From positions 62,001-126,000 of the forward strand of contig JAJEGF010000004.1 of the NCBI GenBank assembly GCA_022820025.1: DNA of 64,000 nucleotides, written 5' to 3'. The position numbers were made by a program, and so were the translations under genes. The notes under the pieces were generated by a model that searched no databases, was not told the origin of the DNA, and saw only the letters and a list, made by a program, of their open reading frames with translations. Shown here piece by piece: positions 1 through 64,000 of the stretch; positions within the stretch are counted from its first letter, which is position 1; the number at the start of each line of letters is the position of its first letter. The stretch is from Chloroflexota bacterium (lineage in GTDB: Bacteria > Chloroflexota > UBA11872).

Positions 1-1047
1 CGTGTTCACCAGGCGATCCGTCGGACCCCAGTTGAAGATGCCGGGGCGGTTCTCCACTTCCTCCCATGGAATCTGCTGCTTGACCCAGTTCAGACCGGCG
101 GCCTTGACGATATCCGCCAGCCGGCCGTCTTCATTAAGGCGATATTCGCCCTGAATGCCAAAGCCGGTCAGCCCGCGGGGAAGGACGCGCGGTGCGGGTA
201 TCGAGCCAACCGTCGTCGGACGGGTTCTCGGCGTGGTGTCCGGCGCTTCAGTCGGCGCCGGGGTCGCCTGCGGAGCTGTCCTCGGCGGGGCCGTCGCCGC
301 GCGACCGCCAGCCTCGGCCGCGGTAATCGGCGGCTTGGCCGCGTTGGGAATGATCACGTTGCTGAGCTTCTTCACCTTGTCCGGCACGTTCTGCCGACCC
401 ACCGCCCCGATTGACGTCCCGGTCGCGGGCACGTTCCAGACCTCGAACACGATGCGCTGCGCGCGCAGCAACTGCAGTCCCTGCGGGTTGCCATTGACTT
501 CGCGTTCCTCGTAGCGGATCGGCAGCCCGTAGAGGTTCAGCCAGTTGGGATCGGCCAGGAACTCGGCCCTGATCTTGGGATTCGCGTCCAGCAGCGCCAG
601 GTGGTTGCGGACGATCACCGCGAAGTCAGTCACGCCCCGGTCCGCGGCCAGAACCTGGTGCGGCGGCACGTTGGGCAGGTCAACGTTGGGATAGCGGTTG
701 GCCAGCGCGTCCAGCGTGTTGTACCAGTTCATGCGCCGGTTCGTTGAATCCCATTGCAGGATCACCTTCTGGAAGGCCTGCAACGTGAACGGACCCTCCA
801 CCCAGCGGCCACTGATCGGGTAACCCAGGGCCTGGAGGTCCTTGTCTCGAATGAAGTCCCACATCGGGACCCCGCCGGCGTTGGTCACGGCGTAGCCATC
901 GTCGTCCCGATTGGGCGTGTCACCACCCGTCGCGGTAAACAAGCATCCGTCGTTCAGGGGAATGCCATCGCATTCAAAGGCATGAACCGGAGCGGCCATG
1001 GCCAACACGACCAGCAACACGACCACACCAACGACTAGCTTGCGCAT
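1..1047 (-). CDS. Secreted glycoside-hydrolase-like protein (C-terminus beyond window)
   Basis: The reading frame opens at ATG 1047 and is still open at base 1, giving 349 residues. Residues 1-23 form a signal peptide (MRKLVVG, a long VVLLVVLAM core, then PVHA). About residues 45-190 look like the Chloroflexota wall-type repeat domain, with ALGYPISG, FTLQAFQ and YGLPIRYEE. A Pro/Thr/Ala-rich linker follows at about 240-285. From about 290 the sequence GFGIQGEY...GLNWVKQQIPWEEVENRPG resembles the start of a TIM-barrel glycosidase (GH39/GH42/cellulase-like), where the first strand carries the W-V-K/R-x-x-x-W pattern. The catalytic half is off the window, so substrate and activity cannot be judged. 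Probably exported and envelope-associated. The family call rests on these motifs only. Confidence 0.6.
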   Translation of the reverse strand, partial: MRKLVVGVVVLLVVLAMAAPVHAFECDGIPLNDGCLFTATGGDTPNRDDDGYAVTNAGGVPMWDFIRDKDLQALGYPISGRWVEGPFTLQAFQKVILQWDSTNRRMNWYNTLDALANRYPNVDLPNVPPHQVLAADRGVTDFAVIVRNHLALLDANPKIRAEFLADPNWLNLYGLPIRYEEREVNGNPQGLQLLRAQRIVFEVWNVPATGTSIGAVGRQNVPDKVKKLSNVIIPNAAKPPITAAEAGGRAATAPPRTAPQATPAPTEAPDTTPRTRPTTVGSIPAPRVLPRGLTGFGIQGEYRLNEDGRLADIVKAAGLNWVKQQIPWEEVENRPGIFNWGPTDRLVNT

Positions 1048-1219
1048 CTTGACTCCCTGGGCGACGACCGGCGGCAAGGCTTTGAGGTTGCGCCGCCACG
1101 TGTATCAACGGTCGGGCATCCAGTCTGTTACGTAACCTTCACCGGCGCAACACCCGCGCGCCGCGCATGCCCGGTCGGCACGCACCGGCAGATGCGAATC
1201 CTCGACCCGACGACGGTAT

Positions 1220-1939
1220 CTAGTTCGAGTGGAAGTGCGTCCGGATGACGTGGTTCAGCAAGTCCGCGGTGCACTCGGCACAGTAAATCGTGCGGGTTTC
1301 GTGTTCTTCGCGCGCAAAGGCAAGCAATTGCCCCACGTCGGCGGCAAAGCGCAGCGCGCAACGGTTCAGGCACACCGTGCGGCCCAGGGCCAGTTCCACG
1401 TTTGACTCACGGTTGGCGGCGGGGAGCTCCAGCACTTGGCCGAAGGCGTTGATGGCCAGCCGCCGCAAGGCTGTCTGCCGCTCCGACGCCTGCCGTATCG
1501 CGCGCAGGCGGTGCACCGACATCACCGCGGCCAGGTCCGGCCGGCAACTGGCGAACACATGCGGATCGCTCTGCGGCGAAATGTTGTGCTCCGGCGCGTC
1601 CCGCAGGTCCTGGTCCAGGATGGCCACGTCATAGTGCGGTCCGGCCTGCTGCCACGGCTCCTGCTCGAACGTCCGGATGTAGCGCGGTCCCACAATCTGT
1701 CCGCTCTCCACGTCCAGGCTCTGTTCCACGTACCACAGCGTGCTCCAGTAGGGGGACCCGCGCGGCAGTTGCGGGATCACCCAGGTCCCGAACGGCCGCA
1801 GCTGGCCGCGCTCCACGCTGAACCCGGCGCGCTGGCCCAGCACCAGCGCCACCTCCTGCACGTGCGCAATCGTGGAGACCACGGTCTCCGCTTCCCAGCT
1901 CTCCACCCCCGGCGTCCATTGAAACGATATGGACTTCAT
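1220..1939 (-). CDS. Archaemetzincin-like protein lacking the HExxH zinc site
   Basis: A 239-aa protein starting at ATG 1939 (MKSISFQW). The frame runs on upstream to 2377, but that part is antisense to the next gene. The C-terminal half follows the archaemetzincin layout: a D-x-D segment (AILDQDLRDAPEH), then FASCRPDLAAVMSVHRLR matching the family's FGEA..VVS..RL strand, then a helix, then CLNRCALRFA and a final CAEC pair. This is the four-Cys structural zinc site. In archaemetzincins the helix between carries HExxHxxGxxH. Here the equivalent stretch reads AINAFGQVLELP, so all three metal-binding histidines and the catalytic Glu are gone. It is probably an inactive relative with a structural or binding role. 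Divergently transcribed from the mutL-like gene. Confidence 0.55.
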   Translation of the reverse strand: MKSISFQWTPGVESWEAETVVSTIAHVQEVALVLGQRAGFSVERGQLRPFGTWVIPQLPRGSPYWSTLWYVEQSLDVESGQIVGPRYIRTFEQEPWQQAGPHYDVAILDQDLRDAPEHNISPQSDPHVFASCRPDLAAVMSVHRLRAIRQASERQTALRRLAINAFGQVLELPAANRESNVELALGRTVCLNRCALRFAADVGQLLAFAREEHETRTIYCAECTADLLNHVIRTHFHSN

Positions 1940-2030
1940 CGTTCGGGTCGGTGGACGGCGCCTGGCCGCCGGGCCGCGCGTGTTTGCTTCGCCTCGTTCA
2001 TACTGAGACGAGTATGCGACGCCAGCCCCG

Positions 2031-3779
2031 ATGCGTGTGAAACCCGACGCCGAACGCCTCATGGTCGTGGACCTCGGGCCGTACGTGCGCGCCGGCGTTT
2101 TTGCCCGCGGACCGGGCGGGTACCGAATCCTGGCGGCCGGCGCGGCGCCGTCCACCCTGGATGCCCCGCATTTCGACCTCACGCCGGCCTTTGAGGGCGC
2201 GCTGGCCGATGTCGCCGCCCGCGCGGGCAGCTTCGCCTTTCCGGGTCCGCCGCACGACGGGCCGCTGGTCGACCGCGCACCCGGCATTTCGGCGGTGACC
2301 GGCGACGAGGCCGTCCGCCGGCCCACGGCCTTCCTCCTGGGCAACCTGGTGCAGCGCGATCTCGACGAGTTGACCAACGCGATCGCTCAAGCCGGCTTCG
2401 AGCAGATTGGCGCCGCCACCACCTCGGTCCGCGCCTTTCGAGATCGCGTCGACGGGCCGGCGGCCGTGGAAGTCATCGTGTCGCGCATGCCCGACACCAT
2501 CGTCCTGGCCCTGACCGGCGATGACACGGGCGAGAGCCTGGAATATGCGGTTGACTTGCTGACCGGTGGGCTTGCCGGGCACGAGTCCGGCTATCTCCCG
2601 CGCGTGGTCGTGCTCTATGCCGGTGTGCCCGCGCCGGACGTCGGCGATCGCCTGCGGGCCGCGCTGCCAACCACGGTCTTCCAGGTCTACGGCGGGTCAC
2701 CCACCGAGCCCATGGACATGGGGACGCCGCTGGCCGCCCTGCAGGACTCGGCGCGCGCGGTGCAGCGGGCCGAGTCGTCGGATCGCGTCGTCCCGCCAGC
2801 CCTGAGTCGCGCACCCCAGGTCCCCCGTGAGGAGGCCCTGGGAGCGGCGGCACGCTGGTTGAGCGCGGGCCAGGATCTTGATGTGGCGGTTATCTCCTTT
2901 GACTACGGCGACGTCACCGCCGCGATGCCGCGGGACGAGTCATCCGTGGTGACGCGGCTCAGTTCCGAACGGGCGCACGGTCGCCCCTTCCACCTCGGGC
3001 TGCATACCCCCGTGGACCGCGTCGCGCGTTGGACCGCCGACGAGCCGCTCCCCGAGGCCCTGCAGGTCTTCGTGCTGGAGCGCACGGCGCAACCGACCGC
3101 GCTGCCGGGTTCGTCGTCCGAGCTGCAGCTGGCCCATGCCATCTGGACAGCCGCGGCGCGGGAAGCCCTCGGCGAATCCGGCGGGAGTCGCGGCCGGCCG
3201 CTCCAGGTCGACCTGGCCGTGATAACCGGCGACATCACCCGCACCCTTGCGCGACCCGTGCAAGCGGCGCTCGTCCTGATCAACAGCCTTGAGGCCGCGG
3301 GCGTCACCCAGTTGGCGCTGGACGCCTCCAACGCGCTGGCCATGAGTGGATCCCTGATTCACACCGGGCTGGCCGCGTCCGTCGAGTCCTCGCTGGTGCG
3401 CCTGGGCGCCTGCGCGGCGCTGCGCGGTGATGCCTCGCTCGGCAATGCGGCCGTTGCCGTCGAGGTCCATCCGGCCGGTGCTTCCGTGATCGAGCGCGAA
3501 GTGACCGCGGGCTCCATGGACGTCATCCAGTGGGACGCCGACGTGGAAGCCGACGTCCGCATCTGGCCGGCGCCCGAATTCGACGCGGGCTTGGGCTACG
3601 GGCGCCCGGTGCACCTGCGCGCCCCGATTGTGGCCGGCAGCGTGGGTCTGGTCGTGGACGCGCGCGGCCGGCCGCTCGTGTGGCCGGATGCCCCGGATGC
3701 CCGCCAGGCCTGGGTCGCGCAATGGCACCGCGCCTTGAACGCCTATCCCGCCGGCCGGCCGCCCCGCCATGTCTCCTGA
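2031..3779 (+). CDS. MutL/GlmL-family protein (glutamate mutase-associated ATPase-like)
   Basis: A 582-aa protein of the MutL (GlmL) family, named after the gene between glutamate mutase subunits in clostridia and unrelated to mismatch-repair MutL. The N-terminus (LMVVDLGPYVRAGVF) is the phosphate-1 strand of an actin/Hsp70-type ATPase fold. A second DVAVISFDYGDVT-like segment near residue 290 and LALDASNALAMSG near 430 fit the duplicated fold. No glutamate mutase subunit genes lie nearby; in Chloroflexota this gene is usually found without them, so its substrate is unclear. ATG 2031 was chosen because it precedes the conserved VVDLG strand by 10 codons; ATG 2061 is possible. It overlaps the next gene by 11 bp, implying co-translation. 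Confidence 0.75.
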   Translation: MRVKPDAERLMVVDLGPYVRAGVFARGPGGYRILAAGAAPSTLDAPHFDLTPAFEGALADVAARAGSFAFPGPPHDGPLVDRAPGISAVTGDEAVRRPTAFLLGNLVQRDLDELTNAIAQAGFEQIGAATTSVRAFRDRVDGPAAVEVIVSRMPDTIVLALTGDDTGESLEYAVDLLTGGLAGHESGYLPRVVVLYAGVPAPDVGDRLRAALPTTVFQVYGGSPTEPMDMGTPLAALQDSARAVQRAESSDRVVPPALSRAPQVPREEALGAAARWLSAGQDLDVAVISFDYGDVTAAMPRDESSVVTRLSSERAHGRPFHLGLHTPVDRVARWTADEPLPEALQVFVLERTAQPTALPGSSSELQLAHAIWTAAAREALGESGGSRGRPLQVDLAVITGDITRTLARPVQAALVLINSLEAAGVTQLALDASNALAMSGSLIHTGLAASVESSLVRLGACAALRGDASLGNAAVAVEVHPAGASVIEREVTAGSMDVIQWDADVEADVRIWPAPEFDAGLGYGRPVHLRAPIVAGSVGLVVDARGRPLVWPDAPDARQAWVAQWHRALNAYPAGRPPRHVS

Positions 3780-4863
3780 GTCGGTGAACCACAAGACGCT
3801 TCCGCGCGGCGTGTTGGTGGGACGCCTGCGTCGCCGCCACGCCCTGCCGTTTCCCGGTCGCATCCTCGTGGAGGTGGGCGACACGGTCGCCCCGGGCCAG
3901 ACCTGGTGTCGCGGCCGGATCCGGCGCGGCGCGCTGGTGGTCGACCTTCCCCGCATCCTGCAGGTCCCGCCGGGCGAAGTCCTCGACCTCCTCGTCGTTG
4001 AGCCCGGCGAAATCGTTGAGGCCGACACCCTGCTCGCCGGTACGCCCGGCCGCCTGCGCGGCAACCGCAACTGGCTGGCGCCGGCGCGCGGGATGCTCGC
4101 CGAATTCAATGCTCGAACCGGTGTCGCGGTATTTGTCCGCGAGGAACGCGAAGCCGCCCTCGCCTGTCGGCTGGCCGGCGAGGTTGTGAGCGCCGACCCG
4201 GACGACGGAATCGTCGTAGAGGGCGACGGCGTGGCCGTCGCCGGCGCTCTCGGCGGTGGCGGACGCGCCTTTGGACCGTTTCGGTTTGTCGAGTCCGGCG
4301 AGCGCCCGGACGCCAGGGCCGGCGATCACCAGCCGGGCATTCTCGTCACGCCGGATCCGCTGCGCGCCGAGTGGGTGCGACACGCCCTGGAAACACAGCC
4401 GGCCGGCATTGTGGCCCCGTCGGCCGACGCCGAAATGGTGACGGGGCTCGCACTCGCCCAACCCATCGCCGGTCTTGCGCCGCCCGAGGGCAGCTACGGC
4501 CGTCCCCCGCAGGCCATCGTGCTGACCGGCGGCGTGGGCTTCGCCCGCATGCCGCACGGCCTGCAAGACTTGTTTCGGGCCGCTCAGGGTGAGGTTGGCG
4601 CCGCGATCGGCGCACGGCGGCCCGGACAGTCGGAAATCCTGCTGCCGCCCGCGGCCGCCGAAGGCCTGGCGCGGCGCGCGGCGCGGGGTCTCCCGGTTCG
4701 TCTGACCGTCGGTACCGGCGCGGGCGCGGAGGGAATCATGCTCGGCGAGGCGCCCGACGTGGGCCGCCTGAGCTCGGGTATCGCGACCCAGTTCGTGCGC
4801 GTCCGCCTGGCGGAGGGCGGCGTGGCGATCTGGCCAACGCCCAACCTCGCCACGCTCGCCTGA
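3769..4863 (+). CDS. Conserved hypothetical protein linked to mutL-like gene
   Basis: A 364-aa protein overlapping the end of the MutL-like gene by 11 bp, so probably translationally coupled and functionally linked. Two stretches (residues about 25-50 with FPGRILVEVGDTVAPGQ, and about 70-90 with VEPGEIVEADTLLAGTPG) have the G-D/E-x-V-x-x-G turns of barrel-sandwich/biotinyl-lipoyl-like domains. There is no lysine in a biotin or lipoyl motif, so cofactor attachment is not supported. The middle contains GIVAPSADAEMV and AIVLTGGVGFARMP, Rossmann-like strand-turn patterns. No enzyme family was recognised. The linkage to MutL-like genes is inferred from this arrangement. Confidence 0.6.
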   Translation: MSPESVNHKTLPRGVLVGRLRRRHALPFPGRILVEVGDTVAPGQTWCRGRIRRGALVVDLPRILQVPPGEVLDLLVVEPGEIVEADTLLAGTPGRLRGNRNWLAPARGMLAEFNARTGVAVFVREEREAALACRLAGEVVSADPDDGIVVEGDGVAVAGALGGGGRAFGPFRFVESGERPDARAGDHQPGILVTPDPLRAEWVRHALETQPAGIVAPSADAEMVTGLALAQPIAGLAPPEGSYGRPPQAIVLTGGVGFARMPHGLQDLFRAAQGEVGAAIGARRPGQSEILLPPAAAEGLARRAARGLPVRLTVGTGAGAEGIMLGEAPDVGRLSSGIATQFVRVRLAEGGVAIWPTPNLATLA

Positions 4864-4870
4864 CGCCGAA

Positions 4871-6520
4871 CTACATTCGTTCGGGCGCGCGTATCCCCAG
4901 CAGGCCGAGGCCGTTCGCCAGCACCTGCTGGACGGCTCGGATCAATTCCAATCGCCGGGCCGTTCGGGCGGCGTCGTCGGTCACCACGCGATGCTTGTTG
5001 TAGTAGGAATGGAACACGCGCGCCAGGTCCAGCAGATAGTGCGTCACCCGATGGGGTTCGCGATTCTCACAGGCGTCGGCCACGACTTCCGGAAAGGCCA
5101 GCAGGCGCCGCGCCAGCGCCACGTCGTCGTCCGTCAGGGTCGCCGCCCCGCCAGCCGCGCCGGCCGTTGCCGCGGTGCGCTGGATGCCGGCGCAGCGCGC
5201 ATGCGCCATCTGGATGTAGTAGACGGGATTCTCCGGGTCTTCGCGCTTGGCAAGGTCCAGGTCGAACTCCATCTGGCTGTCGATAGCCTTGGACAGGAAG
5301 AAGTACCGGGTAGCCGCCGGACCCACCTCATCCAGCACCTCGCGGAGCGTCACGAACTTGCCGCTGCGCTTGCCCTGCCGGCCAAGTTCGCCGTCGGTGC
5401 GAATGCCGACCATCTGGGTGACCAGGATCTCCAGGCGCCCCGCGTCCGCGCTCCGATCCAACGCCTCCATGGCCGCGTGCATGCGGGGCACGTGGCCGTG
5501 GTGGTCGGCGCCCCATACGTCGATCACGCGCTCGAAACCGCGCGTCTCGAACTTGTCCCGGTGATAGGCGATGTCCACGGCGAAATACGTGGGATCACCG
5601 CGCGAACGCACCAGCACGTTCTCGCGGTCGTCCGCGCCCGCGCCGCCGATGAACCAGACGGCGCCGTCGCGCTCAGCGACGAACCCCTGCCCGTCCAGGG
5701 CCTGGAGCACCTCGTCCACGGCGCCCCGATCGCGCATGGCCTGCTCGGAGAACCAGACGTCAAATTTGATCCCCAGGTCATCCAGATCCCGTCGAATCTC
5801 CCCCAGGCCAATCTCGACCGCCCGCGCCTCGAACGCCCGCGCGTCGCTCGGAACCCCGTGGCCCAGCCAGCGCGCGCCGTCGTCGCGCGCGATCTGCTCG
5901 GCCCAGTCCGAGACGTAGTCGCCGCGGTAGCCGTCGGCCGGGAATGGCGCCGCTTCCCCAAGCGTCGCGGCGTAATGGTGATAGACGCTCAGCCCCAGGA
6001 TTTCGACCTGGTGCCCCGCGTCGTTGACGTAGTACTCCCGCGTGACGTCGTAGCCACAGGCATCCAAAAGCCGCGCCAGGGCGTCGCCAATCACGCCGCC
6101 GCGACCCGCGCCCGCCGTCAGCGGGCCGGTCGGATTGGCACTGACATACTCAACCTGCACACGCGAGCCGGCGCCTTCCTGCGAACCGCCAAACGCCGCG
6201 CCAGCCTCCAGTATCTCGGCCAGTTGCCCCATCACCCAGGCGTCGTCGATCCAGAAGTTGATAAACCCCGGCCCGGCGGTCTCGACCCGGCTCACGACGG
6301 GCGCTGCCGGCAGATTGGCCACGATAGCCTCGGCGATCCGACGCGGCGGTGCGCCCACAATCCGGGCCAGGCGCAGGGCCTCGGAACTCGAATAGTGCGC
6401 CAGCTCATCGTCGCGCCGCTCCAGGTTGAAGTTGACCGCGGGCGTGGCGCCAACCGCGCCAGCGGCCTGGGCCGCGACGAGTCCTTCGGACAACAATGCG
6501 GAGAGCCGGCTGCGAATCAT
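4871..6520 (-). CDS. argS: Arginyl-tRNA synthetase with altered HIGH motif
   Basis: A 549-aa class I synthetase charging tRNA-Arg. Start is ATG 6520 (MIRSRLSALL); the frame is open upstream to 6655, but those residues do not resemble the family. Order: N-terminal Add-1 domain (1-85), Rossmann catalytic core (about 120-390), and a C-terminal anticodon-binding DALR domain with AARTARRLELIRAVQQVL and GLGLLGIRAPERM at the end. The HIGH region reads SANPTGPLTAGAGR, so both histidines (usual PLHxGH) are Thr135 and Ala138. The KMSKS region is GKRSGKFVTLREVLDEVG, a permitted ArgRS variant. Context and full length still make argS the only reasonable call. A TATACT element lies upstream at 6580-6585. 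Confidence 0.9.
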   Translation of the reverse strand: MIRSRLSALLSEGLVAAQAAGAVGATPAVNFNLERRDDELAHYSSSEALRLARIVGAPPRRIAEAIVANLPAAPVVSRVETAGPGFINFWIDDAWVMGQLAEILEAGAAFGGSQEGAGSRVQVEYVSANPTGPLTAGAGRGGVIGDALARLLDACGYDVTREYYVNDAGHQVEILGLSVYHHYAATLGEAAPFPADGYRGDYVSDWAEQIARDDGARWLGHGVPSDARAFEARAVEIGLGEIRRDLDDLGIKFDVWFSEQAMRDRGAVDEVLQALDGQGFVAERDGAVWFIGGAGADDRENVLVRSRGDPTYFAVDIAYHRDKFETRGFERVIDVWGADHHGHVPRMHAAMEALDRSADAGRLEILVTQMVGIRTDGELGRQGKRSGKFVTLREVLDEVGPAATRYFFLSKAIDSQMEFDLDLAKREDPENPVYYIQMAHARCAGIQRTAATAGAAGGAATLTDDDVALARRLLAFPEVVADACENREPHRVTHYLLDLARVFHSYYNKHRVVTDDAARTARRLELIRAVQQVLANGLGLLGIRAPERM

Positions 6521-6579
6521 GATGGTTGGCCCGCGAACTGCTGGAGCGTGCCGTGCGCGTTCGCGCGGGATGCTTGGCG

Positions 6580-6585
6580 AGTATA
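6580..6585 (-). promoter_or_regulatory. Putative -10 element of argS
   Basis: TATACT on the minus strand, 59 nt upstream of the argS start. It matches the -10 consensus in five of six positions. No convincing -35 box was found, so this is a weak single-element call. Confidence 0.3.
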
Positions 6586-6760
6586 GCGAGAGCCTCGGAG
6601 ACGGCACACCGCCGTCGGACGCGACACCGAGGGCGCTTGGCGGTATGACGAGCACCTCACAATCTTGCGTGAGTTATGTCATCTAGTTAACATCGGTAAG
6701 GCGCGCCTGGACTGGCCTGGGTCGGGCTGAGCAGTGGCCGCCTAAGGAGTCGCGCGGGAG

Positions 6761-7294
6761 TTGCAGTGTCCACGGTGCTGGACGCGTCAGTACGGTGCTG
6801 TCGCCCGCTGTAGTAACTGTAGTAAAGACCTCTTGCCCGGTCGGTCGCCCCGTCTCCGCAGATACGCACTCGTCCTCGCCGTCTTCTGTTTCGCAATCGC
6901 TGGCGGCGTTGCGCTGAGCGCCGAGCGCATTCCTCTTGCCTACCTGATCGTCGGGCTGGGGTTGCTGGCGGCCGGCGGCGCCGCGGTGTATGCGGTGCTA
7001 CCCGTCTCTATGTCCAGCCGCTATCGGCAACGGGCATTGCTACACCTGCGCGGCAACCCCGAACTTGCGCTGCTGGACTTGACCCGGGCGATCGAGTTGG
7101 ACCCGAACGACCGCCGTCTGCTCGTCGACCGCGCCCGCGCCTATCGCCTGCTGGGCCGGCACCGAAAGGCGGCCCTCGACTTGCAGACCTACCTGCGGCA
7201 CACGCGCGGCGAACCGCCCGCGCGCGTGGACCAGGCGCGGATGCTGCTAGAGCGTGTTGAATCCGGCGGCGGTCTCCGTCTCTGGGAGGTCTGA
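6761..7294 (+). CDS. Zinc-ribbon, two-TM, TPR membrane protein
   Basis: A 177-aa protein starting at TTG 6761, supported by a strong ribosome binding site (aaggagt, 6744-6750) 10 nt upstream. Residues 3-20 hold a zinc ribbon (CPRC ... CSNC). Two membrane helices follow: about residues 29-48 (LVLAVFCFAIAGGVAL) and 55-80 (LIVGLGLLAAGG). After residue 90 there is a TPR-type helix pair (ALLDLTRAIELDPND...RLLGRHRKAALDLQTYL). The C-terminal 48 bp overlap the 3' end of the convergent isomerase gene. Zinc ribbon plus TPR suggests a membrane-anchored protein-interaction role; no specific partner is evident. Confidence 0.7.
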   Translation: MQCPRCWTRQYGAVARCSNCSKDLLPGRSPRLRRYALVLAVFCFAIAGGVALSAERIPLAYLIVGLGLLAAGGAAVYAVLPVSMSSRYRQRALLHLRGNPELALLDLTRAIELDPNDRRLLVDRARAYRLLGRHRKAALDLQTYLRHTRGEPPARVDQARMLLERVESGGGLRLWEV

Positions 7295-8101
7295 CGGAGG
7301 CCGACCTGCCGCCCACGCGTCGCCGATTCGCCGCACCAGCGCCGCGGTGGCCGCCGGACCGGCGGCTCCCGTTCCCACTTCAAACGTCCACGCGCCGTCG
7401 AACCCAATCTCGATCAGGGCCCCGGCCACCCGGCGCCAGTTGATGTTCCCCAGCCCCGGCGGCCAGTGCCGGTCCTCCGCCGCGTCGGTGTCTTGCAGGT
7501 GCAGCGCAAGCAGCCGCTCGCCCGCAATCCGCGCCTCGTCCGCCGGGTCCAGGCCGTTGTTGTTGGCGTGGCCGGTGTCCAGGCAGATGCCCACGGTTGA
7601 CGGGTAGTCGTCCACAACGCGGCGCAGGTCCTCCATCCGGCAGAGCGGCCGCGGCTGACCCTTGTGCTGCAGGTTCTCGCAGGCAAGGCGGATGCCCAGC
7701 GCTTCGGCCCTGGCCGTCAGGCTGTCCAGCGAACGCCGAAAGGCGCCGGTGTGCAACGCCGCATCGTCGTTGGAGTCGCGGCCGGTGGGATGCACGATCA
7801 CCGCAAACCCGCCGAGTTCGGCAAACGGTTCAAAGCACGATTCCACCGACGCGACGGCCCGGGCGCGTTCGTCGTCATCAAGCGCCGCCAGGTTGACGCC
7901 AAGGTCGGAATGAATCGTGCGGACCCGAACGCCGTGCTGGTTCAGGATGCGCCGCCGCTCCCCGGCCGTTCGGTCATCCGCCAAGTCTTTGGTGTCGAAG
8001 ATCTCGCACTGCGTGAATCCGGCGGCGGCAACTTCGGCAATCACCTGGTCGAACGGCACGCCGTTGGGCCACAGGGCGGTGGCCAGGCTGAAAACAGGCA
8101 T
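7247..8101 (-). CDS. Sugar phosphate isomerase/epimerase (xylose isomerase-like TIM barrel)
   Basis: A 284-aa AP-endonuclease-2/xylose-isomerase-like TIM barrel. Recognisable strands: AGFTQCEIFD (strand 1), VRTIHSDLGVN, FAVIVHPTG, RLACENLQH with the metal-binding Glu, VGICLDTGHAN with Asp and His, LLALHLQDTD and WTFEVGTG with a final Glu. These are the usual divalent-metal ligands. It begins 3 nt downstream of the NAD+ synthetase stop, so it probably ends that operon. Its 3' end overlaps the convergent TPR gene by 48 bp. Substrate is unknown; such enzymes usually act on keto sugars or inositol derivatives. Confidence 0.75.
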   Translation of the reverse strand: MPVFSLATALWPNGVPFDQVIAEVAAAGFTQCEIFDTKDLADDRTAGERRRILNQHGVRVRTIHSDLGVNLAALDDDERARAVASVESCFEPFAELGGFAVIVHPTGRDSNDDAALHTGAFRRSLDSLTARAEALGIRLACENLQHKGQPRPLCRMEDLRRVVDDYPSTVGICLDTGHANNNGLDPADEARIAGERLLALHLQDTDAAEDRHWPPGLGNINWRRVAGALIEIGFDGAWTFEVGTGAAGPAATAALVRRIGDAWAAGRPPSDLPETETAAGFNTL

Positions 8102-8104
8102 CGG

Positions 8105-8962
8105 TTAGCGTCCCCAATCGCGCGGGTAGCGGAAGTCGCGGTCAATCGTACGGTTCGAGAGCTTGGCGATCAGCGGCAGCCGCCGCTTGAACTGCGAGCG
8201 CACCACCCGGCGTTGCAAGTCGTGCACCAGGTCGGCCTCGAATCCGTCCGCGATCAGGTCCTCGGCCGCGTACATCTCGTCGATCAGCAGGTAGAGCGCC
8301 TGGTCCGCGGTCTCGTAATCGAACCCAAGCTCGTCCTCATCCGATTGCCCAACCCACAGGTCGGCGCTCGGCGCTTTTTCTCGGATTGCGCGTGGAATCT
8401 CCAGCGCCTCCGCCAGGGCGCGCACCTGGGCTTTATAGAGATCGCCGATCGGGTTCACGGCGCTGGCCATGTCCCCGAACTGGGTGCCGTACCCCAGCAG
8501 CAACTCAGTCTTGTTGCTGGTGCCCACGACCAGTCCGCCGAACGCCTCGGACTGGTCGTAGAGCGCGATCATGCGCGCGCGCGCCATGATGTTCCCGCGC
8601 CGCAGCGGGCTCGGATCGTCGTCCAACTCGCCCAGCAGACCGTCGACCGACGCCGAGATCTCGATCAGCGTCGAGTAGATCCCCAGCTGATCGACCAGCG
8701 TTTCGGCATCGGCGCGGCTGGCCGGATTGCTCGTGCGGTACGGCATCAGCACGGCCAGCACCCGCTCGGGTCCGAACGCGCGCGCGGCCAGCGCGCAACT
8801 CACCGCCGAGTCGATGCCGCCGGACAACGCGATAACGGCGCGCTGGATTCCGAATTTCTCAAGCTCTTCACGAATGAACGCTTCAAGCACCCGGCAGGTC
8901 AGCCCCGCGTCAAGATCCAGCCCCCGCCGCGCCCGTTCGCGCAGGCTCACCTCAACCGTCAT
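8105..8962 (-). CDS. nadE: NAD+ synthetase, synthase domain only
   Basis: A 285-aa ATP-pyrophosphatase that amidates deamido-NAD to NAD+. The PP-loop LSGGIDSAV lies at about residues 45-53, followed by VLMPYRTSN and LVVGTSNKTE, standard NadE motifs for ATP and deamido-NAD binding, and DLYKAQVRALA. There is no N-terminal glutaminase domain; that activity is encoded by the gene immediately upstream, whose end overlaps this start by 11 bp. The two probably form a glutamine-dependent complex, equivalent to the usual fused enzyme. Confidence 0.92.
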   Translation of the reverse strand: MTVEVSLRERARRGLDLDAGLTCRVLEAFIREELEKFGIQRAVIALSGGIDSAVSCALAARAFGPERVLAVLMPYRTSNPASRADAETLVDQLGIYSTLIEISASVDGLLGELDDDPSPLRRGNIMARARMIALYDQSEAFGGLVVGTSNKTELLLGYGTQFGDMASAVNPIGDLYKAQVRALAEALEIPRAIREKAPSADLWVGQSDEDELGFDYETADQALYLLIDEMYAAEDLIADGFEADLVHDLQRRVVRSQFKRRLPLIAKLSNRTIDRDFRYPRDWGR

Positions 8963-9821
8963 CCAGCCGGTGCCGCTGGGCGGCGATGCGGGCGAACTCC
9001 AGGCCGTTCAGCGTCACGTTTTCGTCGCGACGCAGCGGCAGCCGCGTGCGCTGGCGCCGCAGCGGCGCGTCCGCCAGGGTGGCGAACACCAGCGCCTCCT
9101 CAAAGTCCGGCGCCCGGACCAGCACCTCGCCGTCCGGGCCCACCACCTCGGAACCGCCCCAGAAATTCACGCCATCCTCAAAACCGACCCGGTTGCAATG
9201 CACCACGTAGCAGACGTGCAGCGTGGCGTAGAGGCGGTTCATGGCCCGCCACGTCTCCGCCGATCCCAGTTCGTTCGTTCCGCCCGCCACCCCGCGCCCG
9301 GGACTGCTCGACAGCCCGTAGATCACGTCGGCGCCGTCCGCCGCCGCAATGCTGGCCGTGGTCGGGTGCCACAGGTCTTCGCAGATCAGCATCGATTTCC
9401 GGCCGAACCGCGTGTCGAAAGCGCGCACCGCCCCGCCCCCGGCCAGGTCGCGCGCTTCGTCGAACAGGCCGTACGTCACCAGGTAGACCTTGTGGTGGAC
9501 GTGCACGAACTCGCCGTCGTGCAGATAGCCGGCCGCCGGCAGAAACCGGTGGTCCGTGGTTTCTTCCACGAACCCGAAGATCACGTCCAGCTTCCGGCTC
9601 GCCTCGCGCAGCGCATCCAGCCGCGCATCGTCCCGCGGCAGCGCCACGTCCGGCACCAGGTCGCTGAGGAAGTACCCCGTCAGGGACTGCTCGGGAAACA
9701 CCACCACGTCCGCGCCGTCCGCCGCGGCGCGATCGACATAGTCCAGATGCAGCGCCAGGTTGCGATCCAGGTCGCCCAGGGCGGGCCGAATCTGGGCCAA
9801 TGCCAGCCGAAAATCGTGCAC
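8952..9821 (-). CDS. Nitrilase-fold glutaminase partner of NAD+ synthetase
   Basis: A 289-aa carbon-nitrogen hydrolase with the complete Glu-Lys-Cys triad: Glu in VVVFPEQSLTGY (about residue 43), Lys in VHHKVYLV (about 115) and Cys in MLICEDLWHP (about 151). This is the arrangement of the glutaminase domain of glutamine-dependent NAD+ synthetases, which supplies ammonia to NadE. The start is GTG 9821. The 11-bp overlap with nadE indicates translational coupling. Only the splitting into two genes is unusual. Confidence 0.85.
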   Translation of the reverse strand: MHDFRLALAQIRPALGDLDRNLALHLDYVDRAAADGADVVVFPEQSLTGYFLSDLVPDVALPRDDARLDALREASRKLDVIFGFVEETTDHRFLPAAGYLHDGEFVHVHHKVYLVTYGLFDEARDLAGGGAVRAFDTRFGRKSMLICEDLWHPTTASIAAADGADVIYGLSSSPGRGVAGGTNELGSAETWRAMNRLYATLHVCYVVHCNRVGFEDGVNFWGGSEVVGPDGEVLVRAPDFEEALVFATLADAPLRRQRTRLPLRRDENVTLNGLEFARIAAQRHRLDDG

Positions 9822-9850
9822 GGCGCCTCGCCGGGCGGTCGGTCGGCGTC

Positions 9851-9856
9851 AGTCTA
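9851..9856 (-). promoter_or_regulatory. Putative -10 element of the NAD+ synthetase operon
   Basis: TAGACT on the minus strand, 29 nt upstream of GTG 9821. The same TA(T/G)ACT hexamer precedes several other genes here (9920, 37295, 42461). No clear -35 box. Confidence 0.3.
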
Positions 9857-9919
9857 GCGGCGAATCTCGGCCGCCAGGCCGGCCGTATCGATTCGTACAG
9901 AGGGCGCGCCGTCTCTGCC

Positions 9920-9925
9920 TATACT
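9920..9925 (+). promoter_or_regulatory. Putative -10 element giving leaderless htrA transcript
   Basis: TATACT ends 4 nt before ATG 9930. A transcript starting 6-7 nt downstream would begin at or next to the start codon, which would explain why no ribosome binding site is visible. Confidence 0.35.
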
Positions 9926-9929
9926 CGAA

Positions 9930-11132
9930 ATGAACCGAATGGTTGACCGTTCCATGTCGCAATCGCCATCCCCTCGGCCTCCGCTGGTCGTCTCCCGTTG
10001 GATCGTCGGGCTCTTGGCGCTCACCGTCGTCCTTGGCACGGGCGGCGGGGCGGTCACCGGATACCTGGCGGGTCGCGCGGCCGTGCCATCCCCAACGCAG
10101 GCCCCCGTCGTCCCCCAACCACGGCCGTCCCCCGTGGCCACCGCCGCCGCCATCCCGGCCGCCGCGCCCACCTCCTACGTCAACCTGCTGGAACAACTGA
10201 TGCCCGCCGTCGTCACCGTCGAAGCCCGGCAAGGCGTGCTCAATCGCGGCATGGGCATCGGCACCGGCTTCTTCTACAGCACCGATGGCCGGATTCTCAC
10301 CAACGCCCACGTGTTGCCCGAAGGAACCAACGGGGAAGTGCGTGTGACGCTCTCGGACGGCCACCGGATTCCGGCAACAATCATCGGACGCGACGTATGG
10401 GGCGATGTGGCGGTGTTGCAAGCCGAAGGCGGTCCGTTCCCGGCGCTGGAGCTGGCCGACGATGTCGAGCTACGCGTTGGCGAACCCGTCCTGGCCATCG
10501 GCAGCCCGCGCAACTTCCGCAACACCGCCACCTCCGGCATCGTCAGCGGCCTGGATCGCCTCATCCCGCGCACCGTCAACACCGACAGCGGCCCCATGGC
10601 CATTCCGCTGCGCGGACTGATCCAGACCGATGCCGCCGTCAACCAGGGCAACAGCGGCGGGCCCTTGGTCACCGCCGACGGCCGCGTCATTGGCATCAAC
10701 ACCGCCGTGCAGTCCAACGCCAACGACATCGGGTTTGCCCTGCCCATCGCCGACATCATCCGCCGCCTGCCGGAGCTCGAGTCCACCGGAACCGTCGCCC
10801 GCGGCCTCCTGGGCGTGCGCTACCAGCTGGTCGATCCCGAACTCGACGGCTTTGCCGGCACGCCCTATCCCTACGCCGTGGCCGTCAGCGCCGTCATGCC
10901 GGATACCACCGCCGAAGCGGCCGGCGTCCGGGCCGGCGACCTGATCGTGGCCGTCAACGGCCAGACCCTGACCCGCGACTTCAACCTGTCGCACGCCATC
11001 GACGGCGTGCGCGTCGGCGAGCCGGTCACCCTCTCCGTCCGGCGAATGGGGAAGCTGCTGGACCTTGAGGCAACGCTCACGGCGCGGCCGCGCGCCACCA
11101 GTACCACGCCGCAAAACCTGCCCCCGAGCTAA
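9930..11132 (+). CDS. HtrA/DegP-type serine protease with PDZ domain
   Basis: A 400-aa membrane-anchored S1C protease for envelope protein quality control. One helix (about residues 22-48, IVGLLALTVVLGTGGGAV) anchors it, followed by a Pro/Ala-rich linker. The chymotrypsin-like domain carries the full triad: His127 (LTNAHVL), Asp159 (WGDVAVL) and Ser242 (QGNSGGPLV). A PDZ domain occupies about 290-390, with LGVRYQLVD, AGVRAGDLIVAVNGQ and VTLSVRRMGK. ATG 9930 fits the leaderless-type promoter; ATG 9954 is possible. It is transcribed divergently from the NAD+ synthetase operon. Confidence 0.9.
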   Translation: MNRMVDRSMSQSPSPRPPLVVSRWIVGLLALTVVLGTGGGAVTGYLAGRAAVPSPTQAPVVPQPRPSPVATAAAIPAAAPTSYVNLLEQLMPAVVTVEARQGVLNRGMGIGTGFFYSTDGRILTNAHVLPEGTNGEVRVTLSDGHRIPATIIGRDVWGDVAVLQAEGGPFPALELADDVELRVGEPVLAIGSPRNFRNTATSGIVSGLDRLIPRTVNTDSGPMAIPLRGLIQTDAAVNQGNSGGPLVTADGRVIGINTAVQSNANDIGFALPIADIIRRLPELESTGTVARGLLGVRYQLVDPELDGFAGTPYPYAVAVSAVMPDTTAEAAGVRAGDLIVAVNGQTLTRDFNLSHAIDGVRVGEPVTLSVRRMGKLLDLEATLTARPRATSTTPQNLPPS

Positions 11133-11232
11133 CCCGGGTTACGTCGGCGCCGCGCCGCGCATACCCTCGCGCCTGCCGTGCGCATACGATGTGGGCCGGT
11201 TAGCTGTTGGCGGGGCAGGTCGGAGGCGCCGT

Positions 11233-12378
11233 GTGAACGACTTGAACATCAAGCTGGGCATCGAGGAAGAGTTCTTCCTCGTCGACCCCGCGTCCCGCGA
11301 CCTCCTGGCCGATCCCGATGTCCGCATCTTCGAGGCCTGCGAGGCCCACGGCGGCCCGCACAAGTTCGTCCGCGAATTCCTCCGCACCCAGATCGAGTCC
11401 AACTCCCGCGTCTGCGATTCGGTGGCCGACGTCCGAACCGCGCTGCTGGAGACGCGCCGCGTGGTCATCCAGGCCGCCGAGAACTACGGCGCCGCCGTCA
11501 TGGCCGCCTCAACCCACCCGTTCGCCGACTGGAAGGAACAGGCCCCCACCCCCCGCGAACGCTACGAGCGCTTCGTCGTCACCTTCCAGGACAGCGTCCG
11601 TCGATTCCTGATCAGCGGCATGCACATCCACGCCGGCTTTGGCGATCCCGACTCGCGCATCCGCGTCATGACCGCCGTCCGGCGCTACCTGCCCATCCTC
11701 CACGCGCTCTCCGCCTCGTCGCCCTTTGTCGAAGGTCGCGAGACCGGCTTCAAGTCATTCCGCCTCAATCTGATGACCAACCTTCCCCGCACCGGCCTGC
11801 CGGGCCCGCTGCGGTCCCGCGCCGAGTTCGACCGCCTGGTCGCCGACTACCAGCGCATGGACTTCATCAACGACGCCAGCGAACTCTGGTGGGACATCCG
11901 GCCCTCCGGCAAGTTCCCCACCATCGAAATGCGCATCGGCGACGTCTGCACCCGCATCGACGACGCCATGTGCATCGTCGCCCTCTACGCCTCTCTCGTC
12001 CGCTACCTGCTCCGCCAGGACCGGGACGGCAAGCTCCCGCCCGAACCGCCCACCGAGATCATCGCCGAGAACCGCTGGCTCGCCCAGCGTTACGGCGTGC
12101 TGGCCTTCTTTGGTGACGAGCAGGGCGGTGGCCGCAAAGACATCATCGACGTCACCCAAGAACTCGTGGACACCCTCGCCGACGACGCCCGCGCCCTCGA
12201 CTGCGAACCCGAGCTGCGCCACGCCCTCACCATCATCACCGAAGGCACCGGCGCCGACCGCCAGGTCGACCTCTACCGCCTGCGCCGCCTCGAAGGCGAC
12301 GCCCACCAACAAGCCCTCCACCAGGTCGTCGACCACGTCCTCGCCGAAACCCGCGCCAGCATCCACCCCACGGCCTGA
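11233..12378 (+). CDS. Carboxylate-amine ligase, YbdK/GCS2 family
   Basis: A 381-aa member of the glutamate-cysteine ligase family 2. The start is GTG 11233, with cggagg at 11221-11226 at good spacing; the frame continues to 11065, but that part lacks similarity. Family motifs: LGIEEEFFLVDP at the N-terminus (metal/ATP Glu residues), ISGMHIHAGF near residue 135, and LWWDIRPSGKFPTIEMRIGDVCT near 220-240. These proteins ligate Cys or another amine to a Glu gamma-carboxyl. Whether this one makes gamma-glutamylcysteine is not settled by sequence; YbdK homologues are only weakly active. Confidence 0.85.
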   Translation: MNDLNIKLGIEEEFFLVDPASRDLLADPDVRIFEACEAHGGPHKFVREFLRTQIESNSRVCDSVADVRTALLETRRVVIQAAENYGAAVMAASTHPFADWKEQAPTPRERYERFVVTFQDSVRRFLISGMHIHAGFGDPDSRIRVMTAVRRYLPILHALSASSPFVEGRETGFKSFRLNLMTNLPRTGLPGPLRSRAEFDRLVADYQRMDFINDASELWWDIRPSGKFPTIEMRIGDVCTRIDDAMCIVALYASLVRYLLRQDRDGKLPPEPPTEIIAENRWLAQRYGVLAFFGDEQGGGRKDIIDVTQELVDTLADDARALDCEPELRHALTIITEGTGADRQVDLYRLRRLEGDAHQQALHQVVDHVLAETRASIHPTA

Positions 12379-12401
12379 CGCACGGCCGCCGCGTTAGGCG
12401 C

Positions 12402-13235
12402 TCACTTCCTGGCCGCCACCACAAAGTGCGCCGACATGCCGAGCAGCGACCGCTCCTCTTCGACCGAGCGAATCAGGTCTAGCAGCAGCTCCCGCTTCAC
12501 CGGGTCCGCCAGTCGCCCATCGAGATCCCTGGCGACACGCCCTGGCCCCTGCACCGCGTAAGTACCAATCCGCTCAAACCCCGCCTCTAAGACCTCCGCC
12601 TCAAGCTCTTCCGGCCGGTGAAAGAACGCCGTCGTGAAGTAGCCGAAGTCATCCGGCAGCCCACGATGCTGCCCGTCCTCGAGATCCCGACGCAGGATTG
12701 AAACGAAGTTCGGGTCATCGATATAGCTCTCAGTGAGCCCGTCCATTAGCGAAGCGAAGCGATTGATCGCCTTCGCGATCACCACGCCCCCGGGCCTCAA
12801 CACGCGGTGAGCCTCGCGCAGCGCCGCCAGCCGGTCGTTTCTGTCCGTCAGGTGGTACAGCGGCCCCATCAGCAGCACCGCGTCCGCGCTGCCGTCGCCG
12901 AAATCCAGCGAGCGCGCGTCGCCCACCGTCGCGCCTGCCAGCGGATGCTCCGGCTGTGCCCCGGAAGCCTCCCGCGCCTGCTCCACGTGCTTCGCCACCG
13001 GGTCGATCAGGTGCACCTCAAACCCAAGCTCCGCCAACCAGCACGCATACCGCCCCGGACCGCCCCCCACATCCAGCACGACCCCCGGCGCCGCCGGCAG
13101 AAACCGCCCAATCAGCTCCCGCATCCGCGCAAACTCAAGCGGCCCCGCACCACCCCCCAACCGCCCCGCCTCATCAATCCCCTCGTAATACGAAAGAACC
13201 TCCGAGCCAGACGATGGGACCTGACCGCCGGTCAC
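12402..13235 (-). CDS. Class I SAM-dependent methyltransferase
   Basis: A 277-aa protein with the Rossmann methyltransferase signature: motif I VVLDVGGGPGRYACWLAE (about 50-68), acidic loop HLIDPVAKHV, VGDARSLDF, then LLMGPLYHLTDR and VLRPGGVVIAKAINRF. It resembles small-molecule (UbiE/phosphoethanolamine-like) methyltransferases; substrate unknown. The first 15 residues are not conserved, so translation may start later. A nonsense-broken copy of its first 60 codons is found at 18230-18340, fused to a DUF2283 fragment. Confidence 0.8.
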   Translation of the reverse strand: MTGGQVPSSGSEVLSYYEGIDEAGRLGGGAGPLEFARMRELIGRFLPAAPGVVLDVGGGPGRYACWLAELGFEVHLIDPVAKHVEQAREASGAQPEHPLAGATVGDARSLDFGDGSADAVLLMGPLYHLTDRNDRLAALREAHRVLRPGGVVIAKAINRFASLMDGLTESYIDDPNFVSILRRDLEDGQHRGLPDDFGYFTTAFFHRPEELEAEVLEAGFERIGTYAVQGPGRVARDLDGRLADPVKRELLLDLIRSVEEERSLLGMSAHFVVAARK

Positions 13236-13365
13236 AAGACACCCGCCAATCCGAACCCACCTCGCACCCGGTCCAGGCTACTCGACCCTCAACCTCGCAG
13301 AGATTCGCCCAGACTGCCATACCAGCCCATCGCTCCCTGGTGGCCGCTGAGCTTCCGGTATGGGT

Positions 13366-14733
13366 CTAGCAATTGCCGAGATACTGATCCCACTCGTCCA
13401 GGGTGTTCAAGCATGCGCTCTCGGAACACGTGAGGAGACGCAAGATGGTATTCAGAGAGATGGCCTGTATACGCGCCGCGTGGTCCTCCATGATCTCGAG
13501 CGTGCCGTCATGCACGAGATTACTTCGGATTGCGTAATAGTGGCCAATTTCAGCAACCAACTTGCTGTCGTCCCCTACATTCCAAACACGAGCGATTCGA
13601 CCCTCAAGCAGTCTCTTGATTCCGCGGTTCGCTCTCGGTGTCAAGATGCATTCAAGTCCCACCATCGAGTAAAGGAATCTATCTTCGGTGCTGCTCTCCG
13701 CGATGGCCCGACCAACCCACCGCACAGCCCGAAATAGCAGCTCGTTCACTTCGCTTCGGCTGGATCCGGCTCGCAAGGTTTCGACGCGCTCGACTGCCAC
13801 ATCCAGTGGGTGCTGTAGTTCGCGAAGGTTGCTCAAAGAGTATTTCCACGGAAGGCGCGATCTCGGTTTATGTACAAACGAGCCGTCGGGGGCCGAGGCT
13901 ATTCGTAAGCTAGGTTCCGTTCCTGATGAACCATCTGAAATCCGCAGAGATGCTCGATTAAATGGGATGATAGCGCCAAAGAAATTGAGGCACTCTAGAT
14001 TAGCTTGAACCTCACGCTTTGCGATTTTGAGGGCGGATTCCGAGTCCCGTGCTCTAACACATTGAATAGCGACCGGACGTCCAGTCGCATCTTCCATAAA
14101 CTGGTTGAGAGCGGCATCGTCGCTAGCCTCGGAGACTCGGCGTCTCTCGCGTGCAGTGGCCGTGAGTCTGCGGAGATCCCAATTTCGGAGCACCAAGAAT
14201 CGCGTATCGGAGAATGTGGCCGGAAGCGAGTCTTCGTCCAGACCTTGTACCTCGATCCAGCACTCGTACTCCTGTGCCGGAGTCTGGATGGCTAATACGA
14301 GAGTTGCCATGGCACTACGAATGCGTACTTCAACGTCTTTTGACCGAGATCCAGGTATATCCACGACCGCAAAGATTGCATCCTTAACTGCTGAGTCGAT
14401 TGAGGCAAGTGACAAGTCATCGTCCGGTGATAGCACTTTGTGAACACTCTTTGTTAGTTCTTGGTATCGGTAAGACTCCTCGGCAGTGAGTTGCAGAGTT
14501 CCCTCGGATCGTCGAGCCCAGAGACTTCCTATCTGGGAGCCCTCGAAGGCAGCTGCAGAGGTGGCTCCTATATGAAAGCGGCGAATATATTCTTCTAAGG
14601 TGATAAAGATCGAATCACGGTCAACCTTCCCAGATCGGGTCACGGATTGCAGCCTCAGGCAGTCTCGTTGCTTCTCAGAATGATGGCGGGAGCGTAGCAG
14701 TCTTTGCCATAGCCGAGGCGAGATAGAAACCAT
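13366..14733 (-). CDS. HEPN-like (ApeA-like) protein, AT-rich, putative defence gene
   Basis: A 455-aa protein from ATG 14733 (TTG 14745 is possible). The N-terminal 300 residues match nothing recognised. Near the C-terminus, VGRAIAESSTEDRFLYSMVGLE and IGHYYAIRSNLVHDG give two helices ending in R-S-N-L-V-H, an RxxxxH motif typical of HEPN ribonucleases and ApeA-like HEPN domains. HEPN proteins cut RNA in toxin-antitoxin and abortive-infection systems. The gene is visibly AT-richer than its neighbours and uses many AGA, ATA and TTA codons, consistent with transfer. It stands alone, convergent with nothing and between a methyltransferase and an Asp-box gene. The HEPN call depends on the C-terminal motif. 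Confidence 0.5.
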   Translation of the reverse strand: MVSISPRLWQRLLRSRHHSEKQRDCLRLQSVTRSGKVDRDSIFITLEEYIRRFHIGATSAAAFEGSQIGSLWARRSEGTLQLTAEESYRYQELTKSVHKVLSPDDDLSLASIDSAVKDAIFAVVDIPGSRSKDVEVRIRSAMATLVLAIQTPAQEYECWIEVQGLDEDSLPATFSDTRFLVLRNWDLRRLTATARERRRVSEASDDAALNQFMEDATGRPVAIQCVRARDSESALKIAKREVQANLECLNFFGAIIPFNRASLRISDGSSGTEPSLRIASAPDGSFVHKPRSRLPWKYSLSNLRELQHPLDVAVERVETLRAGSSRSEVNELLFRAVRWVGRAIAESSTEDRFLYSMVGLECILTPRANRGIKRLLEGRIARVWNVGDDSKLVAEIGHYYAIRSNLVHDGTLEIMEDHAARIQAISLNTILRLLTCSESACLNTLDEWDQYLGNC

Positions 14734-14823
14734 AAGCTCCGTCAACTGTGTGACCGACGGAGAGGCGCTGAAGTCGACGATGCCTCGCAGTGCACGCTAA
14801 CTGGTGTCAGTCAGGAGTCACAG

Positions 14824-16008
14824 ATGCCCAACCCCAACGTCACCCCCCTCGCCCAAGACTTCACCATCGCCGCCCAGGTCCCCGACCCCAACCTCTACTT
14901 CTTCCACGACCCCAACCTCGCCCGCCTCGACGACGTCACCTTGCTGGTCGCGGCCCCCCAGTGGGGCCGCCGACACACCAACCTCGGAAGGTCCCTGCGC
15001 ATCGTCCGCAGCACCGACGGCGGCCAGACCTGGACCGATCTGCCCACACTCCCCTACCAGGAAGGCCGCCCCTTCGTCGTCGACGGCCAGTTGCTCATGT
15101 TCGTCCAGGAACAAACCCACCGCGACTTCCAGATCGTCACCAGCCACGACCGCGGCGAAACCTGGACCGAGCCCATCACCGTTCTCAACGGCCCCCTCTG
15201 GAACATCTCAACCGCCCAGGTCATCCGCCCCGACGCGCTCTACTGGGCCATGGACCGCGACTCTGACGGCATCGACTATCAGGGCAAGGTCATGGTCCGC
15301 TGGGATCGCACCCGTTCGGCCTTCGACCCTGACGCTTGGTCGATCTCCAATGTCGTCCCGTCACCGGAAGTCCCCGACTCTCTGACCCGCGGGCTCTTCC
15401 CTGTCGACGACCGCCCCCAGGTCTACCTCGGCTGGCCCTCGCCCTTCGTCTGGCTGGAGCCCAACACCGTAGAAGTCGCCGGCCGCATCCGTGTCTTCGT
15501 CCGCGCGATCATCGACGAAAACGCCACCGCCAACATCGCCGCCGTGCTCGACTACGACGAGGCAGCCAACCAACTCAGATTCACCCAGTTCACGTCCTGG
15601 CCCGGCGGCCAGTGCAAGTTCTTCATCCTCCACGACCAGCCCAACCGCACCTACTGGATGCTCAGCAACCTCGTCACCAACTCGCAGGACCTCCTCGGCT
15701 GGGGGCACCGCATGCGCCAGACCGGGTACACCGGCGGACCCGGCAACGAGCGCCGCTGGCTCTTCCTGCACTACAGCGTCGACTGTCTCAACTGGTTCCC
15801 CGCCGGCTGCGTCGCCCGCTGGCCCGACAGCGTCCACCGCAGCTTCATGTACCCCAGCGCCGCCATCGACGGCGACGACCTCGTAATCCTCTCCCGCACC
15901 AGCCGTGACGCCCAAAACCAGCACGACGCCGACCTCTGCACCATCCACCGCATCCCCAACTTCCGCACCCTCGCCATGGATCTTCGCCACGGTGGACTGT
16001 CCGGCTAG
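14824..16008 (+). CDS. Sialidase-like Asp-box (BNR) beta-propeller protein
   Basis: A 394-aa protein with Asp boxes of the form S-x-D-x-G-x-T-W: RSTDGGQTW (about residue 65) and TSHDRGETW (about 108). It also contains propeller blades such as YFFHDPNLARLDDVTLLVAAPQ. Sialidase-like propellers bind or hydrolyse glycans, but there is no signal peptide and no obvious Arg triad, so glycosidase activity is not shown. A severely deleted copy lies at 21374-21575. The start ATG 14824 is supported because the same MPNP start is preserved as LPNP in that remnant. Confidence 0.7.
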   Translation: MPNPNVTPLAQDFTIAAQVPDPNLYFFHDPNLARLDDVTLLVAAPQWGRRHTNLGRSLRIVRSTDGGQTWTDLPTLPYQEGRPFVVDGQLLMFVQEQTHRDFQIVTSHDRGETWTEPITVLNGPLWNISTAQVIRPDALYWAMDRDSDGIDYQGKVMVRWDRTRSAFDPDAWSISNVVPSPEVPDSLTRGLFPVDDRPQVYLGWPSPFVWLEPNTVEVAGRIRVFVRAIIDENATANIAAVLDYDEAANQLRFTQFTSWPGGQCKFFILHDQPNRTYWMLSNLVTNSQDLLGWGHRMRQTGYTGGPGNERRWLFLHYSVDCLNWFPAGCVARWPDSVHRSFMYPSAAIDGDDLVILSRTSRDAQNQHDADLCTIHRIPNFRTLAMDLRHGGLSG

Positions 16009-16127
16009 CCTCCAAGCAGTAGCCCTTCACCCTCGTCATCTGTGTGTGGCCGCAGCCTGGCCATATGGCCCGCTGGTCAAGTAGGCGCGAGGTGTGCGTG
16101 CGCGGTGTCAATCTCTTCAAGGGGACG

Positions 16128-16240
16128 CCGCTCTTTCCCCTCTCCTGGGGGAGAGGCAGATTCGGGCGTCTTCGGCCGAAATCGGTGAGGGGTCTTCCGG
16201 GCAACCGGCCCCGGATTAGGCAAAGGCCTCTTCGTGGCTG
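16128..16240 (+). repeat. Dispersed intergenic hairpin repeat, copy A
   Basis: A block starting with a strong stem (cctctcc-tgg-gggagagg) followed about 50 nt later by gtgaggggtcttccgggcaac and a tail ending cctcttc. Copies B (29283-29370) and C (57905-57985, minus strand) have the same order of hairpin, gtgaggg and tcttccgggca. All three lie in gene-poor spacers. Confidence 0.6.
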
Positions 16241-16285
16241 AGTTTCGACGCCGTATCTCTCCCGAGAGTGCGCCGCGTCGCTTCG

Positions 16286-16486
16286 CTAGACCGTCTCGAA
16301 ATCCAAAACGGACAGGTTGAGGTCCGAGGACCGCTTCGAAAGGTGCAGCAACTCTACGCCAATTACCTCATGCGCCGCGTTGTAGTCCAGCACCACGCCC
16401 GGCGAGACTTCCTCCGACTCGACGATCTCCGAGTCGTCCAGGCGCAGGTACAGCGCGTCCGCTTCTCGGTCCACGTTCAGCTTCAT
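16286..16486 (-). CDS. DUF2283 family small protein
   Basis: A 66-aa protein with the DUF2283 pattern: N-terminal D-x-E-A-D-A-L-Y-L-R-L, E-V-S-P-G-V-V-L-D-Y in the middle, and I-G-V-E-L-L-H-L-S near the end. DUF2283 proteins often pair with DUF4258 proteins and behave like toxin-antitoxin partners; function is not established. A gagg sequence precedes the ATG. Upstream on the same strand a frame with a GTG start near 16650 runs into this gene (ending DRGMRGEL, stop overlapping the start), a possible small partner. A C-terminal copy of this gene is fused to a methyltransferase fragment at 18110-18262. Confidence 0.75.
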   Translation of the reverse strand: MKLNVDREADALYLRLDDSEIVESEEVSPGVVLDYNAAHEVIGVELLHLSKRSSDLNLSVLDFETV

Positions 16487-16669
16487 AGCTCACCTCGCAT
16501 GCCACGATCAAAGAATACGCTGACCACCCGCCACGCCCCATCGTCAATCGCGCCTTCTGCTCCCTCGCCATAAACCTCCATCAGGGCGGGCTGGCCCACT
16601 AACGCGTGCGATTGGTGGCACTCGGTACCGTGGTCAGCAGACACCGCTCAAGCCCATCAAGGAGACAGA

Positions 16670-17059
16670 ATGCTCACCAAAGCCACCTTCAAGATCCTTA
16701 ACTGGGACGAAGAACCCTTCGACGAACCCGAAGACGGCCCGAAACTCACCCGCGCGCACATCAGCAAGTCTTTCCACGGCGATCTGTCTGGAACCGGCAA
16801 CCTCATGTACCTGATGACCCACTTCGACGATGGCACCGCCTCCTTCATCGGCTTCGAGAAAGTCGTCGGCAGCCTCGGCGGCCGCACCGGCAGCTTTGTC
16901 CTGCAACATGCGGGCACCTACGACGGCGAAACGGCTACTGCCGACTACCAGGTCGTCCAAGGCTCCGCCACCGACCAGCTGACCGGCCTCACCGGCACCG
17001 GCCACTTCACCGCCGGCCACGCCGAGCAACACGACCTGACCCTGGACTACGAGCTATAG
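16670..17059 (+). CDS. DUF3224 family protein
   Basis: A 129-aa protein with the DUF3224 core: F-H-G-D-L-S-G-T-G, GSFVLQHAGTYDG, then VVQGSATDQLTGLTGTG. This is a small beta-barrel family of unknown role, related to allene-oxide-cyclase-like barrels. A ribosome binding site (aaggag) precedes ATG 16670. A degraded copy with an in-frame stop lies at 22795-22911. Confidence 0.8.
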   Translation: MLTKATFKILNWDEEPFDEPEDGPKLTRAHISKSFHGDLSGTGNLMYLMTHFDDGTASFIGFEKVVGSLGGRTGSFVLQHAGTYDGETATADYQVVQGSATDQLTGLTGTGHFTAGHAEQHDLTLDYEL

Positions 17060-17154
17060 CTCTCGTCCAGGTTCGCTGATCCCCTCAGTCCATTGGCAGT
17101 CCGGACACCACCCGGTGTCACGGAAACCAGGAGCGGACGCCGCGAGTCGCCGAG

Positions 17155-17475
17155 CTACTGCGGTACGTCCGGTGGCGTGTCCTTCTGGCGAATTCTTCGG
17201 ACGACGGACTGGCCGCCCTTGCCGATCCCACGGCCGCCCTTACCGATCCCACGTGCCGCGAGCACGATGGCGGGTAAGACGATCGGGAGGGCTTTCAGCA
17301 GCGTTTCCCAGGCGGTCTTGAGTAGCTCCCAGAGAACCTTGACTAGGCCGCCAGCAAGTTTGGCGACAGTCTTGAGCACCTCCCAGAGAACCTTCACCAG
17401 GTTAGTAGCCAGCTTGAAGACGGCATTCAGAAGGGCCCAGATGCCGAGAAAAGGGAGAACGAGTGCCTTCATCAT
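17155..17475 (-). CDS. Small repetitive amphipathic/hydrophobic protein
   Basis: A 106-aa protein with no recognised family. Residues 1-22 are strongly hydrophobic (LVLPFLGIWALLNAVF). Then an 18-residue unit of the form L-x-K-V-L-W-E-V/L-L-K-T is repeated twice or more (about residues 27-62), followed by a hydrophobic LPIVLPAIVLAARG and a Gly/Lys repeat IGKGGRGIGKGG. The repeated units should form amphipathic helices with regularly spaced Trp and Lys, as in membrane-active peptides or holin-like proteins. A gagg sequence precedes the ATG pair. Codon use is normal. Confidence 0.45.
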   Translation of the reverse strand: MMKALVLPFLGIWALLNAVFKLATNLVKVLWEVLKTVAKLAGGLVKVLWELLKTAWETLLKALPIVLPAIVLAARGIGKGGRGIGKGGQSVVRRIRQKDTPPDVPQ

Positions 17476-17789
17476 GCGACAACCTCGAATCGACGCGAGT
17501 CTCTAGCCATGCCGGGGCCACTCTCAAGGTCTCCTAGTGCCGTTCTGCTCACCGCAGGACTTGACTGGACGTAACAGATCCTTATCAAGAGCGGCGATAG
17601 GCATGCTCAGTGTCAGGCGATCTATCCACAACCCGCCTCGCCCCATCATTCGATCCCCGAGCACTGGGTCGCGCTGCTTCGTCTACGCCGCCACGATAGT
17701 CCGGCGCCTAGACTACAGGGCACCGAATGACTTCGCCGATTCCCGGGCGTCCTGGAGAGTCCGGATCAATCCTCCCGGCTACCCACCAG
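17476..17789. other. Spacer without recognised gene
   Basis: About 310 nt between the small repetitive protein and the R-M remnant. A frame stays open from 17537 into the methyltransferase remnant, but its first 80 codons match nothing. No promoter, terminator or RNA gene was seen. Confidence 0.5.
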
Positions 17790-18037
17790 GCCTTGCCCCG
17801 CATCCCAGCCTCAAGCCCCAGGCCTTCCTGCGCACACTCGTTCGTGCCGTGCTGCCCCGTGGCGAAGGCGTCGTCCTCGATCCGTTCGCCGGCGCCGGAT
17901 CCACCCTCGCCGCCGCCGAGGCCGTGGGCTACCAGAGCATCGGCGTCGAACAGGACGAACGCTATTTCGCGTTGGCCAAAAGAGCGATTCCAAAGCTGAC
18001 CAGCTATATCCCGAACGGAGGTCAGTCGCGGCGGTAG
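17790..18037 (+). pseudogene. C-terminal remnant of the DNA methyltransferase
   Basis: In the frame ending at TAG 18035-18037 the last about 80 codons match the C-terminus of the intact DNA methyltransferase (23481-24638) almost residue for residue: HPSLKPQAFLRTLVRA, VVLDPFAGAGSTLAA, AVGY and AIPKLT. The FAGAGS SAM-binding motif is present, but the catalytic DPPY motif and the HTH domain are missing. The stop codon position and the convergent overlap with the endonuclease fragment are as in the intact pair. Confidence 0.85.
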
Positions 18038-18104
18038 ACCCAACTCTCTCGAAACTTCCGAATCCCATCTTTGTGAAGAGTCGCCGTGCGTGTTCCCAGC
18101 GACG
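18022..18104 (-). pseudogene. C-terminal remnant of the restriction endonuclease
   Basis: On the minus strand the frame reads GTRTATLHKDGIRKFRESW then VYRRD and stop. This matches the last 26 residues of the intact endonuclease (24623-25276), which read GTRTATLHREGIQKFRESW and VYRLD. The overlap with the methyltransferase stump is 16 bp, identical to the intact locus. The homology ends at about 18104, immediately before the DUF2283-like stop codon at 18110-18112. Confidence 0.85.
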
Positions 18105-18109
18105 AACGC

Positions 18110-18262
18110 CTAAGCCGTCTCGCACTCGAGGACCGAAAGGTTGAGGTCCGAGGAACGCTTCGAAAGGTGCAGCAGTTCCACACCAATCACCTCATGCGCC
18201 CCAATGTAGTCCACGATCATCCCCGGCACCGCCGGCAGCGTCTGCCCAATCAGCTCCCGCAT
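18110..18262 (-). pseudogene. Chimeric ORF: methyltransferase N-part fused to DUF2283 C-part
   Basis: A 50-codon open frame from ATG 18262 to TAG 18110. Its first 16 residues (MRELIGQTLPAVPG) match residues about 34-50 of the methyltransferase at 12402-13235, and the rest (from Y-x-G-A-H-E-V-I-G-V-E-L-L-H) matches the C-terminal half of the DUF2283 protein at 16286-16486. The join falls in a stretch where both parents encode P-G-(hydrophobic)3-D. Upstream the methyltransferase homology continues to 18340 (SYYERIVEAGR) but is cut by an in-frame TAG. Whether the short ORF is expressed is unknown. Confidence 0.8.
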
Positions 18263-18345
18263 CCGCGCAAACTCAAGCAGACGCCGCTCCTACCGCCCCG
18301 CCTCCACAATTCTCTCGTAATACGAAAGAATCTTCCGGCCCAACC
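18230..18345 (-). pseudogene. N-terminal remnant of the SAM methyltransferase
   Basis: Minus-strand homology to the start of the methyltransferase at 12402-13235: SYYERIVEAGR matches SYYEGIDEAGR, and LEFARMRELIG is identical. A TAG follows EAGR in frame, and two codons are missing relative to the parent. It runs directly into the chimeric ORF. Confidence 0.75.
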
Positions 18346-18607
18346 GTCTGTTACTCTTCACCATGACACGTCGCCCGTTATAATTCAGTGAACGAACCGA
18401 CCTTCCTAAGGCCAAGTGCCCGACCCGATCCATCGAAATGTTCAACTGTCCGGCAGGAGTTTTCCTCCATGACAAGGGTATACGCAATTTTCACATTTGA
18501 AGCACGACTCTACTCTCACCACTTGGGCGTAGAACCGCTGGCGATATCCCACAACAACTTGAGCGGGCTCACCGGCTCAAAGCCAATCTGCTTAAGGAGA
18601 TGAGCTT
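18346..18607 (+). other. AT-rich leader region of the ATPase operon
   Basis: A perfect TATAAT lies at 18379-18384 but without a clear -35 box. A 44-codon ORF (18469-18603, MTRVYAIFTF...) ends 4 nt before the ATPase start, and its last codons overlap the ATPase ribosome binding site aaggag. It could be a leader peptide or chance. Nothing else was recognised. Confidence 0.35.
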
Positions 18608-20038
18608 ATGATCAAGAAGCTTAGATTATTCAACTTCAAAGCTTTTGAAGACACCGGTAGTCTGGATCTCAGGCCAATCACAGTGCTCGCAGGCCCCAAC
18701 AGTGGAGGAAAGAGCTCTGTACTACAAAGTCTCCTGCTTTTGAAGCAAACGCTGGCAGGACGCCCTGAGATCAATTTGAATCTCGATGGCCAGTACTTAC
18801 AGTTTTCGGATTTTAGCGAGCTAGTATTCGGCAGGCCTTCGCTGTCCAAGTCCGCTATCACTTATCAATTCCTCATCGAGTCTCCAATGCCGCGAGAGTA
18901 TGTGCCACGTTACTTCTCGAATCCACCACCGTTCGACGGCGACGAGGACGCGACTCTCCGGAGCGACATTGAAATGACGTTTCGCTACAGACGACAGGAG
19001 CTCCGCGACTCTGCAATCCTCGATCAGTTCAAGATTGAATCAAGACTAGGCGAATTAAGAGGACCCTTTTTTCGTGCCTCCTACAGAGATGGCCGGTACA
19101 AGGCTAGCATGGCCGGAAAGAACGTAAGACGTCGGTTAGCATCTTTCAAGGGACAGCGGATTGATACGGTGCATGGAAGACACTTTCTTCCGCAATTTTT
19201 GGTGTTGGAGGCCGACGGTGACAGTGACTATCGACAGCATCTGACCTTAGACGCAATATTTCGCAATCCATTGAATAGATTACGAGAAGAACTCGAGGTT
19301 CAGCTTGGATACTTAGGACCACTACGCCAGCGACCTCAACGAGCCTATCTCCATTCGGGAAATCCAACAATTGACATAGGCGAGAGCGGCGAATACGCCG
19401 CACAAGTCCTTTGGCGAGAAAGAAATCGCAAAATCTCCTATTCGACCGGTATCGGTGAAGATCCCCAAGAAACAACCCTACTCGAAGCGGTCAACGATGC
19501 GTTCGCTCGAATTGGAATGCTCCAGCCAGTCACCGTGAAATCCGAGCGTTCGGTTATGTATCAGATCCTCTTTCTCTTGGAGGGATCCAGGACGAAGCAA
19601 ACGACAACAATAGCCGACGTGGGCTTCGGAGTGAGTCAACTACTACCTATCTTGGTGATTGGTTTGCGGCTAGGCAAAGAGTCACTTTTGATGCTAGAGC
19701 AGCCTGAGATTCATTTGCATCCTAGGTTGCAGGCCAACTTAGCCGATTTTCTCCTAACGTTGGCCACGAACGGTCGACGGATCATAATCGAAACTCACAG
19801 CGATCACTTCATCAATAGGCTAAGGCGGCGCATTGCTGAAGACTCAACAAACCAACTTCAAGACTCAGTTAGTATTCTATTTGTCAATCCACCGGTAGAG
19901 GGTCGTGGGGCGAAAGTCGAGCCATTGCAGATAGATAAGTATGGTGTAATCCGGAATTGGCCTCCGGGGTTTTTGCCTGAGGCAGCAGACGAGGCCCAGG
20001 CTATATTTTTGGCCGGGATGAACAAGCGAGGATTATAG
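18608..20038 (+). CDS. ABC-like AAA ATPase with DUF3696 C-terminus
   Basis: A 476-aa ATPase preceded by a strong ribosome binding site (aaggag). Walker A is GPNSGGKSS at residues 30-38, the signature motif lies in DVGFGVSQLLPILV (about 338-351), Walker B is LLMLEQPEIHLHP (about 360), and the H-loop is IIETHSDHF (about 395). Together these define the AAA_15/AAA_21 family related to SMC/OLD ATPases. The tail (VNPPVEGRGAKVEPLQIDKYG, about 425-446) fits DUF3696. Family members usually act with a second, effector protein in phage defence or plasmid interference. The gene is distinctly AT-rich and sits 4 nt before a second AT-rich gene. Confidence 0.8.
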   Translation: MIKKLRLFNFKAFEDTGSLDLRPITVLAGPNSGGKSSVLQSLLLLKQTLAGRPEINLNLDGQYLQFSDFSELVFGRPSLSKSAITYQFLIESPMPREYVPRYFSNPPPFDGDEDATLRSDIEMTFRYRRQELRDSAILDQFKIESRLGELRGPFFRASYRDGRYKASMAGKNVRRRLASFKGQRIDTVHGRHFLPQFLVLEADGDSDYRQHLTLDAIFRNPLNRLREELEVQLGYLGPLRQRPQRAYLHSGNPTIDIGESGEYAAQVLWRERNRKISYSTGIGEDPQETTLLEAVNDAFARIGMLQPVTVKSERSVMYQILFLLEGSRTKQTTTIADVGFGVSQLLPILVIGLRLGKESLLMLEQPEIHLHPRLQANLADFLLTLATNGRRIIIETHSDHFINRLRRRIAEDSTNQLQDSVSILFVNPPVEGRGAKVEPLQIDKYGVIRNWPPGFLPEAADEAQAIFLAGMNKRGL

Positions 20039-20042
20039 TCAA

Positions 20043-20930
20043 GTGTTTCTTACTGCGTTCGATCCGGATCTGCTCATTTACAGCGAGGCACACTGGCGTA
20101 CAAGGCAACATTGTTTCTACAAGCGTGCCGGAGCACTCGCCGAGCACAGGGATGCGAATAGGTATTACGGCCAGTCAATTGCTATTTCGCACGAGCTGGC
20201 GGCGTTGGTTTACCAGTCATTTCCGTGGCACGATTCTTATCGAAGCATCCCTGAGCTGCGAGATTTGCGACAGTTCGTTCTTGAGGATCTAGGTAGAGTC
20301 TGTAAAATCATGCACCGGCCACGAGCGTCCGAAGTGACTTTTCAACCGGAGGGCGTCACTTGCGTTAAGATTTCGGATGACGAAGTCATAGAACTATGGA
20401 AAGATCTGCTAGCTGTCTGCCTCGACCGAGAAGTGGCATTGGGCGTCGATTTTCAGATCGCGACTTGGCCTTCAGCGATTGTTACGAGTGGGTGCGACCA
20501 TCTCCGCCTGTCTATATTCTGCCAGTCAGCTTGTGAGTCTCATCGTATTCCGTTGGTATGGAGCGGTGCGAGTTGGAAGCGACGATTAAGGTTTCGTGAT
20601 TTCTGGCCTGATTTACATAGGTGCGTAGAACTCTATTCCCAAGCCAGCATCGCTGGACTCGGCACTCGTGGATCGAAGACCCCAGTGGCTTTCGATTGCA
20701 CTGATGACTTCTGGAAATCAGTTTCGAAGTTCTGTCAGCCAACTATGCGGCATCGTTTGATCAAGGCAGTATCCAAGAAAGTGCACGGCATACACGACGC
20801 GACTCTAGGTGACGAGAGGATAGGTTCCCTGCGCAGATTTAGAGTAACGAAGTTCTGGAGAGTGCACTATCGCGATCTTGGAGATCGAATTGTGCTCGAC
20901 GAATTTGGCCCGCATGATATGGGTATCTAG
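20043..20930 (+). CDS. Unrecognised 295-aa ATPase partner, RelE-like C-terminus
   Basis: It starts at GTG 20043, 4 nt after the ATPase stop, and is similarly AT-rich, so the two form one transferred operon. The body (N-terminal FDPDLLIYSEAHW, middle VALGVDFQIATWPSA and LRLSIFCQS) matches no family recognised. The last 30 residues, RRFRVTKFWRVHYRDLGD then RIVLDEFGPHDMG, show the alternating strand pattern with R-x-x-R-V-x-Y and final G-x-H-D seen at the C-terminus of RelE/HigB-like ribonuclease toxins. An effector role next to the ATPase is inferred from position and this motif. No catalytic residue set can be named with confidence. Confidence 0.55.
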   Translation: MFLTAFDPDLLIYSEAHWRTRQHCFYKRAGALAEHRDANRYYGQSIAISHELAALVYQSFPWHDSYRSIPELRDLRQFVLEDLGRVCKIMHRPRASEVTFQPEGVTCVKISDDEVIELWKDLLAVCLDREVALGVDFQIATWPSAIVTSGCDHLRLSIFCQSACESHRIPLVWSGASWKRRLRFRDFWPDLHRCVELYSQASIAGLGTRGSKTPVAFDCTDDFWKSVSKFCQPTMRHRLIKAVSKKVHGIHDATLGDERIGSLRRFRVTKFWRVHYRDLGDRIVLDEFGPHDMGI

Positions 20931-21373
20931 CCGATGGACGCGTGCTCATCTATGGGCGTCGAGGGTCGGGGAGTTCGATAACTCCTGGATGTAGTAGCGA
21001 TAAGTTTGTGCACTTGGGCTTGTAGGCGAGTCCGAAAACATGGAGCGAAGCGTAGTGTACTCGTAGACCATATACGAAGTGGTCGTCAAGAGTAATGGTT
21101 AAAGCTGATGTCGCGCGATCGCTCTATTTGGGAAAGTCGTTGGCAGAATCTCGGTTGTTCAGTTTACCATGTCACAACACTCTGCCCCAGGCGTCTGGCT
21201 ATTGAGGCCGATTGACGTGGGTCACGTATACACGACTTGGCCATGGCGTTAACGTGCAAGTAGCCCGTAACACCCGTGCACATAGTTCAACTGACAGCCA
21301 GTCAGATTGGCCCAGCGATGCATTTGGGCGGCATGGGCCGGCACGCTGGTGGCGGTCGCGCGGGAGTTCGGTA
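20931..21373. other. AT-rich spacer, no gene recognised
   Basis: About 440 nt between the partner gene and the Asp-box remnant. No convincing ORF, hairpin or promoter was found. An ORF from 21212 runs in frame into the Asp-box remnant but has no recognisable sequence before 21374. Confidence 0.5.
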
Positions 21374-21575
21374 TTGCCCAACCCGAGCATCACCCCGCTA
21401 GCCCAGACTCTAAAATCGCCGCCCAGGTTTCCGATTCCAGCCTTTTTCGTCATCGACGGCCAGTTCGTCGCCAGCGACGGCGAGATTTAGCACCATGCCG
21501 TCCTCTGCACCACGCACCGCATCTCCGACTTTCGATCGCTCGCTATGGATCTTCGCTGCAAAGGTTCGGGGAAGT
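21374..21575 (+). pseudogene. Internally deleted copy of the Asp-box gene
   Basis: TTG CCC AAC at 21374 begins a match to the first 24 codons of the gene at 14824 (LPNPSITPLAQ against MPNPNVTPLAQ), with a 1-nt deletion before the conserved KIAAQV segment. It then jumps to the equivalent of residue about 80 (VIDGQ against VVDGQ), and then to the last 30 codons (LCTTHRISDFRSLAMDLR against LCTIHRIPNFRTLAMDLR). About 80 percent of the gene is missing and the frame is broken. Confidence 0.85.
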
Positions 21576-21673
21576 GGCAACTTGTGGTTGACCGTCGCTC
21601 GCCATAGGATGGTCTCTCCTGAGCGCCCATTGCCCCGATTGCCATACCGCAAGAGGTCGATCCTTAGAATCAC

Positions 21674-22588
21674 ATGAGTCGTGATTTGGAAGACTCCTGG
21701 GCTGTCATCGTCAATCCCACAGCCGGTCGAGGCAAGGCCGCCAGGGCTGCGAAGCTTCTGATGGCGGCCCTGGAAGAACGTGAAGCAAAGGCTGACCTCT
21801 TGCTGACCAGCGGTCCGGGACATGCAGTTCAGCTCGCCCGTCGGGCGAGTGAATTAGGCGCTAACAGCATCGTCGCCTGCGGTGGCGACGGTACGATTCA
21901 CGAAGCCATCAACGGCATCATGTCTTCAGGCTCGAGGTCCACGCTGGGCATTCTCGCCGGCGGCACCTGCAATGATCTTGCCTATGCCCTGGGTCTCCCC
22001 GGCAATCCCACCGAAGCGATTCCCAGGATTCTTGAACTGAACGTAAAGAGCATCGACCTGGGCCGGGTTGATCTGGGCGGGAATGATCACAAGTACTTCG
22101 CCACCATTGCCACTCTTGGCTTCGATAGCGAAGTCAGTGAATTCGTCGACGCCGGTCGCTGCCCGTCGTTTCTTGGAGCTTCGGCGTCCTACCTGTACGC
22201 GGCAGTCCTGAGTCTATTCACGTACAGGTTTCCCCGCGTGACCTTGCAGGGCGACTTCGGAACGTTCAGCGGGCCGCTCCTCCTGGCGGCAATTGGCAAC
22301 ACCGATCGATACGGTGCCCGCATACGAATCACCCCGGCCGCACAGCCGGATGATGGCCTCTTCGACGTGTGTATGGTTCGACAAGTATCGAAGCTCGAAG
22401 TCCTGCGAGTCATGCCGCGAACATTCAGCGGAAAACACGTCACCCACCCGGCCGTTCGCATCGAACGCACCCGCCAGCTTCAAATCGATACCGAACGCCC
22501 CCTATGGATCTGGGCCGACGGCGAACGCCTCGCCCAAACACCAATTACTGTCGAAATAGTCCCAGGAGCTATACAGGTTATACTGTAA
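21674..22588 (+). CDS. Diacylglycerol/lipid kinase family protein (YegS/DagK-like)
   Basis: A 304-aa ATP-dependent lipid kinase. N-terminal IVNPTAGRGKA, then the catalytic-domain nucleotide motif VACGGDGTIHEAINGI (about residues 69-84) and LGILAGGTCNDLAYALGLP (about 95-113), with Thr-Cys where most members have Gly-Thr-x-Asn. The C-terminal domain has GLFDVCMV and ends WADGERLAQTPITVEIVPG. It phosphorylates diacylglycerol or a related lipid at the membrane surface. ATG 21674 sits 3 nt after TAGAAT (21665-21670), a possible -10 element. It is intact, in contrast to the remnants on both sides. Confidence 0.88.
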   Translation: MSRDLEDSWAVIVNPTAGRGKAARAAKLLMAALEEREAKADLLLTSGPGHAVQLARRASELGANSIVACGGDGTIHEAINGIMSSGSRSTLGILAGGTCNDLAYALGLPGNPTEAIPRILELNVKSIDLGRVDLGGNDHKYFATIATLGFDSEVSEFVDAGRCPSFLGASASYLYAAVLSLFTYRFPRVTLQGDFGTFSGPLLLAAIGNTDRYGARIRITPAAQPDDGLFDVCMVRQVSKLEVLRVMPRTFSGKHVTHPAVRIERTRQLQIDTERPLWIWADGERLAQTPITVEIVPGAIQVIL

Positions 22589-22794
22589 GATAAGCCATGT
22601 CCAAGATGATATACGAAGGTGCCCATTGGCACCTCTGATTGATCTCGTAGAAGAATAGTAGAAGCACCGTGCTTACGACGGTCGGAAATCACTCTCTCCG
22701 CCGGCTATAGAAAAGGACATGAAGCGAGGGCAACGCGCACAGGCTCGGGCAACGTACTCCAGCAACCTGAACGACAGACGAAGAACAAACCACG

Positions 22795-22911
22795 GCCGAC
22801 TACTGGATCGTATTAGACTCCGGCGCCAACCAGTGAGCCGACTTCTCGGACACCGCCAGCTTCTCCGCCGGCCACTGCGAGCGATACGACCTGACGCGGG
22901 AATACGTGCTC
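22795..22911 (+). pseudogene. C-terminal remnant of the DUF3224 gene
   Basis: Thirty-nine codons (ADYWIVLDSGANQ, stop, ADFSDTASFSAGHCERYDL and TREYVL) align without gaps to the end of the DUF3224 protein at 16670-17059 (ADYQVVQGSATDQLTGL and so on). The in-frame TGA replaces the Leu after DQ. Nucleotide similarity continues past the original stop to about 22942 (cgctgatccc in both) and more weakly upstream to about 22750. Confidence 0.85.
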
Positions 22912-23084
22912 TCTCTCGCTCGCCGTACCTCGCTGATCCCTGATGGTCCCGGACAGGCCGGGTGCGACGCTCTGCCATAGGCGGGGAGAGCCGCTGACGC
23001 CGAGTCATCTCGTCCTGTTCGGCGCGGGAGCCTACGTCGCTGCGCCGGGTAGCATTCGCGTCCGTTGCCACGGAGAACTCGCCA

Positions 23085-23294
23085 ATGGCACAGCAAACGA
23101 CGCCGACCACAACACCGCAGGGGGAACCACCCAGGCAACAGGCGCAACTCGTGCGACACGATCCGCCATTCGGTTACTGGGTCCGTGCCGGACTCGGCAT
23201 CGGCGTCGGACTGGTGCTCGGATACCTCATCTTGGCGCTGATGACCCTTATCGTCGTCGCCGTACTGGGAGTCGGTCTGCCAGCGTTCTTCTAG
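23085..23294 (+). CDS. Small single-pass membrane protein
   Basis: A 69-aa protein starting at ATG 23085 with ggagaa upstream. Residues 1-28 are polar (Gln/Thr/Pro-rich). Residues about 31-66 are a long Gly/Leu/Val hydrophobic stretch (GIGVGLVLGYLILAL, then LIVVAVLGVGLPAFF) that may cross the membrane once or fold as a hairpin. No family recognised. Confidence 0.5.
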   Translation: MAQQTTPTTTPQGEPPRQQAQLVRHDPPFGYWVRAGLGIGVGLVLGYLILALMTLIVVAVLGVGLPAFF

Positions 23295-23480
23295 CTCTGG
23301 TCTTCGGGCAACGGTTCGATGCCATGCGCGTCAGCAGACCGGAGTTTCACGGCGAGCGACGCTTGCTGCGCCGTGGCCGCCATCCACTGTTCGCGGCATC
23401 ACCTCGCACGTCTGAGGTTCCCACTGTCCGATTGCGGATGACCTTGACCAAAGACGTCCCGACGTCTAAAGTCCAGTCAA

Positions 23481-24638
23481 ATGACCGACGAGCACGCGCG
23501 CCAGGCGCCCGGACGGGTACGGGACGGCATCGTTCAGGTGATGGCGCATACGTCGCAGCCGCTGTCCGTAAAGGAGATCGAGGAGCGCGTATCCCAGGTC
23601 GCGGGTCAGACCCGAGGTTCCTCCATTCGCTCATATCTGCGGCTAAACACCCCGGGCGTGTTCGCCCGCGAGCGACGAGGCGTCTACCGGCTTCAATCAT
23701 CGGCCGAAACCGGCGTCCAGCGCGAGCTTCCGGCACTTAGCGAATGGGAGGCGCCCGCGTCGTTCGGCCAGGCGACACTGCACCACGCCGACTGCTTCGA
23801 CTGGCTGCGCGAGCAGGACGACAACAGCATTCACGCTGTCGTGACGGATCCACCCTATGGCCTGCACGAATACACCAACGAGCAGCAGGCCAAGCTACGC
23901 AAGGGCAAGGGTGGCGTATGGCGGATTCCCCCATCGTTCGACGGGCATCGACGCTCGCCATTGCCGCGGTTTACAACGCTGACGCCCGAGCAGCTCAACG
24001 ACATCCGAACGTTCTTCTTCGTCTGGGCCCGCCTGCTGCTCCCCAAGCTAGTGCCGGGCGCGCAAGTGGTCGTGGCTTCCAATCCCCTGCTGTCGTATCT
24101 CGTTTCAGGGGCGCTAGCCGATGCGGGATTGGAGCGCCGCGGTGAGATTGCCCGACTCACCATGACCATGCGCGGAGGCGACCGGCCAAAGGCCGCGCAC
24201 AAGGAGTACTCGGAAGTTAGCGTGATGCCCCGCTCCATGTGGGAACCCTGGGTGATCTACCGCAAGCCCATCGAGGGACGCGTCCAGGACAACCTGCGAA
24301 CCTGGGGAACGGGCGGCTTCCGCCGACCGAATCCCGACAAACCGTTTGGCGACGTCATCGCCTCCGCCCCGACCCGAAAGGCCGAGCGCGACCTGGCTCC
24401 GCATCCCAGCCTCAAGCCCCAGGCCTTCCTGCGTACGCTCGTGCGAGCGGCGTTACCGCTGGGGGAAGGTGTTGTTCTCGACCCGTTTGCGGGCGCCGGA
24501 TCGACTCTGGCAGCGTCTGAAGCCGTCGGCTACAGAAGCGTAGGAATCGAAAAGGACCTGCTGTATTTCGAGATGGCCAAAGAGGCCATACCCAAACTCA
24601 CGGACTATTCGCCCACCAACGGTCAGTCGAGCCGGTAG
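23481..24638 (+). CDS. DNA methyltransferase of an R-M system, with N-terminal HTH
   Basis: A 385-aa adenine/cytosine-N4-type DNA methyltransferase. Residues about 12-72 form a winged helix (IVQVMAHTSQPLSVKEIEE ... VFARERRGVYRL) like the HARE-HTH domains often fused to R-M proteins. The catalytic motif DPPYGLHEY lies at about 120-128 and the SAM-binding FAGAGSTLAASEAVGY at about 340-355, an N-terminal DPPY order as in beta-class enzymes. It overlaps the convergent endonuclease by 16 bp. A C-terminal stump of a second copy lies at 17790-18037. TAAAGT ends 8 nt before the ATG, possibly the -10. Confidence 0.88.
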   Translation: MTDEHARQAPGRVRDGIVQVMAHTSQPLSVKEIEERVSQVAGQTRGSSIRSYLRLNTPGVFARERRGVYRLQSSAETGVQRELPALSEWEAPASFGQATLHHADCFDWLREQDDNSIHAVVTDPPYGLHEYTNEQQAKLRKGKGGVWRIPPSFDGHRRSPLPRFTTLTPEQLNDIRTFFFVWARLLLPKLVPGAQVVVASNPLLSYLVSGALADAGLERRGEIARLTMTMRGGDRPKAAHKEYSEVSVMPRSMWEPWVIYRKPIEGRVQDNLRTWGTGGFRRPNPDKPFGDVIASAPTRKAERDLAPHPSLKPQAFLRTLVRAALPLGEGVVLDPFAGAGSTLAASEAVGYRSVGIEKDLLYFEMAKEAIPKLTDYSPTNGQSSR

Positions 24639-25276
24639 ACCCAGCTTTCTCGAAACTTCTGGATTCCTTCTCTGTGAAGAGTTGCGGTGCGTGTTCCCAG
24701 CTCTGAACGAGGGTTCTTCCGAAAGTCATCAAGTGTGACGTGGCCGAGATAGATGCTGGTGAAGGTCATGGGCGATCGATTCATGGCCGGTTCTGTCTCG
24801 GTATCCACTCGATACACGAACACGCACATCCACTGCTCGCGCGCGCCATGCATGTCGACCGCCCCACCACGATTGCGCGTGGACTTGATCTCAACGCCCT
24901 CACTACCAGACTTGATCGCATTATTGGGATACACACCTTGTACCAGCAGATCGGGATGCCCGTTGTGATATCTGTTCTCGGTCAGAACGCGCGAATGCTT
25001 GGCGAGGCTAGACGTCAACATGTCGGACAGAACACCGGACATGATGGCCGGGCGCAGCATGTCATCCAGCCGCTGAAAGCCTCGTGACGTGAGGTGCGAA
25101 TTGACATCGAAAAAGAAGTCGTAAATGTCTTGCAGCGCAATCTGAAAGTCCTGCAGGCGAAGCTCAAATGGCAAATCGACGTTGGCGTTGAAGCGCGAAG
25201 CATCCACAACGTTGCGTGCTATTGGCATTGAGGTATCCGGCAGCTCTCGCGGGCGTGCAGAGAGCGCTGCGCTCAC
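24623..25276 (-). CDS. Type II restriction endonuclease, PD-(D/E)xK type
   Basis: A 217-aa protein, convergent with and overlapping the methyltransferase, so it is the cognate nuclease. The PD-(D/E)xK core is visible: HPDLLVQG (Pro108-Asp109) followed by GVEIKSTR (Glu129-x-Lys131). The rest is alpha/beta with no further family match, so the recognition site cannot be stated. Translation may start at Met17 (25228), where conservation looks better. The last 26 residues are preserved in the remnant at 18022-18104. Confidence 0.82.
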   Translation of the reverse strand: MSAALSARPRELPDTSMPIARNVVDASRFNANVDLPFELRLQDFQIALQDIYDFFFDVNSHLTSRGFQRLDDMLRPAIMSGVLSDMLTSSLAKHSRVLTENRYHNGHPDLLVQGVYPNNAIKSGSEGVEIKSTRNRGGAVDMHGAREQWMCVFVYRVDTETEPAMNRSPMTFTSIYLGHVTLDDFRKNPRSELGTRTATLHREGIQKFRESWVYRLD

Positions 25277-25380
25277 ATCGGAGTTCTATCGGGTGGTCAG
25301 TCTAGGCCAGGGAAACGCCTCTCGTTCCTGCTGAGTGTCCACTAGCATCATGAAGACGCCGCGCCGCATGGAGCCCAAGC

Positions 25381-26367
25381 ATGAAACGCATGGCCAAGCC
25401 CGAAGGCCGAGGCAACGTGGTCCTGGAAGACGCCCCCATCCCCGAGCCCGGCTACGGCCAGGTCCGCGTCAAAGCCGTGCGCAGCCTCATCAGCCGCGGC
25501 TCCGAAATCGGCCGGCGCTATGTCCTCGAAGAAGCCGTCGATCCCCAGATCATGGGCTACTCCATGGCCGGGGTTGTGGATGCCCTGGGCGAGGGCGTGC
25601 AGCACCTCGCCGTCGGCGACCGCGTCGGCGCCGTCGCGCCGCACGCCCAGTACGTCGTCGGCGCCGCTATCCCCGAGCGCCAGGCCAAGCTGCCCGAGAT
25701 TCTTCCGCTCTCACCCGACGTCACCTGGGACCAGGCCCCCTACTGGATGCTCAGCGCCTACGCCGTGCGCTGGACCGACATCGCCCCCTTCCAACCCGGC
25801 AACGTCATCGTCGTCCTCGGCCAGGGCCTCGTCGGCAGCCTCATCCTCCAGGTCATGCGTGCCATCGACGCCGGACGCCTCATCGCCGTTGACGCCGCCC
25901 CGCTCCGCTGCGAGCTTGCCGCCAAACTCGGCGCCGACCACGTCGTCAACGCCGCCGACGAAGACCCCGTCGCCGCCGTCAGGCGACTCTCCGAAGGCGT
26001 CGGCGCGGACCTGGTCGTCTACGCCGTCGGTGGACCCGCTGGCCCCAGGGCCTTCCGGCAGGGCATGGAAATGCTCGCCGAGGGCGGCGCCCTCCACCTC
26101 ATCGGCAAGTACGAGCAGCAATACCTGCCCCTCAGTTCCGAAATCATCCAGAGCCGCCGCATCGTCGGCGGCTACTTCGGCGGCCAGTGGCACATCGGCT
26201 CGGCTCGCCGCGCCCTCGCCCTCATCGAATCCGGCGCCATCGACCCCGACCGCATGACCACCCACCGCTTCCCCTACACCCGAGCCCCCGAAGCCTTCCA
26301 CCTCCTCCACGACCACCCCAACCAAACCCTCGGCGTCCTCCTCCACTGGGACATCGACGACAGCTAA
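25381..26367 (+). CDS. Medium-chain dehydrogenase/reductase (zinc-independent type)
   Basis: A 328-aa MDR protein. An N-terminal GroES-like domain (PEPGYGQVRVKAV, then VGDRVGAVAPHA) is followed by the nucleotide-binding fold with VLGQGLVGSLILQV at about 141-154 and ELAAKLGADHVVNAADED. The usual G-H-E-x-x-G of zinc alcohol dehydrogenases reads GYSMAGVV, so the catalytic zinc ligand is absent. It is probably an NAD(P)-dependent reductase for sugar- or quinone-like substrates. A frameshifted C-terminal fragment of this gene lies at 29120-29245. Confidence 0.82.
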   Translation: MKRMAKPEGRGNVVLEDAPIPEPGYGQVRVKAVRSLISRGSEIGRRYVLEEAVDPQIMGYSMAGVVDALGEGVQHLAVGDRVGAVAPHAQYVVGAAIPERQAKLPEILPLSPDVTWDQAPYWMLSAYAVRWTDIAPFQPGNVIVVLGQGLVGSLILQVMRAIDAGRLIAVDAAPLRCELAAKLGADHVVNAADEDPVAAVRRLSEGVGADLVVYAVGGPAGPRAFRQGMEMLAEGGALHLIGKYEQQYLPLSSEIIQSRRIVGGYFGGQWHIGSARRALALIESGAIDPDRMTTHRFPYTRAPEAFHLLHDHPNQTLGVLLHWDIDDS

Positions 26368-26939
26368 CCGGCCAAACGTCTCAATCGGCGGCCCAGCAGG
26401 CCAGCCTGCAAGAACGCGCCGACGAACGCTTAGACGATGCCTGCGTGCTAGACAGCGTGGATGACCCGCGCCGCGTGCGCTCCCACGTTTCGCAGGCCGC
26501 CGTCGCCCAGGTGTCTCTGAGCTGCAACCGGGGGCTGCCGGACTGTCTGCTCCACGAAGCGCAAAGCCTGACTGCTGCTAACGACCGTTGCGGATGGTGA
26601 ATTTATATTCGCAAGCCTTCGCACTTAAAGTTATTCGGGGAGATATAATCATGCACCGACATTTGCCGGTGCTCGGGCTGGACCCGAAACCTCAAAGGGG
26701 GCGGCACGAGCCAACGAGGTATCGAATGCCCTGGTTCACTCGCCCTCGGCAGGGGGAATCGGAGCATGAACTTGGCAGGTCATCAAGAAAGGACTGAATC
26801 CCTAGAGAACCAAACATCGTGCTCGTAACGCGCCGGGCTGAAATACTCACGGCCGCCGCCGCAAACGTCGCCGTGCTGTGGTCTGGCGATACAGCCGAAT
26901 CGAAGAGCTGACGAGCACATCAGCCGATTGGAGGTTGTC
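26368..26939. other. Gene-poor spacer
   Basis: About 570 nt. A TATAAT at 26644-26649 abuts an ORF of 48 codons starting ATG 26651 (MHRHLPVLGLD), basic and without relatives recognised. No other gene, hairpin or repeat was seen. Confidence 0.4.
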
Positions 26940-27407
26940 ATGCGGCAAAAGGTCGGTCTGGCCATCGCGGGATTCCTGCTGGTGGCTCTGGCAATGGCGG
27001 TGGGGATCGGTGTTGGCCAACTCGGCACGGCGTTCCTCTGGTCGCGACTGGCAACCTCGGTTTCGTATTCAAGTGTCGAGACGACCTACGACTCGGTCCA
27101 GGAGTTCAACGAGAGCATTGAAGTCGTCGATCTCGCCTGGCGAAGGCTGGGTGATACCGACCACTTTGGCCAACGAATCACATTCAAGTACACCGTCCGC
27201 AACCTGACGGACGAGGACATAACCATCAATAGCTGGCGAAGTTTCATTCCCGTGTTTGTTGATGCAGAAGGCTTCGCCATTCATGAAGCGGCAACCGGTG
27301 GTGAGTTCATTGTCCCGGCCAATGGGGAGTTCACCCACACCGGCGTCGAGCATATTGAAACCGAATTGTACGATCAGATCGTCGATCTGCGACTCTTGGG
27401 GATTTAG
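26940..27407 (+). CDS. Membrane-anchored beta-sandwich protein, paralog 1
   Basis: A 155-aa protein from ATG 26940, chosen because ggagg ends 5 nt upstream; TTG 26928 is in frame. An N-terminal helix (about residues 5-35, AGFLLVALAMAVGIGVGQL) anchors it. The exported part has F-x-Y-T-V-R-N-L-T-D-E-D-I, FVDAEGFA and FIVPANGEFTHTG, the order of strands expected for a DUF4352-like immunoglobulin fold. The gene at 27667-28128 has the same pattern (FKFTLRNPTSEDI, FDSEGFA, FTVPANGEYTYSA), so they are tandem paralogs. Function unknown. Confidence 0.6.
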   Translation: MRQKVGLAIAGFLLVALAMAVGIGVGQLGTAFLWSRLATSVSYSSVETTYDSVQEFNESIEVVDLAWRRLGDTDHFGQRITFKYTVRNLTDEDITINSWRSFIPVFVDAEGFAIHEAATGGEFIVPANGEFTHTGVEHIETELYDQIVDLRLLGI

Positions 27408-27666
27408 CCGTGGAGAGCAGGCGATGAACGCGCGAATTCGGATACCTCCGACCGGCGTATCGGGCACTGCGGATGGACCTGCAGGCTTCTTGCTGAACGA
27501 AATCTACAGGGCGCCCGCCAGCGGCATCGAAGTTTCGATCGAAGAGTCGTGAACCGACTGGAGCGTCAACGGATCGACGCCTCGGTCGGAGGGCATCGCC
27601 GCCGAATTCCAAGCGGCCACTTATTTCGCAAGGGTGCTTGTTTCTTGGGGGAGGCGTGAGCTGACA

Positions 27667-28128
27667 ATGAAGAAATCAACTTTCGCGCTGCTGACCGTGG
27701 GTGCATGCATTCTCGTAGTAGTCTCCGTGATTGCCGGCATGTTGGTGTATCTCTTGGTGATCCGCGCGATTGTGTCATCAGCGTACTCGCCACTCGAAGA
27801 AGAGACCATTAATGAGAATATTGTGGTGGTTGAGGACTCCATTGAATGGAAGCTGATCTCGCAATCCGACGACTATGGCAATGAAGCGCGCGTTTCTTTC
27901 AAGTTCACGTTACGCAACCCGACCAGCGAGGATATCGAGGTTCGCGTGTTTGACCTGCGCATCTGGTTCTTTGATTCTGAAGGCTTTGCTCTGGTTCGCT
28001 ACAACTACGCTGACGAGTTCACCGTGCCCGCCAACGGCGAATACACCTACTCGGCACCGCATAGCCTGCGGGGCGGCCTCGGCGAGCAAGTGGCCTACAT
28101 CGAAGTCCTGGGAGTGCGATCGAAATGA
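27667..28128 (+). CDS. Membrane-anchored beta-sandwich protein, paralog 2
   Basis: A 153-aa protein from ATG 27667 (MKKSTFALLTVG); the frame opens earlier at 27634. One N-terminal membrane helix (about residues 6-36), then a domain paralogous to the gene at 26940-27407, sharing R-N-(L/P)-T-(D/S)-E-D-I, D-(A/S)-E-G-F-A and F-x-V-P-A-N-G-E. The extracytoplasmic Ig-like fold suggests an envelope binding role. The 259 nt between the paralogs contain one 42-codon ORF of no recognised family (27424-27552). Confidence 0.6.
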   Translation: MKKSTFALLTVGACILVVVSVIAGMLVYLLVIRAIVSSAYSPLEEETINENIVVVEDSIEWKLISQSDDYGNEARVSFKFTLRNPTSEDIEVRVFDLRIWFFDSEGFALVRYNYADEFTVPANGEYTYSAPHSLRGGLGEQVAYIEVLGVRSK

Positions 28129-28189
28129 AAGTTCGGAAGGCCATCGTTTGAGTCACCTGGGCCAATCCGGGCTAAGCTCACTTTAAGCC

Positions 28190-28360
28190 CTATCCTTTGG
28201 TGTCAGATGAGCATTCACGATTGGCCGCCGCCAAAACCAGACGACATGCCATCCGACGAGTACGTCGAATCGTGGTTCGGCGGCGGGCTGTGCGGATGAT
28301 GGCCACCCCGATCACCGCGAGAATCCCGCTGATAAGAAACTCAATCGATCCAAGCTGCAT
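28190..28360 (-). CDS. Small single-TM basic-tail protein
   Basis: A 56-aa candidate from ATG 28360. Residues 1-22 (MQLGSIEFLISGILAVIGVA) form one membrane helix, followed by an Arg-rich tail (RTARRRTTIRRTRR). The ribosome binding site is weak (gagaaag). It belongs to a run of small minus-strand proteins at 28.2-28.96 kb. Confidence 0.35.
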   Translation of the reverse strand: MQLGSIEFLISGILAVIGVAIIRTARRRTTIRRTRRMACRLVLAAANRECSSDTKG

Positions 28361-28412
28361 GATCTTTCTCGTGGCTGATACACGCCTGAGCTCTGGCCCT
28401 CTTCCGTCCGAG

Positions 28413-28580
28413 CTAGGCCGGCCACCTCGGAATCCGCGCGCCGCAGCTCGTACATCGCCACTGACCGTCACCCCCATGCACGACCGACGCTTCGGCGCAG
28501 CGCGGGCAGCGCATCCGATGCCCCGCCGTGAAGGCCAGAAAGATCAGGTTCCAGAGCTTCCCCAGCACGCGGCGGATCAT
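28413..28580 (-). CDS. Small zinc-ribbon protein
   Basis: A 55-aa protein from ATG 28580. A hydrophobic N-terminus (VLGKLWNLIFLAFTAG) is followed by a zinc ribbon with CPRC and CTSC separated by 15 residues. Its ATG overlaps the stop of the upstream small membrane protein as ATGA, so the two are probably co-translated. Upstream residues of the longer frame lie in that gene and are not used. Confidence 0.55.
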   Translation of the reverse strand: MIRRVLGKLWNLIFLAFTAGHRMRCPRCAEASVVHGGDGQWRCTSCGARIPRWPA

Positions 28581-28726
28581 GGCAGCGTCGGTATGAACTG
28601 GAAGCAGTAGGCGACGGCTGACCCGATGATGTAAGGGCTGATGGCCACAACGGTCAGCGGGACCGTCACCACGACGCCGATCACCATGCCCGTCAGGATC
28701 AGCGCCAGTCGATGTCGCGTGGTCAT
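28577..28726 (-). CDS. 49-aa two-helix membrane protein
   Basis: Starts at ATG 28726 with a strong ribosome binding site (gggaggagccc before the ATG). The protein is nearly all membrane: LALILTGMVIGVVVTVPLTV and then YIIGSAVAYCFQF. It overlaps the zinc-ribbon gene start by 4 nt. No family recognised. Confidence 0.5.
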   Translation of the reverse strand: MTTRHRLALILTGMVIGVVVTVPLTVVAISPYIIGSAVAYCFQFIPTLP

Positions 28727-28872
28727 GGGCTCCTCCCGCGCGGGGTGAGGCGAATTGCCCCACCCCGCGCTCTTCGTTACGACTTCGGCGTGTAGTCGCC
28801 GTTGCCCTACCGCGTCTTGTTGATCGTTATGGTCTCAACCGTCGTGCCAGGGGGTTGTTCGGGGACCGGACC

Positions 28873-28959
28873 TTACGCGTACACGGTCCCGATCATCAGG
28901 GACGCCCCGATTGCTGTGATCAGTAGGGCAAACACGATCCGGAGCACTGACTGCCACAT
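28873..28959 (-). CDS. 28-aa single-TM protein
   Basis: ATG 28959 is preceded by aggaggg at ideal spacing. The product (MWQSVLRIVFALLITAIG then ASLMIGTVYA) is a single hydrophobic helix. The strong ribosome binding site is the main support. It probably belongs to the same minus-strand group as the 49-aa protein. Confidence 0.4.
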   Translation of the reverse strand: MWQSVLRIVFALLITAIGASLMIGTVYA

Positions 28960-29119
28960 GGCAACCCTCCTCGGTTCCGCTCACCAGGAGAATCGCCGTT
29001 GATCCTGACTCCAGCGAGCCATGAACCGGGAGAATCATATATGAAATTCCCTTCAAGTGGCAACGGACGAATGGCGCTCAACTCATCTAAAGTCGATGGT
29101 GTGACCCCTGGCCCTCCTC

Positions 29120-29245
29120 AGTTCCGGCGCCGCGAACTGCGGCCTCCTGACCACCCACCGCTTCCCCTACACCCGAGCCCCCAAAGCTCTCCACCCCCTC
29201 CACGACCGCCCCACCAAACCCTCGGCCTCCTCCTCAACTGGGACC
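29120..29245 (+). pseudogene. C-terminal remnant of the medium-chain dehydrogenase
   Basis: TTHRFPYTRAP then, after small changes, LHDRPT and a frameshifted continuation match the end of the dehydrogenase at 25381-26367 (TTHRFPYTRAPEAFHLLHD ... LGVLLHWD). One nucleotide is missing in the run after gacc-ccc, which shifts the frame; nucleotide identity is very high throughout. Confidence 0.85.
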
Positions 29246-29282
29246 CTTGCAGAACGCCCCACGCCCTCAAAGGTGCGCCCGC

Positions 29283-29370
29283 TCTTGCTCCCTCTCCCCG
29301 TGGGAGAGGGTTGGGGTGAGGGTCTTCCGGGCAACCGCCCTGGGTTATGCAAGGGCCTCTTCCACTGAGA
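29283..29370 (+). repeat. Dispersed intergenic hairpin repeat, copy B
   Basis: It contains the 9-bp stem ccctctccc/gggagaggg with a 3-nt loop (29289-29309), then gtgagggtcttccgggcaac and tail gcaagggcctcttc. The order is the same as copies A and C. It follows the dehydrogenase remnant directly. Confidence 0.65.
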
Positions 29371-29692
29371 CAGCGTGGAGAGCCAGGCGGTCGCCCGAAC
29401 CATGCAGAGCCGCCCTACGCCTCTCGACGCCGCGACCCGACGGTCCCTCGGCGCGTCCCCGGTCCCCAGCGAACCGGCGCAAACCGCGCCTGACCGTCGG
29501 CCCGTCAACTGCCCACTGTCTCCAATCCCTGAATTGCCATCTGTTCTCACCGAGTGTACACTCTCCGCAGACGTTCAAACAAGCGTTCCCGGAGACCCCC
29601 TCGTGCCCACCCTGCCGGCCCGAATCCCAGGCCCCCGCCAAGGCCATTCCAGCACGCCTCGGCTCGGGCGAATTCAGGCCCCGCGCCGCCTC
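29371..29692. other. Spacer without recognised gene
   Basis: About 320 nt between repeat B and the palindrome. Long overlapping open frames exist on the plus strand but continue antisense through hyuB and have the composition of shadow frames. No remnant was recognised. Confidence 0.4.
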
Positions 29693-29716
29693 AAGAGTTT
29701 TTTGGAAAAAACTCTT
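29693..29716. terminator. Perfect 11-bp palindrome downstream of hyuB
   Basis: aagagtttttt-gg-aaaaaactctt, two perfect 11-nt arms with a 2-nt centre, 40 nt past the hyuB stop. On the minus strand an RNA hairpin with a U-rich arm could end the racemase-HyuA-HyuB transcript. The short centre and A/T-rich stem are not a classic terminator; a protein-binding site is the alternative. Confidence 0.4.
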
Positions 29717-29755
29717 ATGTGCGCACGAGAGCACTTTTTCGGCCGCCGTTCGGCC

Positions 29756-31393
29756 TCAGCCCGTCACCTTCCCCGCCCGCCGGTCCCGCTCCCGCGCCGC
29801 CGCCTCTCGCCGCTCCGGCGCACCCCACCCGCCGCCCCCCGCCGTCCGGTGCTCGAACACGTCCCCCCGCCGCAGCGCCGTCGTCCCCTTCCCTACCAGC
29901 TCGATCCGCTCCCCGTCCCGCACCAGCACGCTGCCCGAGGTCGCCCCCGGCTCTCCCCCCTGCAACCCGTACGGCCCCCGCGTCCGCCGGTCCGAGCGCA
30001 GGTTCAGCGTCGTCTGCTCCGCCAGCATCCGGTAGTGCCGCTCCACCGCCAGCCCCCCGCGGAACTCCCCGTCGCCCCCGCTGTCCGGCACGAACTCATA
30101 CCGGTCGATCGCAATCGGATGCTCCGCCTCGATCACCTCCGCCGGGTTGTTCGCGAAGTTCACCACCACGCTCGACACCCCGTCCGGCCCGTCCGCGAAC
30201 GGCCGCCCGCCCCACGACCCGAACAGGAACTCCAGCATCACGAACGGCTCGCCCCGCGCGTCGTACCCCGCCAGGCTCACCCCCGTGTCGCCCCCCGCCT
30301 CCGCCGCCGGCACCCGCTTCGGCACCGCCTGCGCCAGCGCCCCCAGCACCGCGTTCGCAATCCGGAACCCCGTCAGCCCCCGCGCCGCCACCGGCGCCGG
30401 CGGACGCGGGTTCACGATCGTCCCCTCCGGCGCCCTTACCTCGATCGGCCGGAAGTGCCCTTCGTTGTTCGGAATATCCGTCGGCATCACGCACCGCACG
30501 CAGGCGTACGCCGCCGACTTGGTAAACGGCATCGGACAGTTGATCGACCCCCGCACCTGCCCGCCCGATCCCGTGAAGTCCACCGTGATCCGGTCCCCCT
30601 CCACGTGCAGCGTGACCCGAATCGGAATCGGCTCCGGTTCGATCCCGTCATCGTCCAGGTAGTCGGTGAACCCGTAGACCCCGTCCGGAATCTCCCGGAT
30701 CGCTAGCCGCGCCCGCTCGGCCGCGTAGTCAAGCACCGCAGCCCCCAGGTCGGCCAGCCGCCGCGGCCCGTGCTCCTCGGCCAGCGCCAGCAGCCCGCGC
30801 TCCCCCACGTGCCCCGCCGCCAACTGCGCCCGCAAATCGCCCAGTACCTGGTTGGGCACCCGCACGTTCCGCTCCAGCAACCGCCACACGTGCTCCACCG
30901 GCCGCCCCTCCGCCATCAGCCGCACCGGCGGCAGGCAGATGCCCTCCTGGAACAGCTCCGTCGCGTCGCACCCGTTGCCGCCCGCCGTCTTCCCGCCTAC
31001 GTCCGCGTGATGCGCAATCGTCACCACGTGCCCGATCACCCGCCCGTTGCGAAACACCGGCTGCGCCGTGTAGATGTCCGGCAGATGCGTGCCGCCCGCG
31101 TACGGGTCGTTGAGCGCGTACACGTCCCCCGGCCGAATCTCGCCGCCGAACCGAGCCAGGAACGCCCGCATCGCGTCGGGCACCGATCCCAGATGCAATG
31201 GCAGCGTCAACCCCTGCGCGATCAGCCGCCCTTCCGGATCGCACAGCGCCGCCGACAGGTCCATCGAGTTCTTCAGGTGCGTCGACCGCGCCGTCCGCAC
31301 CATCGCCACCGCCATCTCATCCACCAGCGCCGCCACCGCATGCCGAAACAGCTCCCGCTGCACCGGATCCACTGCCCGACGTCGTGCGCTCAT
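29756..31393 (-). CDS. hyuB: Hydantoinase B/oxoprolinase family protein
   Basis: A 545-aa HyuB-type subunit. The start is ATG 31393 (MSARRRAVDPV), overlapping the HyuA stop by 4 nt (ATGA). Family features: DPVQRELFRHAVAALVDEM at the N-terminus, NDPYAGGTHLPD (about 100-111), IAHHADVGGKTAG (about 128-140) with metal-binding His/Asp, and GSWGGRPFADGPDG, then RSDRRTRGPYGLQGGEPG near the end. With HyuA it forms an ATP-dependent ring-opening enzyme for hydantoins, oxoproline or similar lactams; the exact substrate is not set by sequence. Confidence 0.85.
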   Translation of the reverse strand: MSARRRAVDPVQRELFRHAVAALVDEMAVAMVRTARSTHLKNSMDLSAALCDPEGRLIAQGLTLPLHLGSVPDAMRAFLARFGGEIRPGDVYALNDPYAGGTHLPDIYTAQPVFRNGRVIGHVVTIAHHADVGGKTAGGNGCDATELFQEGICLPPVRLMAEGRPVEHVWRLLERNVRVPNQVLGDLRAQLAAGHVGERGLLALAEEHGPRRLADLGAAVLDYAAERARLAIREIPDGVYGFTDYLDDDGIEPEPIPIRVTLHVEGDRITVDFTGSGGQVRGSINCPMPFTKSAAYACVRCVMPTDIPNNEGHFRPIEVRAPEGTIVNPRPPAPVAARGLTGFRIANAVLGALAQAVPKRVPAAEAGGDTGVSLAGYDARGEPFVMLEFLFGSWGGRPFADGPDGVSSVVVNFANNPAEVIEAEHPIAIDRYEFVPDSGGDGEFRGGLAVERHYRMLAEQTTLNLRSDRRTRGPYGLQGGEPGATSGSVLVRDGERIELVGKGTTALRRGDVFEHRTAGGGGWGAPERREAAARERDRRAGKVTG

Positions 31394-33480
31394 CGGCCCG
31401 CCTCCAGCAGCAGCGCCCCGTCCGCCTCGCGCGCGCATCGCCAGCCCGGCGGAACCACAGTGGTGGCGTCATAGTCCTCCACGATCAACCCACCCGATTC
31501 CGGCTTGCGCCCCAAGTCCCCTCGACGCACCACCGGCACGCTCCGCCACCGCCCCTCAAACCAGGCCCGTCGCTGCGTCTGCTCCGGGCTGCGGTCCAGC
31601 GCTTCACGAAGCCTCACCGGGTCGTTCGCCCGCACCGCGCTCACCCGCAACACCGCCGCGATCACCGGGCTCGTCGGATCCCGGTGCCCGTAAGTGGCCT
31701 CGTGCAGCGCCTCGAAACGGTCGCGAATCGTGTCAAGCGTTCCCTTGGTCACCCGCCCACCCGGAATCCCCGCCGGAATCTCGAACGACTGCCCCCGATA
31801 CCTGCAATCCGCCACGGCTTCGATCTCCAGCTCGGCAGTCCCAAATCCGCCTGCCGCCGCCAGCGCAGTACACCGCTCACGCAGCAAACCCAGCGCTTCG
31901 TCCATTCGGCTCGCGGCATCGGACGCACCCAGGTCGATCAGTGGCGAATGCGTAGCCATCCACCTCAAGTCGGCGCCCAACAAGCCGGTAGCGCTGAACA
32001 CTCCCGGCCCGGCCGGCGCCAGCACCCGCCGAATCCCCAGCAGTTCAGCCACCGCCGCTGCCATTCCGGGACCGCCGCCGCCGAACGCCACCAGCGTGAA
32101 CGCCGACGGGTCCACGCCGCGCTCGCTCGTCACCGCCCGCAAGGCGCGCGCCAGTTCGGCCGCCGCCACCTGCCGCGCCGCATCCGCCGCCCGCGCAACG
32201 TCCGTCCCCAGCGGACCGGCAAGGTGTTCCGCCACCGCCCGCTCGGCCCTCTCTGCTTCAATCACCATGTCCCCGCCAAGTAGGCCGGTTGGACTGACGT
32301 GACCCAACACCACGTTCACATCCGTCAGCGTCGCCTCCTGCCCGCCGCGCCCATAGCAGGCTGGCCCCGGATCCGCCCCGGCGCTGTCAGGTCCCACCGA
32401 CAGCCCGCCTGCCTGGTCCACCCGCGCAATGCTGCCGCCGCCCGCCCCAATCTCGGCCAGATCGATCGTCGGCGTCCGCAGCAGGTAGCCCGAGCCGCGG
32501 GTCAGCCGCGTCCCCGAACTGATGCCGCCACCCAGTTCAAGCTCAGGCGCGATCGCCGGCTCGCCGTCCAGCACCACCGCCGCCTTGGCGGTCGTTCCGC
32601 CCATGTCGAAGGCCAGCACCCGATCCAGACCGCGCTGTCGGGCCAGTTGGGCGGCCGCCAGCACCCCGGCCGTCGGCCCGGATTCCAGGCAGAAGGCCGG
32701 CAACTGCGCCGCCTCGGCCGCCGGCATCACGCCGCCGCTAGACTGCAACATCAGGATCGGCGCCCGCGAGCCCGCACCCTGCAACGCTTCCGCCAGCCTT
32801 CCCAGGTAGTCCCCCATCACCGGCTGCAAAAACGCGTTGATGACCGTCGTGCTCGTGCGGTCGTACTCGCGGATCAGCGGAAGCACCGCCGAGCTGCGGG
32901 AAACCGCCGCGCCCGGCAGCCGCTCCCGCACCAGTCGCTCGACCTCAATCTCGTGCTCGCCGTTGACGTACGAATTCAGCAGGCAGATCGCCACGGCCTC
33001 AACGCCGGCCTGCTCCAGCACGTCCAGCGCCCCGGCCACGCTACCCCCGTCCAGCGGCCTGACCACCGACCCGTCCGCCGCCATGCGCTCGCTCACGCCC
33101 AATCGCAACCGGCGCTCCACCAGCGGCTCCGGCCGCGACCAGCTCAGGTCATACAGCCGCGGATACCGAAGCCGCCCGATCTCCAGCACATCACGGAACC
33201 CCTCGGTTGTGATCAAGCCCGTACGCGGCCCGCGCCGCTCAAGGATGGCGTTGGTCGCCACCGTGCTGGCGTGCAACATGCTGCCAAGCGACGCGAGGGA
33301 GTTTCCGCTGCACGCTTGGAGGCCAGTAAGCACCCCGCTGTCGAAATCGGGCGGCGTAGACAGCGTCTTGTGCCGCGTGACGGCGCCTTCCGCATCCACC
33401 GCCACGAGATCGGTAAACGTCCCCCCAACGTCCGCGGCCGTGCGCAAACCGTCGCGGCTGGGACGAGCGGCCTTCAAGCT
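31390..33480 (-). CDS. hyuA: Hydantoinase A/oxoprolinase family protein (ATPase subunit)
   Basis: A 696-aa HyuA-type subunit with acetate/sugar-kinase-fold motifs: AADVGGTFTDLVAVD at the N-terminus, then LHASTVATNAILERRG, ALAFDMGGTTAKAAVV-like phosphate loop (about 280) and GGGSIARVD. TTG 33480 was chosen because it lies 8 nt after the racemase stop and just before the conserved strand; the frame is open further upstream but inside the racemase gene. Typical family length is about 690. Pairs with HyuB. Confidence 0.83.
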   Translation of the reverse strand, partial: SLKAARPSRDGLRTAADVGGTFTDLVAVDAEGAVTRHKTLSTPPDFDSGVLTGLQACSGNSLASLGSMLHASTVATNAILERRGPRTGLITTEGFRDVLEIGRLRYPRLYDLSWSRPEPLVERRLRLGVSERMAADGSVVRPLDGGSVAGALDVLEQAGVEAVAICLLNSYVNGEHEIEVERLVRERLPGAAVSRSSAVLPLIREYDRTSTTVINAFLQPVMGDYLGRLAEALQGAGSRAPILMLQSSGGVMPAAEAAQLPAFCLESGPTAGVLAAAQLARQRGLDRVLAFDMGGTTAKAAVVLDGEPAIAPELELGGGISSGTRLTRGSGYLLRTPTIDLAEIGAGGGSIARVDQAGGLSVGPDSAGADPGPACYGRGGQEATLTDVNVVLGHVSPTGLLGGDMVIEAERAERAVAEHLAGPLGTDVARAADAARQVAAAELARALRAVTSERGVDPSAFTLVAFGGGGPGMAAAVAELLGIRRVLAPAGPGVFSATGLLGADLRWMATHSPLIDLGASDAASRMDEALGLLRERCTALAAAGGFGTAELEIEAVADCRYRGQSFEIPAGIPGGRVTKGTLDTIRDRFEALHEATYGHRDPTSPVIAAVLRVSAVRANDPVRLREALDRSPEQTQRRAWFEGRWRSVPVVRRGDLGRKPESGGLIVEDYDATTVVPPGWRCAREADGALLLEAGR

Positions 33481-33488
33481 TCGAGTCG

Positions 33489-34208
33489 TTACGCGAGAGC
33501 GGGCGCCGCCGCTCGACCGGCCAGCGCTCCCAGCGTGGCCGGAACGTCCCACCCAAGCCGCCGCGCAATGGCCGCAAACGTAGCGCTGTTGCTGCTTATC
33601 ACCGGCACCCCGTACGCCGCTTCCAGCGGCTGGATGACCTCGAAGGTCGCCATGTTGGTGCACGAGAGAAAGATCGTGTCGGCCTCTGCCGGCGGCGGCT
33701 GCGCGTCCACGAACTCACGCAGTTCTTCCGGCGTCACGTCGGCGATCTCCACCGCAGCGGTGATCCCGAGTCCATACGCGCACAACGTGTCGACGCCATG
33801 CGTGTCCAGGTACTCCTCCTCGTGATCGTTCAACTCGGCCGGATAGGGCGTATACAGCGCAACCCGTCGGCTATCCAACACCGCCAGCGCCTCGGCCACC
33901 GCGCCGGAGGTCGTAATGGTGGGAGCGTTCGCGGCCGCCGCCATGGATTCGCGCAGCGCCGTCTCGCCGTCGCGACCGTCCACAAAGCTGCTGGCCGTGC
34001 AGGCGAACGCCACGATGTCCACCAGCGCGCTCCCCACTTCGTCCGCGGCCCGCTCGGCGTGCGCCAGCATCTGGCGTGCGTCGTCCACGCCGCAGACCGA
34101 GTTGCGCATGCGTGCCGAATGCACACTCGCGGTCGGCGGCGTCAGCCGCCAGAACTCGGGCTCCACCACCGTATTCACCGACGGAACCAGCAGCCCCACC
34201 CGTTGCAT
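33489..34208 (-). CDS. Asp/Glu racemase-superfamily protein (maleate isomerase-like)
   Basis: A 239-aa protein with both catalytic cysteines of the superfamily: Cys in VAFACTASSFVDG (about residue 70) and Cys in IFLSCTNMATF (about 185). N-terminal VGLLVPSVNTVVEPEFW is characteristic of maleate isomerase/arylmalonate decarboxylase-like members. It heads a racemase-HyuA-HyuB operon, so it may racemise or isomerise the substrate before or after ring opening. A hydantoin racemase role is inferred from context. Confidence 0.75.
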   Translation of the reverse strand: MQRVGLLVPSVNTVVEPEFWRLTPPTASVHSARMRNSVCGVDDARQMLAHAERAADEVGSALVDIVAFACTASSFVDGRDGETALRESMAAAANAPTITTSGAVAEALAVLDSRRVALYTPYPAELNDHEEEYLDTHGVDTLCAYGLGITAAVEIADVTPEELREFVDAQPPPAEADTIFLSCTNMATFEVIQPLEAAYGVPVISSNSATFAAIARRLGWDVPATLGALAGRAAAPALA

Positions 34209-34305
34209 GCCACCGCTCCCCCGAAGTCAAGCCTCGCTATCGTCAGGGGAGGGGCGCTGGGATGTCAACGCTTCCAAGACATGCCGACAGGCTCGGATCT
34301 CGTGG

Positions 34306-34311
34306 GATACT
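34306..34311 (+). promoter_or_regulatory. Putative -10 element, leaderless type
   Basis: GATACT ends 6 nt before ATG 34318, placing the expected transcription start on the start codon. Confidence 0.3.
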
Positions 34312-34317
34312 CAGGCT

Positions 34318-34518
34318 ATGACTGCCGAGTTGATCGGTGTCTTGTCGGTGGGTGTAGCACTCGGTGCGCTGATCGTGGCCGGATTGGCCGCCATGCGTGC
34401 CGACTTACGGGAGATGCGGCGCGAATTGACGGAACTGGCCCGGCGGCAGGCACGAACCGAAGGTCTGCTGGAGGGTCTGCGCGACGCGCTCATTTCGCAA
34501 AACCGCACCGGCGACTGA
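34318..34518 (+). CDS. Small membrane-anchored coiled-coil protein
   Basis: A 66-aa protein. Residues 4-25 (ELIGVLSVGVALGALIVAGL) are a membrane helix; residues 26-60 are a charged helix with heptad spacing (MRADLREMRRELTELARRQ, then RTEGLLEGLRDAL). It has no ribosome binding site, in keeping with the abutting -10 element. Similar small anchor-plus-coil proteins are common and of unknown role. Confidence 0.6.
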   Translation: MTAELIGVLSVGVALGALIVAGLAAMRADLREMRRELTELARRQARTEGLLEGLRDALISQNRTGD

Positions 34519-34684
34519 CGACCGAGCCCACTTGTCAGCGCGAGACCTCGCGTGGGGCGGAGACAGCTAGAGATTCCGGGCGGTCGTACCGTGCTGCCCT
34601 CCGTCGCAATGCAGCGCACGTGGTTTCGACGCTGTGCCTCAACCGTCTTACGCTGCACGGACTCGGCGGGCGAGGAGATAGCTG

Positions 34685-35770
34685 ATGTCCCGTCTAAGCG
34701 TGGGCGTCGTCGGTTGCGGGGCGATCGCCCAGATTCAACACTTGCCGCACCTCCGCGGCGGGCGCGACCGCTTTGAAATCGGCGGCCTCTGCGACATCGC
34801 GCCCGACCTCTTGCGGAAGGTTGGCGACGAATTCCACGTACCGGAGCACGCGCGCTTCACCGATGTCCACGACCTCGCGGCCTCCGACATTGACGTGGTA
34901 TTGATCTGTTCTTCCGGGTCCCATGCGCCCCAGGTGCTGGCTGCCGCCGCAGCGGGTAAGCACGTGCTGGTCGAGAAGCCTGCGTGCGTCACGCTCGCCG
35001 AGGCCCAATCCATGATCGACGCCTGCGAAGCGGCCGGTGTGATCCTGATGGTGGCCTATCCCAAGCGCTACGAACCGAGCTACGCCTACGCCGCGAGCCG
35101 CGTACGGGCCATGGACGACGTGCGGCTTATTCAGATCAACCACCTGCATCCGTCAAACGACCTGCACATGGCCGAGTTCACGTTTCACCGGGCCAACCTG
35201 CCGGACGACGTCGCGGCTCGGTTGCGGGCGACGGACACCGCCTTAGTCGCGGAGGCGCTGGATCTGGATTCTCCGGCCGACCACCTGGTCCGCGCCTACC
35301 AGCTGTGCAACGGCAGCCTCATTCACGACATCAGCGTGCTGCACGGCATGTTCGGCCCGCCCGAGGCGGTGTTGAACACCGAAATCTGGCGGGACGGCGC
35401 CGGCCTTACCACCACGCTGCGTTACCCGAACGACATACGCGCCGTACTCACCTGGATCGACCTGCCCGATCTCTGGGCCTTCGAAGAGACCTTCGCCGTC
35501 TACGGACGCTCGGAGCGCGTGATCGTCTCCTTCCCCACCGGCTTCAGCCGGGGGCTGCCGACTACGGCGGTCATTCAGGAACCCGACGCTGATGGCGCCC
35601 CCTCGCGTCGCGAACTCTCCTGGCACGAGAACCCGTTCAAGCGCGAACTCGAGCACTTCCATGCCTCGGTCCAATCGGGACGCACCCCCGACACACCCGG
35701 CACCGAACTGATCGACCACCTGACGCTCGTACGCGACATCGTGCGCGCGTCGTTCACCGGCGGGAGTTGA
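34685..35770 (+). CDS. Gfo/Idh/MocA family oxidoreductase
   Basis: A 361-aa NAD(P)-dependent oxidoreductase. N-terminal Rossmann motif GVVGCGAIAQIQHLP, then VVLICSSGSHAPQVL and the signature KHVLVEKPACVTLAEAQ with the catalytic-site E-K-P. The C-terminal alpha/beta domain carries HDISVLHGMFG (the usual D-x-x-x-H/I-D position). gaggag precedes the ATG. It overlaps the cupin gene stop-to-start region, giving an operon with it. Likely acts on a sugar, inositol or sugar acid. Confidence 0.87.
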   Translation: MSRLSVGVVGCGAIAQIQHLPHLRGGRDRFEIGGLCDIAPDLLRKVGDEFHVPEHARFTDVHDLAASDIDVVLICSSGSHAPQVLAAAAAGKHVLVEKPACVTLAEAQSMIDACEAAGVILMVAYPKRYEPSYAYAASRVRAMDDVRLIQINHLHPSNDLHMAEFTFHRANLPDDVAARLRATDTALVAEALDLDSPADHLVRAYQLCNGSLIHDISVLHGMFGPPEAVLNTEIWRDGAGLTTTLRYPNDIRAVLTWIDLPDLWAFEETFAVYGRSERVIVSFPTGFSRGLPTTAVIQEPDADGAPSRRELSWHENPFKRELEHFHASVQSGRTPDTPGTELIDHLTLVRDIVRASFTGGS

Positions 35771-35772
35771 AC

Positions 35773-36420
35773 ATGGCCTTCCGAGTCTTCGATTCACGCA
35801 CCGACATCCAGAACCTGATCGTCCATCCCGACATCCGCGCGCGGTTTCTCCAGATGGAGCCGGGCGAGGAAAACGTCCCGCACACCCACGACCTGGGCGC
35901 CGAGATCTTTCTGATCCTCGAAGGCCAGGCCGAATTCGTCATCGAAGGCCACAGCGAAGTCCTGGGCCCCGGCCAGCTCTGCTTCGCCGACCGCGACGAA
36001 GTCCACGTCGTCCGCTGCGTCGGCGACTCGACGATGACGATGTATCTCTCGGTCACGCCCCACATCGACCCCACGCACACCTGGTGGGACGAAAACGGCG
36101 AGAAGCTCCCGCCGCGCTACGGCGGGTCAACGACTTCCGAGCGCGCGGCAATGGACGAGCAAACCCCGCCGCCTCCCATCGCCGATCTCACCGCCGCCCA
36201 TGCGGCCGCCGCCGACGAAGCCGCCCGGGCGGCACAAGCCGCCGCCAAGGCCCAGCGCACGGGTGTCGCGGCGCTCGAGCAGGCCCTGGCCGATGGCGAT
36301 CAGTCAGCGGCCGAAGCGGCGGTCGACGACATGTGGGCGGCCCTCTATCGCAGCTTCAGCGCAAAGCGCGATCTGGCCGCCGCCTGGAACGCGTTGGCGC
36401 CGCGAGTCGGGAGGCAGTGA
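35773..36420 (+). CDS. Cupin-domain protein with Ala-rich helical tail
   Basis: A 215-aa protein; ATG 35773 has cgggag 6 nt upstream, while TTG 35767 overlaps the preceding gene. Residues 15-100 form a cupin: PGEENVPHTHDLGAEIFLILEG carries the two His and Glu of motif 1, and LCFADRDEVHVVRC the His of motif 2, so metal binding is likely. Residues about 125-215 are an Ala-rich helical extension (AHAAAADEAARAAQAAAKA) not part of the cupin. Probably an isomerase or sensor of the oxidoreductase's sugar substrate. Confidence 0.75.
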   Translation: MAFRVFDSRTDIQNLIVHPDIRARFLQMEPGEENVPHTHDLGAEIFLILEGQAEFVIEGHSEVLGPGQLCFADRDEVHVVRCVGDSTMTMYLSVTPHIDPTHTWWDENGEKLPPRYGGSTTSERAAMDEQTPPPPIADLTAAHAAAADEAARAAQAAAKAQRTGVAALEQALADGDQSAAEAAVDDMWAALYRSFSAKRDLAAAWNALAPRVGRQ

Positions 36421-36434
36421 CTGAGAGTCGGTAG

Positions 36435-37235
36435 CTAGTCCGTCCCCGCCGCCCAGGCGCCCAGCGCCATGTACCCGCCGTCCACGTTGACGTACTCACC
36501 CGTCATAAACGAGGCGCCCTCGCTGGCCAGGAACACCGCCACCGCGCCGATCTCCGAAGTCTGGCCCACGCGCCCCAGCGGATGCGAGCTACCCCACAGG
36601 TTCAGCATCTCGTCCTCGTCGCCAAACGCTCGGGCCGCCCCGCGCGCCAAAGGCGTGTCGATCGTTCCGGGGTTGATGGCCAGTACGCGAATGTTGTCCT
36701 TGGCAAAGTCCAGCGCCATGTTGCGGGTCAGCGACAGGCTGCCGCCCTTACTGGCGGCATAGGCAGGCACCTGCGGCTGCGACTGCAACCCCTGCACGCT
36801 GGCGATGTTGATAATCGTGCCGCCGCCGCGCGCCCGCAGACGCGGGATCGCGAACTTGGACATCAGGAACTGGCCCTTGAGGTTGATGTCGATGATGCGG
36901 TCCCAGGTGGCTTCATCCATCTCCTCGGCCGTCATGTAGGACGCCGTGGGCTGAATGCCCGCGTTGTTGACCAGCACGTCCAGGCCGCCGAACTCAGCCA
37001 CGGTTTCATCGACCATCCGCTCGGCGTCCGCAATTGAACTGACGTCACCGATTACCGCGCTTACGCGCTGACCGTCGCTACGGAGGCGCTCAACCAGGCT
37101 GCGAGCCGCTGCCTCGTCGACGTCGGCCACACTCACGGCCGCCCCGGCGGCGGCGAACGACTCGACAATTCCGCCGCCGATGCCCATGGCGCCGCCCGTC
37201 ACCAGCGCTACCTGTCCGTCGTGCTCGCTCATCAA
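36435..37235 (-). CDS. Short-chain dehydrogenase/reductase
   Basis: A 266-aa classical SDR: TGGAMGIGGGI (cofactor loop), ADVDE acidic end of strand 2 suggesting NAD preference, NNAG, catalytic Ser in IINIASVQG and YAASKGG (Tyr-x-x-x-Lys), then NPGTIDTP. The C-terminus MTGEYVNVDGGYMALG is typical of 3-ketoacyl-reductase- and gluconate-dehydrogenase-like members. Transcribed divergently from the MFS gene. Confidence 0.9.
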   Translation of the reverse strand: MMSEHDGQVALVTGGAMGIGGGIVESFAAAGAAVSVADVDEAAARSLVERLRSDGQRVSAVIGDVSSIADAERMVDETVAEFGGLDVLVNNAGIQPTASYMTAEEMDEATWDRIIDINLKGQFLMSKFAIPRLRARGGGTIINIASVQGLQSQPQVPAYAASKGGSLSLTRNMALDFAKDNIRVLAINPGTIDTPLARGAARAFGDEDEMLNLWGSSHPLGRVGQTSEIGAVAVFLASEGASFMTGEYVNVDGGYMALGAWAAGTD

Positions 37236-37294
37236 CTCGTTCCCCGCGGATACGCCGCGACCAGCCTAGCGGGCGCGTCAGGTGAACCGGCGCG

Positions 37295-37300
37295 TAGACT
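37295..37300 (+). promoter_or_regulatory. Putative -10 element of the MFS gene
   Basis: TAGACT, 12 nt before ATG 37313; predicted leader only about 5-6 nt. Confidence 0.3.
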
Positions 37301-37312
37301 CCCGTCCAACTC

Positions 37313-38563
37313 ATGAGCACGCCTGCGGCGTCACCCGCAATTACCGAAGCCGGCCGGCGCCGCATCCTCGGCGCGTTGTTTGTGGCGCGCGGCAGCATCG
37401 GCGTTGGGTATCTGGCCGGATTCATCGTGCTCACCATCGCCGGCAAAGAGCTCAGCGGACACACGGAGCTGGCCGGATTGCCGGCCGCGATTTCGATGGT
37501 CGGTCGGGCGATTGGGCCGCCGCCGATCGCCCGCGCGATGGATGCGTTTGGACGACGACCGGCAATTGCCGGCAGCTACGCGGTAGGGGCCGTGGGCGCT
37601 GCGACGGCCGCGCTGGCAATTGCGGCGGGGATGTTCTGGCTGCTGCTGGCCGGCTCGCTGCTGATGGGCGTCGCCCGGGCCGGCGGCGACATGTCGCGTT
37701 ACGTCGCGGCCGAGGTCTACGAGGCGAGCCGCCGCGGTCGAGCCATTGGCATCGTCGTTTGGGGCGCTACGGCCGGCGCCCTGGGCGGGCCGCTGCTGGG
37801 CGGGTATGCCCAGGAGGTGGCAGAGGCGCGCGGGCTGTCGTACCTGGCCGGACCCTGGGTGGCGGCGTCCGGGCTGCTGCTTCTATCCGCGTTGGTGACC
37901 TGGGCGTTTGTGCGACCCGATCCTCGTGAGGTGGCCGATAGGACACAGGACGCCGTGCCAGAGGCGGGCGAGGCGCTTGACCTGCGCGACGTGCTGCGCG
38001 ACCGACGGGTCCAACTGGGTATCTGGGCAATGCTGACCGGCCAGGGCGTCATGACCCTGATCATGGTGGTGGTCCCATTGCACATGCACAGTTTCGCCGA
38101 GTTGGGCGAGTCCGTTCCGATAGCAATGACCGCGCACGTGGCTGGCATGTTTGCGTTGGCGCCCCTCACCGGGCGGCTGGTCGATGGGCTGGGACCCCGG
38201 CCGATGGTGCTGGTCGGCGCGGTGCTGCTGATGCTGGCCAGCGCGCTGGCGGGGCTGGACGCTGGTCTGGGCACGGTGCTGCCGGCCATGTTCCTTCTCG
38301 GCTATGGCTGGAATGCGTGCTTCGTGGCCGGATCGACCATGCTGGCGCGCGGGGTACCGTTGAACGTTCGCGCCCGCGTTCAGGGGCGGGTTGAAGTTCT
38401 GATAGGCGTCGTCGGCGTGTTCAGCAGCTTCGCCTCTGGGCCGCTGCTGGTGGGCGGCGCCGGAATGGGCTGGCTGGGGGCTGCGGGACTGATCTCGGCA
38501 CTTCTGCTGCTGGTGGCCCTCGGTTGGGAACGGGCGGCAACTCGAGCGCCGGCAGGCGCATAG
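37313..38563 (+). CDS. MFS transporter
   Basis: A 416-aa protein with about 12 hydrophobic segments in two blocks of six, separated by a charged loop (DRTQDAVPEAGEALDLRD, about residues 205-225). The loop after helix 2 has GRAIGPPPIARAMDAFGRRP, the G-x-x-x-D-x-x-G-R-R/K pattern of MFS proteins. It imports or exports a small solute; the neighbours suggest a carbohydrate. Confidence 0.85.
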   Translation: MSTPAASPAITEAGRRRILGALFVARGSIGVGYLAGFIVLTIAGKELSGHTELAGLPAAISMVGRAIGPPPIARAMDAFGRRPAIAGSYAVGAVGAATAALAIAAGMFWLLLAGSLLMGVARAGGDMSRYVAAEVYEASRRGRAIGIVVWGATAGALGGPLLGGYAQEVAEARGLSYLAGPWVAASGLLLLSALVTWAFVRPDPREVADRTQDAVPEAGEALDLRDVLRDRRVQLGIWAMLTGQGVMTLIMVVVPLHMHSFAELGESVPIAMTAHVAGMFALAPLTGRLVDGLGPRPMVLVGAVLLMLASALAGLDAGLGTVLPAMFLLGYGWNACFVAGSTMLARGVPLNVRARVQGRVEVLIGVVGVFSSFASGPLLVGGAGMGWLGAAGLISALLLLVALGWERAATRAPAGA

Positions 38564-38616
38564 AGACCTCCCGCCTACAATAGGCGCCGCCCGCCAGTCA
38601 CCAACCGAGAACCGTC

Positions 38617-39699
38617 ATGCCGAATCTCTGGGGTCGCCAGTTCAGCCGCGCCGAGTTGATGGCGCGGATCGGAGACGTCTCGCAAGTCGGCGGGGTACGC
38701 GAGTACCGCCTGGACGGCGGCGCCGGTGACGGACTCCCGGTTGTCGATGTGAACGCGGGCTCTGGTCTGCGCTTCACGGTCATTCCTGGTCGCGCCTTGG
38801 ACATTAACGGCGCCTGGTTCAACGGCATTCCGCTGGGCTTTCGCAGCGCCGCCGGCGAGATGCACGGCGCGTACTACGAACCGGAGGGCTGGGGCTGGGT
38901 TCGCAGCACCGTGCTGGGTCTGCTGGTCACCGGTGGCCTGGACAATGTCGGCGACCCGGCTGTGGATCCCGACCGCCTCTACACCGACATGGGCCTGCAC
39001 GGGCGCCTCTCCAATCTGGGAGCGTCCAACGTCCAAGCAGACGGCGAGTGGCGGGGCGACGAATACGAGATGTGGGTGCAGGGCCGGGTGCGGCAGGCCG
39101 CCCTGTTCGGCGAGAACCTGGAACTCAAGCGGCGGATTTCGACGTCGCTTGGTTCGACCTCGATTCGGATTCACGATGAGATCACAAACCTCGGTTCAGA
39201 GCCCGAGCCCGCGATGATCCTCTTCCACTTCAACCCCGGCTATCCGCTGGTCGATGACGGTTCCCGGCTGCACGTGCGCAGCCGTTCGCGGCGGCCCTAT
39301 GACGACCACTCGGCGTCGCTGGAACCTGGATGGGACACCTACGGTCCGCCGACCCCCGGCTGGCAAAACACGGTCTGGATTCATGACGTGGAGCCGGACG
39401 ACGACGGAATGGTGCACGCGGCACTCGTCAACCGCTCGTTCGGCGATGGGATCGGTCTGGGCTTCTCCTACCCGAAGGCCCAGCTGCCGTTCCTAAACCA
39501 GTGGAAGTTCCTGGGCGTGGGCAACTACGTCACCGGCATCGAGCCGGCCAACTGCACCGTGCTGGGCCGCGCAACCAACCGCGCGGACGGGACGCTGCAG
39601 ACGCTCGAGCCCGGCGAGACGGCCGAGTTCGATATTGAACTCTCGGTCCTGTCCGGATCCGACGCCATCGGCGCCTTTCTCGCCAACATCGGTGAGTGA
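38617..39699 (+). CDS. DUF4432 family aldose-epimerase-like protein
   Basis: A 360-aa galactose-mutarotase-like protein. Conserved features of DUF4432: LRFTVIPGRALDINGAWFNG near the N-terminus, YEPEGWGWVRS, GLLVTGGLDNVG, then GLHGRLSNLGAS (substrate-site His) and ILFHFNPGYPLVD. TACAAT (38576-38581) upstream may be the -10. Its stop overlaps the thioesterase start by 8 nt. Probably interconverts sugar or sugar-acid anomers or epimers. Confidence 0.78.
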   Translation: MPNLWGRQFSRAELMARIGDVSQVGGVREYRLDGGAGDGLPVVDVNAGSGLRFTVIPGRALDINGAWFNGIPLGFRSAAGEMHGAYYEPEGWGWVRSTVLGLLVTGGLDNVGDPAVDPDRLYTDMGLHGRLSNLGASNVQADGEWRGDEYEMWVQGRVRQAALFGENLELKRRISTSLGSTSIRIHDEITNLGSEPEPAMILFHFNPGYPLVDDGSRLHVRSRSRRPYDDHSASLEPGWDTYGPPTPGWQNTVWIHDVEPDDDGMVHAALVNRSFGDGIGLGFSYPKAQLPFLNQWKFLGVGNYVTGIEPANCTVLGRATNRADGTLQTLEPGETAEFDIELSVLSGSDAIGAFLANIGE

Positions 39700-40105
39700 C
39701 GCCTGCGATCACATCGAGACCCTGCGCGTTCGCTACTCCGATACGGACGCCCAGGGCATCGTCCACCACTCCAACTACTTCCGCTGGCTGGAAGAGGCGC
39801 GGATCGGCTGGCTGGAAGCCATCGGCCAGCCCTACGGCGACTTGACCGAGAGGGGGATCTTCTTGCCACTAACCACCTGTAGTTGCACGTTTCAGTCGCC
39901 GGTCTACGCCGGAGAACGGGTTGGCGTGCAGCTGATGCTCGGTACCGTCTCGCGAGCACGGGTGGACTTGACCTACCGCATCATGAGCGGCGCGCAACTC
40001 GCGGCCATCGCCGCGACCACGCACGCCTATGTCGATTCAGCGGGACGCCCGATGCGTCTGACTCGCGACGATCCATTCTGGCTAGCCATCAAGAAGGAGT
40101 CCTGA
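39692..40105 (+). CDS. Acyl-CoA thioesterase, 4HBT/YbgC family
   Basis: A 137-aa hot-dog fold protein from GTG 39692. VRYSDTDAQGIVHHSNYFRWLEEAR holds the YbgC/4HBT active-site signature D-x-D-x-x-G-x-V-x-x-x-x-Y with the catalytic Asp. It overlaps the DUF4432 gene at its start and the next gene by one base at its end, so this is a tightly packed operon. Hydrolyses an acyl-CoA thioester; chain length unknown. Confidence 0.85.
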   Translation: MSDACDHIETLRVRYSDTDAQGIVHHSNYFRWLEEARIGWLEAIGQPYGDLTERGIFLPLTTCSCTFQSPVYAGERVGVQLMLGTVSRARVDLTYRIMSGAQLAAIAATTHAYVDSAGRPMRLTRDDPFWLAIKKES

Positions 40106-40653
40106 TGCCTGCGATCGATTCCGCCAGCACCGATCCCGCTTCAGTTCACGAAGCGACAGGTTCGGCCGAGAACGGCCAGATGGTCGGAGGGCCCGCGTTC
40201 ACCGTATTCCTGTCCGGCGTCATGCAGGGCTCAAACGTGGAGAGCGTGCTGCACGCCCAGGGCTACCGGCAGCACTTGCGCGAAATCATTAGCGCCGCGC
40301 ACCCCGAGGCTGAGGTGGTCTGTCCCGCGGAACTCAACCCGGACTCGGTGGCCTACGACGACGGCGCTGCGCGTCGCGCGTTCATGGATGAGCTTGATCT
40401 GGCGGCGCGATGCGACGTGCTGGTGGCCTTTGCACCCGTGGCGACCATGGGCACGGCGGTCGAAATGTATAAGGCCCATGAAGCCGGACGTCTGGTATTC
40501 ACGGTCTCGCCGATGGCGTCCAACTGGGCCGTCCGATTCCTCTCGGACCGGGTCTTTGGAGACTTCGCTGAGTTTGAGACGTTTGTATTTGATGGGGGGT
40601 TGGGTCGCGCCGTGTCTGCCAGTCTGTCGCTCACGGAGAGGCCGTCCGGCTAA
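40105..40653 (+). CDS. Nucleoside 2-deoxyribosyltransferase-like protein
   Basis: A 182-aa protein; ATG 40105 overlaps the preceding TGA by one base and has aaggag upstream. TVFLSGVMQGSNVE resembles the N-terminal loop of the family, LDLAARCDVLVAFAP carries the substrate Asp, and TMGTAVEMYKAHEAGR contains the G-T-x-x-E-M-x-x-A motif with the nucleophilic Glu. The first 35 residues are poorly conserved. The family breaks or exchanges N-glycosidic bonds; some members act on modified nucleotides. Confidence 0.7.
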   Translation: MPAIDSASTDPASVHEATGSAENGQMVGGPAFTVFLSGVMQGSNVESVLHAQGYRQHLREIISAAHPEAEVVCPAELNPDSVAYDDGAARRAFMDELDLAARCDVLVAFAPVATMGTAVEMYKAHEAGRLVFTVSPMASNWAVRFLSDRVFGDFAEFETFVFDGGLGRAVSASLSLTERPSG

Positions 40654-40658
40654 CCGCC

Positions 40659-42404
40659 GTGCATAACGGCGCTTCGCCGGATCCAGCGCCCGAACCCAGG
40701 AGGCCTGACGAGCTCGGCCGCAGGCCCAACGTCATCGTGGTGCTGACTGACGACCAGGGCTACGGCGACCTCTCGTGTCACGGCAACCCCATCCTTCGAA
40801 CGCCAAACCTGGATCGGCTGCACCCGGAGAGTGTTCGCCTCGAAGACTTTCATGTCGCGCCTATGTGCACGCCAACCAGGGGACAGCTGCTCACGGGTCA
40901 GGACGCTCTACGCAACGGCGCCACGTTCGTCTGCATGGGCAGATCGTTGCTGGATCCAACGCTGCCAACCATGGCTGACATATTCGCGGCCAACGGCTAC
41001 CGAACCGGCCACTTCGGCAAGTGGCATTTGGGTGACAACTACCCGTACCGGCCGCAGGATCGGGGATTTCATACGACAATCCACCACCCGTCCTGGGGCT
41101 TCACCTCGGCGGCCGACTACTTCGAGAACGACTACTTCAACCCCCACGCCAGGCGCGGCGACGCCATCGAGCAGCTTGAGGGGTACTGCACGGATATCTG
41201 GTTCGACGAAGCGATCGAGTGGATCGATCAGGACAAGGACACGCCGTTCTTCGCCTACCTGGCGACCAATACCCCGCACGGCCCGCACTGGGTGCCCGAC
41301 CGGTACCGGCAGCCTTACCTCGACCATGTCGACTACGACGTCGCCAGCTTCTTCGGGATGATCGCCAACATCGACGAGAACGTCGGCCGTCTGGACGCTT
41401 ACCTCACCGAATCCGGACTCCGCGACAACACCATCCTCATCTTTATGGGCGACAACGGCACGGCCACGGGCGAGAACGTCTACAACGCCGGAATGCGAGG
41501 CAAGAAGCGGTCGCTGTACGAGGGCGGCCACCGGGTCCCCTGTTTCATCCGCTGGCCGTCGGGAGGCTTGGTTGGACCTCGCCAGGTCGACGAGCCGACC
41601 CAGTGCCAGGACATTCTTCCGACGCTGATCGACCTGTGCGGTTTGGAAGGTCCTGGGCCCGACGAGTTCGATGGGGATTCGCTGACAGCGACCCTGCATG
41701 ACGGGGAGCCAATTGCCGACCGGATGCTCTTTGTGCAATACGGCCACGCCAGCGACGGGTGGTCGGGGGAGACGCACCGAGGCGATGCCGCGGTCATCTG
41801 GGACACGTTGCGTCTGGTTGGCGACGAGCTCTTCGACCTCTCGCGCGACCCGGGACAAGAGACCGATCTTGCCGACCAACATCCTGAAGTTCGAGCCGCA
41901 ATGCGAGAGGCATACACGGCGTGGTGGGATCGACTTGGCGGCAACCTGGACAGCTACCATCCGATCGCGATCGGCGCGGACCTCGAGAATCCAACGCGCC
42001 TGTGTAGCTGCGACTGGGCCTACGTCTACTGTGACAACCCCGGCAACGTCCGCGGCTGCGTGATGGACAGCGGAACCTGGCATCTCCAGGTTGAACAGCC
42101 CGGAAGCTACGAGTATTCGCTCTACCGATGGCCGCAGGAATCAGGCCTGCCGATCTCGGCGCCAGCGCCCGAGATGCACGGTGTTGACGGATCACTTCCC
42201 GCAGGCCGAGCGCTGCCAGTTGCGCACGCGTGGATTAGTGTCGGGGACTTTGAGGCGACGGGCGTTGTGGCGCCCGAAGATCGGTGCGCGACTTTCTCGA
42301 CCCACCTGTCCGCCGGCCCGGCACAACTCAAGACCTGGTGGCTTGACGACCACGGCAATCGGCTAGCCGGCGCCTACTACGTCTCCGTCACGCGGCTCGC
42401 CTGA
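40659..42404 (+). CDS. Sulfatase (formylglycine type)
   Basis: A 581-aa arylsulfatase-family protein starting at GTG 40659. Metal site LTDDQGYGDLS (Asp31, Asp32) and the formylglycine motif M-C70-T-P-T-R, fitting the C-x-P-x-R rule (Thr in place of the usual Ser). Later motifs are GKWHLG, NTPHGPHWVPDRY and FMGDNGTATGEN (second metal Asp-Asn). After about residue 440 a C-terminal domain contains CSCDWAYVYCDNPGNVRGC. There is no signal peptide, so it may act inside the cell. Probably desulfates an imported sugar sulfate, linking it to the surrounding catabolic genes. Confidence 0.88.
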   Translation: MHNGASPDPAPEPRRPDELGRRPNVIVVLTDDQGYGDLSCHGNPILRTPNLDRLHPESVRLEDFHVAPMCTPTRGQLLTGQDALRNGATFVCMGRSLLDPTLPTMADIFAANGYRTGHFGKWHLGDNYPYRPQDRGFHTTIHHPSWGFTSAADYFENDYFNPHARRGDAIEQLEGYCTDIWFDEAIEWIDQDKDTPFFAYLATNTPHGPHWVPDRYRQPYLDHVDYDVASFFGMIANIDENVGRLDAYLTESGLRDNTILIFMGDNGTATGENVYNAGMRGKKRSLYEGGHRVPCFIRWPSGGLVGPRQVDEPTQCQDILPTLIDLCGLEGPGPDEFDGDSLTATLHDGEPIADRMLFVQYGHASDGWSGETHRGDAAVIWDTLRLVGDELFDLSRDPGQETDLADQHPEVRAAMREAYTAWWDRLGGNLDSYHPIAIGADLENPTRLCSCDWAYVYCDNPGNVRGCVMDSGTWHLQVEQPGSYEYSLYRWPQESGLPISAPAPEMHGVDGSLPAGRALPVAHAWISVGDFEATGVVAPEDRCATFSTHLSAGPAQLKTWWLDDHGNRLAGAYYVSVTRLA

Positions 42405-42460
42405 ACGCGGTGGCTGCAGTCGCTAAACGTGTGGCCGGCATCAGGAGCTCGGGAACGGCT

Positions 42461-42466
42461 TAGACT
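42461..42466 (+). promoter_or_regulatory. Putative -10 element, leaderless type
   Basis: TAGACT ends 6 nt before ATG 42473; same spacing as at 34306 and 58161. Confidence 0.35.
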
Positions 42467-42472
42467 GGTCTC

Positions 42473-42976
42473 ATGACTCTGCAAGCCCGCTCGCAACGAT
42501 TTCCCGTCCGCTCGCCGCTGATCCTGGCGGTGGCTGTCGGCCTGCTAACGGCAGCGGCGTTTGGCATCAGCGTTGGCGTCATCACCGGCGCCATCGACAC
42601 GCCGATCTTCGAGCGGGCCACACCGGCCTATGCCATTGACTACCCCATCTGGGCCCTAAACGCTCTTCTGGTCGGCGCGCTGGCGGGGGTGAGCATGTTC
42701 GCCATGCGCCAGCGCCGGGACTTTGGCAGCGGCCCAATCTACGCGGGCGGCTTTCTCTCGGCCTTCGCCATTTCCTGCCCGCTCTGCAACGGTCTGCTGG
42801 TGGCCGCCTTCGGTACGGGCGCGGCGGCGAACGTCTTTGACCCGGCGCGCCCGCTGATCGGCGGCCTCACCGCTCTGTTCATGGGGTACGTCCTGTTTCG
42901 GCGCGTGCAAACGCTGCGTGCCGGTTGCGCGGAGTGCGAGGCGCCGCCCGAGCCGACGGGTGGCGTTTCAGGCTAG
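42473..42976 (+). CDS. Four-helix membrane protein with CPLC motif
   Basis: A 167-aa protein with hydrophobic segments at about residues 15-38, 58-78, 88-112 and 120-140. A C-x-x-C pair (SCPLCNG, about 101-107) lies inside or at the edge of helix 3, and a second (CAEC) is in the cytoplasmic tail. The CxxC pairs suggest metal binding or thiol exchange at the membrane. No family was recognised. Confidence 0.6.
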   Translation: MTLQARSQRFPVRSPLILAVAVGLLTAAAFGISVGVITGAIDTPIFERATPAYAIDYPIWALNALLVGALAGVSMFAMRQRRDFGSGPIYAGGFLSAFAISCPLCNGLLVAAFGTGAAANVFDPARPLIGGLTALFMGYVLFRRVQTLRAGCAECEAPPEPTGGVSG

Positions 42977-42988
42977 GCCGAAAGGGTC

Positions 42989-44101
42989 CTAGTACCGATC
43001 CGGCCAGTAGCAGTAGGCGTCGATCGGCGGAAGGAGCGCATCCAGCAGGTCGGCGTCGCTGGCTGAAATGTCCAGCCCGTGAATGTCCCGCAATTCCTCC
43101 GCCGACCGATATCCAAACAGGACCTCCGCCAGCCGAGCCGACGGCAGCCGCACCCGGTGCCGGGGTAAATCGCCTCCCAGCGGCAACTCGCCCGACCCCA
43201 GCTCGGTGTCAATCACCAGGCGCGAAGGTAGCCCGCTACCCAGGATTTCGGCCCGCTTGCGCGCGTACGGCCCGAGCGCCTGCAGTACCACGTCCGGCAG
43301 GCCAAGTCTGACCATCTGCGAGCGGCCGATCGGCCGCTCCGATCGAGCGGTCACCTCGAGGTTTCGCAGATACCTCCCGACGCGGCTTGCCGGATATACG
43401 TGAAACACCAGCTTGCCCACCCGATGCCGGACCGCCTCGTCCGCCATGGCCCGGATCAATGAGCCTGCCACCCCGCTGCTGATCGCCTGCGCATCCACGA
43501 TGTCGAGTTGCTGCGCGTCGTGGTCGACCTGATCGCCAATGCAGTAGCCGACGATCTGACCGCGGTTGTCCAGCGCGACCTGCATCCAGGCGTCCAATCG
43601 GCCGAAATAGAGACCCTGGCGCGGACCGAGCCAGCGCTCGGGCTCTCGCACGCGCATGCCGCTGATCCCGCTAGTCTCGCGGTTGTAAAGGCGAGCGATT
43701 GCGGGACGGTCGTGGGGTTCAGCCTGGCGAATCCGGTGGCTGCGCGGCAGGGCTTCGGCGCGACGCGTGGACACGGTGAAGTTGAACTCGGGCATCACCG
43801 TGGCGTAGGCCCAACGGTGATACAGGCCAGGGACACCGTAGAGCGTGGAGATGGGCACGCCGCGCGCCACGGCCCGCTCCAGCACGGCCTCCAGCATGAA
43901 TCGCATGTGCCCCTGCATCTGGTGCGCGTCGTCCGTATGCACGCCCACCACCCCCGCGCAATCGAGCGTCACGCCGCGCAAGCGGTGTCCAACCGTAAAC
44001 GTCTGCATCCAGCTGACCAGTTCGCCGTCGACCTCAACGCGCACGCGCTCCCAGGGCGGTCCAAGCTCGTGTGGGAGAAACTGAATCGTGCGGTCAGGCA
44101 C
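42989..44101 (-). CDS. Eis-like GNAT N-acetyltransferase
   Basis: A 370-aa protein from GTG 44101, 4 nt after the gltX stop; a longer frame would overlap gltX. The N-terminal GNAT domain has DCAGVVGVHTDDAHQMQGHMR (acetyl-CoA loop region, with unusual HQMQGH) and ISTLYGVPGLYHRWAYA. A second GNAT-like domain follows (IVGYCIGDQVDHDAQQLDIV), and an SCP2-like C-terminal strand region ends LRDIHGLDISASDADLLDALL. This is the three-domain order of Eis-type acetyltransferases. Substrate unknown. Confidence 0.7.
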   Translation of the reverse strand: MPDRTIQFLPHELGPPWERVRVEVDGELVSWMQTFTVGHRLRGVTLDCAGVVGVHTDDAHQMQGHMRFMLEAVLERAVARGVPISTLYGVPGLYHRWAYATVMPEFNFTVSTRRAEALPRSHRIRQAEPHDRPAIARLYNRETSGISGMRVREPERWLGPRQGLYFGRLDAWMQVALDNRGQIVGYCIGDQVDHDAQQLDIVDAQAISSGVAGSLIRAMADEAVRHRVGKLVFHVYPASRVGRYLRNLEVTARSERPIGRSQMVRLGLPDVVLQALGPYARKRAEILGSGLPSRLVIDTELGSGELPLGGDLPRHRVRLPSARLAEVLFGYRSAEELRDIHGLDISASDADLLDALLPPIDAYCYWPDRY

Positions 44102-44105
44102 CGGC

Positions 44106-45575
44106 TCAGGCGGCGGCCAGCTTGGCCAGACCAACCAGCGCGCGCCGCAGCCGATCCCGGCAGCGCTGGCGTCCCAACACCTCCATCGTGGCGAACAGCG
44201 GCGGCGTGGCGCGTCGGCCCGTCACGGCAATACGCACCGGCATGAACAGGTCGCCAGCCCTCCAGTTCAGGTCGGCGGCCAGCGTGCGCATCGCGGCTTC
44301 CAGGGTGGGGTCGTCGAACGGGTCCGTTTCGTCAACCAGCGCGACGACCCGCTCCAGCGCCGAGGCTGTCTCGGCCGCAGAGTGCCGCCTGAACCTGACT
44401 TGCCCCATATCCGGATCGAGGTCGTCGTCAAAAAAGAAGTCCATCAACTCGGCAGTGCGGTTGAGGTGGGATAGGCGCTCATACTCCAGTTCCAGCGCCG
44501 CTGCGAAGTACGGACGCTGGTCGGAGCGAAGGTCAAGCCCGCCTTGCGCCGCATAGGACCACGCCCGCTCGGCGAGGTCATTGAGGTCCAGCCGTCGAAT
44601 CCAGACGCCATTGAAGTGGTCCAGCCGTTGTGGATCGAACACGGCGTCCGCGCGGTTCACCCGCTCTAGCCGGAACTCCTGCACCAACTCGTCCAGGCTG
44701 AAGATCTCGCGTTCGTCGCCCGGCGCCCAACCCAGGAAAACCAGGAAGTTGACCAGCGCCTCCGGCAAATAGCCCTGCGTCCGGTATTCCCCCACCCACT
44801 GCGCACCGTCCCGGCTCGAAAACTTCTGGCGGCGGCGGTTGACCACCAGCGGCAGATGCGCAAACGCCGGTGGCATCCAGCCGAGGGCTTCGTACAAGAG
44901 CACCTGTCGGAACGTATTGGACACGTGGTCTTTCCCGCGGACCACGTGGCTGATCCGCATGTGCTCGTCATCGACCACCACCGCCATGTTGTAAAGCGCT
45001 GACCCGTCGCCCCGCGCAATCACGAAGTCGTCGACTTCGTCCGGACCGACGCGGATATTCCCGAGCACGATGTCGTCGAACTGAACGGGACTCGGCTCGG
45101 ACCGAAATCGGACTGCCGGAATCACGCCGGCTGATTTGCGCTCGGCGATCTCGGCAGCGGTGAATCGACGGCCCAGGCCCGAATAGCGCGGCGGCCGTCC
45201 CTCGGCCCGTTGCTGCTCGCGTTCGGCGGCGCGCTCGTCGGCCGTCGTGTAGTCGTAGTACGCCTGCTCGCTAGCCAGCAGTTGCTGCACGGCCTCTCGG
45301 TAGATGTCCTGCCGCTCACTCTGCCGATAGGGCCCGAACGGTCCGCCCACGTCTGGACCTTCGTCCCAATCCAGGCCCAGCCAGCGCAACCCTTCGTAGA
45401 TTCCCTCTTCGTGGGACGCGTCGCTGCGCTGGGCGTCGGTGTCTTCGACGCGAAGGATGAACGCGCCGCCCACGCGGCGGGCCATGAGGTAGTTGCATAA
45501 CGCCGTACGGGCGTTCCCCACATGCAGGTCACCGGTGGGGCTTGGCGCCATGCGCACGCGTATGGGCTGGGTCAT
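44106..45575 (-). CDS. gltX: Glutamyl-tRNA synthetase
   Basis: A 489-aa class I synthetase. Start ATG 45575 (MTQPIRVRMAPSPTG); the frame upstream to 45740 is not conserved. HIGH motif PTGDLHVGNART and KMSKS-type loop RRRQKFSSRDGAQ (K-F-S-S-R). The RVEDTD and VVRGKDH strands and the C-terminal helical anticodon domain are present. Normal length. Confidence 0.95.
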   Translation of the reverse strand: MTQPIRVRMAPSPTGDLHVGNARTALCNYLMARRVGGAFILRVEDTDAQRSDASHEEGIYEGLRWLGLDWDEGPDVGGPFGPYRQSERQDIYREAVQQLLASEQAYYDYTTADERAAEREQQRAEGRPPRYSGLGRRFTAAEIAERKSAGVIPAVRFRSEPSPVQFDDIVLGNIRVGPDEVDDFVIARGDGSALYNMAVVVDDEHMRISHVVRGKDHVSNTFRQVLLYEALGWMPPAFAHLPLVVNRRRQKFSSRDGAQWVGEYRTQGYLPEALVNFLVFLGWAPGDEREIFSLDELVQEFRLERVNRADAVFDPQRLDHFNGVWIRRLDLNDLAERAWSYAAQGGLDLRSDQRPYFAAALELEYERLSHLNRTAELMDFFFDDDLDPDMGQVRFRRHSAAETASALERVVALVDETDPFDDPTLEAAMRTLAADLNWRAGDLFMPVRIAVTGRRATPPLFATMEVLGRQRCRDRLRRALVGLAKLAAA

Positions 45576-45624
45576 GGCGCGCAGTATCTCACCGGCAGCC
45601 GCGGCATTGGCCGCAGTGAATGGC

Positions 45625-46467
45625 TCAACCGTCGTAGTAGCTGATGATCGTGTCCATGGCCGCCGACAGTTCGGCGACCCAGGCTTCGGAGGCTGCGCTG
45701 CTGGGGCTGACTTCCGGCGTAATCCAGCCGCTGTAGCCAACGCGCCGCAGCGTTTGCATCACCACCGGCCAGTCCACGTCGCCATGCAGCAACTGGGTGA
45801 AGCCCAACCATCCGCCTGGCCTGAGCGTGAAGTCCTTGACGTGTACGCGGGCGATGCGCGCGGCCCCCAGCGCCTCGATCCAGTGCTGCGGACGCCCGAA
45901 CTGCATCACGTTGCCGACATCGAAGTAGACGCGCAGGTGGGGGCTGGCGAAGCCGTCCACGAACTCCAGCATGTCCCGCGGGCTCAGTATCAGCGCGTTC
46001 CAGACGTTCTCGACCGCCAGGGTCACGCCGGCGTCTTCGGCCGCCGGCAGCAGCGCTTCGGTAGCCGCGCGCGCGGCGTCCCAGACCTGGGTGAACGGTT
46101 GGTCGTCGGTGACCACGCCGGGGATGTAGAGCAGCGTGTCCACGTCGAGGTCCGACGCCAGATCGATACTGCACCGCACCAGCGCCTGTCCCTCCGTGCG
46201 TATCTCCGCGTCCAGCGACGACGCCGAGTACTGCCAGGGCAAACCCGCGTTGAGACCGAGGATCGGCGGTCCGTCGTCCGCCAGGCGCCGGAGTTCCCGC
46301 CGTTCCGCGTCCGTTGCCCGTAGCGAAAAGCGACCATCAGCCGGCAACGTGAGTTCCACGCCTTCAAAGCCGCCGCCACGGGCCAGGTGGAATACCTCGG
46401 GAAGCGGCGTGGCGCCGCCGAGGCAGCTATCGCGCAGGCCCTTACGCAAACGAGGCGCGGTGTTCAT
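45625..46467 (-). CDS. Sugar phosphate isomerase/epimerase (TIM barrel)
   Basis: A 280-aa AP-endonuclease-2-type barrel. Strands: FEGVELTLP, PILGLNAGLPWQ, TLLYIPGVV, VTLAVENVWNAL with metal-binding Glu, LRVYFDVGNVMQ with Asp, RVHVKDF with His, and GWITPEVSP with the final Glu. Probably acts on a keto sugar or inositol derivative, as the nearby Gfo/Idh/MocA genes suggest. Distinct from the one at 7247-8101. Confidence 0.8.
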   Translation of the reverse strand: MNTAPRLRKGLRDSCLGGATPLPEVFHLARGGGFEGVELTLPADGRFSLRATDAERRELRRLADDGPPILGLNAGLPWQYSASSLDAEIRTEGQALVRCSIDLASDLDVDTLLYIPGVVTDDQPFTQVWDAARAATEALLPAAEDAGVTLAVENVWNALILSPRDMLEFVDGFASPHLRVYFDVGNVMQFGRPQHWIEALGAARIARVHVKDFTLRPGGWLGFTQLLHGDVDWPVVMQTLRRVGYSGWITPEVSPSSAASEAWVAELSAAMDTIISYYDG

Positions 46468-46547
46468 TAGCGTGTGTTCCGGATGCTCTGGATGCGGATG
46501 GTGAGTGTATTGATCATCCGCCGACGAGGCACCGTCAAAGTCCCAGA

Positions 46548-47408
46548 CTAGGGCTTAAACGCGATGGCCTCGCCAAAGGCGATAGCGCCAACGGCGCCGG
46601 GATTGGCCTTCCACTCGTCAATGCGGGCCTGCCAGCCATCGAGTTGCTCCTGGGACGCCAGCCCGAATTGCACGAGGGCCGCCGTGACCTTGGGCGAGAA
46701 GAACCAGTCATTGATGAAGCCGTGGAAGAAGGCCACGTCTTCGGTGGCGCCGAAGTAGTCGAATGAGCCGGACGCCTGGATGTTCGAAAACCCGGCCTCC
46801 ATCAGATGGGTCTTGAGCTCCCGTCCCATTTCGGGATGGCCGCCGTTCCCGGCCAACAGCCTGGCGAAGGTGGTCCAGGCGTGGACGGACTCTTCTTCGC
46901 CGGGATGCAGGAACGAGGAGGAGATCGACGATTCACGGCTGGCAATGATGCCGCCGGGCTTCAGGACCCGCTTGATTTCGGCCAGGGCCGCCTGGGTGTC
47001 TGGCACATGCATGAGTACGGCATGGCAGTGGGCAGCATCGAAGGAGTCGTCGTCGAACGGCAGGTCGGTGATATCGCCGACGTGAAACGTGGCGTTGGCG
47101 TGTCCGCCGGCCTGGGCGGCGGCGCGGGCGAGCTCGATCTGGGAGGCTTCGATATCGACGCCGTGAAGCTCGCCGGGCTCGACGGCCTCGGCGAGACCGA
47201 CCGAGAGCGTGCCGGGGCCGCAGCCGAAGTCCAGCACGCGCTGGCCCGGCTTGAGTAGCGGGAGGAGATGCGTGGCGTGGGTATGCACGCTGCGACGATC
47301 GAGCAACTGCTGAAAGTCGTCGCTGTAGCCCATGGTGTAGGTGGATTCCTGTGATGCCTGGTCCGACATTGCCGCCCGCTCTCTGATTGCCAGCTGCTTG
47401 TCAAACAT
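46548..47408 (-). CDS. Class I SAM-dependent methyltransferase (UbiE-like)
   Basis: A 286-aa methyltransferase: motif I RVLDFGCGPGTLSVGLAE, acidic end of strand 2 HGVDIEASQIELA, VGDITDLPFDDDSFDAAHCH and VLKPGGIIASRESSI. The C-terminal half includes a longer helical cap (FHGFINDWFFSPKVTAAL). Start may be ATG 47408 or ATG 47369. Substrate unknown. Confidence 0.82.
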   Translation of the reverse strand: MFDKQLAIRERAAMSDQASQESTYTMGYSDDFQQLLDRRSVHTHATHLLPLLKPGQRVLDFGCGPGTLSVGLAEAVEPGELHGVDIEASQIELARAAAQAGGHANATFHVGDITDLPFDDDSFDAAHCHAVLMHVPDTQAALAEIKRVLKPGGIIASRESSISSSFLHPGEEESVHAWTTFARLLAGNGGHPEMGRELKTHLMEAGFSNIQASGSFDYFGATEDVAFFHGFINDWFFSPKVTAALVQFGLASQEQLDGWQARIDEWKANPGAVGAIAFGEAIAFKP

Positions 47409-47483
47409 CGTAGGCCAGCAGCGAGAGACCCGGAAACCTCCGACGGTTGCGGGCGAACTCCCGGCCTGCCGATGTGAAGGCGC

Positions 47484-48512
47484 CTAACGGAAGCGGGTGA
47501 CGTCGACGAATTCGTGTCGACGGGCCGAGGCGTAGGCGGCTTCGGTGCAGGCGACGCCGGCCCAGCCGTCATGGCCGTCGGCGCAGGGGGGGCGACCGGT
47601 GGCAATGGCCTCCGCAAAATCGCGCAGCAGGCCGACGTTCATGCTAGAGGCGAATGAGACTTCCCGGTACGGAGTCTCGGGAGCGGTCTCGGTGACGCGG
47701 ATGACGTCGTCGGTGATGTCGAACTGAACCACTCCGCCATCGCAGACGATTCGGCCGCTGACATCTCCCCAGCGGCGCCAGTTGGGTGGACGATTCCAGC
47801 TTGGGTCACAGGTTCCGATAGCGCCGGAGTCGAAGACCTCGATCAGGGCGCCGGTGTCCTCCACCGGGATGTCGCGAGCCAGCGCCTCAGTCTCGCAATA
47901 GACCTGCGCAACCTCGGATTCGCTGAACCAGCGCATCAAATCCGTGGCGTGGACGATGTGGTCGCGTATGGCTCCGCCGCCGGAGCGCGCCGGGTCGATA
48001 AACCAGCCGCTGGGCCGTGCGCCCAGCACGTTGGTGAGCGACATGGCTCGGATGGCGCCCAACTCGCCGCTGTCAAGGCGGCGTTTGGCTTCCCAGACGG
48101 GAGGGGAGTGCCGAACGGGGTAGGCGGTGGCCAGCGTCACGCCACGCTCGGCGCAGCCGCGCACCATGGCCGTGGCGTCCGCCAGCGTAATCGCCAACGG
48201 TTTTTCGCACAGCACGTGCATACCCGCCTCGGCGGCGGCCAGCGCGAGGTCGTGGTGCGCCACGTTGGCGGCACAGATGCTGACGCAGTCAATGTCGTCG
48301 GCCCGAAAGACGTCGGCGTGGCTTGCGTGGATCCGCACGGAGCCGCCGGCGTTTTCCCCGGCCAAGATTCGCTCGGCCTGCGCGCGAAGTTCAGGGTCGG
48401 GCTCCGAGACTGCAACCAACTCGATCTCGGGCAGGTCAAGCATGGCTCGCAGATAGGAGTACTGGTGGCCGTGCTCAAAGCTCACGGCGGCTATGCGGAT
48501 GGGCGCGCTCAT
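47484..48512 (-). CDS. Gfo/Idh/MocA family oxidoreductase
   Basis: A 342-aa oxidoreductase. The N-terminus RIAAVSFEHGHQYSYLRAM departs from the usual G-x-G-x-x-G, but VSICAANVAHHDLAL, MHVLCEKPLAITLADA (E-K-P) and RDHIVHATDLMRWF with the catalytic Asp/His are clear. Its start overlaps the stop of the preceding gene by 4 nt. Probably a sugar or inositol dehydrogenase. Confidence 0.83.
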   Translation of the reverse strand: MSAPIRIAAVSFEHGHQYSYLRAMLDLPEIELVAVSEPDPELRAQAERILAGENAGGSVRIHASHADVFRADDIDCVSICAANVAHHDLALAAAEAGMHVLCEKPLAITLADATAMVRGCAERGVTLATAYPVRHSPPVWEAKRRLDSGELGAIRAMSLTNVLGARPSGWFIDPARSGGGAIRDHIVHATDLMRWFSESEVAQVYCETEALARDIPVEDTGALIEVFDSGAIGTCDPSWNRPPNWRRWGDVSGRIVCDGGVVQFDITDDVIRVTETAPETPYREVSFASSMNVGLLRDFAEAIATGRPPCADGHDGWAGVACTEAAYASARRHEFVDVTRFR

Positions 48513-49309
48513 AGCGTCACCGCGGTCTTGAGATCACACGCGTGAAGGAGCGCGCGGTAGGCGTCGTGAGCATCGGCCAGAACGGCTCGTAGTTCGGCCG
48601 GCGGTCCGGGCTGATCGGTGCGACAAAGGTCGGCGACGAACCGAGCGTAGGGATGAACATCCGTCGCGGGCAGCGGGGTGGCGACTCCGCGACTTGTAAC
48701 CCTATTGATGTCAAGCCGCGAGTCGTACTCGCGGATTCCGCCTCGGCCGAGGGCTTCGTAGAAGCGGAGCTCGGCGCCTGGGGGCGCTCCGGCGACGGCT
48801 TCGACGTAGGCGATTGAATCGTCACGAAAGCGTCCCACGCCGTAGATCGCCTCGAAGCCGGCGCCGCGCGGTTGGCGGCGAGCGGCGATTCGCTTGAGGC
48901 TGCCACCCAGTGCGGTGAGGGCCAAGACTGCCCGCCAGGCCGGGGGACCGATGCCCGGCGACTCCATGACCACAATGGCCTTGGTCATGGTGCGTCGACC
49001 AAGCGATTCGAGGTCAGCTGCCATGGCCGCTACCGGACCGCCGAGAAGGTCCGGCCAGGCAGTCAGCGTGCGCGCATCTCGACCGGCCGGAATCGGAACG
49101 CCGGAAACGATGAGCGCATCGGAGTCGAGCAGGCGGTCGCGCAGATTCACGGGGAGAGCTGCGGAGTCTTCCAGGTCCACTACCGCGTCGGCAGTGAGGC
49201 AAGCGTTGGCTCTCAACCAGTGCACCTGGCCGGACCCGAGGGCATCCGCGTAGGCGGCTCGGCGTTCTGCGCCGGTCGCGCCCGGGCCAATGAGCGCGCG
49301 CCTGATCAT
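48509..49309 (-). CDS. Divergent Gfo/Idh/MocA-like protein
   Basis: A 266-aa protein from ATG 49309, overlapping the NUDIX stop by 4 nt and the next oxidoreductase start by 4 nt. The N-terminus (RRALIGPGATGAERRAAY) and the C-terminal strand set (GAELRFYEALGRGGIREYDSR then LPATDVHPYARFVADL) resemble the oxidoreductase family. The E-K-P signature and catalytic Lys/His are not found, and the protein is about 80 residues short. It may be a non-catalytic partner of the downstream oxidoreductase. Confidence 0.5.
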   Translation of the reverse strand: MIRRALIGPGATGAERRAAYADALGSGQVHWLRANACLTADAVVDLEDSAALPVNLRDRLLDSDALIVSGVPIPAGRDARTLTAWPDLLGGPVAAMAADLESLGRRTMTKAIVVMESPGIGPPAWRAVLALTALGGSLKRIAARRQPRGAGFEAIYGVGRFRDDSIAYVEAVAGAPPGAELRFYEALGRGGIREYDSRLDINRVTSRGVATPLPATDVHPYARFVADLCRTDQPGPPAELRAVLADAHDAYRALLHACDLKTAVTL

Positions 49310-49851
49310 TCGGAAAGCAGGCCGCGCTGCCAGGCGATGAGCACTGTGTTGATCATGCCCGCATGGTCGTACTGATCGTCCAGAATCCGCTGCCGAAGCT
49401 CGTGGATCGGAATGCGGACAACCTCCAGAATCTCGGATTCGTCCAATGCCGCCTGACCCTGAGACAGGTTGCGGCCAATGAACATGTGCATGCGAAAGCC
49501 GCTCAAGGCTGGAACGGGAAGAAAGGAGCCCAAGTCCTGCAGATCGCCAATGCACAGGCCGGTTTCTTCCTCGAACTCGCGGTGGGCGCAGGCGGCGGGC
49601 GACTCGTTGCGGTCGACATGGCCGGCGGGCAACTCCAGCATGACCTGCCCGGTGGGATGGCGGTACTGGCGTACGCAGATGGCCCGGTTGTCGTCGTCCA
49701 GCCCAAGCACGGTAACGGCCCCGCCGCTGAGCTTGAGGTAGGTGTAGTCCATCTCGCGGCCGTCTTCGCGGGCCCGCAGGCGGTCGATGACGACGGGAAA
49801 ACGTCCACGCCAGGCCAGTTTCGACGCGATGACGTCCCACTCGAGGTTCAT
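49306..49851 (-). CDS. NUDIX hydrolase (ADP-ribose pyrophosphatase-like)
   Basis: A 181-aa protein from ATG 49851 (MNLEWDVI). The Nudix box GHVDRNESPAACAHREFEEETGL obeys G-x5-E-x7-R-E-U-x-E-E-x-G-U in full. Upstream ICVRQYRHPTGQVMLELPAG is the usual ADP-ribose pyrophosphatase lead-in. Metal-dependent cleavage of a nucleoside diphosphate sugar. Operon with the HAD gene upstream and the two oxidoreductases downstream. Confidence 0.9.
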   Translation of the reverse strand: MNLEWDVIASKLAWRGRFPVVIDRLRAREDGREMDYTYLKLSGGAVTVLGLDDDNRAICVRQYRHPTGQVMLELPAGHVDRNESPAACAHREFEEETGLCIGDLQDLGSFLPVPALSGFRMHMFIGRNLSQGQAALDESEILEVVRIPIHELRQRILDDQYDHAGMINTVLIAWQRGLLSE

Positions 49852-49885
49852 TGGTTGTCCGGGGCGGCCAGATAACTCGCCGAGG

Positions 49886-50644
49886 TTACGGCAGCGGCCA
49901 GGGCGCGGGGGCGACATGGGGTTGGATGAGGTTAGGAAGTTCGGCGATTGAGGCGATCACGGGCACCGGGGAATCGGCGGGGACGGAAGGGTTGACCCAG
50001 ACGGCGTCGATGCCGGCGTTCAGCGCGCCGTTGACATCCGCGTCCAGTCCGTCTCCTACGTGGAGGACGCGCCGGCGGTCGGCTCGCGCGATAGCCAGGC
50101 CGCGTTCGAAGAAGAGGCGATCCGGTTTCTCGGCCCCGACGTCGGCGCTGACGACCTGGGCGGCAAAGAAGCGTTCCAGATCGAGCAGGGCCAGCAGGCG
50201 GCCAAGCCAACCCTCCCAGTTGGAAGCGACCACGACTTGCAAACCCAAACGGTTGAGCGCCCGCAGGGCGTCGACGGCGCCAGGCATGGGTTGGTAGGCC
50301 TCGAACGAACTGAAGCGCTGGTAGAGGGCGTGACTGAAGTCGCGAGGGTCGGAGAGTCCGAGCGCCGCACCCAGGCGAGCGTAGTGGGTGTGCCAGTAGC
50401 GGGAGGAAGCCGAGGTCGTGATGGAGTGGCCGCGAGAGCGGCTGGCGTTGACGTCTCGGCGCCAGATTTCGGTGGCTCGTTGCTCAAAGTCGTCGGGTGG
50501 GTGCTTGATGCCGAAGTCGGCGGCGATGGCAAGGACGGTTTCGAGGAAGGGCGGGTGGATGTGGACGACGGTTTCGCCAATGTCCACAAAGACAGTCTGG
50601 TAGGGACCACGGAGAAGACGGGGAGTACGTGGCGCTTGGTTCAC
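49886..50644 (-). CDS. HAD superfamily hydrolase
   Basis: A 252-aa HAD protein. Motif I is FVDIGETVV (nucleophile Asp with Gly at +2, as in the D-x-G-x-T group), motif II VVASNWEG, motif III Lys in GAEKPDRLFF, motif IV VLHVGDGLDADVNGAL. The helical cap lies between motifs I and II. A small-molecule phosphatase; substrate unknown. Confidence 0.87.
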   Translation of the reverse strand: MNQAPRTPRLLRGPYQTVFVDIGETVVHIHPPFLETVLAIAADFGIKHPPDDFEQRATEIWRRDVNASRSRGHSITTSASSRYWHTHYARLGAALGLSDPRDFSHALYQRFSSFEAYQPMPGAVDALRALNRLGLQVVVASNWEGWLGRLLALLDLERFFAAQVVSADVGAEKPDRLFFERGLAIARADRRRVLHVGDGLDADVNGALNAGIDAVWVNPSVPADSPVPVIASIAELPNLIQPHVAPAPWPLP

Positions 50645-50850
50645 AGGCGATTATCGGAGTTTCGGTTCGGTCACGGCGAGCGGCCTATGTGTGAGTGACG
50701 AGGCTTGGCGCGATTCTCTTCGTGGGTGGACCGGGGGAGCGACGCGGGGCGGGCGCAGGTTCGATGGCCGGGGTCGCTGGTGGGTTCGCAGCGCCGTGCA
50801 TTGGTCGTCCGTGGGCACAGCGGTGGACCGATTGGCCGGCGCGTTGCGGA

Positions 50851-52872
50851 TTAGATGGTTGGGGATGGTCTGCCAGTTACGAGAATGTCGTTAATTTGAA
50901 TTCCGGGAGTAACTTCATAGTAATCCGGGTCAATGCAACCGATGCCTATGGAAATGTCATGCTGGTAGGGATACCCAGTATCCTGATGCACGGTGTTTCC
51001 ATTGATGAAAAGTGCAACCGCGCCGCCGTTGTAGACAAACTTAACGTCGAACTCTGCTCCCCTCTTGAGATCGCCATGAATCTCGTCTCTGAAAATATTG
51101 GGGTTATACAGATGATCTCTTTGCCATCGCAATGTCGAATACGATTCATAGTCATAGTATTCCCCGAGGATGATCAGGTCGTTTCTGAATACCGAGTTGT
51201 GAAAGGCGTCTCCGAATTCGATAAGGGCTGCCGAGTATGTGCTGTCGTTCAACCGCACTTTCGCCGAAAGCTCGATTTCCCGGCCCTGGACTCGAAAGGC
51301 GAGCGGCCAGTCCCAGACGCCACGCTCGGTCGCTCCCGACGGACACGCCAGGGAATCAACCTGGGCCAGGACGGTTCGTTCGTAGCTCTGCTGCGGCGGA
51401 CGGGTGGGCGTTTGACCGCGGTCGAGGTCGGCGATCCAGGCCGAGATTCGGGGCTGAATCTCCATTGCGGGAACGAAGGCCTCCGCACTTGGGCGCTCGG
51501 GCGTGCCGCCGGCGATCATTCCCGCGAGCTGGCCGGATCTGAGGGCGGCGGGACCGCCGCTGTTGCCTACATCGATTGGCGGCCGGAAGTCGGAGCGCTG
51601 GTGCGAGGCTACATGGGTATACGAACGAAGCTCGGCGGTGGGCCAGGGCTGGCAGGCGGTGGCGCGTCCATTGAGGATGGAAGTGCTGCGGTAGCCGTGG
51701 GTCACGAGGTCGTCGCCCACGGACGCGCTGCCGGCGTCGTCCCAAACCACCGGAATATGGCCATCGCCATCGATCTTGATCAGGGCCAGATCGAACGCGA
51801 CGTCGCCGGCGACGAGGTGCGCCGGCGCTGAGTACCCGCGGGGGCTCTCGACGGTGATGGTTTGCGCGTCTGACGCCAGGGTCCAGGTGGTGAGGGCGTA
51901 GCCGTCGTCGGTGACGAAGAAGCCGGAGCCGCAGGCCCGGTCGGTCTGCACGCGGAGCAGGGACAGTTCAAGAAACTCCGCCACGGCCTCCACCGTGGAT
52001 CCCTCGGGGCCGCGGCGAGCCAGGCCGAGATTGAGTTGGTCGCCGACGGCCAGGGGCGCTTCGGGGCCGAAGGCCAGGTACAGCTGCCAGGTACGGCGGG
52101 GATAGCGGTGGTCGCGGAGGGTGTCGCCGAGGAGGCTGAGTTTGACGGGAGATTCAGGGGACTCGGGGTGGTATTCGAGGACGGCGGATTGAAAGTACTG
52201 GCGGATGCGGCCATCAACCGGGCGGCCGGGCGTGTGCAATTCGGCCTGGGGATGGTCGTCCCGGCGAGCGTCGGTCTTGGGGAAGCCGAAGGAGGTGATG
52301 CCGCCAAGGCGGTGGAAGAAGTCGGCGAATCCTATGTGGACACCCTCCACGGAGGAATTGGCAACCTTGTGGCCCCAGGGGCCGAATTCTTCCCCGGGGC
52401 TGGGGTTGGTGAGGTGGAGCTCGACGCCGAGGTCGATGGAGCCGCCGAGCCCGCCGCCCAGGTAGTCCCAGGCGAGGCGGCGCTGAAAGCTGTGCGCACC
52501 GCCGCCGGGGGGCGGCTGCCAGTCGACGACGCCGCGCTGGTAGTACTGGGTGAGGGTGCCGGGCGATTCCTCGAACACGGCGGACGTGGGGTAGCCCCAG
52601 CGTTCGATGCCGCCGGTGTGGGTGAAGTTCTCGAGGAAGTTGGCCTCGAAGGGCTGTCCGTCGGCGAATTCGCCGGCGACGTTGACGCTGTTGTGTTCCA
52701 GGGGTTCGAAGAAACGGGTTGCGGTGATTCCGGCGGAGAGGAAGCCGGAGTTTGCGGCGCGGATACCGGAGGGCGTGAATATGGCGAATGCCGTAAGGGC
52801 GAGCAGGGACGCGATGAGACAGGTTCGTGCGCAGGGAGCCGGAAAGGAGAAGCGGTCGGACGGAATCGTCAC
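50851..52872 (-). CDS. Secreted trypsin-like protein missing the catalytic His
   Basis: A 673-aa exported protein with a signal peptide (residues about 17-40). Residues 45-260 hold wall-type repeats with GGIERWGYPTSAVFE, TQYYQRGVVDW, GGITSFGFPKT and IRQYFQSAVLEYHPE. Residues about 305-480 match an S1C serine protease domain: CGSGFFVTDDGYALTT, Asp361 in VAFDLALIKID and Ser438 in DVGNSGGPAAL. The T-N-x-H-V segment that should supply His reads TTWTLA, so the triad is incomplete. Residues about 500-673 form a beta-rich domain (YNPNIFRDEIHGDL, ALFINGNTVHQDTGYP) resembling a concanavalin-like sandwich. Probably a binding protein on the cell surface. Confidence 0.7.
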   Translation of the reverse strand: MTIPSDRFSFPAPCARTCLIASLLALTAFAIFTPSGIRAANSGFLSAGITATRFFEPLEHNSVNVAGEFADGQPFEANFLENFTHTGGIERWGYPTSAVFEESPGTLTQYYQRGVVDWQPPPGGGAHSFQRRLAWDYLGGGLGGSIDLGVELHLTNPSPGEEFGPWGHKVANSSVEGVHIGFADFFHRLGGITSFGFPKTDARRDDHPQAELHTPGRPVDGRIRQYFQSAVLEYHPESPESPVKLSLLGDTLRDHRYPRRTWQLYLAFGPEAPLAVGDQLNLGLARRGPEGSTVEAVAEFLELSLLRVQTDRACGSGFFVTDDGYALTTWTLASDAQTITVESPRGYSAPAHLVAGDVAFDLALIKIDGDGHIPVVWDDAGSASVGDDLVTHGYRSTSILNGRATACQPWPTAELRSYTHVASHQRSDFRPPIDVGNSGGPAALRSGQLAGMIAGGTPERPSAEAFVPAMEIQPRISAWIADLDRGQTPTRPPQQSYERTVLAQVDSLACPSGATERGVWDWPLAFRVQGREIELSAKVRLNDSTYSAALIEFGDAFHNSVFRNDLIILGEYYDYESYSTLRWQRDHLYNPNIFRDEIHGDLKRGAEFDVKFVYNGGAVALFINGNTVHQDTGYPYQHDISIGIGCIDPDYYEVTPGIQINDILVTGRPSPTI

Positions 52873-52974
52873 TGCGGCCTTGCCCTGCCGGCGTCGTGGT
52901 TCAACGTACCAGTTTGGAGACTCGAACTAGTAGCCGGCGGGTGGCTGACGCTGAGCGCGTAGCCGTGGAGATGG

Positions 52975-52993
52975 TGACTATAGTCATGACTAT
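52975..52993. promoter_or_regulatory. Overlapping palindromes, candidate toxin-antitoxin operator
   Basis: tgactatagtcatgactat contains two overlapping perfect palindromes, TGACTATAGTCA and ATAGTCATGACTAT. It lies 78 nt before the first Phd-type antitoxin start. Phd/YefM antitoxins repress their operons by binding palindromes, so an operator is plausible; it is not repeated before the other two antitoxins. Confidence 0.45.
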
Positions 52994-53071
52994 GGGATGA
53001 TGGGGGTGCTCAGGGCGGGCGGGAACGTGGGCATGGGTTTGGATGCAGGCGGTGGATCGGGGGTAAGGACG

Positions 53072-53314
53072 ATGAAGGCTTCGGAGTTCAAGGCGAAATG
53101 CCTGAAGTTGATGGATGAGGTGGCGGAGACGGGGGAGGAGATTGTGATTACGAAGCGGGGGCAGCCGGTCTCGAAGCTGGTGCCCTGCCGCGCGACCTGG
53201 AAGCAGTGGTTTGGGCGGGACCGAGACATCATCCGGTTGCACGGGGATATCGATGCACCAGACGACACGGAATGGGACGCAGAGACGGGCAAGAACTGGG
53301 TTGAGCCGCTTTGA
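53072..53314 (+). CDS. Phd/YefM-type antitoxin 1
   Basis: An 80-aa antitoxin from ATG 53072 (MKASEFKAKCLKLMDEV); the frame upstream is not conserved. The Phd fold is recognised by the A-x-E-F-K-A-K-C-L start, then E-E-I-V-I-T-K-R-G-Q-P-V and the acidic, extended C-terminus that wraps the toxin. Its TGA overlaps the toxin TTG by 3 nt (TTGA). First of three related antitoxins. Confidence 0.88.
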   Translation: MKASEFKAKCLKLMDEVAETGEEIVITKRGQPVSKLVPCRATWKQWFGRDRDIIRLHGDIDAPDDTEWDAETGKNWVEPL

Positions 53315-53709
53315 TTCTGCTGGACACCCAGGTGTTGCTCTGGATACGCCGTGGTGACTCCCAACTCGGTGAGCGAAGCCGGCGGCAGATCGAGTTCGCC
53401 TTGCGTGACCGTGAAGCGACCGTATCCGCGTTTACGTTCTGGGAAGTCGCGATGCTGCACGAGAAGGGCCGGATGGACTTGCTGAGCGACGTTGGGTCCT
53501 GGCGCCGGGAGCTCTTGGGTGACGGACTGTTCGAGATCACGGTGAGTGGCGCTATCGGGATTCGCGCGAATCAGCTTGTCGACTTTCACGGCGACCCAGC
53601 GGACCGAATCATCGTGGCGACGGCGCTGCAGGGGCACCGGCTGATTACGTCAGATCAGGGAATCCTGGACTGGTCCGGGGCTCTGGATCGAATGGATGCG
53701 CGGACGTGA
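53311..53709 (+). CDS. PIN-domain toxin (VapC-like)
   Basis: A 132-aa PIN-domain nuclease starting at TTG 53311. Acidic active-site residues: Asp5 in ILLDTQVLLW, Glu in TFWEVAML (about 45), Asp in GDPADRIIVATA (about 98) and Asp in LITSDQGIL (about 115). It cleaves RNA when freed from the antitoxin. It is the only complete toxin among three antitoxin units here. Confidence 0.9.
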   Translation: MILLDTQVLLWIRRGDSQLGERSRRQIEFALRDREATVSAFTFWEVAMLHEKGRMDLLSDVGSWRRELLGDGLFEITVSGAIGIRANQLVDFHGDPADRIIVATALQGHRLITSDQGILDWSGALDRMDART

Positions 53710-53845
53710 CGGCGGGGGGCGCCAGCGTTTGCGGAGTGCGCGGAGCTATGGGAGGGCTTGGGTTTGGGCGGTAGTGGATGTGGGGCCTTGACGTTGACTG
53801 CGGAGGTGCAATGCGTGTGGTCAGCGGGCTCCCGGGGAGTTTGAC

Positions 53846-54127
53846 GTGTCGACTGAGGTGCAGAGCGAGATAGGCGAATGGACGATGTCGGCGACGGAGC
53901 TCAGGGCGAAGTGTTTGGGGTTGATTGATGAGGTGGCGGAGACGGGAAGGGAGATTGTGATTACGAAGCGCGGGAAGCCAGTGGCTCGGCTGGTGCCCTA
54001 TCGGCGGAAACCAAAGAGTCTGTTTGGCATGGGCCGGGGGCGGATTGAGATTCTGGGCGACATCGTGTCGCCGATGCCGGCGGAGTGGTACACGGATCCG
54101 GACGACAGCGATCCGCTGCTTCCGTGA
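53846..54127 (+). CDS. Phd/YefM-type antitoxin 2 (toxin lost)
   Basis: A 93-aa protein from GTG 53846. Core L-R-A-K-C-L-G-L-I-D-E-V and E-I-V-I-T-K-R-G-K-P-V closely match antitoxin 3 and, less so, antitoxin 1. Immediately after its stop lies a toxin stub (54124-54165), so the partner has been lost. An extra N-terminal S-T-E/D-x-Q-x-x-x-G-E-W-T-M-S-A-T segment is shared with antitoxin 3. Confidence 0.85.
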   Translation: MSTEVQSEIGEWTMSATELRAKCLGLIDEVAETGREIVITKRGKPVARLVPYRRKPKSLFGMGRGRIEILGDIVSPMPAEWYTDPDDSDPLLP

Positions 54128-54253
54128 CTCTGCTCAACAGGCACGTTCTGGTGTTGCTGCGGTTCGGGTGGGCTTTGGCTTTAGGCGGTCGTGGATGGGG
54201 CTTGACGGTGGGCGTGGCGATGCGTTTCGCGTGGTCGGCAGGCCCTGGAGGGG
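54124..54253 (+). pseudogene. Remnant of a PIN toxin N-terminus and linker
   Basis: GTG ACT CTG CTC ... reads TLLNRHVLVLLRFG, matching ILLDTQVLLWIRRG of the intact toxin; the active-site Asp is Asn. The homology ends after about 14 codons. The following linker resembles that at 53730-53845 (a tggcttt/tgggttt-aggcggt-gtggatg block), indicating a tandem duplication of the unit. Confidence 0.65.
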
Positions 54254-54541
54254 TTGGACGTGTCGACTGATGGGCAGACGGTGACGGGTGAATGGACGAT
54301 GTCGGCGACGGAGTTCAGGGCGAAGTGTTTGGGGTTGATTGACGAGGTGGCGGAGACGGGAAGGGAGATTGTGATTACGAAGCGGGGGAAACCGGTGGCG
54401 CGGTTGGTGCCGTTTCGGCGGAGGCGGGGTGCGCCGTTTGGTCTGTATCGGGAGCAGATTCGGATTCACGGAGATATTGGGGCACCGATTGATGTGGAGT
54501 GGGACGCGGAGGTGAACCCGGACCGGGTCTTAGATTCCTGA
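54254..54541 (+). CDS. Phd/YefM-type antitoxin 3 (toxin lost)
   Basis: A 95-aa protein nearly identical to antitoxin 2 through its core (F-R-A-K-C-L-G-L-I-D-E-V-A-E-T-G-R-E-I-V-I-T), then diverging at the C-terminus (Y-R-E-Q-I-R-I-H-G-D-I-G-A-P). After it, a 24-codon frame starting ATG 54541 (MPIDSNCLVSRW) faintly recalls a PIN start, but this is weak. Start codon assumed at 54254. Confidence 0.83.
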   Translation: MDVSTDGQTVTGEWTMSATEFRAKCLGLIDEVAETGREIVITKRGKPVARLVPFRRRRGAPFGLYREQIRIHGDIGAPIDVEWDAEVNPDRVLDS

Positions 54542-54793
54542 TGCCGATAGACTCGAATTGCTTAGTTTCTCGATGGATCGTTCTAAGAGGGGCGGTATAC
54601 AAAGTGTCACTGTGATTGTCGAGCAGCGGGAGATGGGCAACCGGCATTTTTCTCTGATTGGTCTGGCCACCTGGCAGCCGGTGTTAATCTCCAATGCGTG
54701 GCACGCCTACATTCGTAAGGTACCTATAGATAACGATTCCTCGGAAGAGAACGGAAACTGGTGAACCACGGCCAAGAAGTGGATGACCTTGGC

Positions 54794-56338
54794 CTATTGG
54801 ATTTCTAGATCGCTCATGTCAAGATCCTCTACAGACCTCGGATAGTTAATGACTGGTTGACTGGCTCGCATGACATGGAGTATTTGCCGCTCTATTTTTG
54901 ATAATTGTTCCTCCGAGTAACTTCCGGCCTTGGCCTCTTTCTCCCGCTTGTCACTGAGGACATTTGCTAGCCTTTTCCCCCACTCATTGCCCTTGCTCAA
55001 CCTGAACGTCTCATGGCTTTGGCGGGCGACGTCATTGAATGCTTTCTCGAATCCCAATCCCTTTTCATGAATTCGCTTCTCCAAATCTTGAGAAAACTGT
55101 GTCTGGTCGCTTGACACGGGGCACTTCTCATCTTCAGACCAATCAATAGACACTTCTACAAGTTGTCTCATCGTAAAGTTCTGTATCTCAAAGTCAGGGG
55201 AATTTATAGTGAAACGCAGACTGATCAGCTGTCTATTGAGCAGCGCTCGCAAGCGATCCCTTACAGATTGGGATTCATCGAATGTCACGGTTGTGAATTG
55301 CTGTTCTCGCTTAGCACTTTCTAACTCTCCGTCTAACACAGCCTGCTGCTTCTTGAATGCTCCGTCGCCGGCAGCATTGCGTAGATCAACATAGCTGTCC
55401 AGATCGATCCCAAGTCGAAACGCATATTGACGGATGAATCCTTCTTCCGTGTCGCCTTCGATGAGCCATAGCACTCGCAGTCCTGGATCTAGTCCATGTT
55501 GGCGCACCACAGGGCGAAGGAAATCGGGGTTGCCGAACTCGGGACGTGCCCTGTAGAGGCGTTCTACCCAATTAGGATCCGGAGCTCCCCTAGGATCCCA
55601 TTCCTTGTGCACAGCTTCCTGGCCAATGTCTTCAAGGAAGAGGCGCATGACTTCGGCGATCTCGTAAAGATCGCAGGCAAGGCGTAAGCTTCCTCGTAGA
55701 CGGTCGCGGCGATCGAAAGGCATTGACCGCAGGAGCAGATACAGATCCGAAGCGGGATCGTTCAACTCAGTATCGAGCAAGAGGCGGTGTCTACAATCCG
55801 CAATTGTCTCGGCAGTGAGACCATGGTCGCGGATGAGTCCCTTAACGTCAGTTTCGTGTCGCCAATGGTTCCACGCTGCTAGGTCCGTATTTGTCAAGCG
55901 GAGCATGCCCGGACGTGGTCTTCGAACCAACGGCAAGTAGTATGACTCGAGCCAGAGAAGTAGCGGCAAGAGTCTGCTATGGAATAGCTTTAAGATGTCG
56001 CGCGAACTGAATCCGATAATGCGAGAGACATTACGATTCCAGTTTAACGGCCCGATGGATCTGAGTTGCTCTTTGTTGAGGCCAACATGGCCGTACAGTG
56101 ATACAAGGTTTAGGCTGAATAGACGTAAGAATTCAGCGATTGGCCAAATCTGAAACGGATGGAACTGATTTGGCTGTGTAGCCAACGGTTGGACTATATC
56201 GTCCTTTACCAATCGGTCAACACCAGTGGCTGTGATTCTCAGATCACGCCGTGCCAGGAAAGTTGCGAATGAAGTCGCGGTCATAAGCGTGAGCTGAGGA
56301 AACGGTCGGTTGGCGACTGCGGCTTCAAGGAGTGTCAT
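54794..56338 (-). CDS. AT-rich protein with TOPRIM-like domain
   Basis: A 514-aa protein on an AT-rich stretch, unlike its surroundings. The N-terminal part (about 25-75, ITATGVDRLVKDDIVQPLA ... FHPFQIWPIAEFLRL) looks like a helix-turn-helix-type region. Residues about 285-380 resemble a TOPRIM fold of OLD-type nucleases: VLWLIEGDTEEGFI supplies the Glu, and FTTVTFDESQSV an acidic D-E pair. No ATPase partner is adjacent. The C-terminal 100 residues are charged. It is probably a transferred nuclease-like or defence gene; the catalytic call is tentative. Confidence 0.45.
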   Translation of the reverse strand: MTLLEAAVANRPFPQLTLMTATSFATFLARRDLRITATGVDRLVKDDIVQPLATQPNQFHPFQIWPIAEFLRLFSLNLVSLYGHVGLNKEQLRSIGPLNWNRNVSRIIGFSSRDILKLFHSRLLPLLLWLESYYLPLVRRPRPGMLRLTNTDLAAWNHWRHETDVKGLIRDHGLTAETIADCRHRLLLDTELNDPASDLYLLLRSMPFDRRDRLRGSLRLACDLYEIAEVMRLFLEDIGQEAVHKEWDPRGAPDPNWVERLYRARPEFGNPDFLRPVVRQHGLDPGLRVLWLIEGDTEEGFIRQYAFRLGIDLDSYVDLRNAAGDGAFKKQQAVLDGELESAKREQQFTTVTFDESQSVRDRLRALLNRQLISLRFTINSPDFEIQNFTMRQLVEVSIDWSEDEKCPVSSDQTQFSQDLEKRIHEKGLGFEKAFNDVARQSHETFRLSKGNEWGKRLANVLSDKREKEAKAGSYSEEQLSKIERQILHVMRASQPVINYPRSVEDLDMSDLEIQ

Positions 56339-56816
56339 TTGAGTTGGTGAAGGAATCCTAAGTCGCTATTTACAAGCGAGTTCTCTGCAGTTCTCATTTG
56401 TTCTGCGATTCGTGGACGAACCGAAACTGAGTCGGCGAACGTATGGTGGGACAGATGAACTTCGGTAGGTATTCTAAGGGCAGTGCAGAAACCATCGGGC
56501 GCATAAGCCGGAGCGGAGAACAAGGCCAATTCTGCCAGTTTACCCAAGTGACGAAGTTCTCTCTAGATCGGTGTCCTTGTGCGATTCTCAGAAGTGCGCT
56601 GTGCGTGATTCGGACAATTGGGTTTGAAGTTGAAGGGCGATGATTATTCATTGTGGGAAAGAGTTGAATCTGGCAGCTCTTGGAAGGGCAACGAAGTTGT
56701 CTGGAAAGGGCATGACGATCGTGCTGGGGAAGCAATGGCGGCGCTTGTTGCTGATGCTGCCATTGCCGATCGTCTCAACGTTAGTAATGCGAGAAGAGGA
56801 TTAGACAACTAGTGCG
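56339..56816. other. AT-rich spacer without convincing gene
   Basis: Contains a possible 64-codon ORF from TTG 56618 (MGLKLKGDDYSLWERVE, plus strand) with no ribosome binding site. No repeat or RNA gene was seen. The spacer has the same low GC as the adjacent TOPRIM-like gene. Confidence 0.4.
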
Positions 56817-57815
56817 TTAGAGATTCACGGGTTCGGTTTGGCCGGAGAGAGTGGATTGGAGGAGGGCGTCGAGGGCGCCGATGATCTGGAGGTTTTGGGG
56901 GCCGCTGGTTTCGGGTTCGGGGCCGCCGTTGATCCAGGTGCCCCAGCTCTTCATAACAATGACGTCGAGGGGCGGGCGTTCGGGGCCACCGTCGATGGGG
57001 ACGCTCTCAAGTTCGCCGGAGCCGGCGAGGATTTCTTCGACGCCGCCGAAGCCGCGGGTGTTGCGGTAGACGAGGGCGTCTTTGCTGCACTCGATGCGGA
57101 ATTCGTGGGCGCCCTGGCGGGAGTCGGACGTGGAGACCATGGCGACGCGGGCGCCGCTCTCGAACGTGAGTTCGGCGGTGGCCGTTGATTCGCGGCGCCA
57201 GGTGGTGGCGGGCGGGCGGAAGCTGTGGCCGGCGACTGCAACGATGGGCTGGCCCATCATGGAGATGACGGAGTCGATTTCGTGGACAGTCATTTGCCAG
57301 AGCTGGGAGTGCTCGGAGTCGGGGTATTCACCGCCGCGGGGTTTGTAGGTGACCATGTGGCCGACCTGGGGCTCGCCGTGGACGCGTTCGGCAATGAGCC
57401 GCCGCATGGTGCGCTGGCCGGGCATGTAGCGCCATTGCTGGTTGACGACGACTCTGAGGCCGGCTGCGTCGGCCTTGTCTTGCAGGGTTTTGGCGGCTGG
57501 CAGGGTGAGGGTGTAGGGCTTTTCGACAAGGACGTGTTTGCCGGCATCGAGGGCCTGGCCGACGAGGAGTTCGTGGGTGCGGGCCCAGGTGGCGACGACG
57601 ACGGCGTCGACATCACCCTGATCGAGGGTTTCTTGAAGGGAGTCTGAGGCGACGTCGCGGGAGAGACCGGCTTCGTCGATGCGTTGGTGGAGGAGGGGGA
57701 GGTTGAGGTCGACCCAGGCGACGAGTTGGAACATCTCGGGCAGGGCCTGGATGGCGTTGAGTTGGGCGCGGCCGCGGCCGGCGCCGACGATGGCGACTTT
57801 GATTGGGCTGGCCAT
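56817..57815 (-). CDS. Gfo/Idh/MocA family oxidoreductase
   Basis: A 332-aa oxidoreductase: VAIVGAGRGRAQLNAI (Rossmann loop), VVVATWARTHELLVGQAL, KHVLVEKPYTLTLPAA (E-K-P) and MTVHEIDSVISMMG with catalytic His/Asp. An aggga ribosome binding site precedes the ATG. Substrate unknown. Third such enzyme in the window. Confidence 0.87.
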   Translation of the reverse strand: MASPIKVAIVGAGRGRAQLNAIQALPEMFQLVAWVDLNLPLLHQRIDEAGLSRDVASDSLQETLDQGDVDAVVVATWARTHELLVGQALDAGKHVLVEKPYTLTLPAAKTLQDKADAAGLRVVVNQQWRYMPGQRTMRRLIAERVHGEPQVGHMVTYKPRGGEYPDSEHSQLWQMTVHEIDSVISMMGQPIVAVAGHSFRPPATTWRRESTATAELTFESGARVAMVSTSDSRQGAHEFRIECSKDALVYRNTRGFGGVEEILAGSGELESVPIDGGPERPPLDVIVMKSWGTWINGGPEPETSGPQNLQIIGALDALLQSTLSGQTEPVNL

Positions 57816-58160
57816 GCGTTTTCTCCCTACGCTGATCGTGGGGTCGGACGGTACTGGATCTGCCGGGGGGCATTCTCGCAGGTTGGCCGGGATGGTGTTG
57901 GCGGGGACTGAGTGCCCGGAAGATCCCTCGCCGAATGCCGGCGGGGGTGCCGGCGTCTACCTCTCCCCCACGAGAGGTTGAAGAGCGGCGGGTTTGCCGT
58001 GCAGCGCGTGACCACGGTGGTTGCCTGGGGGCGGGGACACTACCGGAAGGCTGTCTCTCTGAGGAACGGGGTGCGAAGGGAGTGACGGCACGAAGCGAGC
58101 GGGTAGGGGAGATGTGGCCTGGTGTGGAGTAGGCCGAGGCCGCGGGTTGGTGGCGGCGCG
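57816..58160. other. Spacer holding repeat copy C
   Basis: About 345 nt between divergent genes. It contains the minus-strand repeat C (57905-57985) and otherwise G-rich sequence with no convincing ORF. Confidence 0.45.
57905..57985 (-). repeat. Dispersed intergenic hairpin repeat, copy C
   Basis: Read on the minus strand it has cctctcgtgggggagagg, then ggcgagggatcttccgggca about 40 nt later, matching copies A and B in order and spacing. An extra GC-rich hairpin (gccggca...tgccggc) sits between. Confidence 0.55.
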
Positions 58161-58166
58161 TACGAT
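58161..58166 (+). promoter_or_regulatory. Putative -10 element, leaderless type
   Basis: TACGAT ends 6 nt before ATG 58173, the same spacing as at 34306 and 42461. Confidence 0.3.
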
Positions 58167-58172
58167 GGCGGC

Positions 58173-60110
58173 ATGCCCCTCAGATGCTGCCTGCCGACGC
58201 GTGCCCCGCGCGGGGTGGCGCTTGTGGCGCGGCTGGGTCTCGCGATGGCGCTGCTGGGCCTGTTGCTGGGCGGCTGTGAGGCGGAACCGACGCCACAGGT
58301 GCCGACGCCCTCGGCGATCGAGGCGGAGGTGATGCAGGCGGCGCAGGAAGCGCCGCCGAGTCCGACGGCGGCCGCGGCGGACGCGACTGAGCCCGCACGA
58401 CAAGGGATCGGTGCGCCTGCGGTTCGAGAGCCTGTGCAGCCGGGCTCACGGCCACCTGCCGTGCGACCGGTTGCGACGGCGTCGCCAACTCCGAGTCCCA
58501 CGCCGACGCCTCCGCCGGAGCCGCTGGAGGACGCGGCGATTGCCGAGCGACTTGCGGAGGCCGCGAGCCTGATCGAGGGGGTGGCGGGATCGCCGGCGGC
58601 GATGGAGGCGGGCGCCGACTTGCGGGCGCCGCTGGAAGGGGCGGTGCTGGCGTTCCTGGACGGCTATGGCGCGGATCCCAAGGCGGCGATTCGACTGGAT
58701 TACACGATTGGGCAGCTACCGCCGCTGGTGTATGACCTGGATCCAATTGGCGTGCGGATTGCGGTGGCGGACGTGGACGGAGATGGCGCGAACGAGTTGA
58801 TTGCCGCGTGGCACATCTTTGGTGTGCCGCCGCTTTGGTTCGACCAGGTGGACGGTGGATTCACCGCGCGCGAGTTTCCGGTCGGCGAATCGAAACAGAC
58901 GGCGATTGGTATGTCGATGGTGCATTCGACGGCTGATCTGACCGACGACGGGATCGCGGACGTGGTGCTGGTTTCGACGATGCCGGGAGCGAGTACACAG
59001 ACCGAGCGGGTTCGGGTGTTCCTATGGAATGGCGATTCACCGCGGCGGGTGTTTGATCTTCCGGTGGTGCTTGGCGCCGGGCCTGCGGGCTGGGAGCTGC
59101 GAGTCGGGGGATCGTCAGTCCAAATCGAGACGGTGTGCCCGGCGCTGGGACATTTCGACGCGCCGCTGTTTCCGCATCCGGGGCTGCGCCGGAGTTTTGC
59201 CTGGGAGGGGCCCTACTTCGCGGAAGTGGGGCGTCGCTTGGGTCCGCCGGTGTCTCGACGCGACCAGGTCAATCGCGGCGAGGCGGCGTTTTGGGCGGGT
59301 CGGTATAGCGAGGCGGAGGCGGCGTATCGGGCGGTGATCGAGCAGCCGGTGTCGGACGGGCCGCGGGTGGACTCGGGGCCGGACTGGGAAGGATTGGCTC
59401 ATTTGCGGCTGGCGCAGATTTCGCTCCTGGCGATCGAAGCGTTTGACCCGTCGCGCCTGCAAGCGGCGATCGATCGTGGCGGGGAACTCGGACTGATTGC
59501 CCAGACAATCCAGGAAGCGGTGGCGACTCCGGATGCCCTGGGGGCATTCGCGGCGTTGCAGCAGTTGGACCTGGCGAGCGAACCACCGCCCGGCGTGGAC
59601 GGACGGATTGGCTTTCCGATGGATGCAGGGCTGATTCTGGGTTTGGGTAAGGCGCTGGAGATTGGGCTGCGCGGACTGGGCAGCGGCGAGCTCTCGGAGG
59701 CGGCGATTACGAGCCGGCTGGAGTCGCGCGGTGTTGAAGTGCGACGAGCGACGGTGGGCGATCTGAACAGTGATGGCGCGCTGGAGGCGGTGGTTTCGCT
59801 GAAGCGTCACAGCACGCGAGTGGTTGGACCGCCGGCAAACGAATTCTGGTTTGTGTATCGCCGTGGCACGCGGTGGGTGGCACGGCCGGTGGGGCCGGTG
59901 AGTGACAGTGCGCTTCCTGTCGGAGTCAAATCGGTCAGCCAGGGACGCGCGGTGATTACGATGACCGATTCGGCTGCGGGACTTGCGGACTATGTGAGCT
60001 TTGATGGGCAACGGATGGATGTGTGGGACGAGTTGCCAACGCTGGATGATCTGTATCCCGTGAATCCGTTCGATGGGCGGGGGACAAGGAGTTGCGAGAT
60101 TTCGGCGTAG
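58173..60110 (+). CDS. Lipoprotein with FG-GAP-like repeats and a TPR-like segment
   Basis: A 645-aa protein from ATG 58173; a frame open to 58122 lacks conservation. A lipoprotein signal ends LLGLLLGGC (Cys about residue 36), followed by a Pro/Thr/Ser-rich linker to about 130. Two D-x-D-x-D-G-x-x-E calcium-type loops of FG-GAP/VCBS type appear: AVADVDGDGANELI (about 190) and TVGDLNSDGALEAVV (about 515). Between them, AAFWAGRYSEAEAAYRAVIEQ (about 370) is a TPR-like helix pair. Anchored in the envelope; function unknown. Confidence 0.7.
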   Translation: MPLRCCLPTRAPRGVALVARLGLAMALLGLLLGGCEAEPTPQVPTPSAIEAEVMQAAQEAPPSPTAAAADATEPARQGIGAPAVREPVQPGSRPPAVRPVATASPTPSPTPTPPPEPLEDAAIAERLAEAASLIEGVAGSPAAMEAGADLRAPLEGAVLAFLDGYGADPKAAIRLDYTIGQLPPLVYDLDPIGVRIAVADVDGDGANELIAAWHIFGVPPLWFDQVDGGFTAREFPVGESKQTAIGMSMVHSTADLTDDGIADVVLVSTMPGASTQTERVRVFLWNGDSPRRVFDLPVVLGAGPAGWELRVGGSSVQIETVCPALGHFDAPLFPHPGLRRSFAWEGPYFAEVGRRLGPPVSRRDQVNRGEAAFWAGRYSEAEAAYRAVIEQPVSDGPRVDSGPDWEGLAHLRLAQISLLAIEAFDPSRLQAAIDRGGELGLIAQTIQEAVATPDALGAFAALQQLDLASEPPPGVDGRIGFPMDAGLILGLGKALEIGLRGLGSGELSEAAITSRLESRGVEVRRATVGDLNSDGALEAVVSLKRHSTRVVGPPANEFWFVYRRGTRWVARPVGPVSDSALPVGVKSVSQGRAVITMTDSAAGLADYVSFDGQRMDVWDELPTLDDLYPVNPFDGRGTRSCEISA

Positions 60111-60131
60111 TCGAGAGGCGTTCGACTGAAG

Positions 60132-62927
60132 CTATGCGTTGGCGCTGGTAAGGGAGGGGGATTGGCGGCTGGCGCGGGTTTCCAGGGGGTCGATGCGGCA
60201 GGCGCAGATTTTGTATTCGGGGATCTTGGAGATGGGGTCGAGGACGTTGATGGTGAGGAGGTTGGCGGCGGCTTCGGCGAAGTGCCAGCTCATGTAGACG
60301 GTGCCGGGGGCGACGCGGCGGGTGATCCAGGCACGGGCTTCGACAGCGCCGCGGCGGGTGCTGACGCGCACGAGACCGCTCTTGGGGATGCCGAGGCGAT
60401 CGGCGTCTTCCGGTGAGACTTCGACGAGGGGTTCGGGGTAGGCCTCGTCGAGGCGCGAGCGGCGGGTCATGGCGCCGGTGTGCCAGTGATACAGCACCCG
60501 GCCGGTGTTGAAGATGAAGGGGTAGTTGCGGTCGGGGACTTCCACGTTCTCGCGCCAGTGGACGGCGTGCATGCTGGCCTTGCCGTCGGCCGTGGGAAAG
60601 CGGTCGCCGAAGAGCCAGAGCGCGCCGGGGTCGTCGGGGGTGAGGCAGGGCCAGCGGAGGCCGCCTTCGCGGTCCAATCTCTCATGGCTGAGGCCGGCGT
60701 GGCTGGGGGTGACGCGGGCGATTTCGTCGAAGATCTGGGACGGGGTGTCGAGGCCGAGGTGGCGGCCCATGCGGCGGGCGAGGTCGGCGATGATCTCCCA
60801 GTCTTCGCGGGCTTCGCCGGGCCGGGGGAGGATGGGCCGGACACGCTGGACGCGGCGGTCGGTGTTGGTGTAGGTGCCATCCTTTTCGGCCCAGCTTGAG
60901 GCAGGGAGGACGACGTCGGCGATTTCGGCGGTTTCGGTCATGAAGATGTCCTGGACGACCAGGAAGTCCAGGTGGCGGAAGTGGCGGCGGGAGGCGTGGA
61001 GGTCGGGGTCCGCCATGAGTGGGTTTTCGCCCATGATGTACATGCCGCGGACGTCGCCCGCGCCGGCGGCCTGGCCGATTTCGATGGTGGTGAGGCCCTG
61101 ACGGTCGGGGAGCTTTGTGCCCCATTGCTCCTCGAAGTAGCCGCGGAAGGTCTCGTCTTCGACGGAGCGGTAGTCGGTGAAGTACATGGGGATGGCGCCG
61201 ACGTCGCTGGTGCCCTGGACGTTGTTCTGGCCGCGGAGGGGGTTGAGGCCGGTGCCGCGGCGTCCGACGTTGCCGGTGGCAAGAGCCAGATTGATGAGGG
61301 TGAGGCAGGCCTCGGTGCCGTGGGTGTGCTCGGAGATGCCGAGCCCCCAGTAGAAGGCGGTCTTGTCGGCCTTTCCGATGATGTGAGCGGCGCGTTCGAG
61401 GGTGGCGGGGGGAATGCCGGTCAGGGCTTCCTGGCGTTCGGGGGTCCAGTGCTGGACGGCGGCGGCGACGGCCTGGAAGTTCTTGACGCGGTCGGCGACG
61501 CACTCCTCGTTGACCAGGCCGTCGCGGATGATGACGTGGAGCAGGGCGTTGTACATGGGGACGTCGGCGCCGGTGCGACATTGCAGGTGGACGTCGGCCC
61601 AGCGGGTGAGTTCGATGGCGCGGGGGTCAGCGACGATGAGCTTGGCGCCGCTGCGAATGGCGGCCTTCATTTTGAGGGCGGTGATGGGGTGGGTTTCGGT
61701 GGTGTTTGAGCCGGTGACGTAGATGACGTCGTTTTCGGCGATCTCGTCCAGCGAGTTGGTGAAGGCGCCGGTACCGATGCTCAGGCCCAGAGCGGCGACG
61801 GATGAGGCGTGGCAGAGGCGGGTGCAGTTGTCGATGTTGTTGGTGCCGAGGACGACGCGAGTGAATTTCTGGAGGAGGTAGTTGTCCTCGTTGAGGCACT
61901 TGGAGGAGCCGTAGACGGCGAGGGCGTCGGAGCCGTGGGTGTCTCGGATTTCGGTCAAACGGCGGGCAACATGGTTGAGGGCTTCGTCCCAGGTGGCGCG
62001 GCGCCAGCGGCCGGCGCCGCGCTCGCCGGTGCGGATGAGGGGGTGGGTTAAGCGGTCGTCGCTCTGGGCGTAGTCCCAGCCGAAGCGGCCCTTGACGCAA
62101 AGCCAGCCCTGGTTGACGGGGTGGTCCTCGGGGGACATGGCGTGGGTGATCTGGCCGCCGCGGACGTGGACTTCGAGCCCGCAGCCGACGCCGCAGAAGG
62201 AGCAGGTGGTCTCGACGACTCGGTCATCCTCCACGATGCCCTGCTTCTCGAGTTCCCACTGGGCGCGGCTCTTGAGGGCGCCGGAGGGGCAGACCTGCAC
62301 GCAGTTGCCGCAGTAGACGCAGGTGGTGTCCATGATTCCGTCGTACTCGAGGGTTGAGATACGGACATGGAAGCCGCGTTCGCCGGGCTCGATGGCGTAC
62401 GTGAGCTGGACTTCATCACCGCAGACGTCCACGCAGCGCCAGCACATGACGCACTTGGCGTAGTCGCGGATGTAGTAGGGGTTGTCGTCGATGACTGGCA
62501 GGTCGGCGCGGGAGGCCTGGCCGTTGGGCTTGACGTTGTAATCGTCGAGGAGGGACGCGAGGTCGGGGGCTTCGCTGAGATCGACGCCGGAGAGGAGGGC
62601 CTTGAGGGAGCCCTTGCGGGAGCGGCGGACGCCTTCGCTGTCGGTGAAGAGGGCCTGGCCGGGTTCCACGAGGGCGCGGCAGGCGGAGAGGAGCTTGGTT
62701 TCGCCGGTGAGGGAAGCGTCGGCGGCGGGTGGACCGGCGTCGGTGTCGGCGGCCTGTTCAACGAGGCAGAGCCGACAGTTGGCAGAGGCGGCGATGTTGG
62801 GGTGGTAGCAGAGCGTGGGGATATCGATCCCCAGGTCAGCGGCGGCCTGGAGGATGGAGGTGCCGGCCGGCACGGTTACAGAACGACCGTTGATGGTGAG
62901 CGTCACAGCGTCCACCGCTGTCGCCAT
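60132..62927 (-). CDS. NAD-dependent formate dehydrogenase, alpha subunit (Mo/W-bis-MGD)
   Basis: A 931-aa catalytic subunit oxidising formate to CO2. Order: N-terminal [2Fe-2S] domain (Cys40, 51, 54, 83), two [4Fe-4S] ferredoxin clusters (Cys159/162/165/169 and Cys203/206/209/213), the proximal [4Fe-4S] of the molybdopterin domain (Cys242/245/249/277), then the active-site Cys372-His373 (RLCHASSV; Cys instead of selenocysteine). Molybdopterin motifs include VYGSSKCLNEDN, TGSNTTETHP, NPLRGQNNVQG and the C-terminal TGRVLYHWHTG/YMSWHFAEAAANLLT domain. Beta and gamma subunits are not in the window downstream of it. It is likely cytoplasmic and linked to NADH formation. Confidence 0.92.
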   Translation of the reverse strand: MATAVDAVTLTINGRSVTVPAGTSILQAAADLGIDIPTLCYHPNIAASANCRLCLVEQAADTDAGPPAADASLTGETKLLSACRALVEPGQALFTDSEGVRRSRKGSLKALLSGVDLSEAPDLASLLDDYNVKPNGQASRADLPVIDDNPYYIRDYAKCVMCWRCVDVCGDEVQLTYAIEPGERGFHVRISTLEYDGIMDTTCVYCGNCVQVCPSGALKSRAQWELEKQGIVEDDRVVETTCSFCGVGCGLEVHVRGGQITHAMSPEDHPVNQGWLCVKGRFGWDYAQSDDRLTHPLIRTGERGAGRWRRATWDEALNHVARRLTEIRDTHGSDALAVYGSSKCLNEDNYLLQKFTRVVLGTNNIDNCTRLCHASSVAALGLSIGTGAFTNSLDEIAENDVIYVTGSNTTETHPITALKMKAAIRSGAKLIVADPRAIELTRWADVHLQCRTGADVPMYNALLHVIIRDGLVNEECVADRVKNFQAVAAAVQHWTPERQEALTGIPPATLERAAHIIGKADKTAFYWGLGISEHTHGTEACLTLINLALATGNVGRRGTGLNPLRGQNNVQGTSDVGAIPMYFTDYRSVEDETFRGYFEEQWGTKLPDRQGLTTIEIGQAAGAGDVRGMYIMGENPLMADPDLHASRRHFRHLDFLVVQDIFMTETAEIADVVLPASSWAEKDGTYTNTDRRVQRVRPILPRPGEAREDWEIIADLARRMGRHLGLDTPSQIFDEIARVTPSHAGLSHERLDREGGLRWPCLTPDDPGALWLFGDRFPTADGKASMHAVHWRENVEVPDRNYPFIFNTGRVLYHWHTGAMTRRSRLDEAYPEPLVEVSPEDADRLGIPKSGLVRVSTRRGAVEARAWITRRVAPGTVYMSWHFAEAAANLLTINVLDPISKIPEYKICACRIDPLETRASRQSPSLTSANA

Positions 62928-62958
62928 GCAAAATCGCCCGCTGCTTATGGGGAGCCGA

Positions 62959-63285
62959 CTAGCCTACGTTACCGGGATGATCCGGCGGCTCTGGCCTCCC
63001 GTCAGGTGGGGAGCGGTGACGGTTGCCTTCGGGCGGCGGAGAGCCGGATCCGACGTTTTCGCCCTCGTGGAAGATGAGCCAGAAGATGTACCCCATCCAA
63101 ATCAGGGCCAGCAGGACCACGGGGATGACGACGACGACGAGGATGAGGCCGGGGTCGGCTGCGGGTGCGTTGCCAGCAGTGGGCGTGGCGGTTGGACTGG
63201 CGGACGGGCCGAGGGCCAGGACGGAGGGTATCGCGATCAACAGGATCGCAGCGCCGATAGGGAGGGCTAGCTTTCGGCGCGGCAT
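62959..63285 (-). CDS. Small membrane protein
   Basis: A 108-aa protein with an N-terminal signal or helix (residues 7-25, PIGAAILLIAIPSVLA), a Thr/Pro/Ala linker, a second helix (about 46-75, LILVVVVIPVVLLALIWMGY) and a Pro/Arg-rich C-terminal tail. No family recognised. It begins 1 nt downstream of the neighbouring gene's stop, suggesting an operon. Confidence 0.55.
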   Translation of the reverse strand: MPRRKLALPIGAAILLIAIPSVLALGPSASPTATPTAGNAPAADPGLILVVVVIPVVLLALIWMGYIFWLIFHEGENVGSGSPPPEGNRHRSPPDGRPEPPDHPGNVG

Positions 63286-63286
63286 T

Positions 63287-64000
63287 TCAGGGTGAGGGTT
63301 CGGGATTCTCGGCCCAGGGAGTGAGATCGATTTCCCAGCCGATGATGCCGGTGTAGTCGAGCCAGCGGCTCGGGCCGCCGACTTCGCGGTGTTCGATGCT
63401 CACGATGCCTGAGAACACCTCCGCTGAAGTTCCGGACTCGTGGACCTCGATTCTCACGAGTGGTATGACCTGTTGGATCCAGAGACTGGTGGTTTCCGGA
63501 GTGAACCGTGCAACGTTCAGGGTCAGGAGATAAGAGCGGCCGGGAACGAGGTCCGAGGATCGGACCCCGGGATCCCCGTTGATCGTGAGCCGCCGAGGGT
63601 CAAGCTCGATGCGCGCCATCTGGGTATCGACGGCGAGTGTCAGTGGGGCGGACCACCACCAGACGGAATCGGGCGGGTCGGTCTCCCGCGGAACGGCTCC
63701 GGACGGTCCGGCTCTGTATAGCCGAAACTCCGAGCCGGATGTGATCGCCAGGCCGTTCGGGTTTCGATACCAGAGATTGACGATTGCAAGATCGCCGTCT
63801 TTCCCGCCGTCAAAGCCCAAGCCGGCGACCGTTGGCTGCGCGTTCTCGGCCGGCATGGCGGGCGCCGGCCGCAGCTGGGCAAAGGGCGCGACGCCGGCCT
63901 GGGCGGTGACTGCCAACTTCGTGCAGTCGCGAACGGTCAGGTTCGTGATCTGGGGGACTCCGCTCAGTTCCGAATCTGCGAGGCCAGCAGTCACAGTACT
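63287..64000 (-). CDS. Exported beta-rich protein (N-terminus beyond window)
   Basis: The frame ends at 63287 and is open to the window edge, so the gene probably continues upstream; GTG 63994 could also be an internal start. The visible 235 residues have alternating strands such as LAIVNLWYRNPNGLAITSG and YLLTLNVARFTPETTSLWI. These resemble the immunoglobulin-like domains of envelope proteins. No family recognised. Confidence 0.5.
   Translation of the reverse strand, partial: STVTAGLADSELSGVPQITNLTVRDCTKLAVTAQAGVAPFAQLRPAPAMPAENAQPTVAGLGFDGGKDGDLAIVNLWYRNPNGLAITSGSEFRLYRAGPSGAVPRETDPPDSVWWWSAPLTLAVDTQMARIELDPRRLTINGDPGVRSSDLVPGRSYLLTLNVARFTPETTSLWIQQVIPLVRIEVHESGTSAEVFSGIVSIEHREVGGPSRWLDYTGIIGWEIDLTPWAENPEPSP

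What the first reader, a model, noticed from the sequence alone, without database searches (positions are those of the whole stretch)
18608..20930. Two-gene AT-rich ATPase/partner unit, candidate new defence or toxin system
Seen: a DUF3696-type ABC-like ATPase with intact Walker A, signature, Walker B and H-loop, followed 4 nt later by a 295-aa protein matching no recognised family and ending in a RelE-like strand pattern. Both are AT-rich against a GC-rich background and sit among R-M, HEPN and gene debris. Known: ATPase plus effector pairs (Septu, PARIS, OLD-type systems) act in phage defence. Inference: the second gene is the effector and the ATPase its trigger.
Basis: partly seen in the sequence, partly recalled or inferred. 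Interest (0 to 1): 0.78.

Follow-up and report, generated by a model that had tools for sequence, protein, structure and literature searches.

The report
ATPase-gated RelE toxin, candidate phage defence
Two neighbouring bacterial genes appear to form a small immune module in which an ATP-binding sensor protein holds and releases an RNA-cutting toxin; relatives of the sensor sit beside other toxins, which suggests a plug-in system for stopping infected cells.

Summary
Bases 18608-20038 encode a DUF3696-type ABC ATPase; 4 nt later, 20043-20930 encode a 295-aa protein matching no family model. Its last ~83 residues fold as a RelE-superfamily toxin (AlphaFold2; VIA Z 10.6 to YafQ) with a YoeB-like set of conserved residues. 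Relatives of this protein turned up in 8 other records (Coatesbacteria, two cyanobacteria, Heliobacterium, Saprospiraceae, Pseudoalteromonas, a methanogen, a viral contig), each directly downstream of a DUF3696 ATPase; searches begun from the partner found no unlinked copy. In the three congeners examined, the 3.56-kb stretch holding the pair is absent from its site at the end of a methyltransferase gene. ATPases with RelE-type partners do not form one clade; they interleave with ATPases whose partners end in Ntox17-like or colicin-like domains, and some partners share a weakly conserved N-terminus. Best reading: a two-gene abortive-infection module in which the ATPase gates an exchangeable toxin. 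The ATPase family has Gln where ABC ATPases usually have the catalytic Glu, so gating may use ATP binding more than hydrolysis. Gating and defence are inferred. It resembles Menshen, HEC-03 and PARIS but fits none. A 2025 paper on Menshen polymorphism could not be read.

The parts
18608..20038 (+). DUF3696-type ABC ATPase (476 aa), proposed sensor and gate
18692..18718 (+). Walker A (GPNSGGKSS, aa 29-37)
   Evidence: sequence; conserved columns
19613..19639 (+). ABC signature region (ADVGFGVSQ, aa 336-344)
19685..19708 (+). Walker B (LLMLEQPE, aa 360-367), with Gln365 in the usual place of the catalytic Glu
19796..19798 (+). H-loop histidine (His397)
   Evidence: invariant
20043..20930 (+). 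partner protein (295 aa), proposed toxin effector
20046..20462 (+). N-terminal part (about aa 2-140), weakly similar to N-termini of some other DUF3696 partners; proposed docking part; fold not determined
20679..20927 (+). RelE-superfamily domain (aa 213-295) with conserved Glu258, Arg265, Arg267, Arg273, Tyr276, His291, Asp292
18066..21627 (.). 3.56-kb stretch holding the pair, without counterpart in the three congeners examined
17537..18037 (+). C-terminal fragment of a type II DNA methyltransferase at the left edge of the inserted stretch
23481..24638 (+). type II DNA methyltransferase (context, not part of the pair)

Best explanation
A two-gene abortive-infection (phage-defence) module. 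The DUF3696 ABC ATPase binds the N-terminal part of its partner and keeps the C-terminal RelE-type ribonuclease inactive. When an infection cue reaches the ATPase, a nucleotide-driven change (ATP binding or slow hydrolysis, since the usual catalytic Glu is Gln) exposes or releases the RelE domain, which cuts mRNA on the ribosome and stops translation before phage can multiply. The ATPase thus takes the place of the antitoxin that normally restrains RelE. Shown here by sequence: conserved ATPase motifs, predicted RelE fold, conserved residues, adjacency across phyla, absence of the pair in congeners at a restriction-modification site, and different toxin types across the ATPase tree. Inferred: binding, gating, cue, RNA cleavage, and protection against phage.
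For: RelE fold of aa 213-295: Foldseek 1.7e-5; VIA Z 10.6, rmsd 2.2 over 82 residues to YafQ; the Nostoc relative, predicted separately, has the same top hit at 4.8e-3. Glu258, Arg265, Arg267, Arg273, Tyr276, Asp292 invariant in 8 of 8 rows, His291 aligned in 7 of 8; profile match to natural YoeB toxins P 8.5e-4, column-reversed control 0.13. Adjacency in 8 of 8 other records. Searches begun from the partner: only the own copy in 400 phylum genomes; one copy in each of 8 carriers and none in 6 other records; one plasmid record of 72,556, the linked one; no phage record. P1 matches defence ATPases NsnB 1e-67, HEC-03B 9e-57, AriA 4e-29. Pair absent at the site in 3 of 3 congeners examined. RelE-linked ATPases rejected as one clade: p-AU 1e-69, or 1e-6 without L063. 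Precedent for a sensor-controlled RelE: Cami1 (Z 7.5, itself a middling score).
Against: No record or experiment shows phage protection. The N-terminal ~200 residues are poorly predicted, so docking is unproven. The shared N-terminus is weak and uneven: Ntox17-like against colicin-like partners gave P 0.32 and YHAF against colicin-like 0.069; of 6 Ntox17-type N-termini only one, and of 4 colicin-type two, score clearly with the core RelE-type model, and the reciprocal Ntox17 and colicin models do not see the window's N-terminus beyond shuffles. A fold does not prove RNA cleavage. The catalytic Glu of the ATPase is Gln. The 8 relatives are few and came from searches with the ATPase; the large genome collection was never scanned with the partner, and tblastn with the window's partner missed L054, so such searches are insensitive. 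Flanks of relatives hold few clear defence genes (one KwaB-like, one sub-threshold HEPN).
Confidence: 0.57

Rival explanations
1. An addiction or stress toxin-antitoxin module: the ATPase is an unusual antitoxin for a RelE toxin, and the pair persists by stabilising the DNA around it, not by sensing phage.
For: RelE toxins are classically found in toxin-antitoxin pairs (recalled); no antitoxin-like gene was recognised by eye among the small ORFs beside the pair; the pair is patchy; one relative is on a megaplasmid; the ATPase lacks the usual catalytic Glu, so it may act as a holder only.
Against: The ATPase family is shared with defence systems in PADLOC, and related ATPases carry other toxin types.
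Confidence: 0.22
2. A reduced or split Menshen system in which the DUF262 protein NsnA is supplied from elsewhere in the genome.
For: P1's best PADLOC match is Menshen NsnB; three DUF262 proteins exist elsewhere in this genome.
Against: No DUF262 hit on the window's contig, none among 10 flanking ORFs of five relatives or the annotated neighbours of L054; the three lie in open frames of 608-778 aa, longer than the DUF262 genes beside L058 and L059 (384 and 388 aa); the partner has no NsnC hit in PADLOC and no profile match to three NsnC proteins.
Confidence: 0.1
3. The RelE-fold domain is ParE-like or catalytically dead and acts on gyrase or only as a binding part.
For: ParE-type structures also match (VIA Z 7.2-8.9).
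Against: YafQ, Helicobacter toxins and YoeB rank above them (Z 9.1-10.6), though the lowest of these are tied with the best ParE; conserved Glu and Arg line up with YoeB (catalytic role recalled).
Confidence: 0.1

Closest known systems
Menshen (NsnA, NsnB ATPase, NsnC)
   Same: ATPase of the same family (NsnB 1e-67); ~300-aa partner gene directly downstream of the ATPase, as in L058 and L059
   Different: no DUF262 gene beside the pair; partner not matched by any NsnC model
HEC-03 (PADLOC candidate: HEC-03A, here PIN-like, plus DUF3696 ATPase)
   Same: two-gene layout and related ATPase (9e-57)
   Different: partner is a ~160-aa PIN-type protein there, a 295-aa RelE-ended protein here; sampled PIN-linked ATPases fall on one side of a branch
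PDC-M55 (PADLOC candidate)
   Same: related ATPase (1e-51)
   Different: partner of the example seen (L060) is PDC-M55B (8.7e-42), TOPRIM-like by eye; not RelE
PARIS (AriA ATPase plus AriB)
   Same: ABC ATPase plus separate toxic effector; AriA model matches P1 at 4e-29; AriA senses phage Ocr and activates AriB (PMC12839542, passage seen)
   Different: effector is a TOPRIM nuclease that cuts tRNA there
Cami1 (CRISPR-associated RelE effector)
   Same: a RelE ribonuclease under control of a sensor instead of an antitoxin; matched by fold (Z 7.5)
   Different: controlled by a cyclic-oligoadenylate-binding domain in the same protein (titles; details recalled)
YafQ/YoeB/RelE type II toxins
   Same: fold and conserved residues
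   Different: stand-alone ~90-aa toxins with a small antitoxin (recalled); here behind a ~210-aa N-terminal part and paired with an ATPase

Membership tests
RelE/ParE superfamily (fold) | beta-alpha-alpha-beta-beta-beta fold of ~85 aa | tested here: met
   predicted model; repeated on the Nostoc relative
RelE/YoeB ribonucleases | catalytic Glu/Arg/His set | tested here: met
   Glu258 and Arg273 invariant in 8 of 8, His291 aligned in 7 of 8; the hhalign alignment reaches Glu and Arg but stops before His; which residues are catalytic in YoeB is recalled
RelE/YoeB ribonucleases | ribosome-dependent mRNA cleavage | not testable with these tools
   needs an experiment
Menshen | DUF262 (NsnA) gene in the operon | tested here: not met
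   no PF03235 match on contig C74
Menshen | NsnB-type ATPase | tested here: met
   PADLOC NsnB 1e-67 over aa 1-462
Menshen | NsnC partner | tested here: inconclusive
   no PADLOC NsnC hit; profile comparison with only 3 NsnC rows gave P 0.34
HEC-03 | PIN-type HEC-03A partner | tested here: not met
   no HEC-03A hit at E up to 1; P2-family vs PIN profile P 0.26; the N-terminal fold is unresolved
PARIS | AriB (TOPRIM) partner | tested here: not met
   no AriB hit in PADLOC for the partner; C-terminus is RelE-type
Septu | HNH-type PtuB partner | tested here: inconclusive
   no Pfam or PADLOC match for the partner, but its N-terminal fold is unresolved

The most novel reading that the evidence does not exclude
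DUF3696 ABC ATPases are a general immune chassis: in one branch the partner protein has a related N-terminal docking module and an exchangeable C-terminal toxin (RelE, Ntox17-like, colicin-like and others), so that toxins are swapped while the sensor-gate stays. The gate is a naturally 'EQ' ABC ATPase (Gln in place of the catalytic Glu) that works as an ATP-locked clamp, and in the window's version it replaces the antitoxin of a RelE ribonuclease.
Probability: 0.45. Interest if true: 0.77.

Novelty: new variant of a known kind. Interest (0 to 1): 0.6.

Why it matters
If right, it gives a small, testable system for two open questions: how DUF3696/NsnB-type ATPases sense infection, and how a RelE toxin can be held in check without a RelB-type antitoxin. 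It also gives relatives from very different hosts to choose from for experiments, and a way to read other unnamed partners of these ATPases as toxins.

Tried and rejected
Viral-contig hit L002 to the 295-aa protein was set aside as chance: its match (3594-3707, plus strand) runs across the end of a DnaB-like ORF (2257-3660) and no ORF there looks like a relative. Scans with two-row or core alignments of the P2 family in viral contigs, and with L137, found nothing; L063 found only itself. A PDB sequence search with the family profile gave no hit at E up to 10. The N-terminal fold could not be determined in either model; no claim is made that it is new. Weaker Foldseek rows include TrmO and the toxin Txp40. 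That the partner is a Menshen NsnC got no support, but with three rows this is inconclusive. Tree cautions: L063 was flagged for composition in the quick tree, the window's ATPase in both, and long branches meet in both; the clade test was repeated without L063 only. Rows left out of trees: loci with unassigned partners, two thirds of the PIN loci (26 kept), ATPases under 250 aa; all but 8 PIN rows and all NsnC, F6, L056, L060 and L149 rows. 'Colicin-like' for L071/L073/L074/L128 partners is by eye only, Pfam gave nothing for the three scanned; Ntox17 matches lie just under the curated cut-off (21.4-22.4 against 25 bits). Literature searches; word-start searches for RelE also catch 'relevant' and 'release', so say little; the single hit (PMC12926258) was seen as a listing only. 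Li et al. 2025 (NAR gkaf357) on Menshen domain polymorphism and Krishnan et al. 2020 on ABC ATPases are not held; their titles were seen in reference lists. They may already describe part of the toxin exchange.

Full report
What is there. The window carries an ATPase gene (18608-20038) and, 4 nt after its stop, a 295-codon gene (20043-20930). Both are 50-51% GC in a 64.6% GC window. The ATPase has the Pfam AAA_15/AAA_21 core and a C-terminal DUF3696 segment just above the curated cut-off. Walker A, signature, Walker B and H-loop residues are conserved against relatives. Against PADLOC its best matches are Menshen NsnB (1e-67), HEC-03B (9e-57) and PDC-M55A (1e-51), ahead of AriA, GajA and OLD. 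The second protein has no significant match in Pfam, PADLOC, PHROGs or NCBIfam.

A twist in the ATPase. Its Walker B reads EQPE. In canonical ABC ATPases the second residue is the catalytic Glu (recalled). Of 124 relatives, a motif was found in 120: Gln at that place in 112 (111 EQPE, 1 DQPE), other residues in 8 (3 EHPE, 2 ENPE, 1 each ESPE, DMPE, DPPE), Glu in none. One of the two patterns that fetched the genome and viral loci contains EQPE, so the share is biased upward, but the other does not. The gate may therefore work by ATP binding or slow turnover.

The second protein ends in a RelE-type toxin domain. With six relatives as alignment, AlphaFold2 gives residues 211-290 block pLDDT of 77-91 and the strand-helix-helix-strands order of RelE; most of the first 200 residues are below 60. 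Foldseek finds the Vibrio YafQ chain 9lew_B (1.7e-5), then Helicobacter toxins, YafQ, YoeB, RelE and others; VIA gives Z 10.6, rmsd 2.2 over 82 residues. A separate prediction of the Nostoc relative returns the same top hit more weakly (4.8e-3). One of 8 family members touches Pfam YafQ at 0.038. A profile of the family matches natural YoeB toxins from related genomes collinearly (P 8.5e-4; reversed control 0.13). Glu258, Arg265, Arg267, Arg273, Tyr276 and Asp292 are invariant in all 8 rows; His291 aligns in 7 of 8. In the YoeB alignment Glu258 and Arg273 fall on the Glu of KPEPL and the Arg of HRIVY; that these, with the C-terminal His, are catalytic in YoeB is recalled.

The pair is conserved. 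A P2-family protein lies directly downstream in 8 of 124: L054 Pseudoalteromonas, L063 viral contig, L077 Coatesbacteria, L079 cyanobacterium (truncated), L083 Heliobacterium, L099 Saprospiraceae (ATPase cut by the contig end), L134 Methanohalophilus, L137 Nostoc. The start lies -3 to 16 positions from the ATPase's last base. These loci came from the ATPase, so they do not by themselves test linkage. Searches begun from the partner do, within their reach: only the own copy in 400 genomes of the phylum, 101 relatives and 41 genomes of the class, which overlap; one plasmid record of 72,556, the linked L054, with the Nostoc protein, none with two others, of which one search shows the limit, since it missed L054; no phage record for three queries; and in 14 records searched whole one copy in each of the 8 known carriers and none in the other 6. 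The large genome collection could not be scanned with the partner. The family looks rare.

The other partners. Counting downstream neighbours only, the 80 genome loci have PIN-type 62, P2-family 6, YHAF type 4, Ntox17-like 2, colicin-like 1, F6 1, two single types (L144, L149) and two unassigned (L080, L138) (class names are mine, with a narrower window and upstream neighbours, gave PIN 57 and YHAF 5). In 16 viral loci: Ntox17-like 5, F6 4, colicin-like 3, P2-family 1, unassigned 3. In 20 own-phylum loci: PIN 14, NsnC 1, unassigned 5. In 8 plasmid loci: NsnC 2, P2-family 1, unassigned 5, of which L053, L055 and L057 are PIN with long ORF starts. The closest ATPase of the phylum sample, L033 at 36%, has an unassigned partner that looks Ntox17-like (Pfam 0.063).

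A related front end, different back ends. Profiles of the P2 family and other classes match collinearly at the N-terminus: Ntox17-like P 2.1e-4, YHAF 1.8e-4, colicin-like 2.4e-3, and Ntox17-like 1.1e-6 with another alignment; Ntox17-like against YHAF 1.2e-3. Against this, Ntox17-like against colicin-like gave 0.32 and YHAF against colicin-like 0.069; NsnC, F6 and PIN gave 0.34, 0.071 and 0.26 with the P2 family. The 28 column-reversed controls range from 0.039 upward. A model of five core RelE-type N-termini scores L067 (Ntox17 type) 20.5 bits, L071 and L073 (colicin type) 19.4 and 14.0, the window's own 12.3; none of 1000 shuffles of each reached its score. The other Ntox17 N-termini score 2.2-8.3 and the other two colicin ones 0.8-1.1; L078 at 8.3 was reached by 6 of 1000 shuffles, and the reciprocal Ntox17 and colicin models do not score the window's N-terminus above its shuffles. 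So a shared front end is likely for part of these classes and unproven for the rest.

Exchange on the ATPase tree. In a 34-row tree the RelE-linked ATPases are not one clade (p-AU 1e-69; without L063 1e-6). The window's ATPase and L077 fall beside the Ntox17-linked ATPases (support 89/82, not starred), five core rows form a group (98/95), L063 lies among the colicin-linked ones (100/100) and L134 beside them (95/89). A 62-row quick tree agrees on the window and L063. So the toxin domain, or the whole partner, has been exchanged, or RelE was recruited more than once. L063's N-terminus is core-RelE-like (84.6 bits) and not colicin-like (1.5 bits), which points to exchange of the whole partner there.

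Setting. Of 12 congeners, none has the partner; the site was examined in three, G006, G010 and G004. There the stretch 18066-21627 has no counterpart: the end of the methyltransferase gene and the diacylglycerol-kinase gene are 233, 234 or 1,186 bp apart instead of about 3,560. tblastn finds no ATPase there and only chance-level matches of the partner (E 0.34-0.69). In G004 the methyltransferase-restriction block sits at this place; in the window a copy of that block lies further right (23439-25490) and only a methyltransferase C-terminal fragment remains at the left edge. The pair is a compact insertion at a restriction-modification site. The phylum is most likely Chloroflexota: contig G190:C147, 'same phylum', has the length (8,887) and match position of JACQUR010000241.1, a Chloroflexi MAG (L094).

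How it probably works. ABC ATPase plus toxic partner is the layout of PARIS, where AriA detects the phage Ocr protein and activates AriB to cut tRNA (PMC12839542, passages seen). A RelE toxin under sensor control has a precedent in Cami1 (found by fold). By analogy the ATPase holds the partner and lets the RelE domain act when infection is sensed. None of these steps was shown. Because the Walker B count weakens the argument from intact catalysis, I lowered the main reading from 0.60 to 0.57 and raised the toxin-antitoxin rival from 0.20 to 0.22; the uneven N-terminal controls lowered the novel case from 0.50 to 0.45, and its new clamp element raised interest-if-true slightly.

Membership and novelty. 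Menshen needs DUF262 in the operon: none on this contig. HEC-03 needs a PIN partner: not matched. The NsnC link is open. On Menshen I saw passages of PMC10952713; Li et al. 2025 could not be read. I therefore call this a new variant of a known kind; the RelE-type partner of the window has no model in the four libraries searched.

Noticed in passing
L053:4964-5563, L055:4393-5085, L057:4286-4987: In three of the eight plasmid loci examined, the PIN plus DUF3696-ATPase pair is followed by a gene annotated as RNA ligase family protein: a possible cut-and-repair unit.
   Followed up: no
window 17537-18065 and 23439-25490: The methyltransferase is present twice, once as a C-terminal fragment beside the inserted pair; congeners have it left of the kinase gene, so it appears to have moved or been duplicated.
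   Followed up: partly
   Followed up: partly
L080:2587-4296 and 5468-7168: Two similar ATPase genes in tandem, each followed by a related partner gene (4445-5380 and 7178-7932, the second cut by the contig end) in Desulfobacterales HSG2.
   Followed up: no
L063:587-1531 (-): A Kiwa KwaB-like gene lies about 2.5 kb from the RelE-type pair on a viral contig.
   Followed up: no
L066:3446-3964, L068:3438-3956: Two F6-type ATPase-partner pairs carry a PIN-like gene (by eye) directly upstream of the ATPase.
   Followed up: no
window 54001-57000: A second GC-poor patch (52-56%) that was not examined.
   Followed up: no
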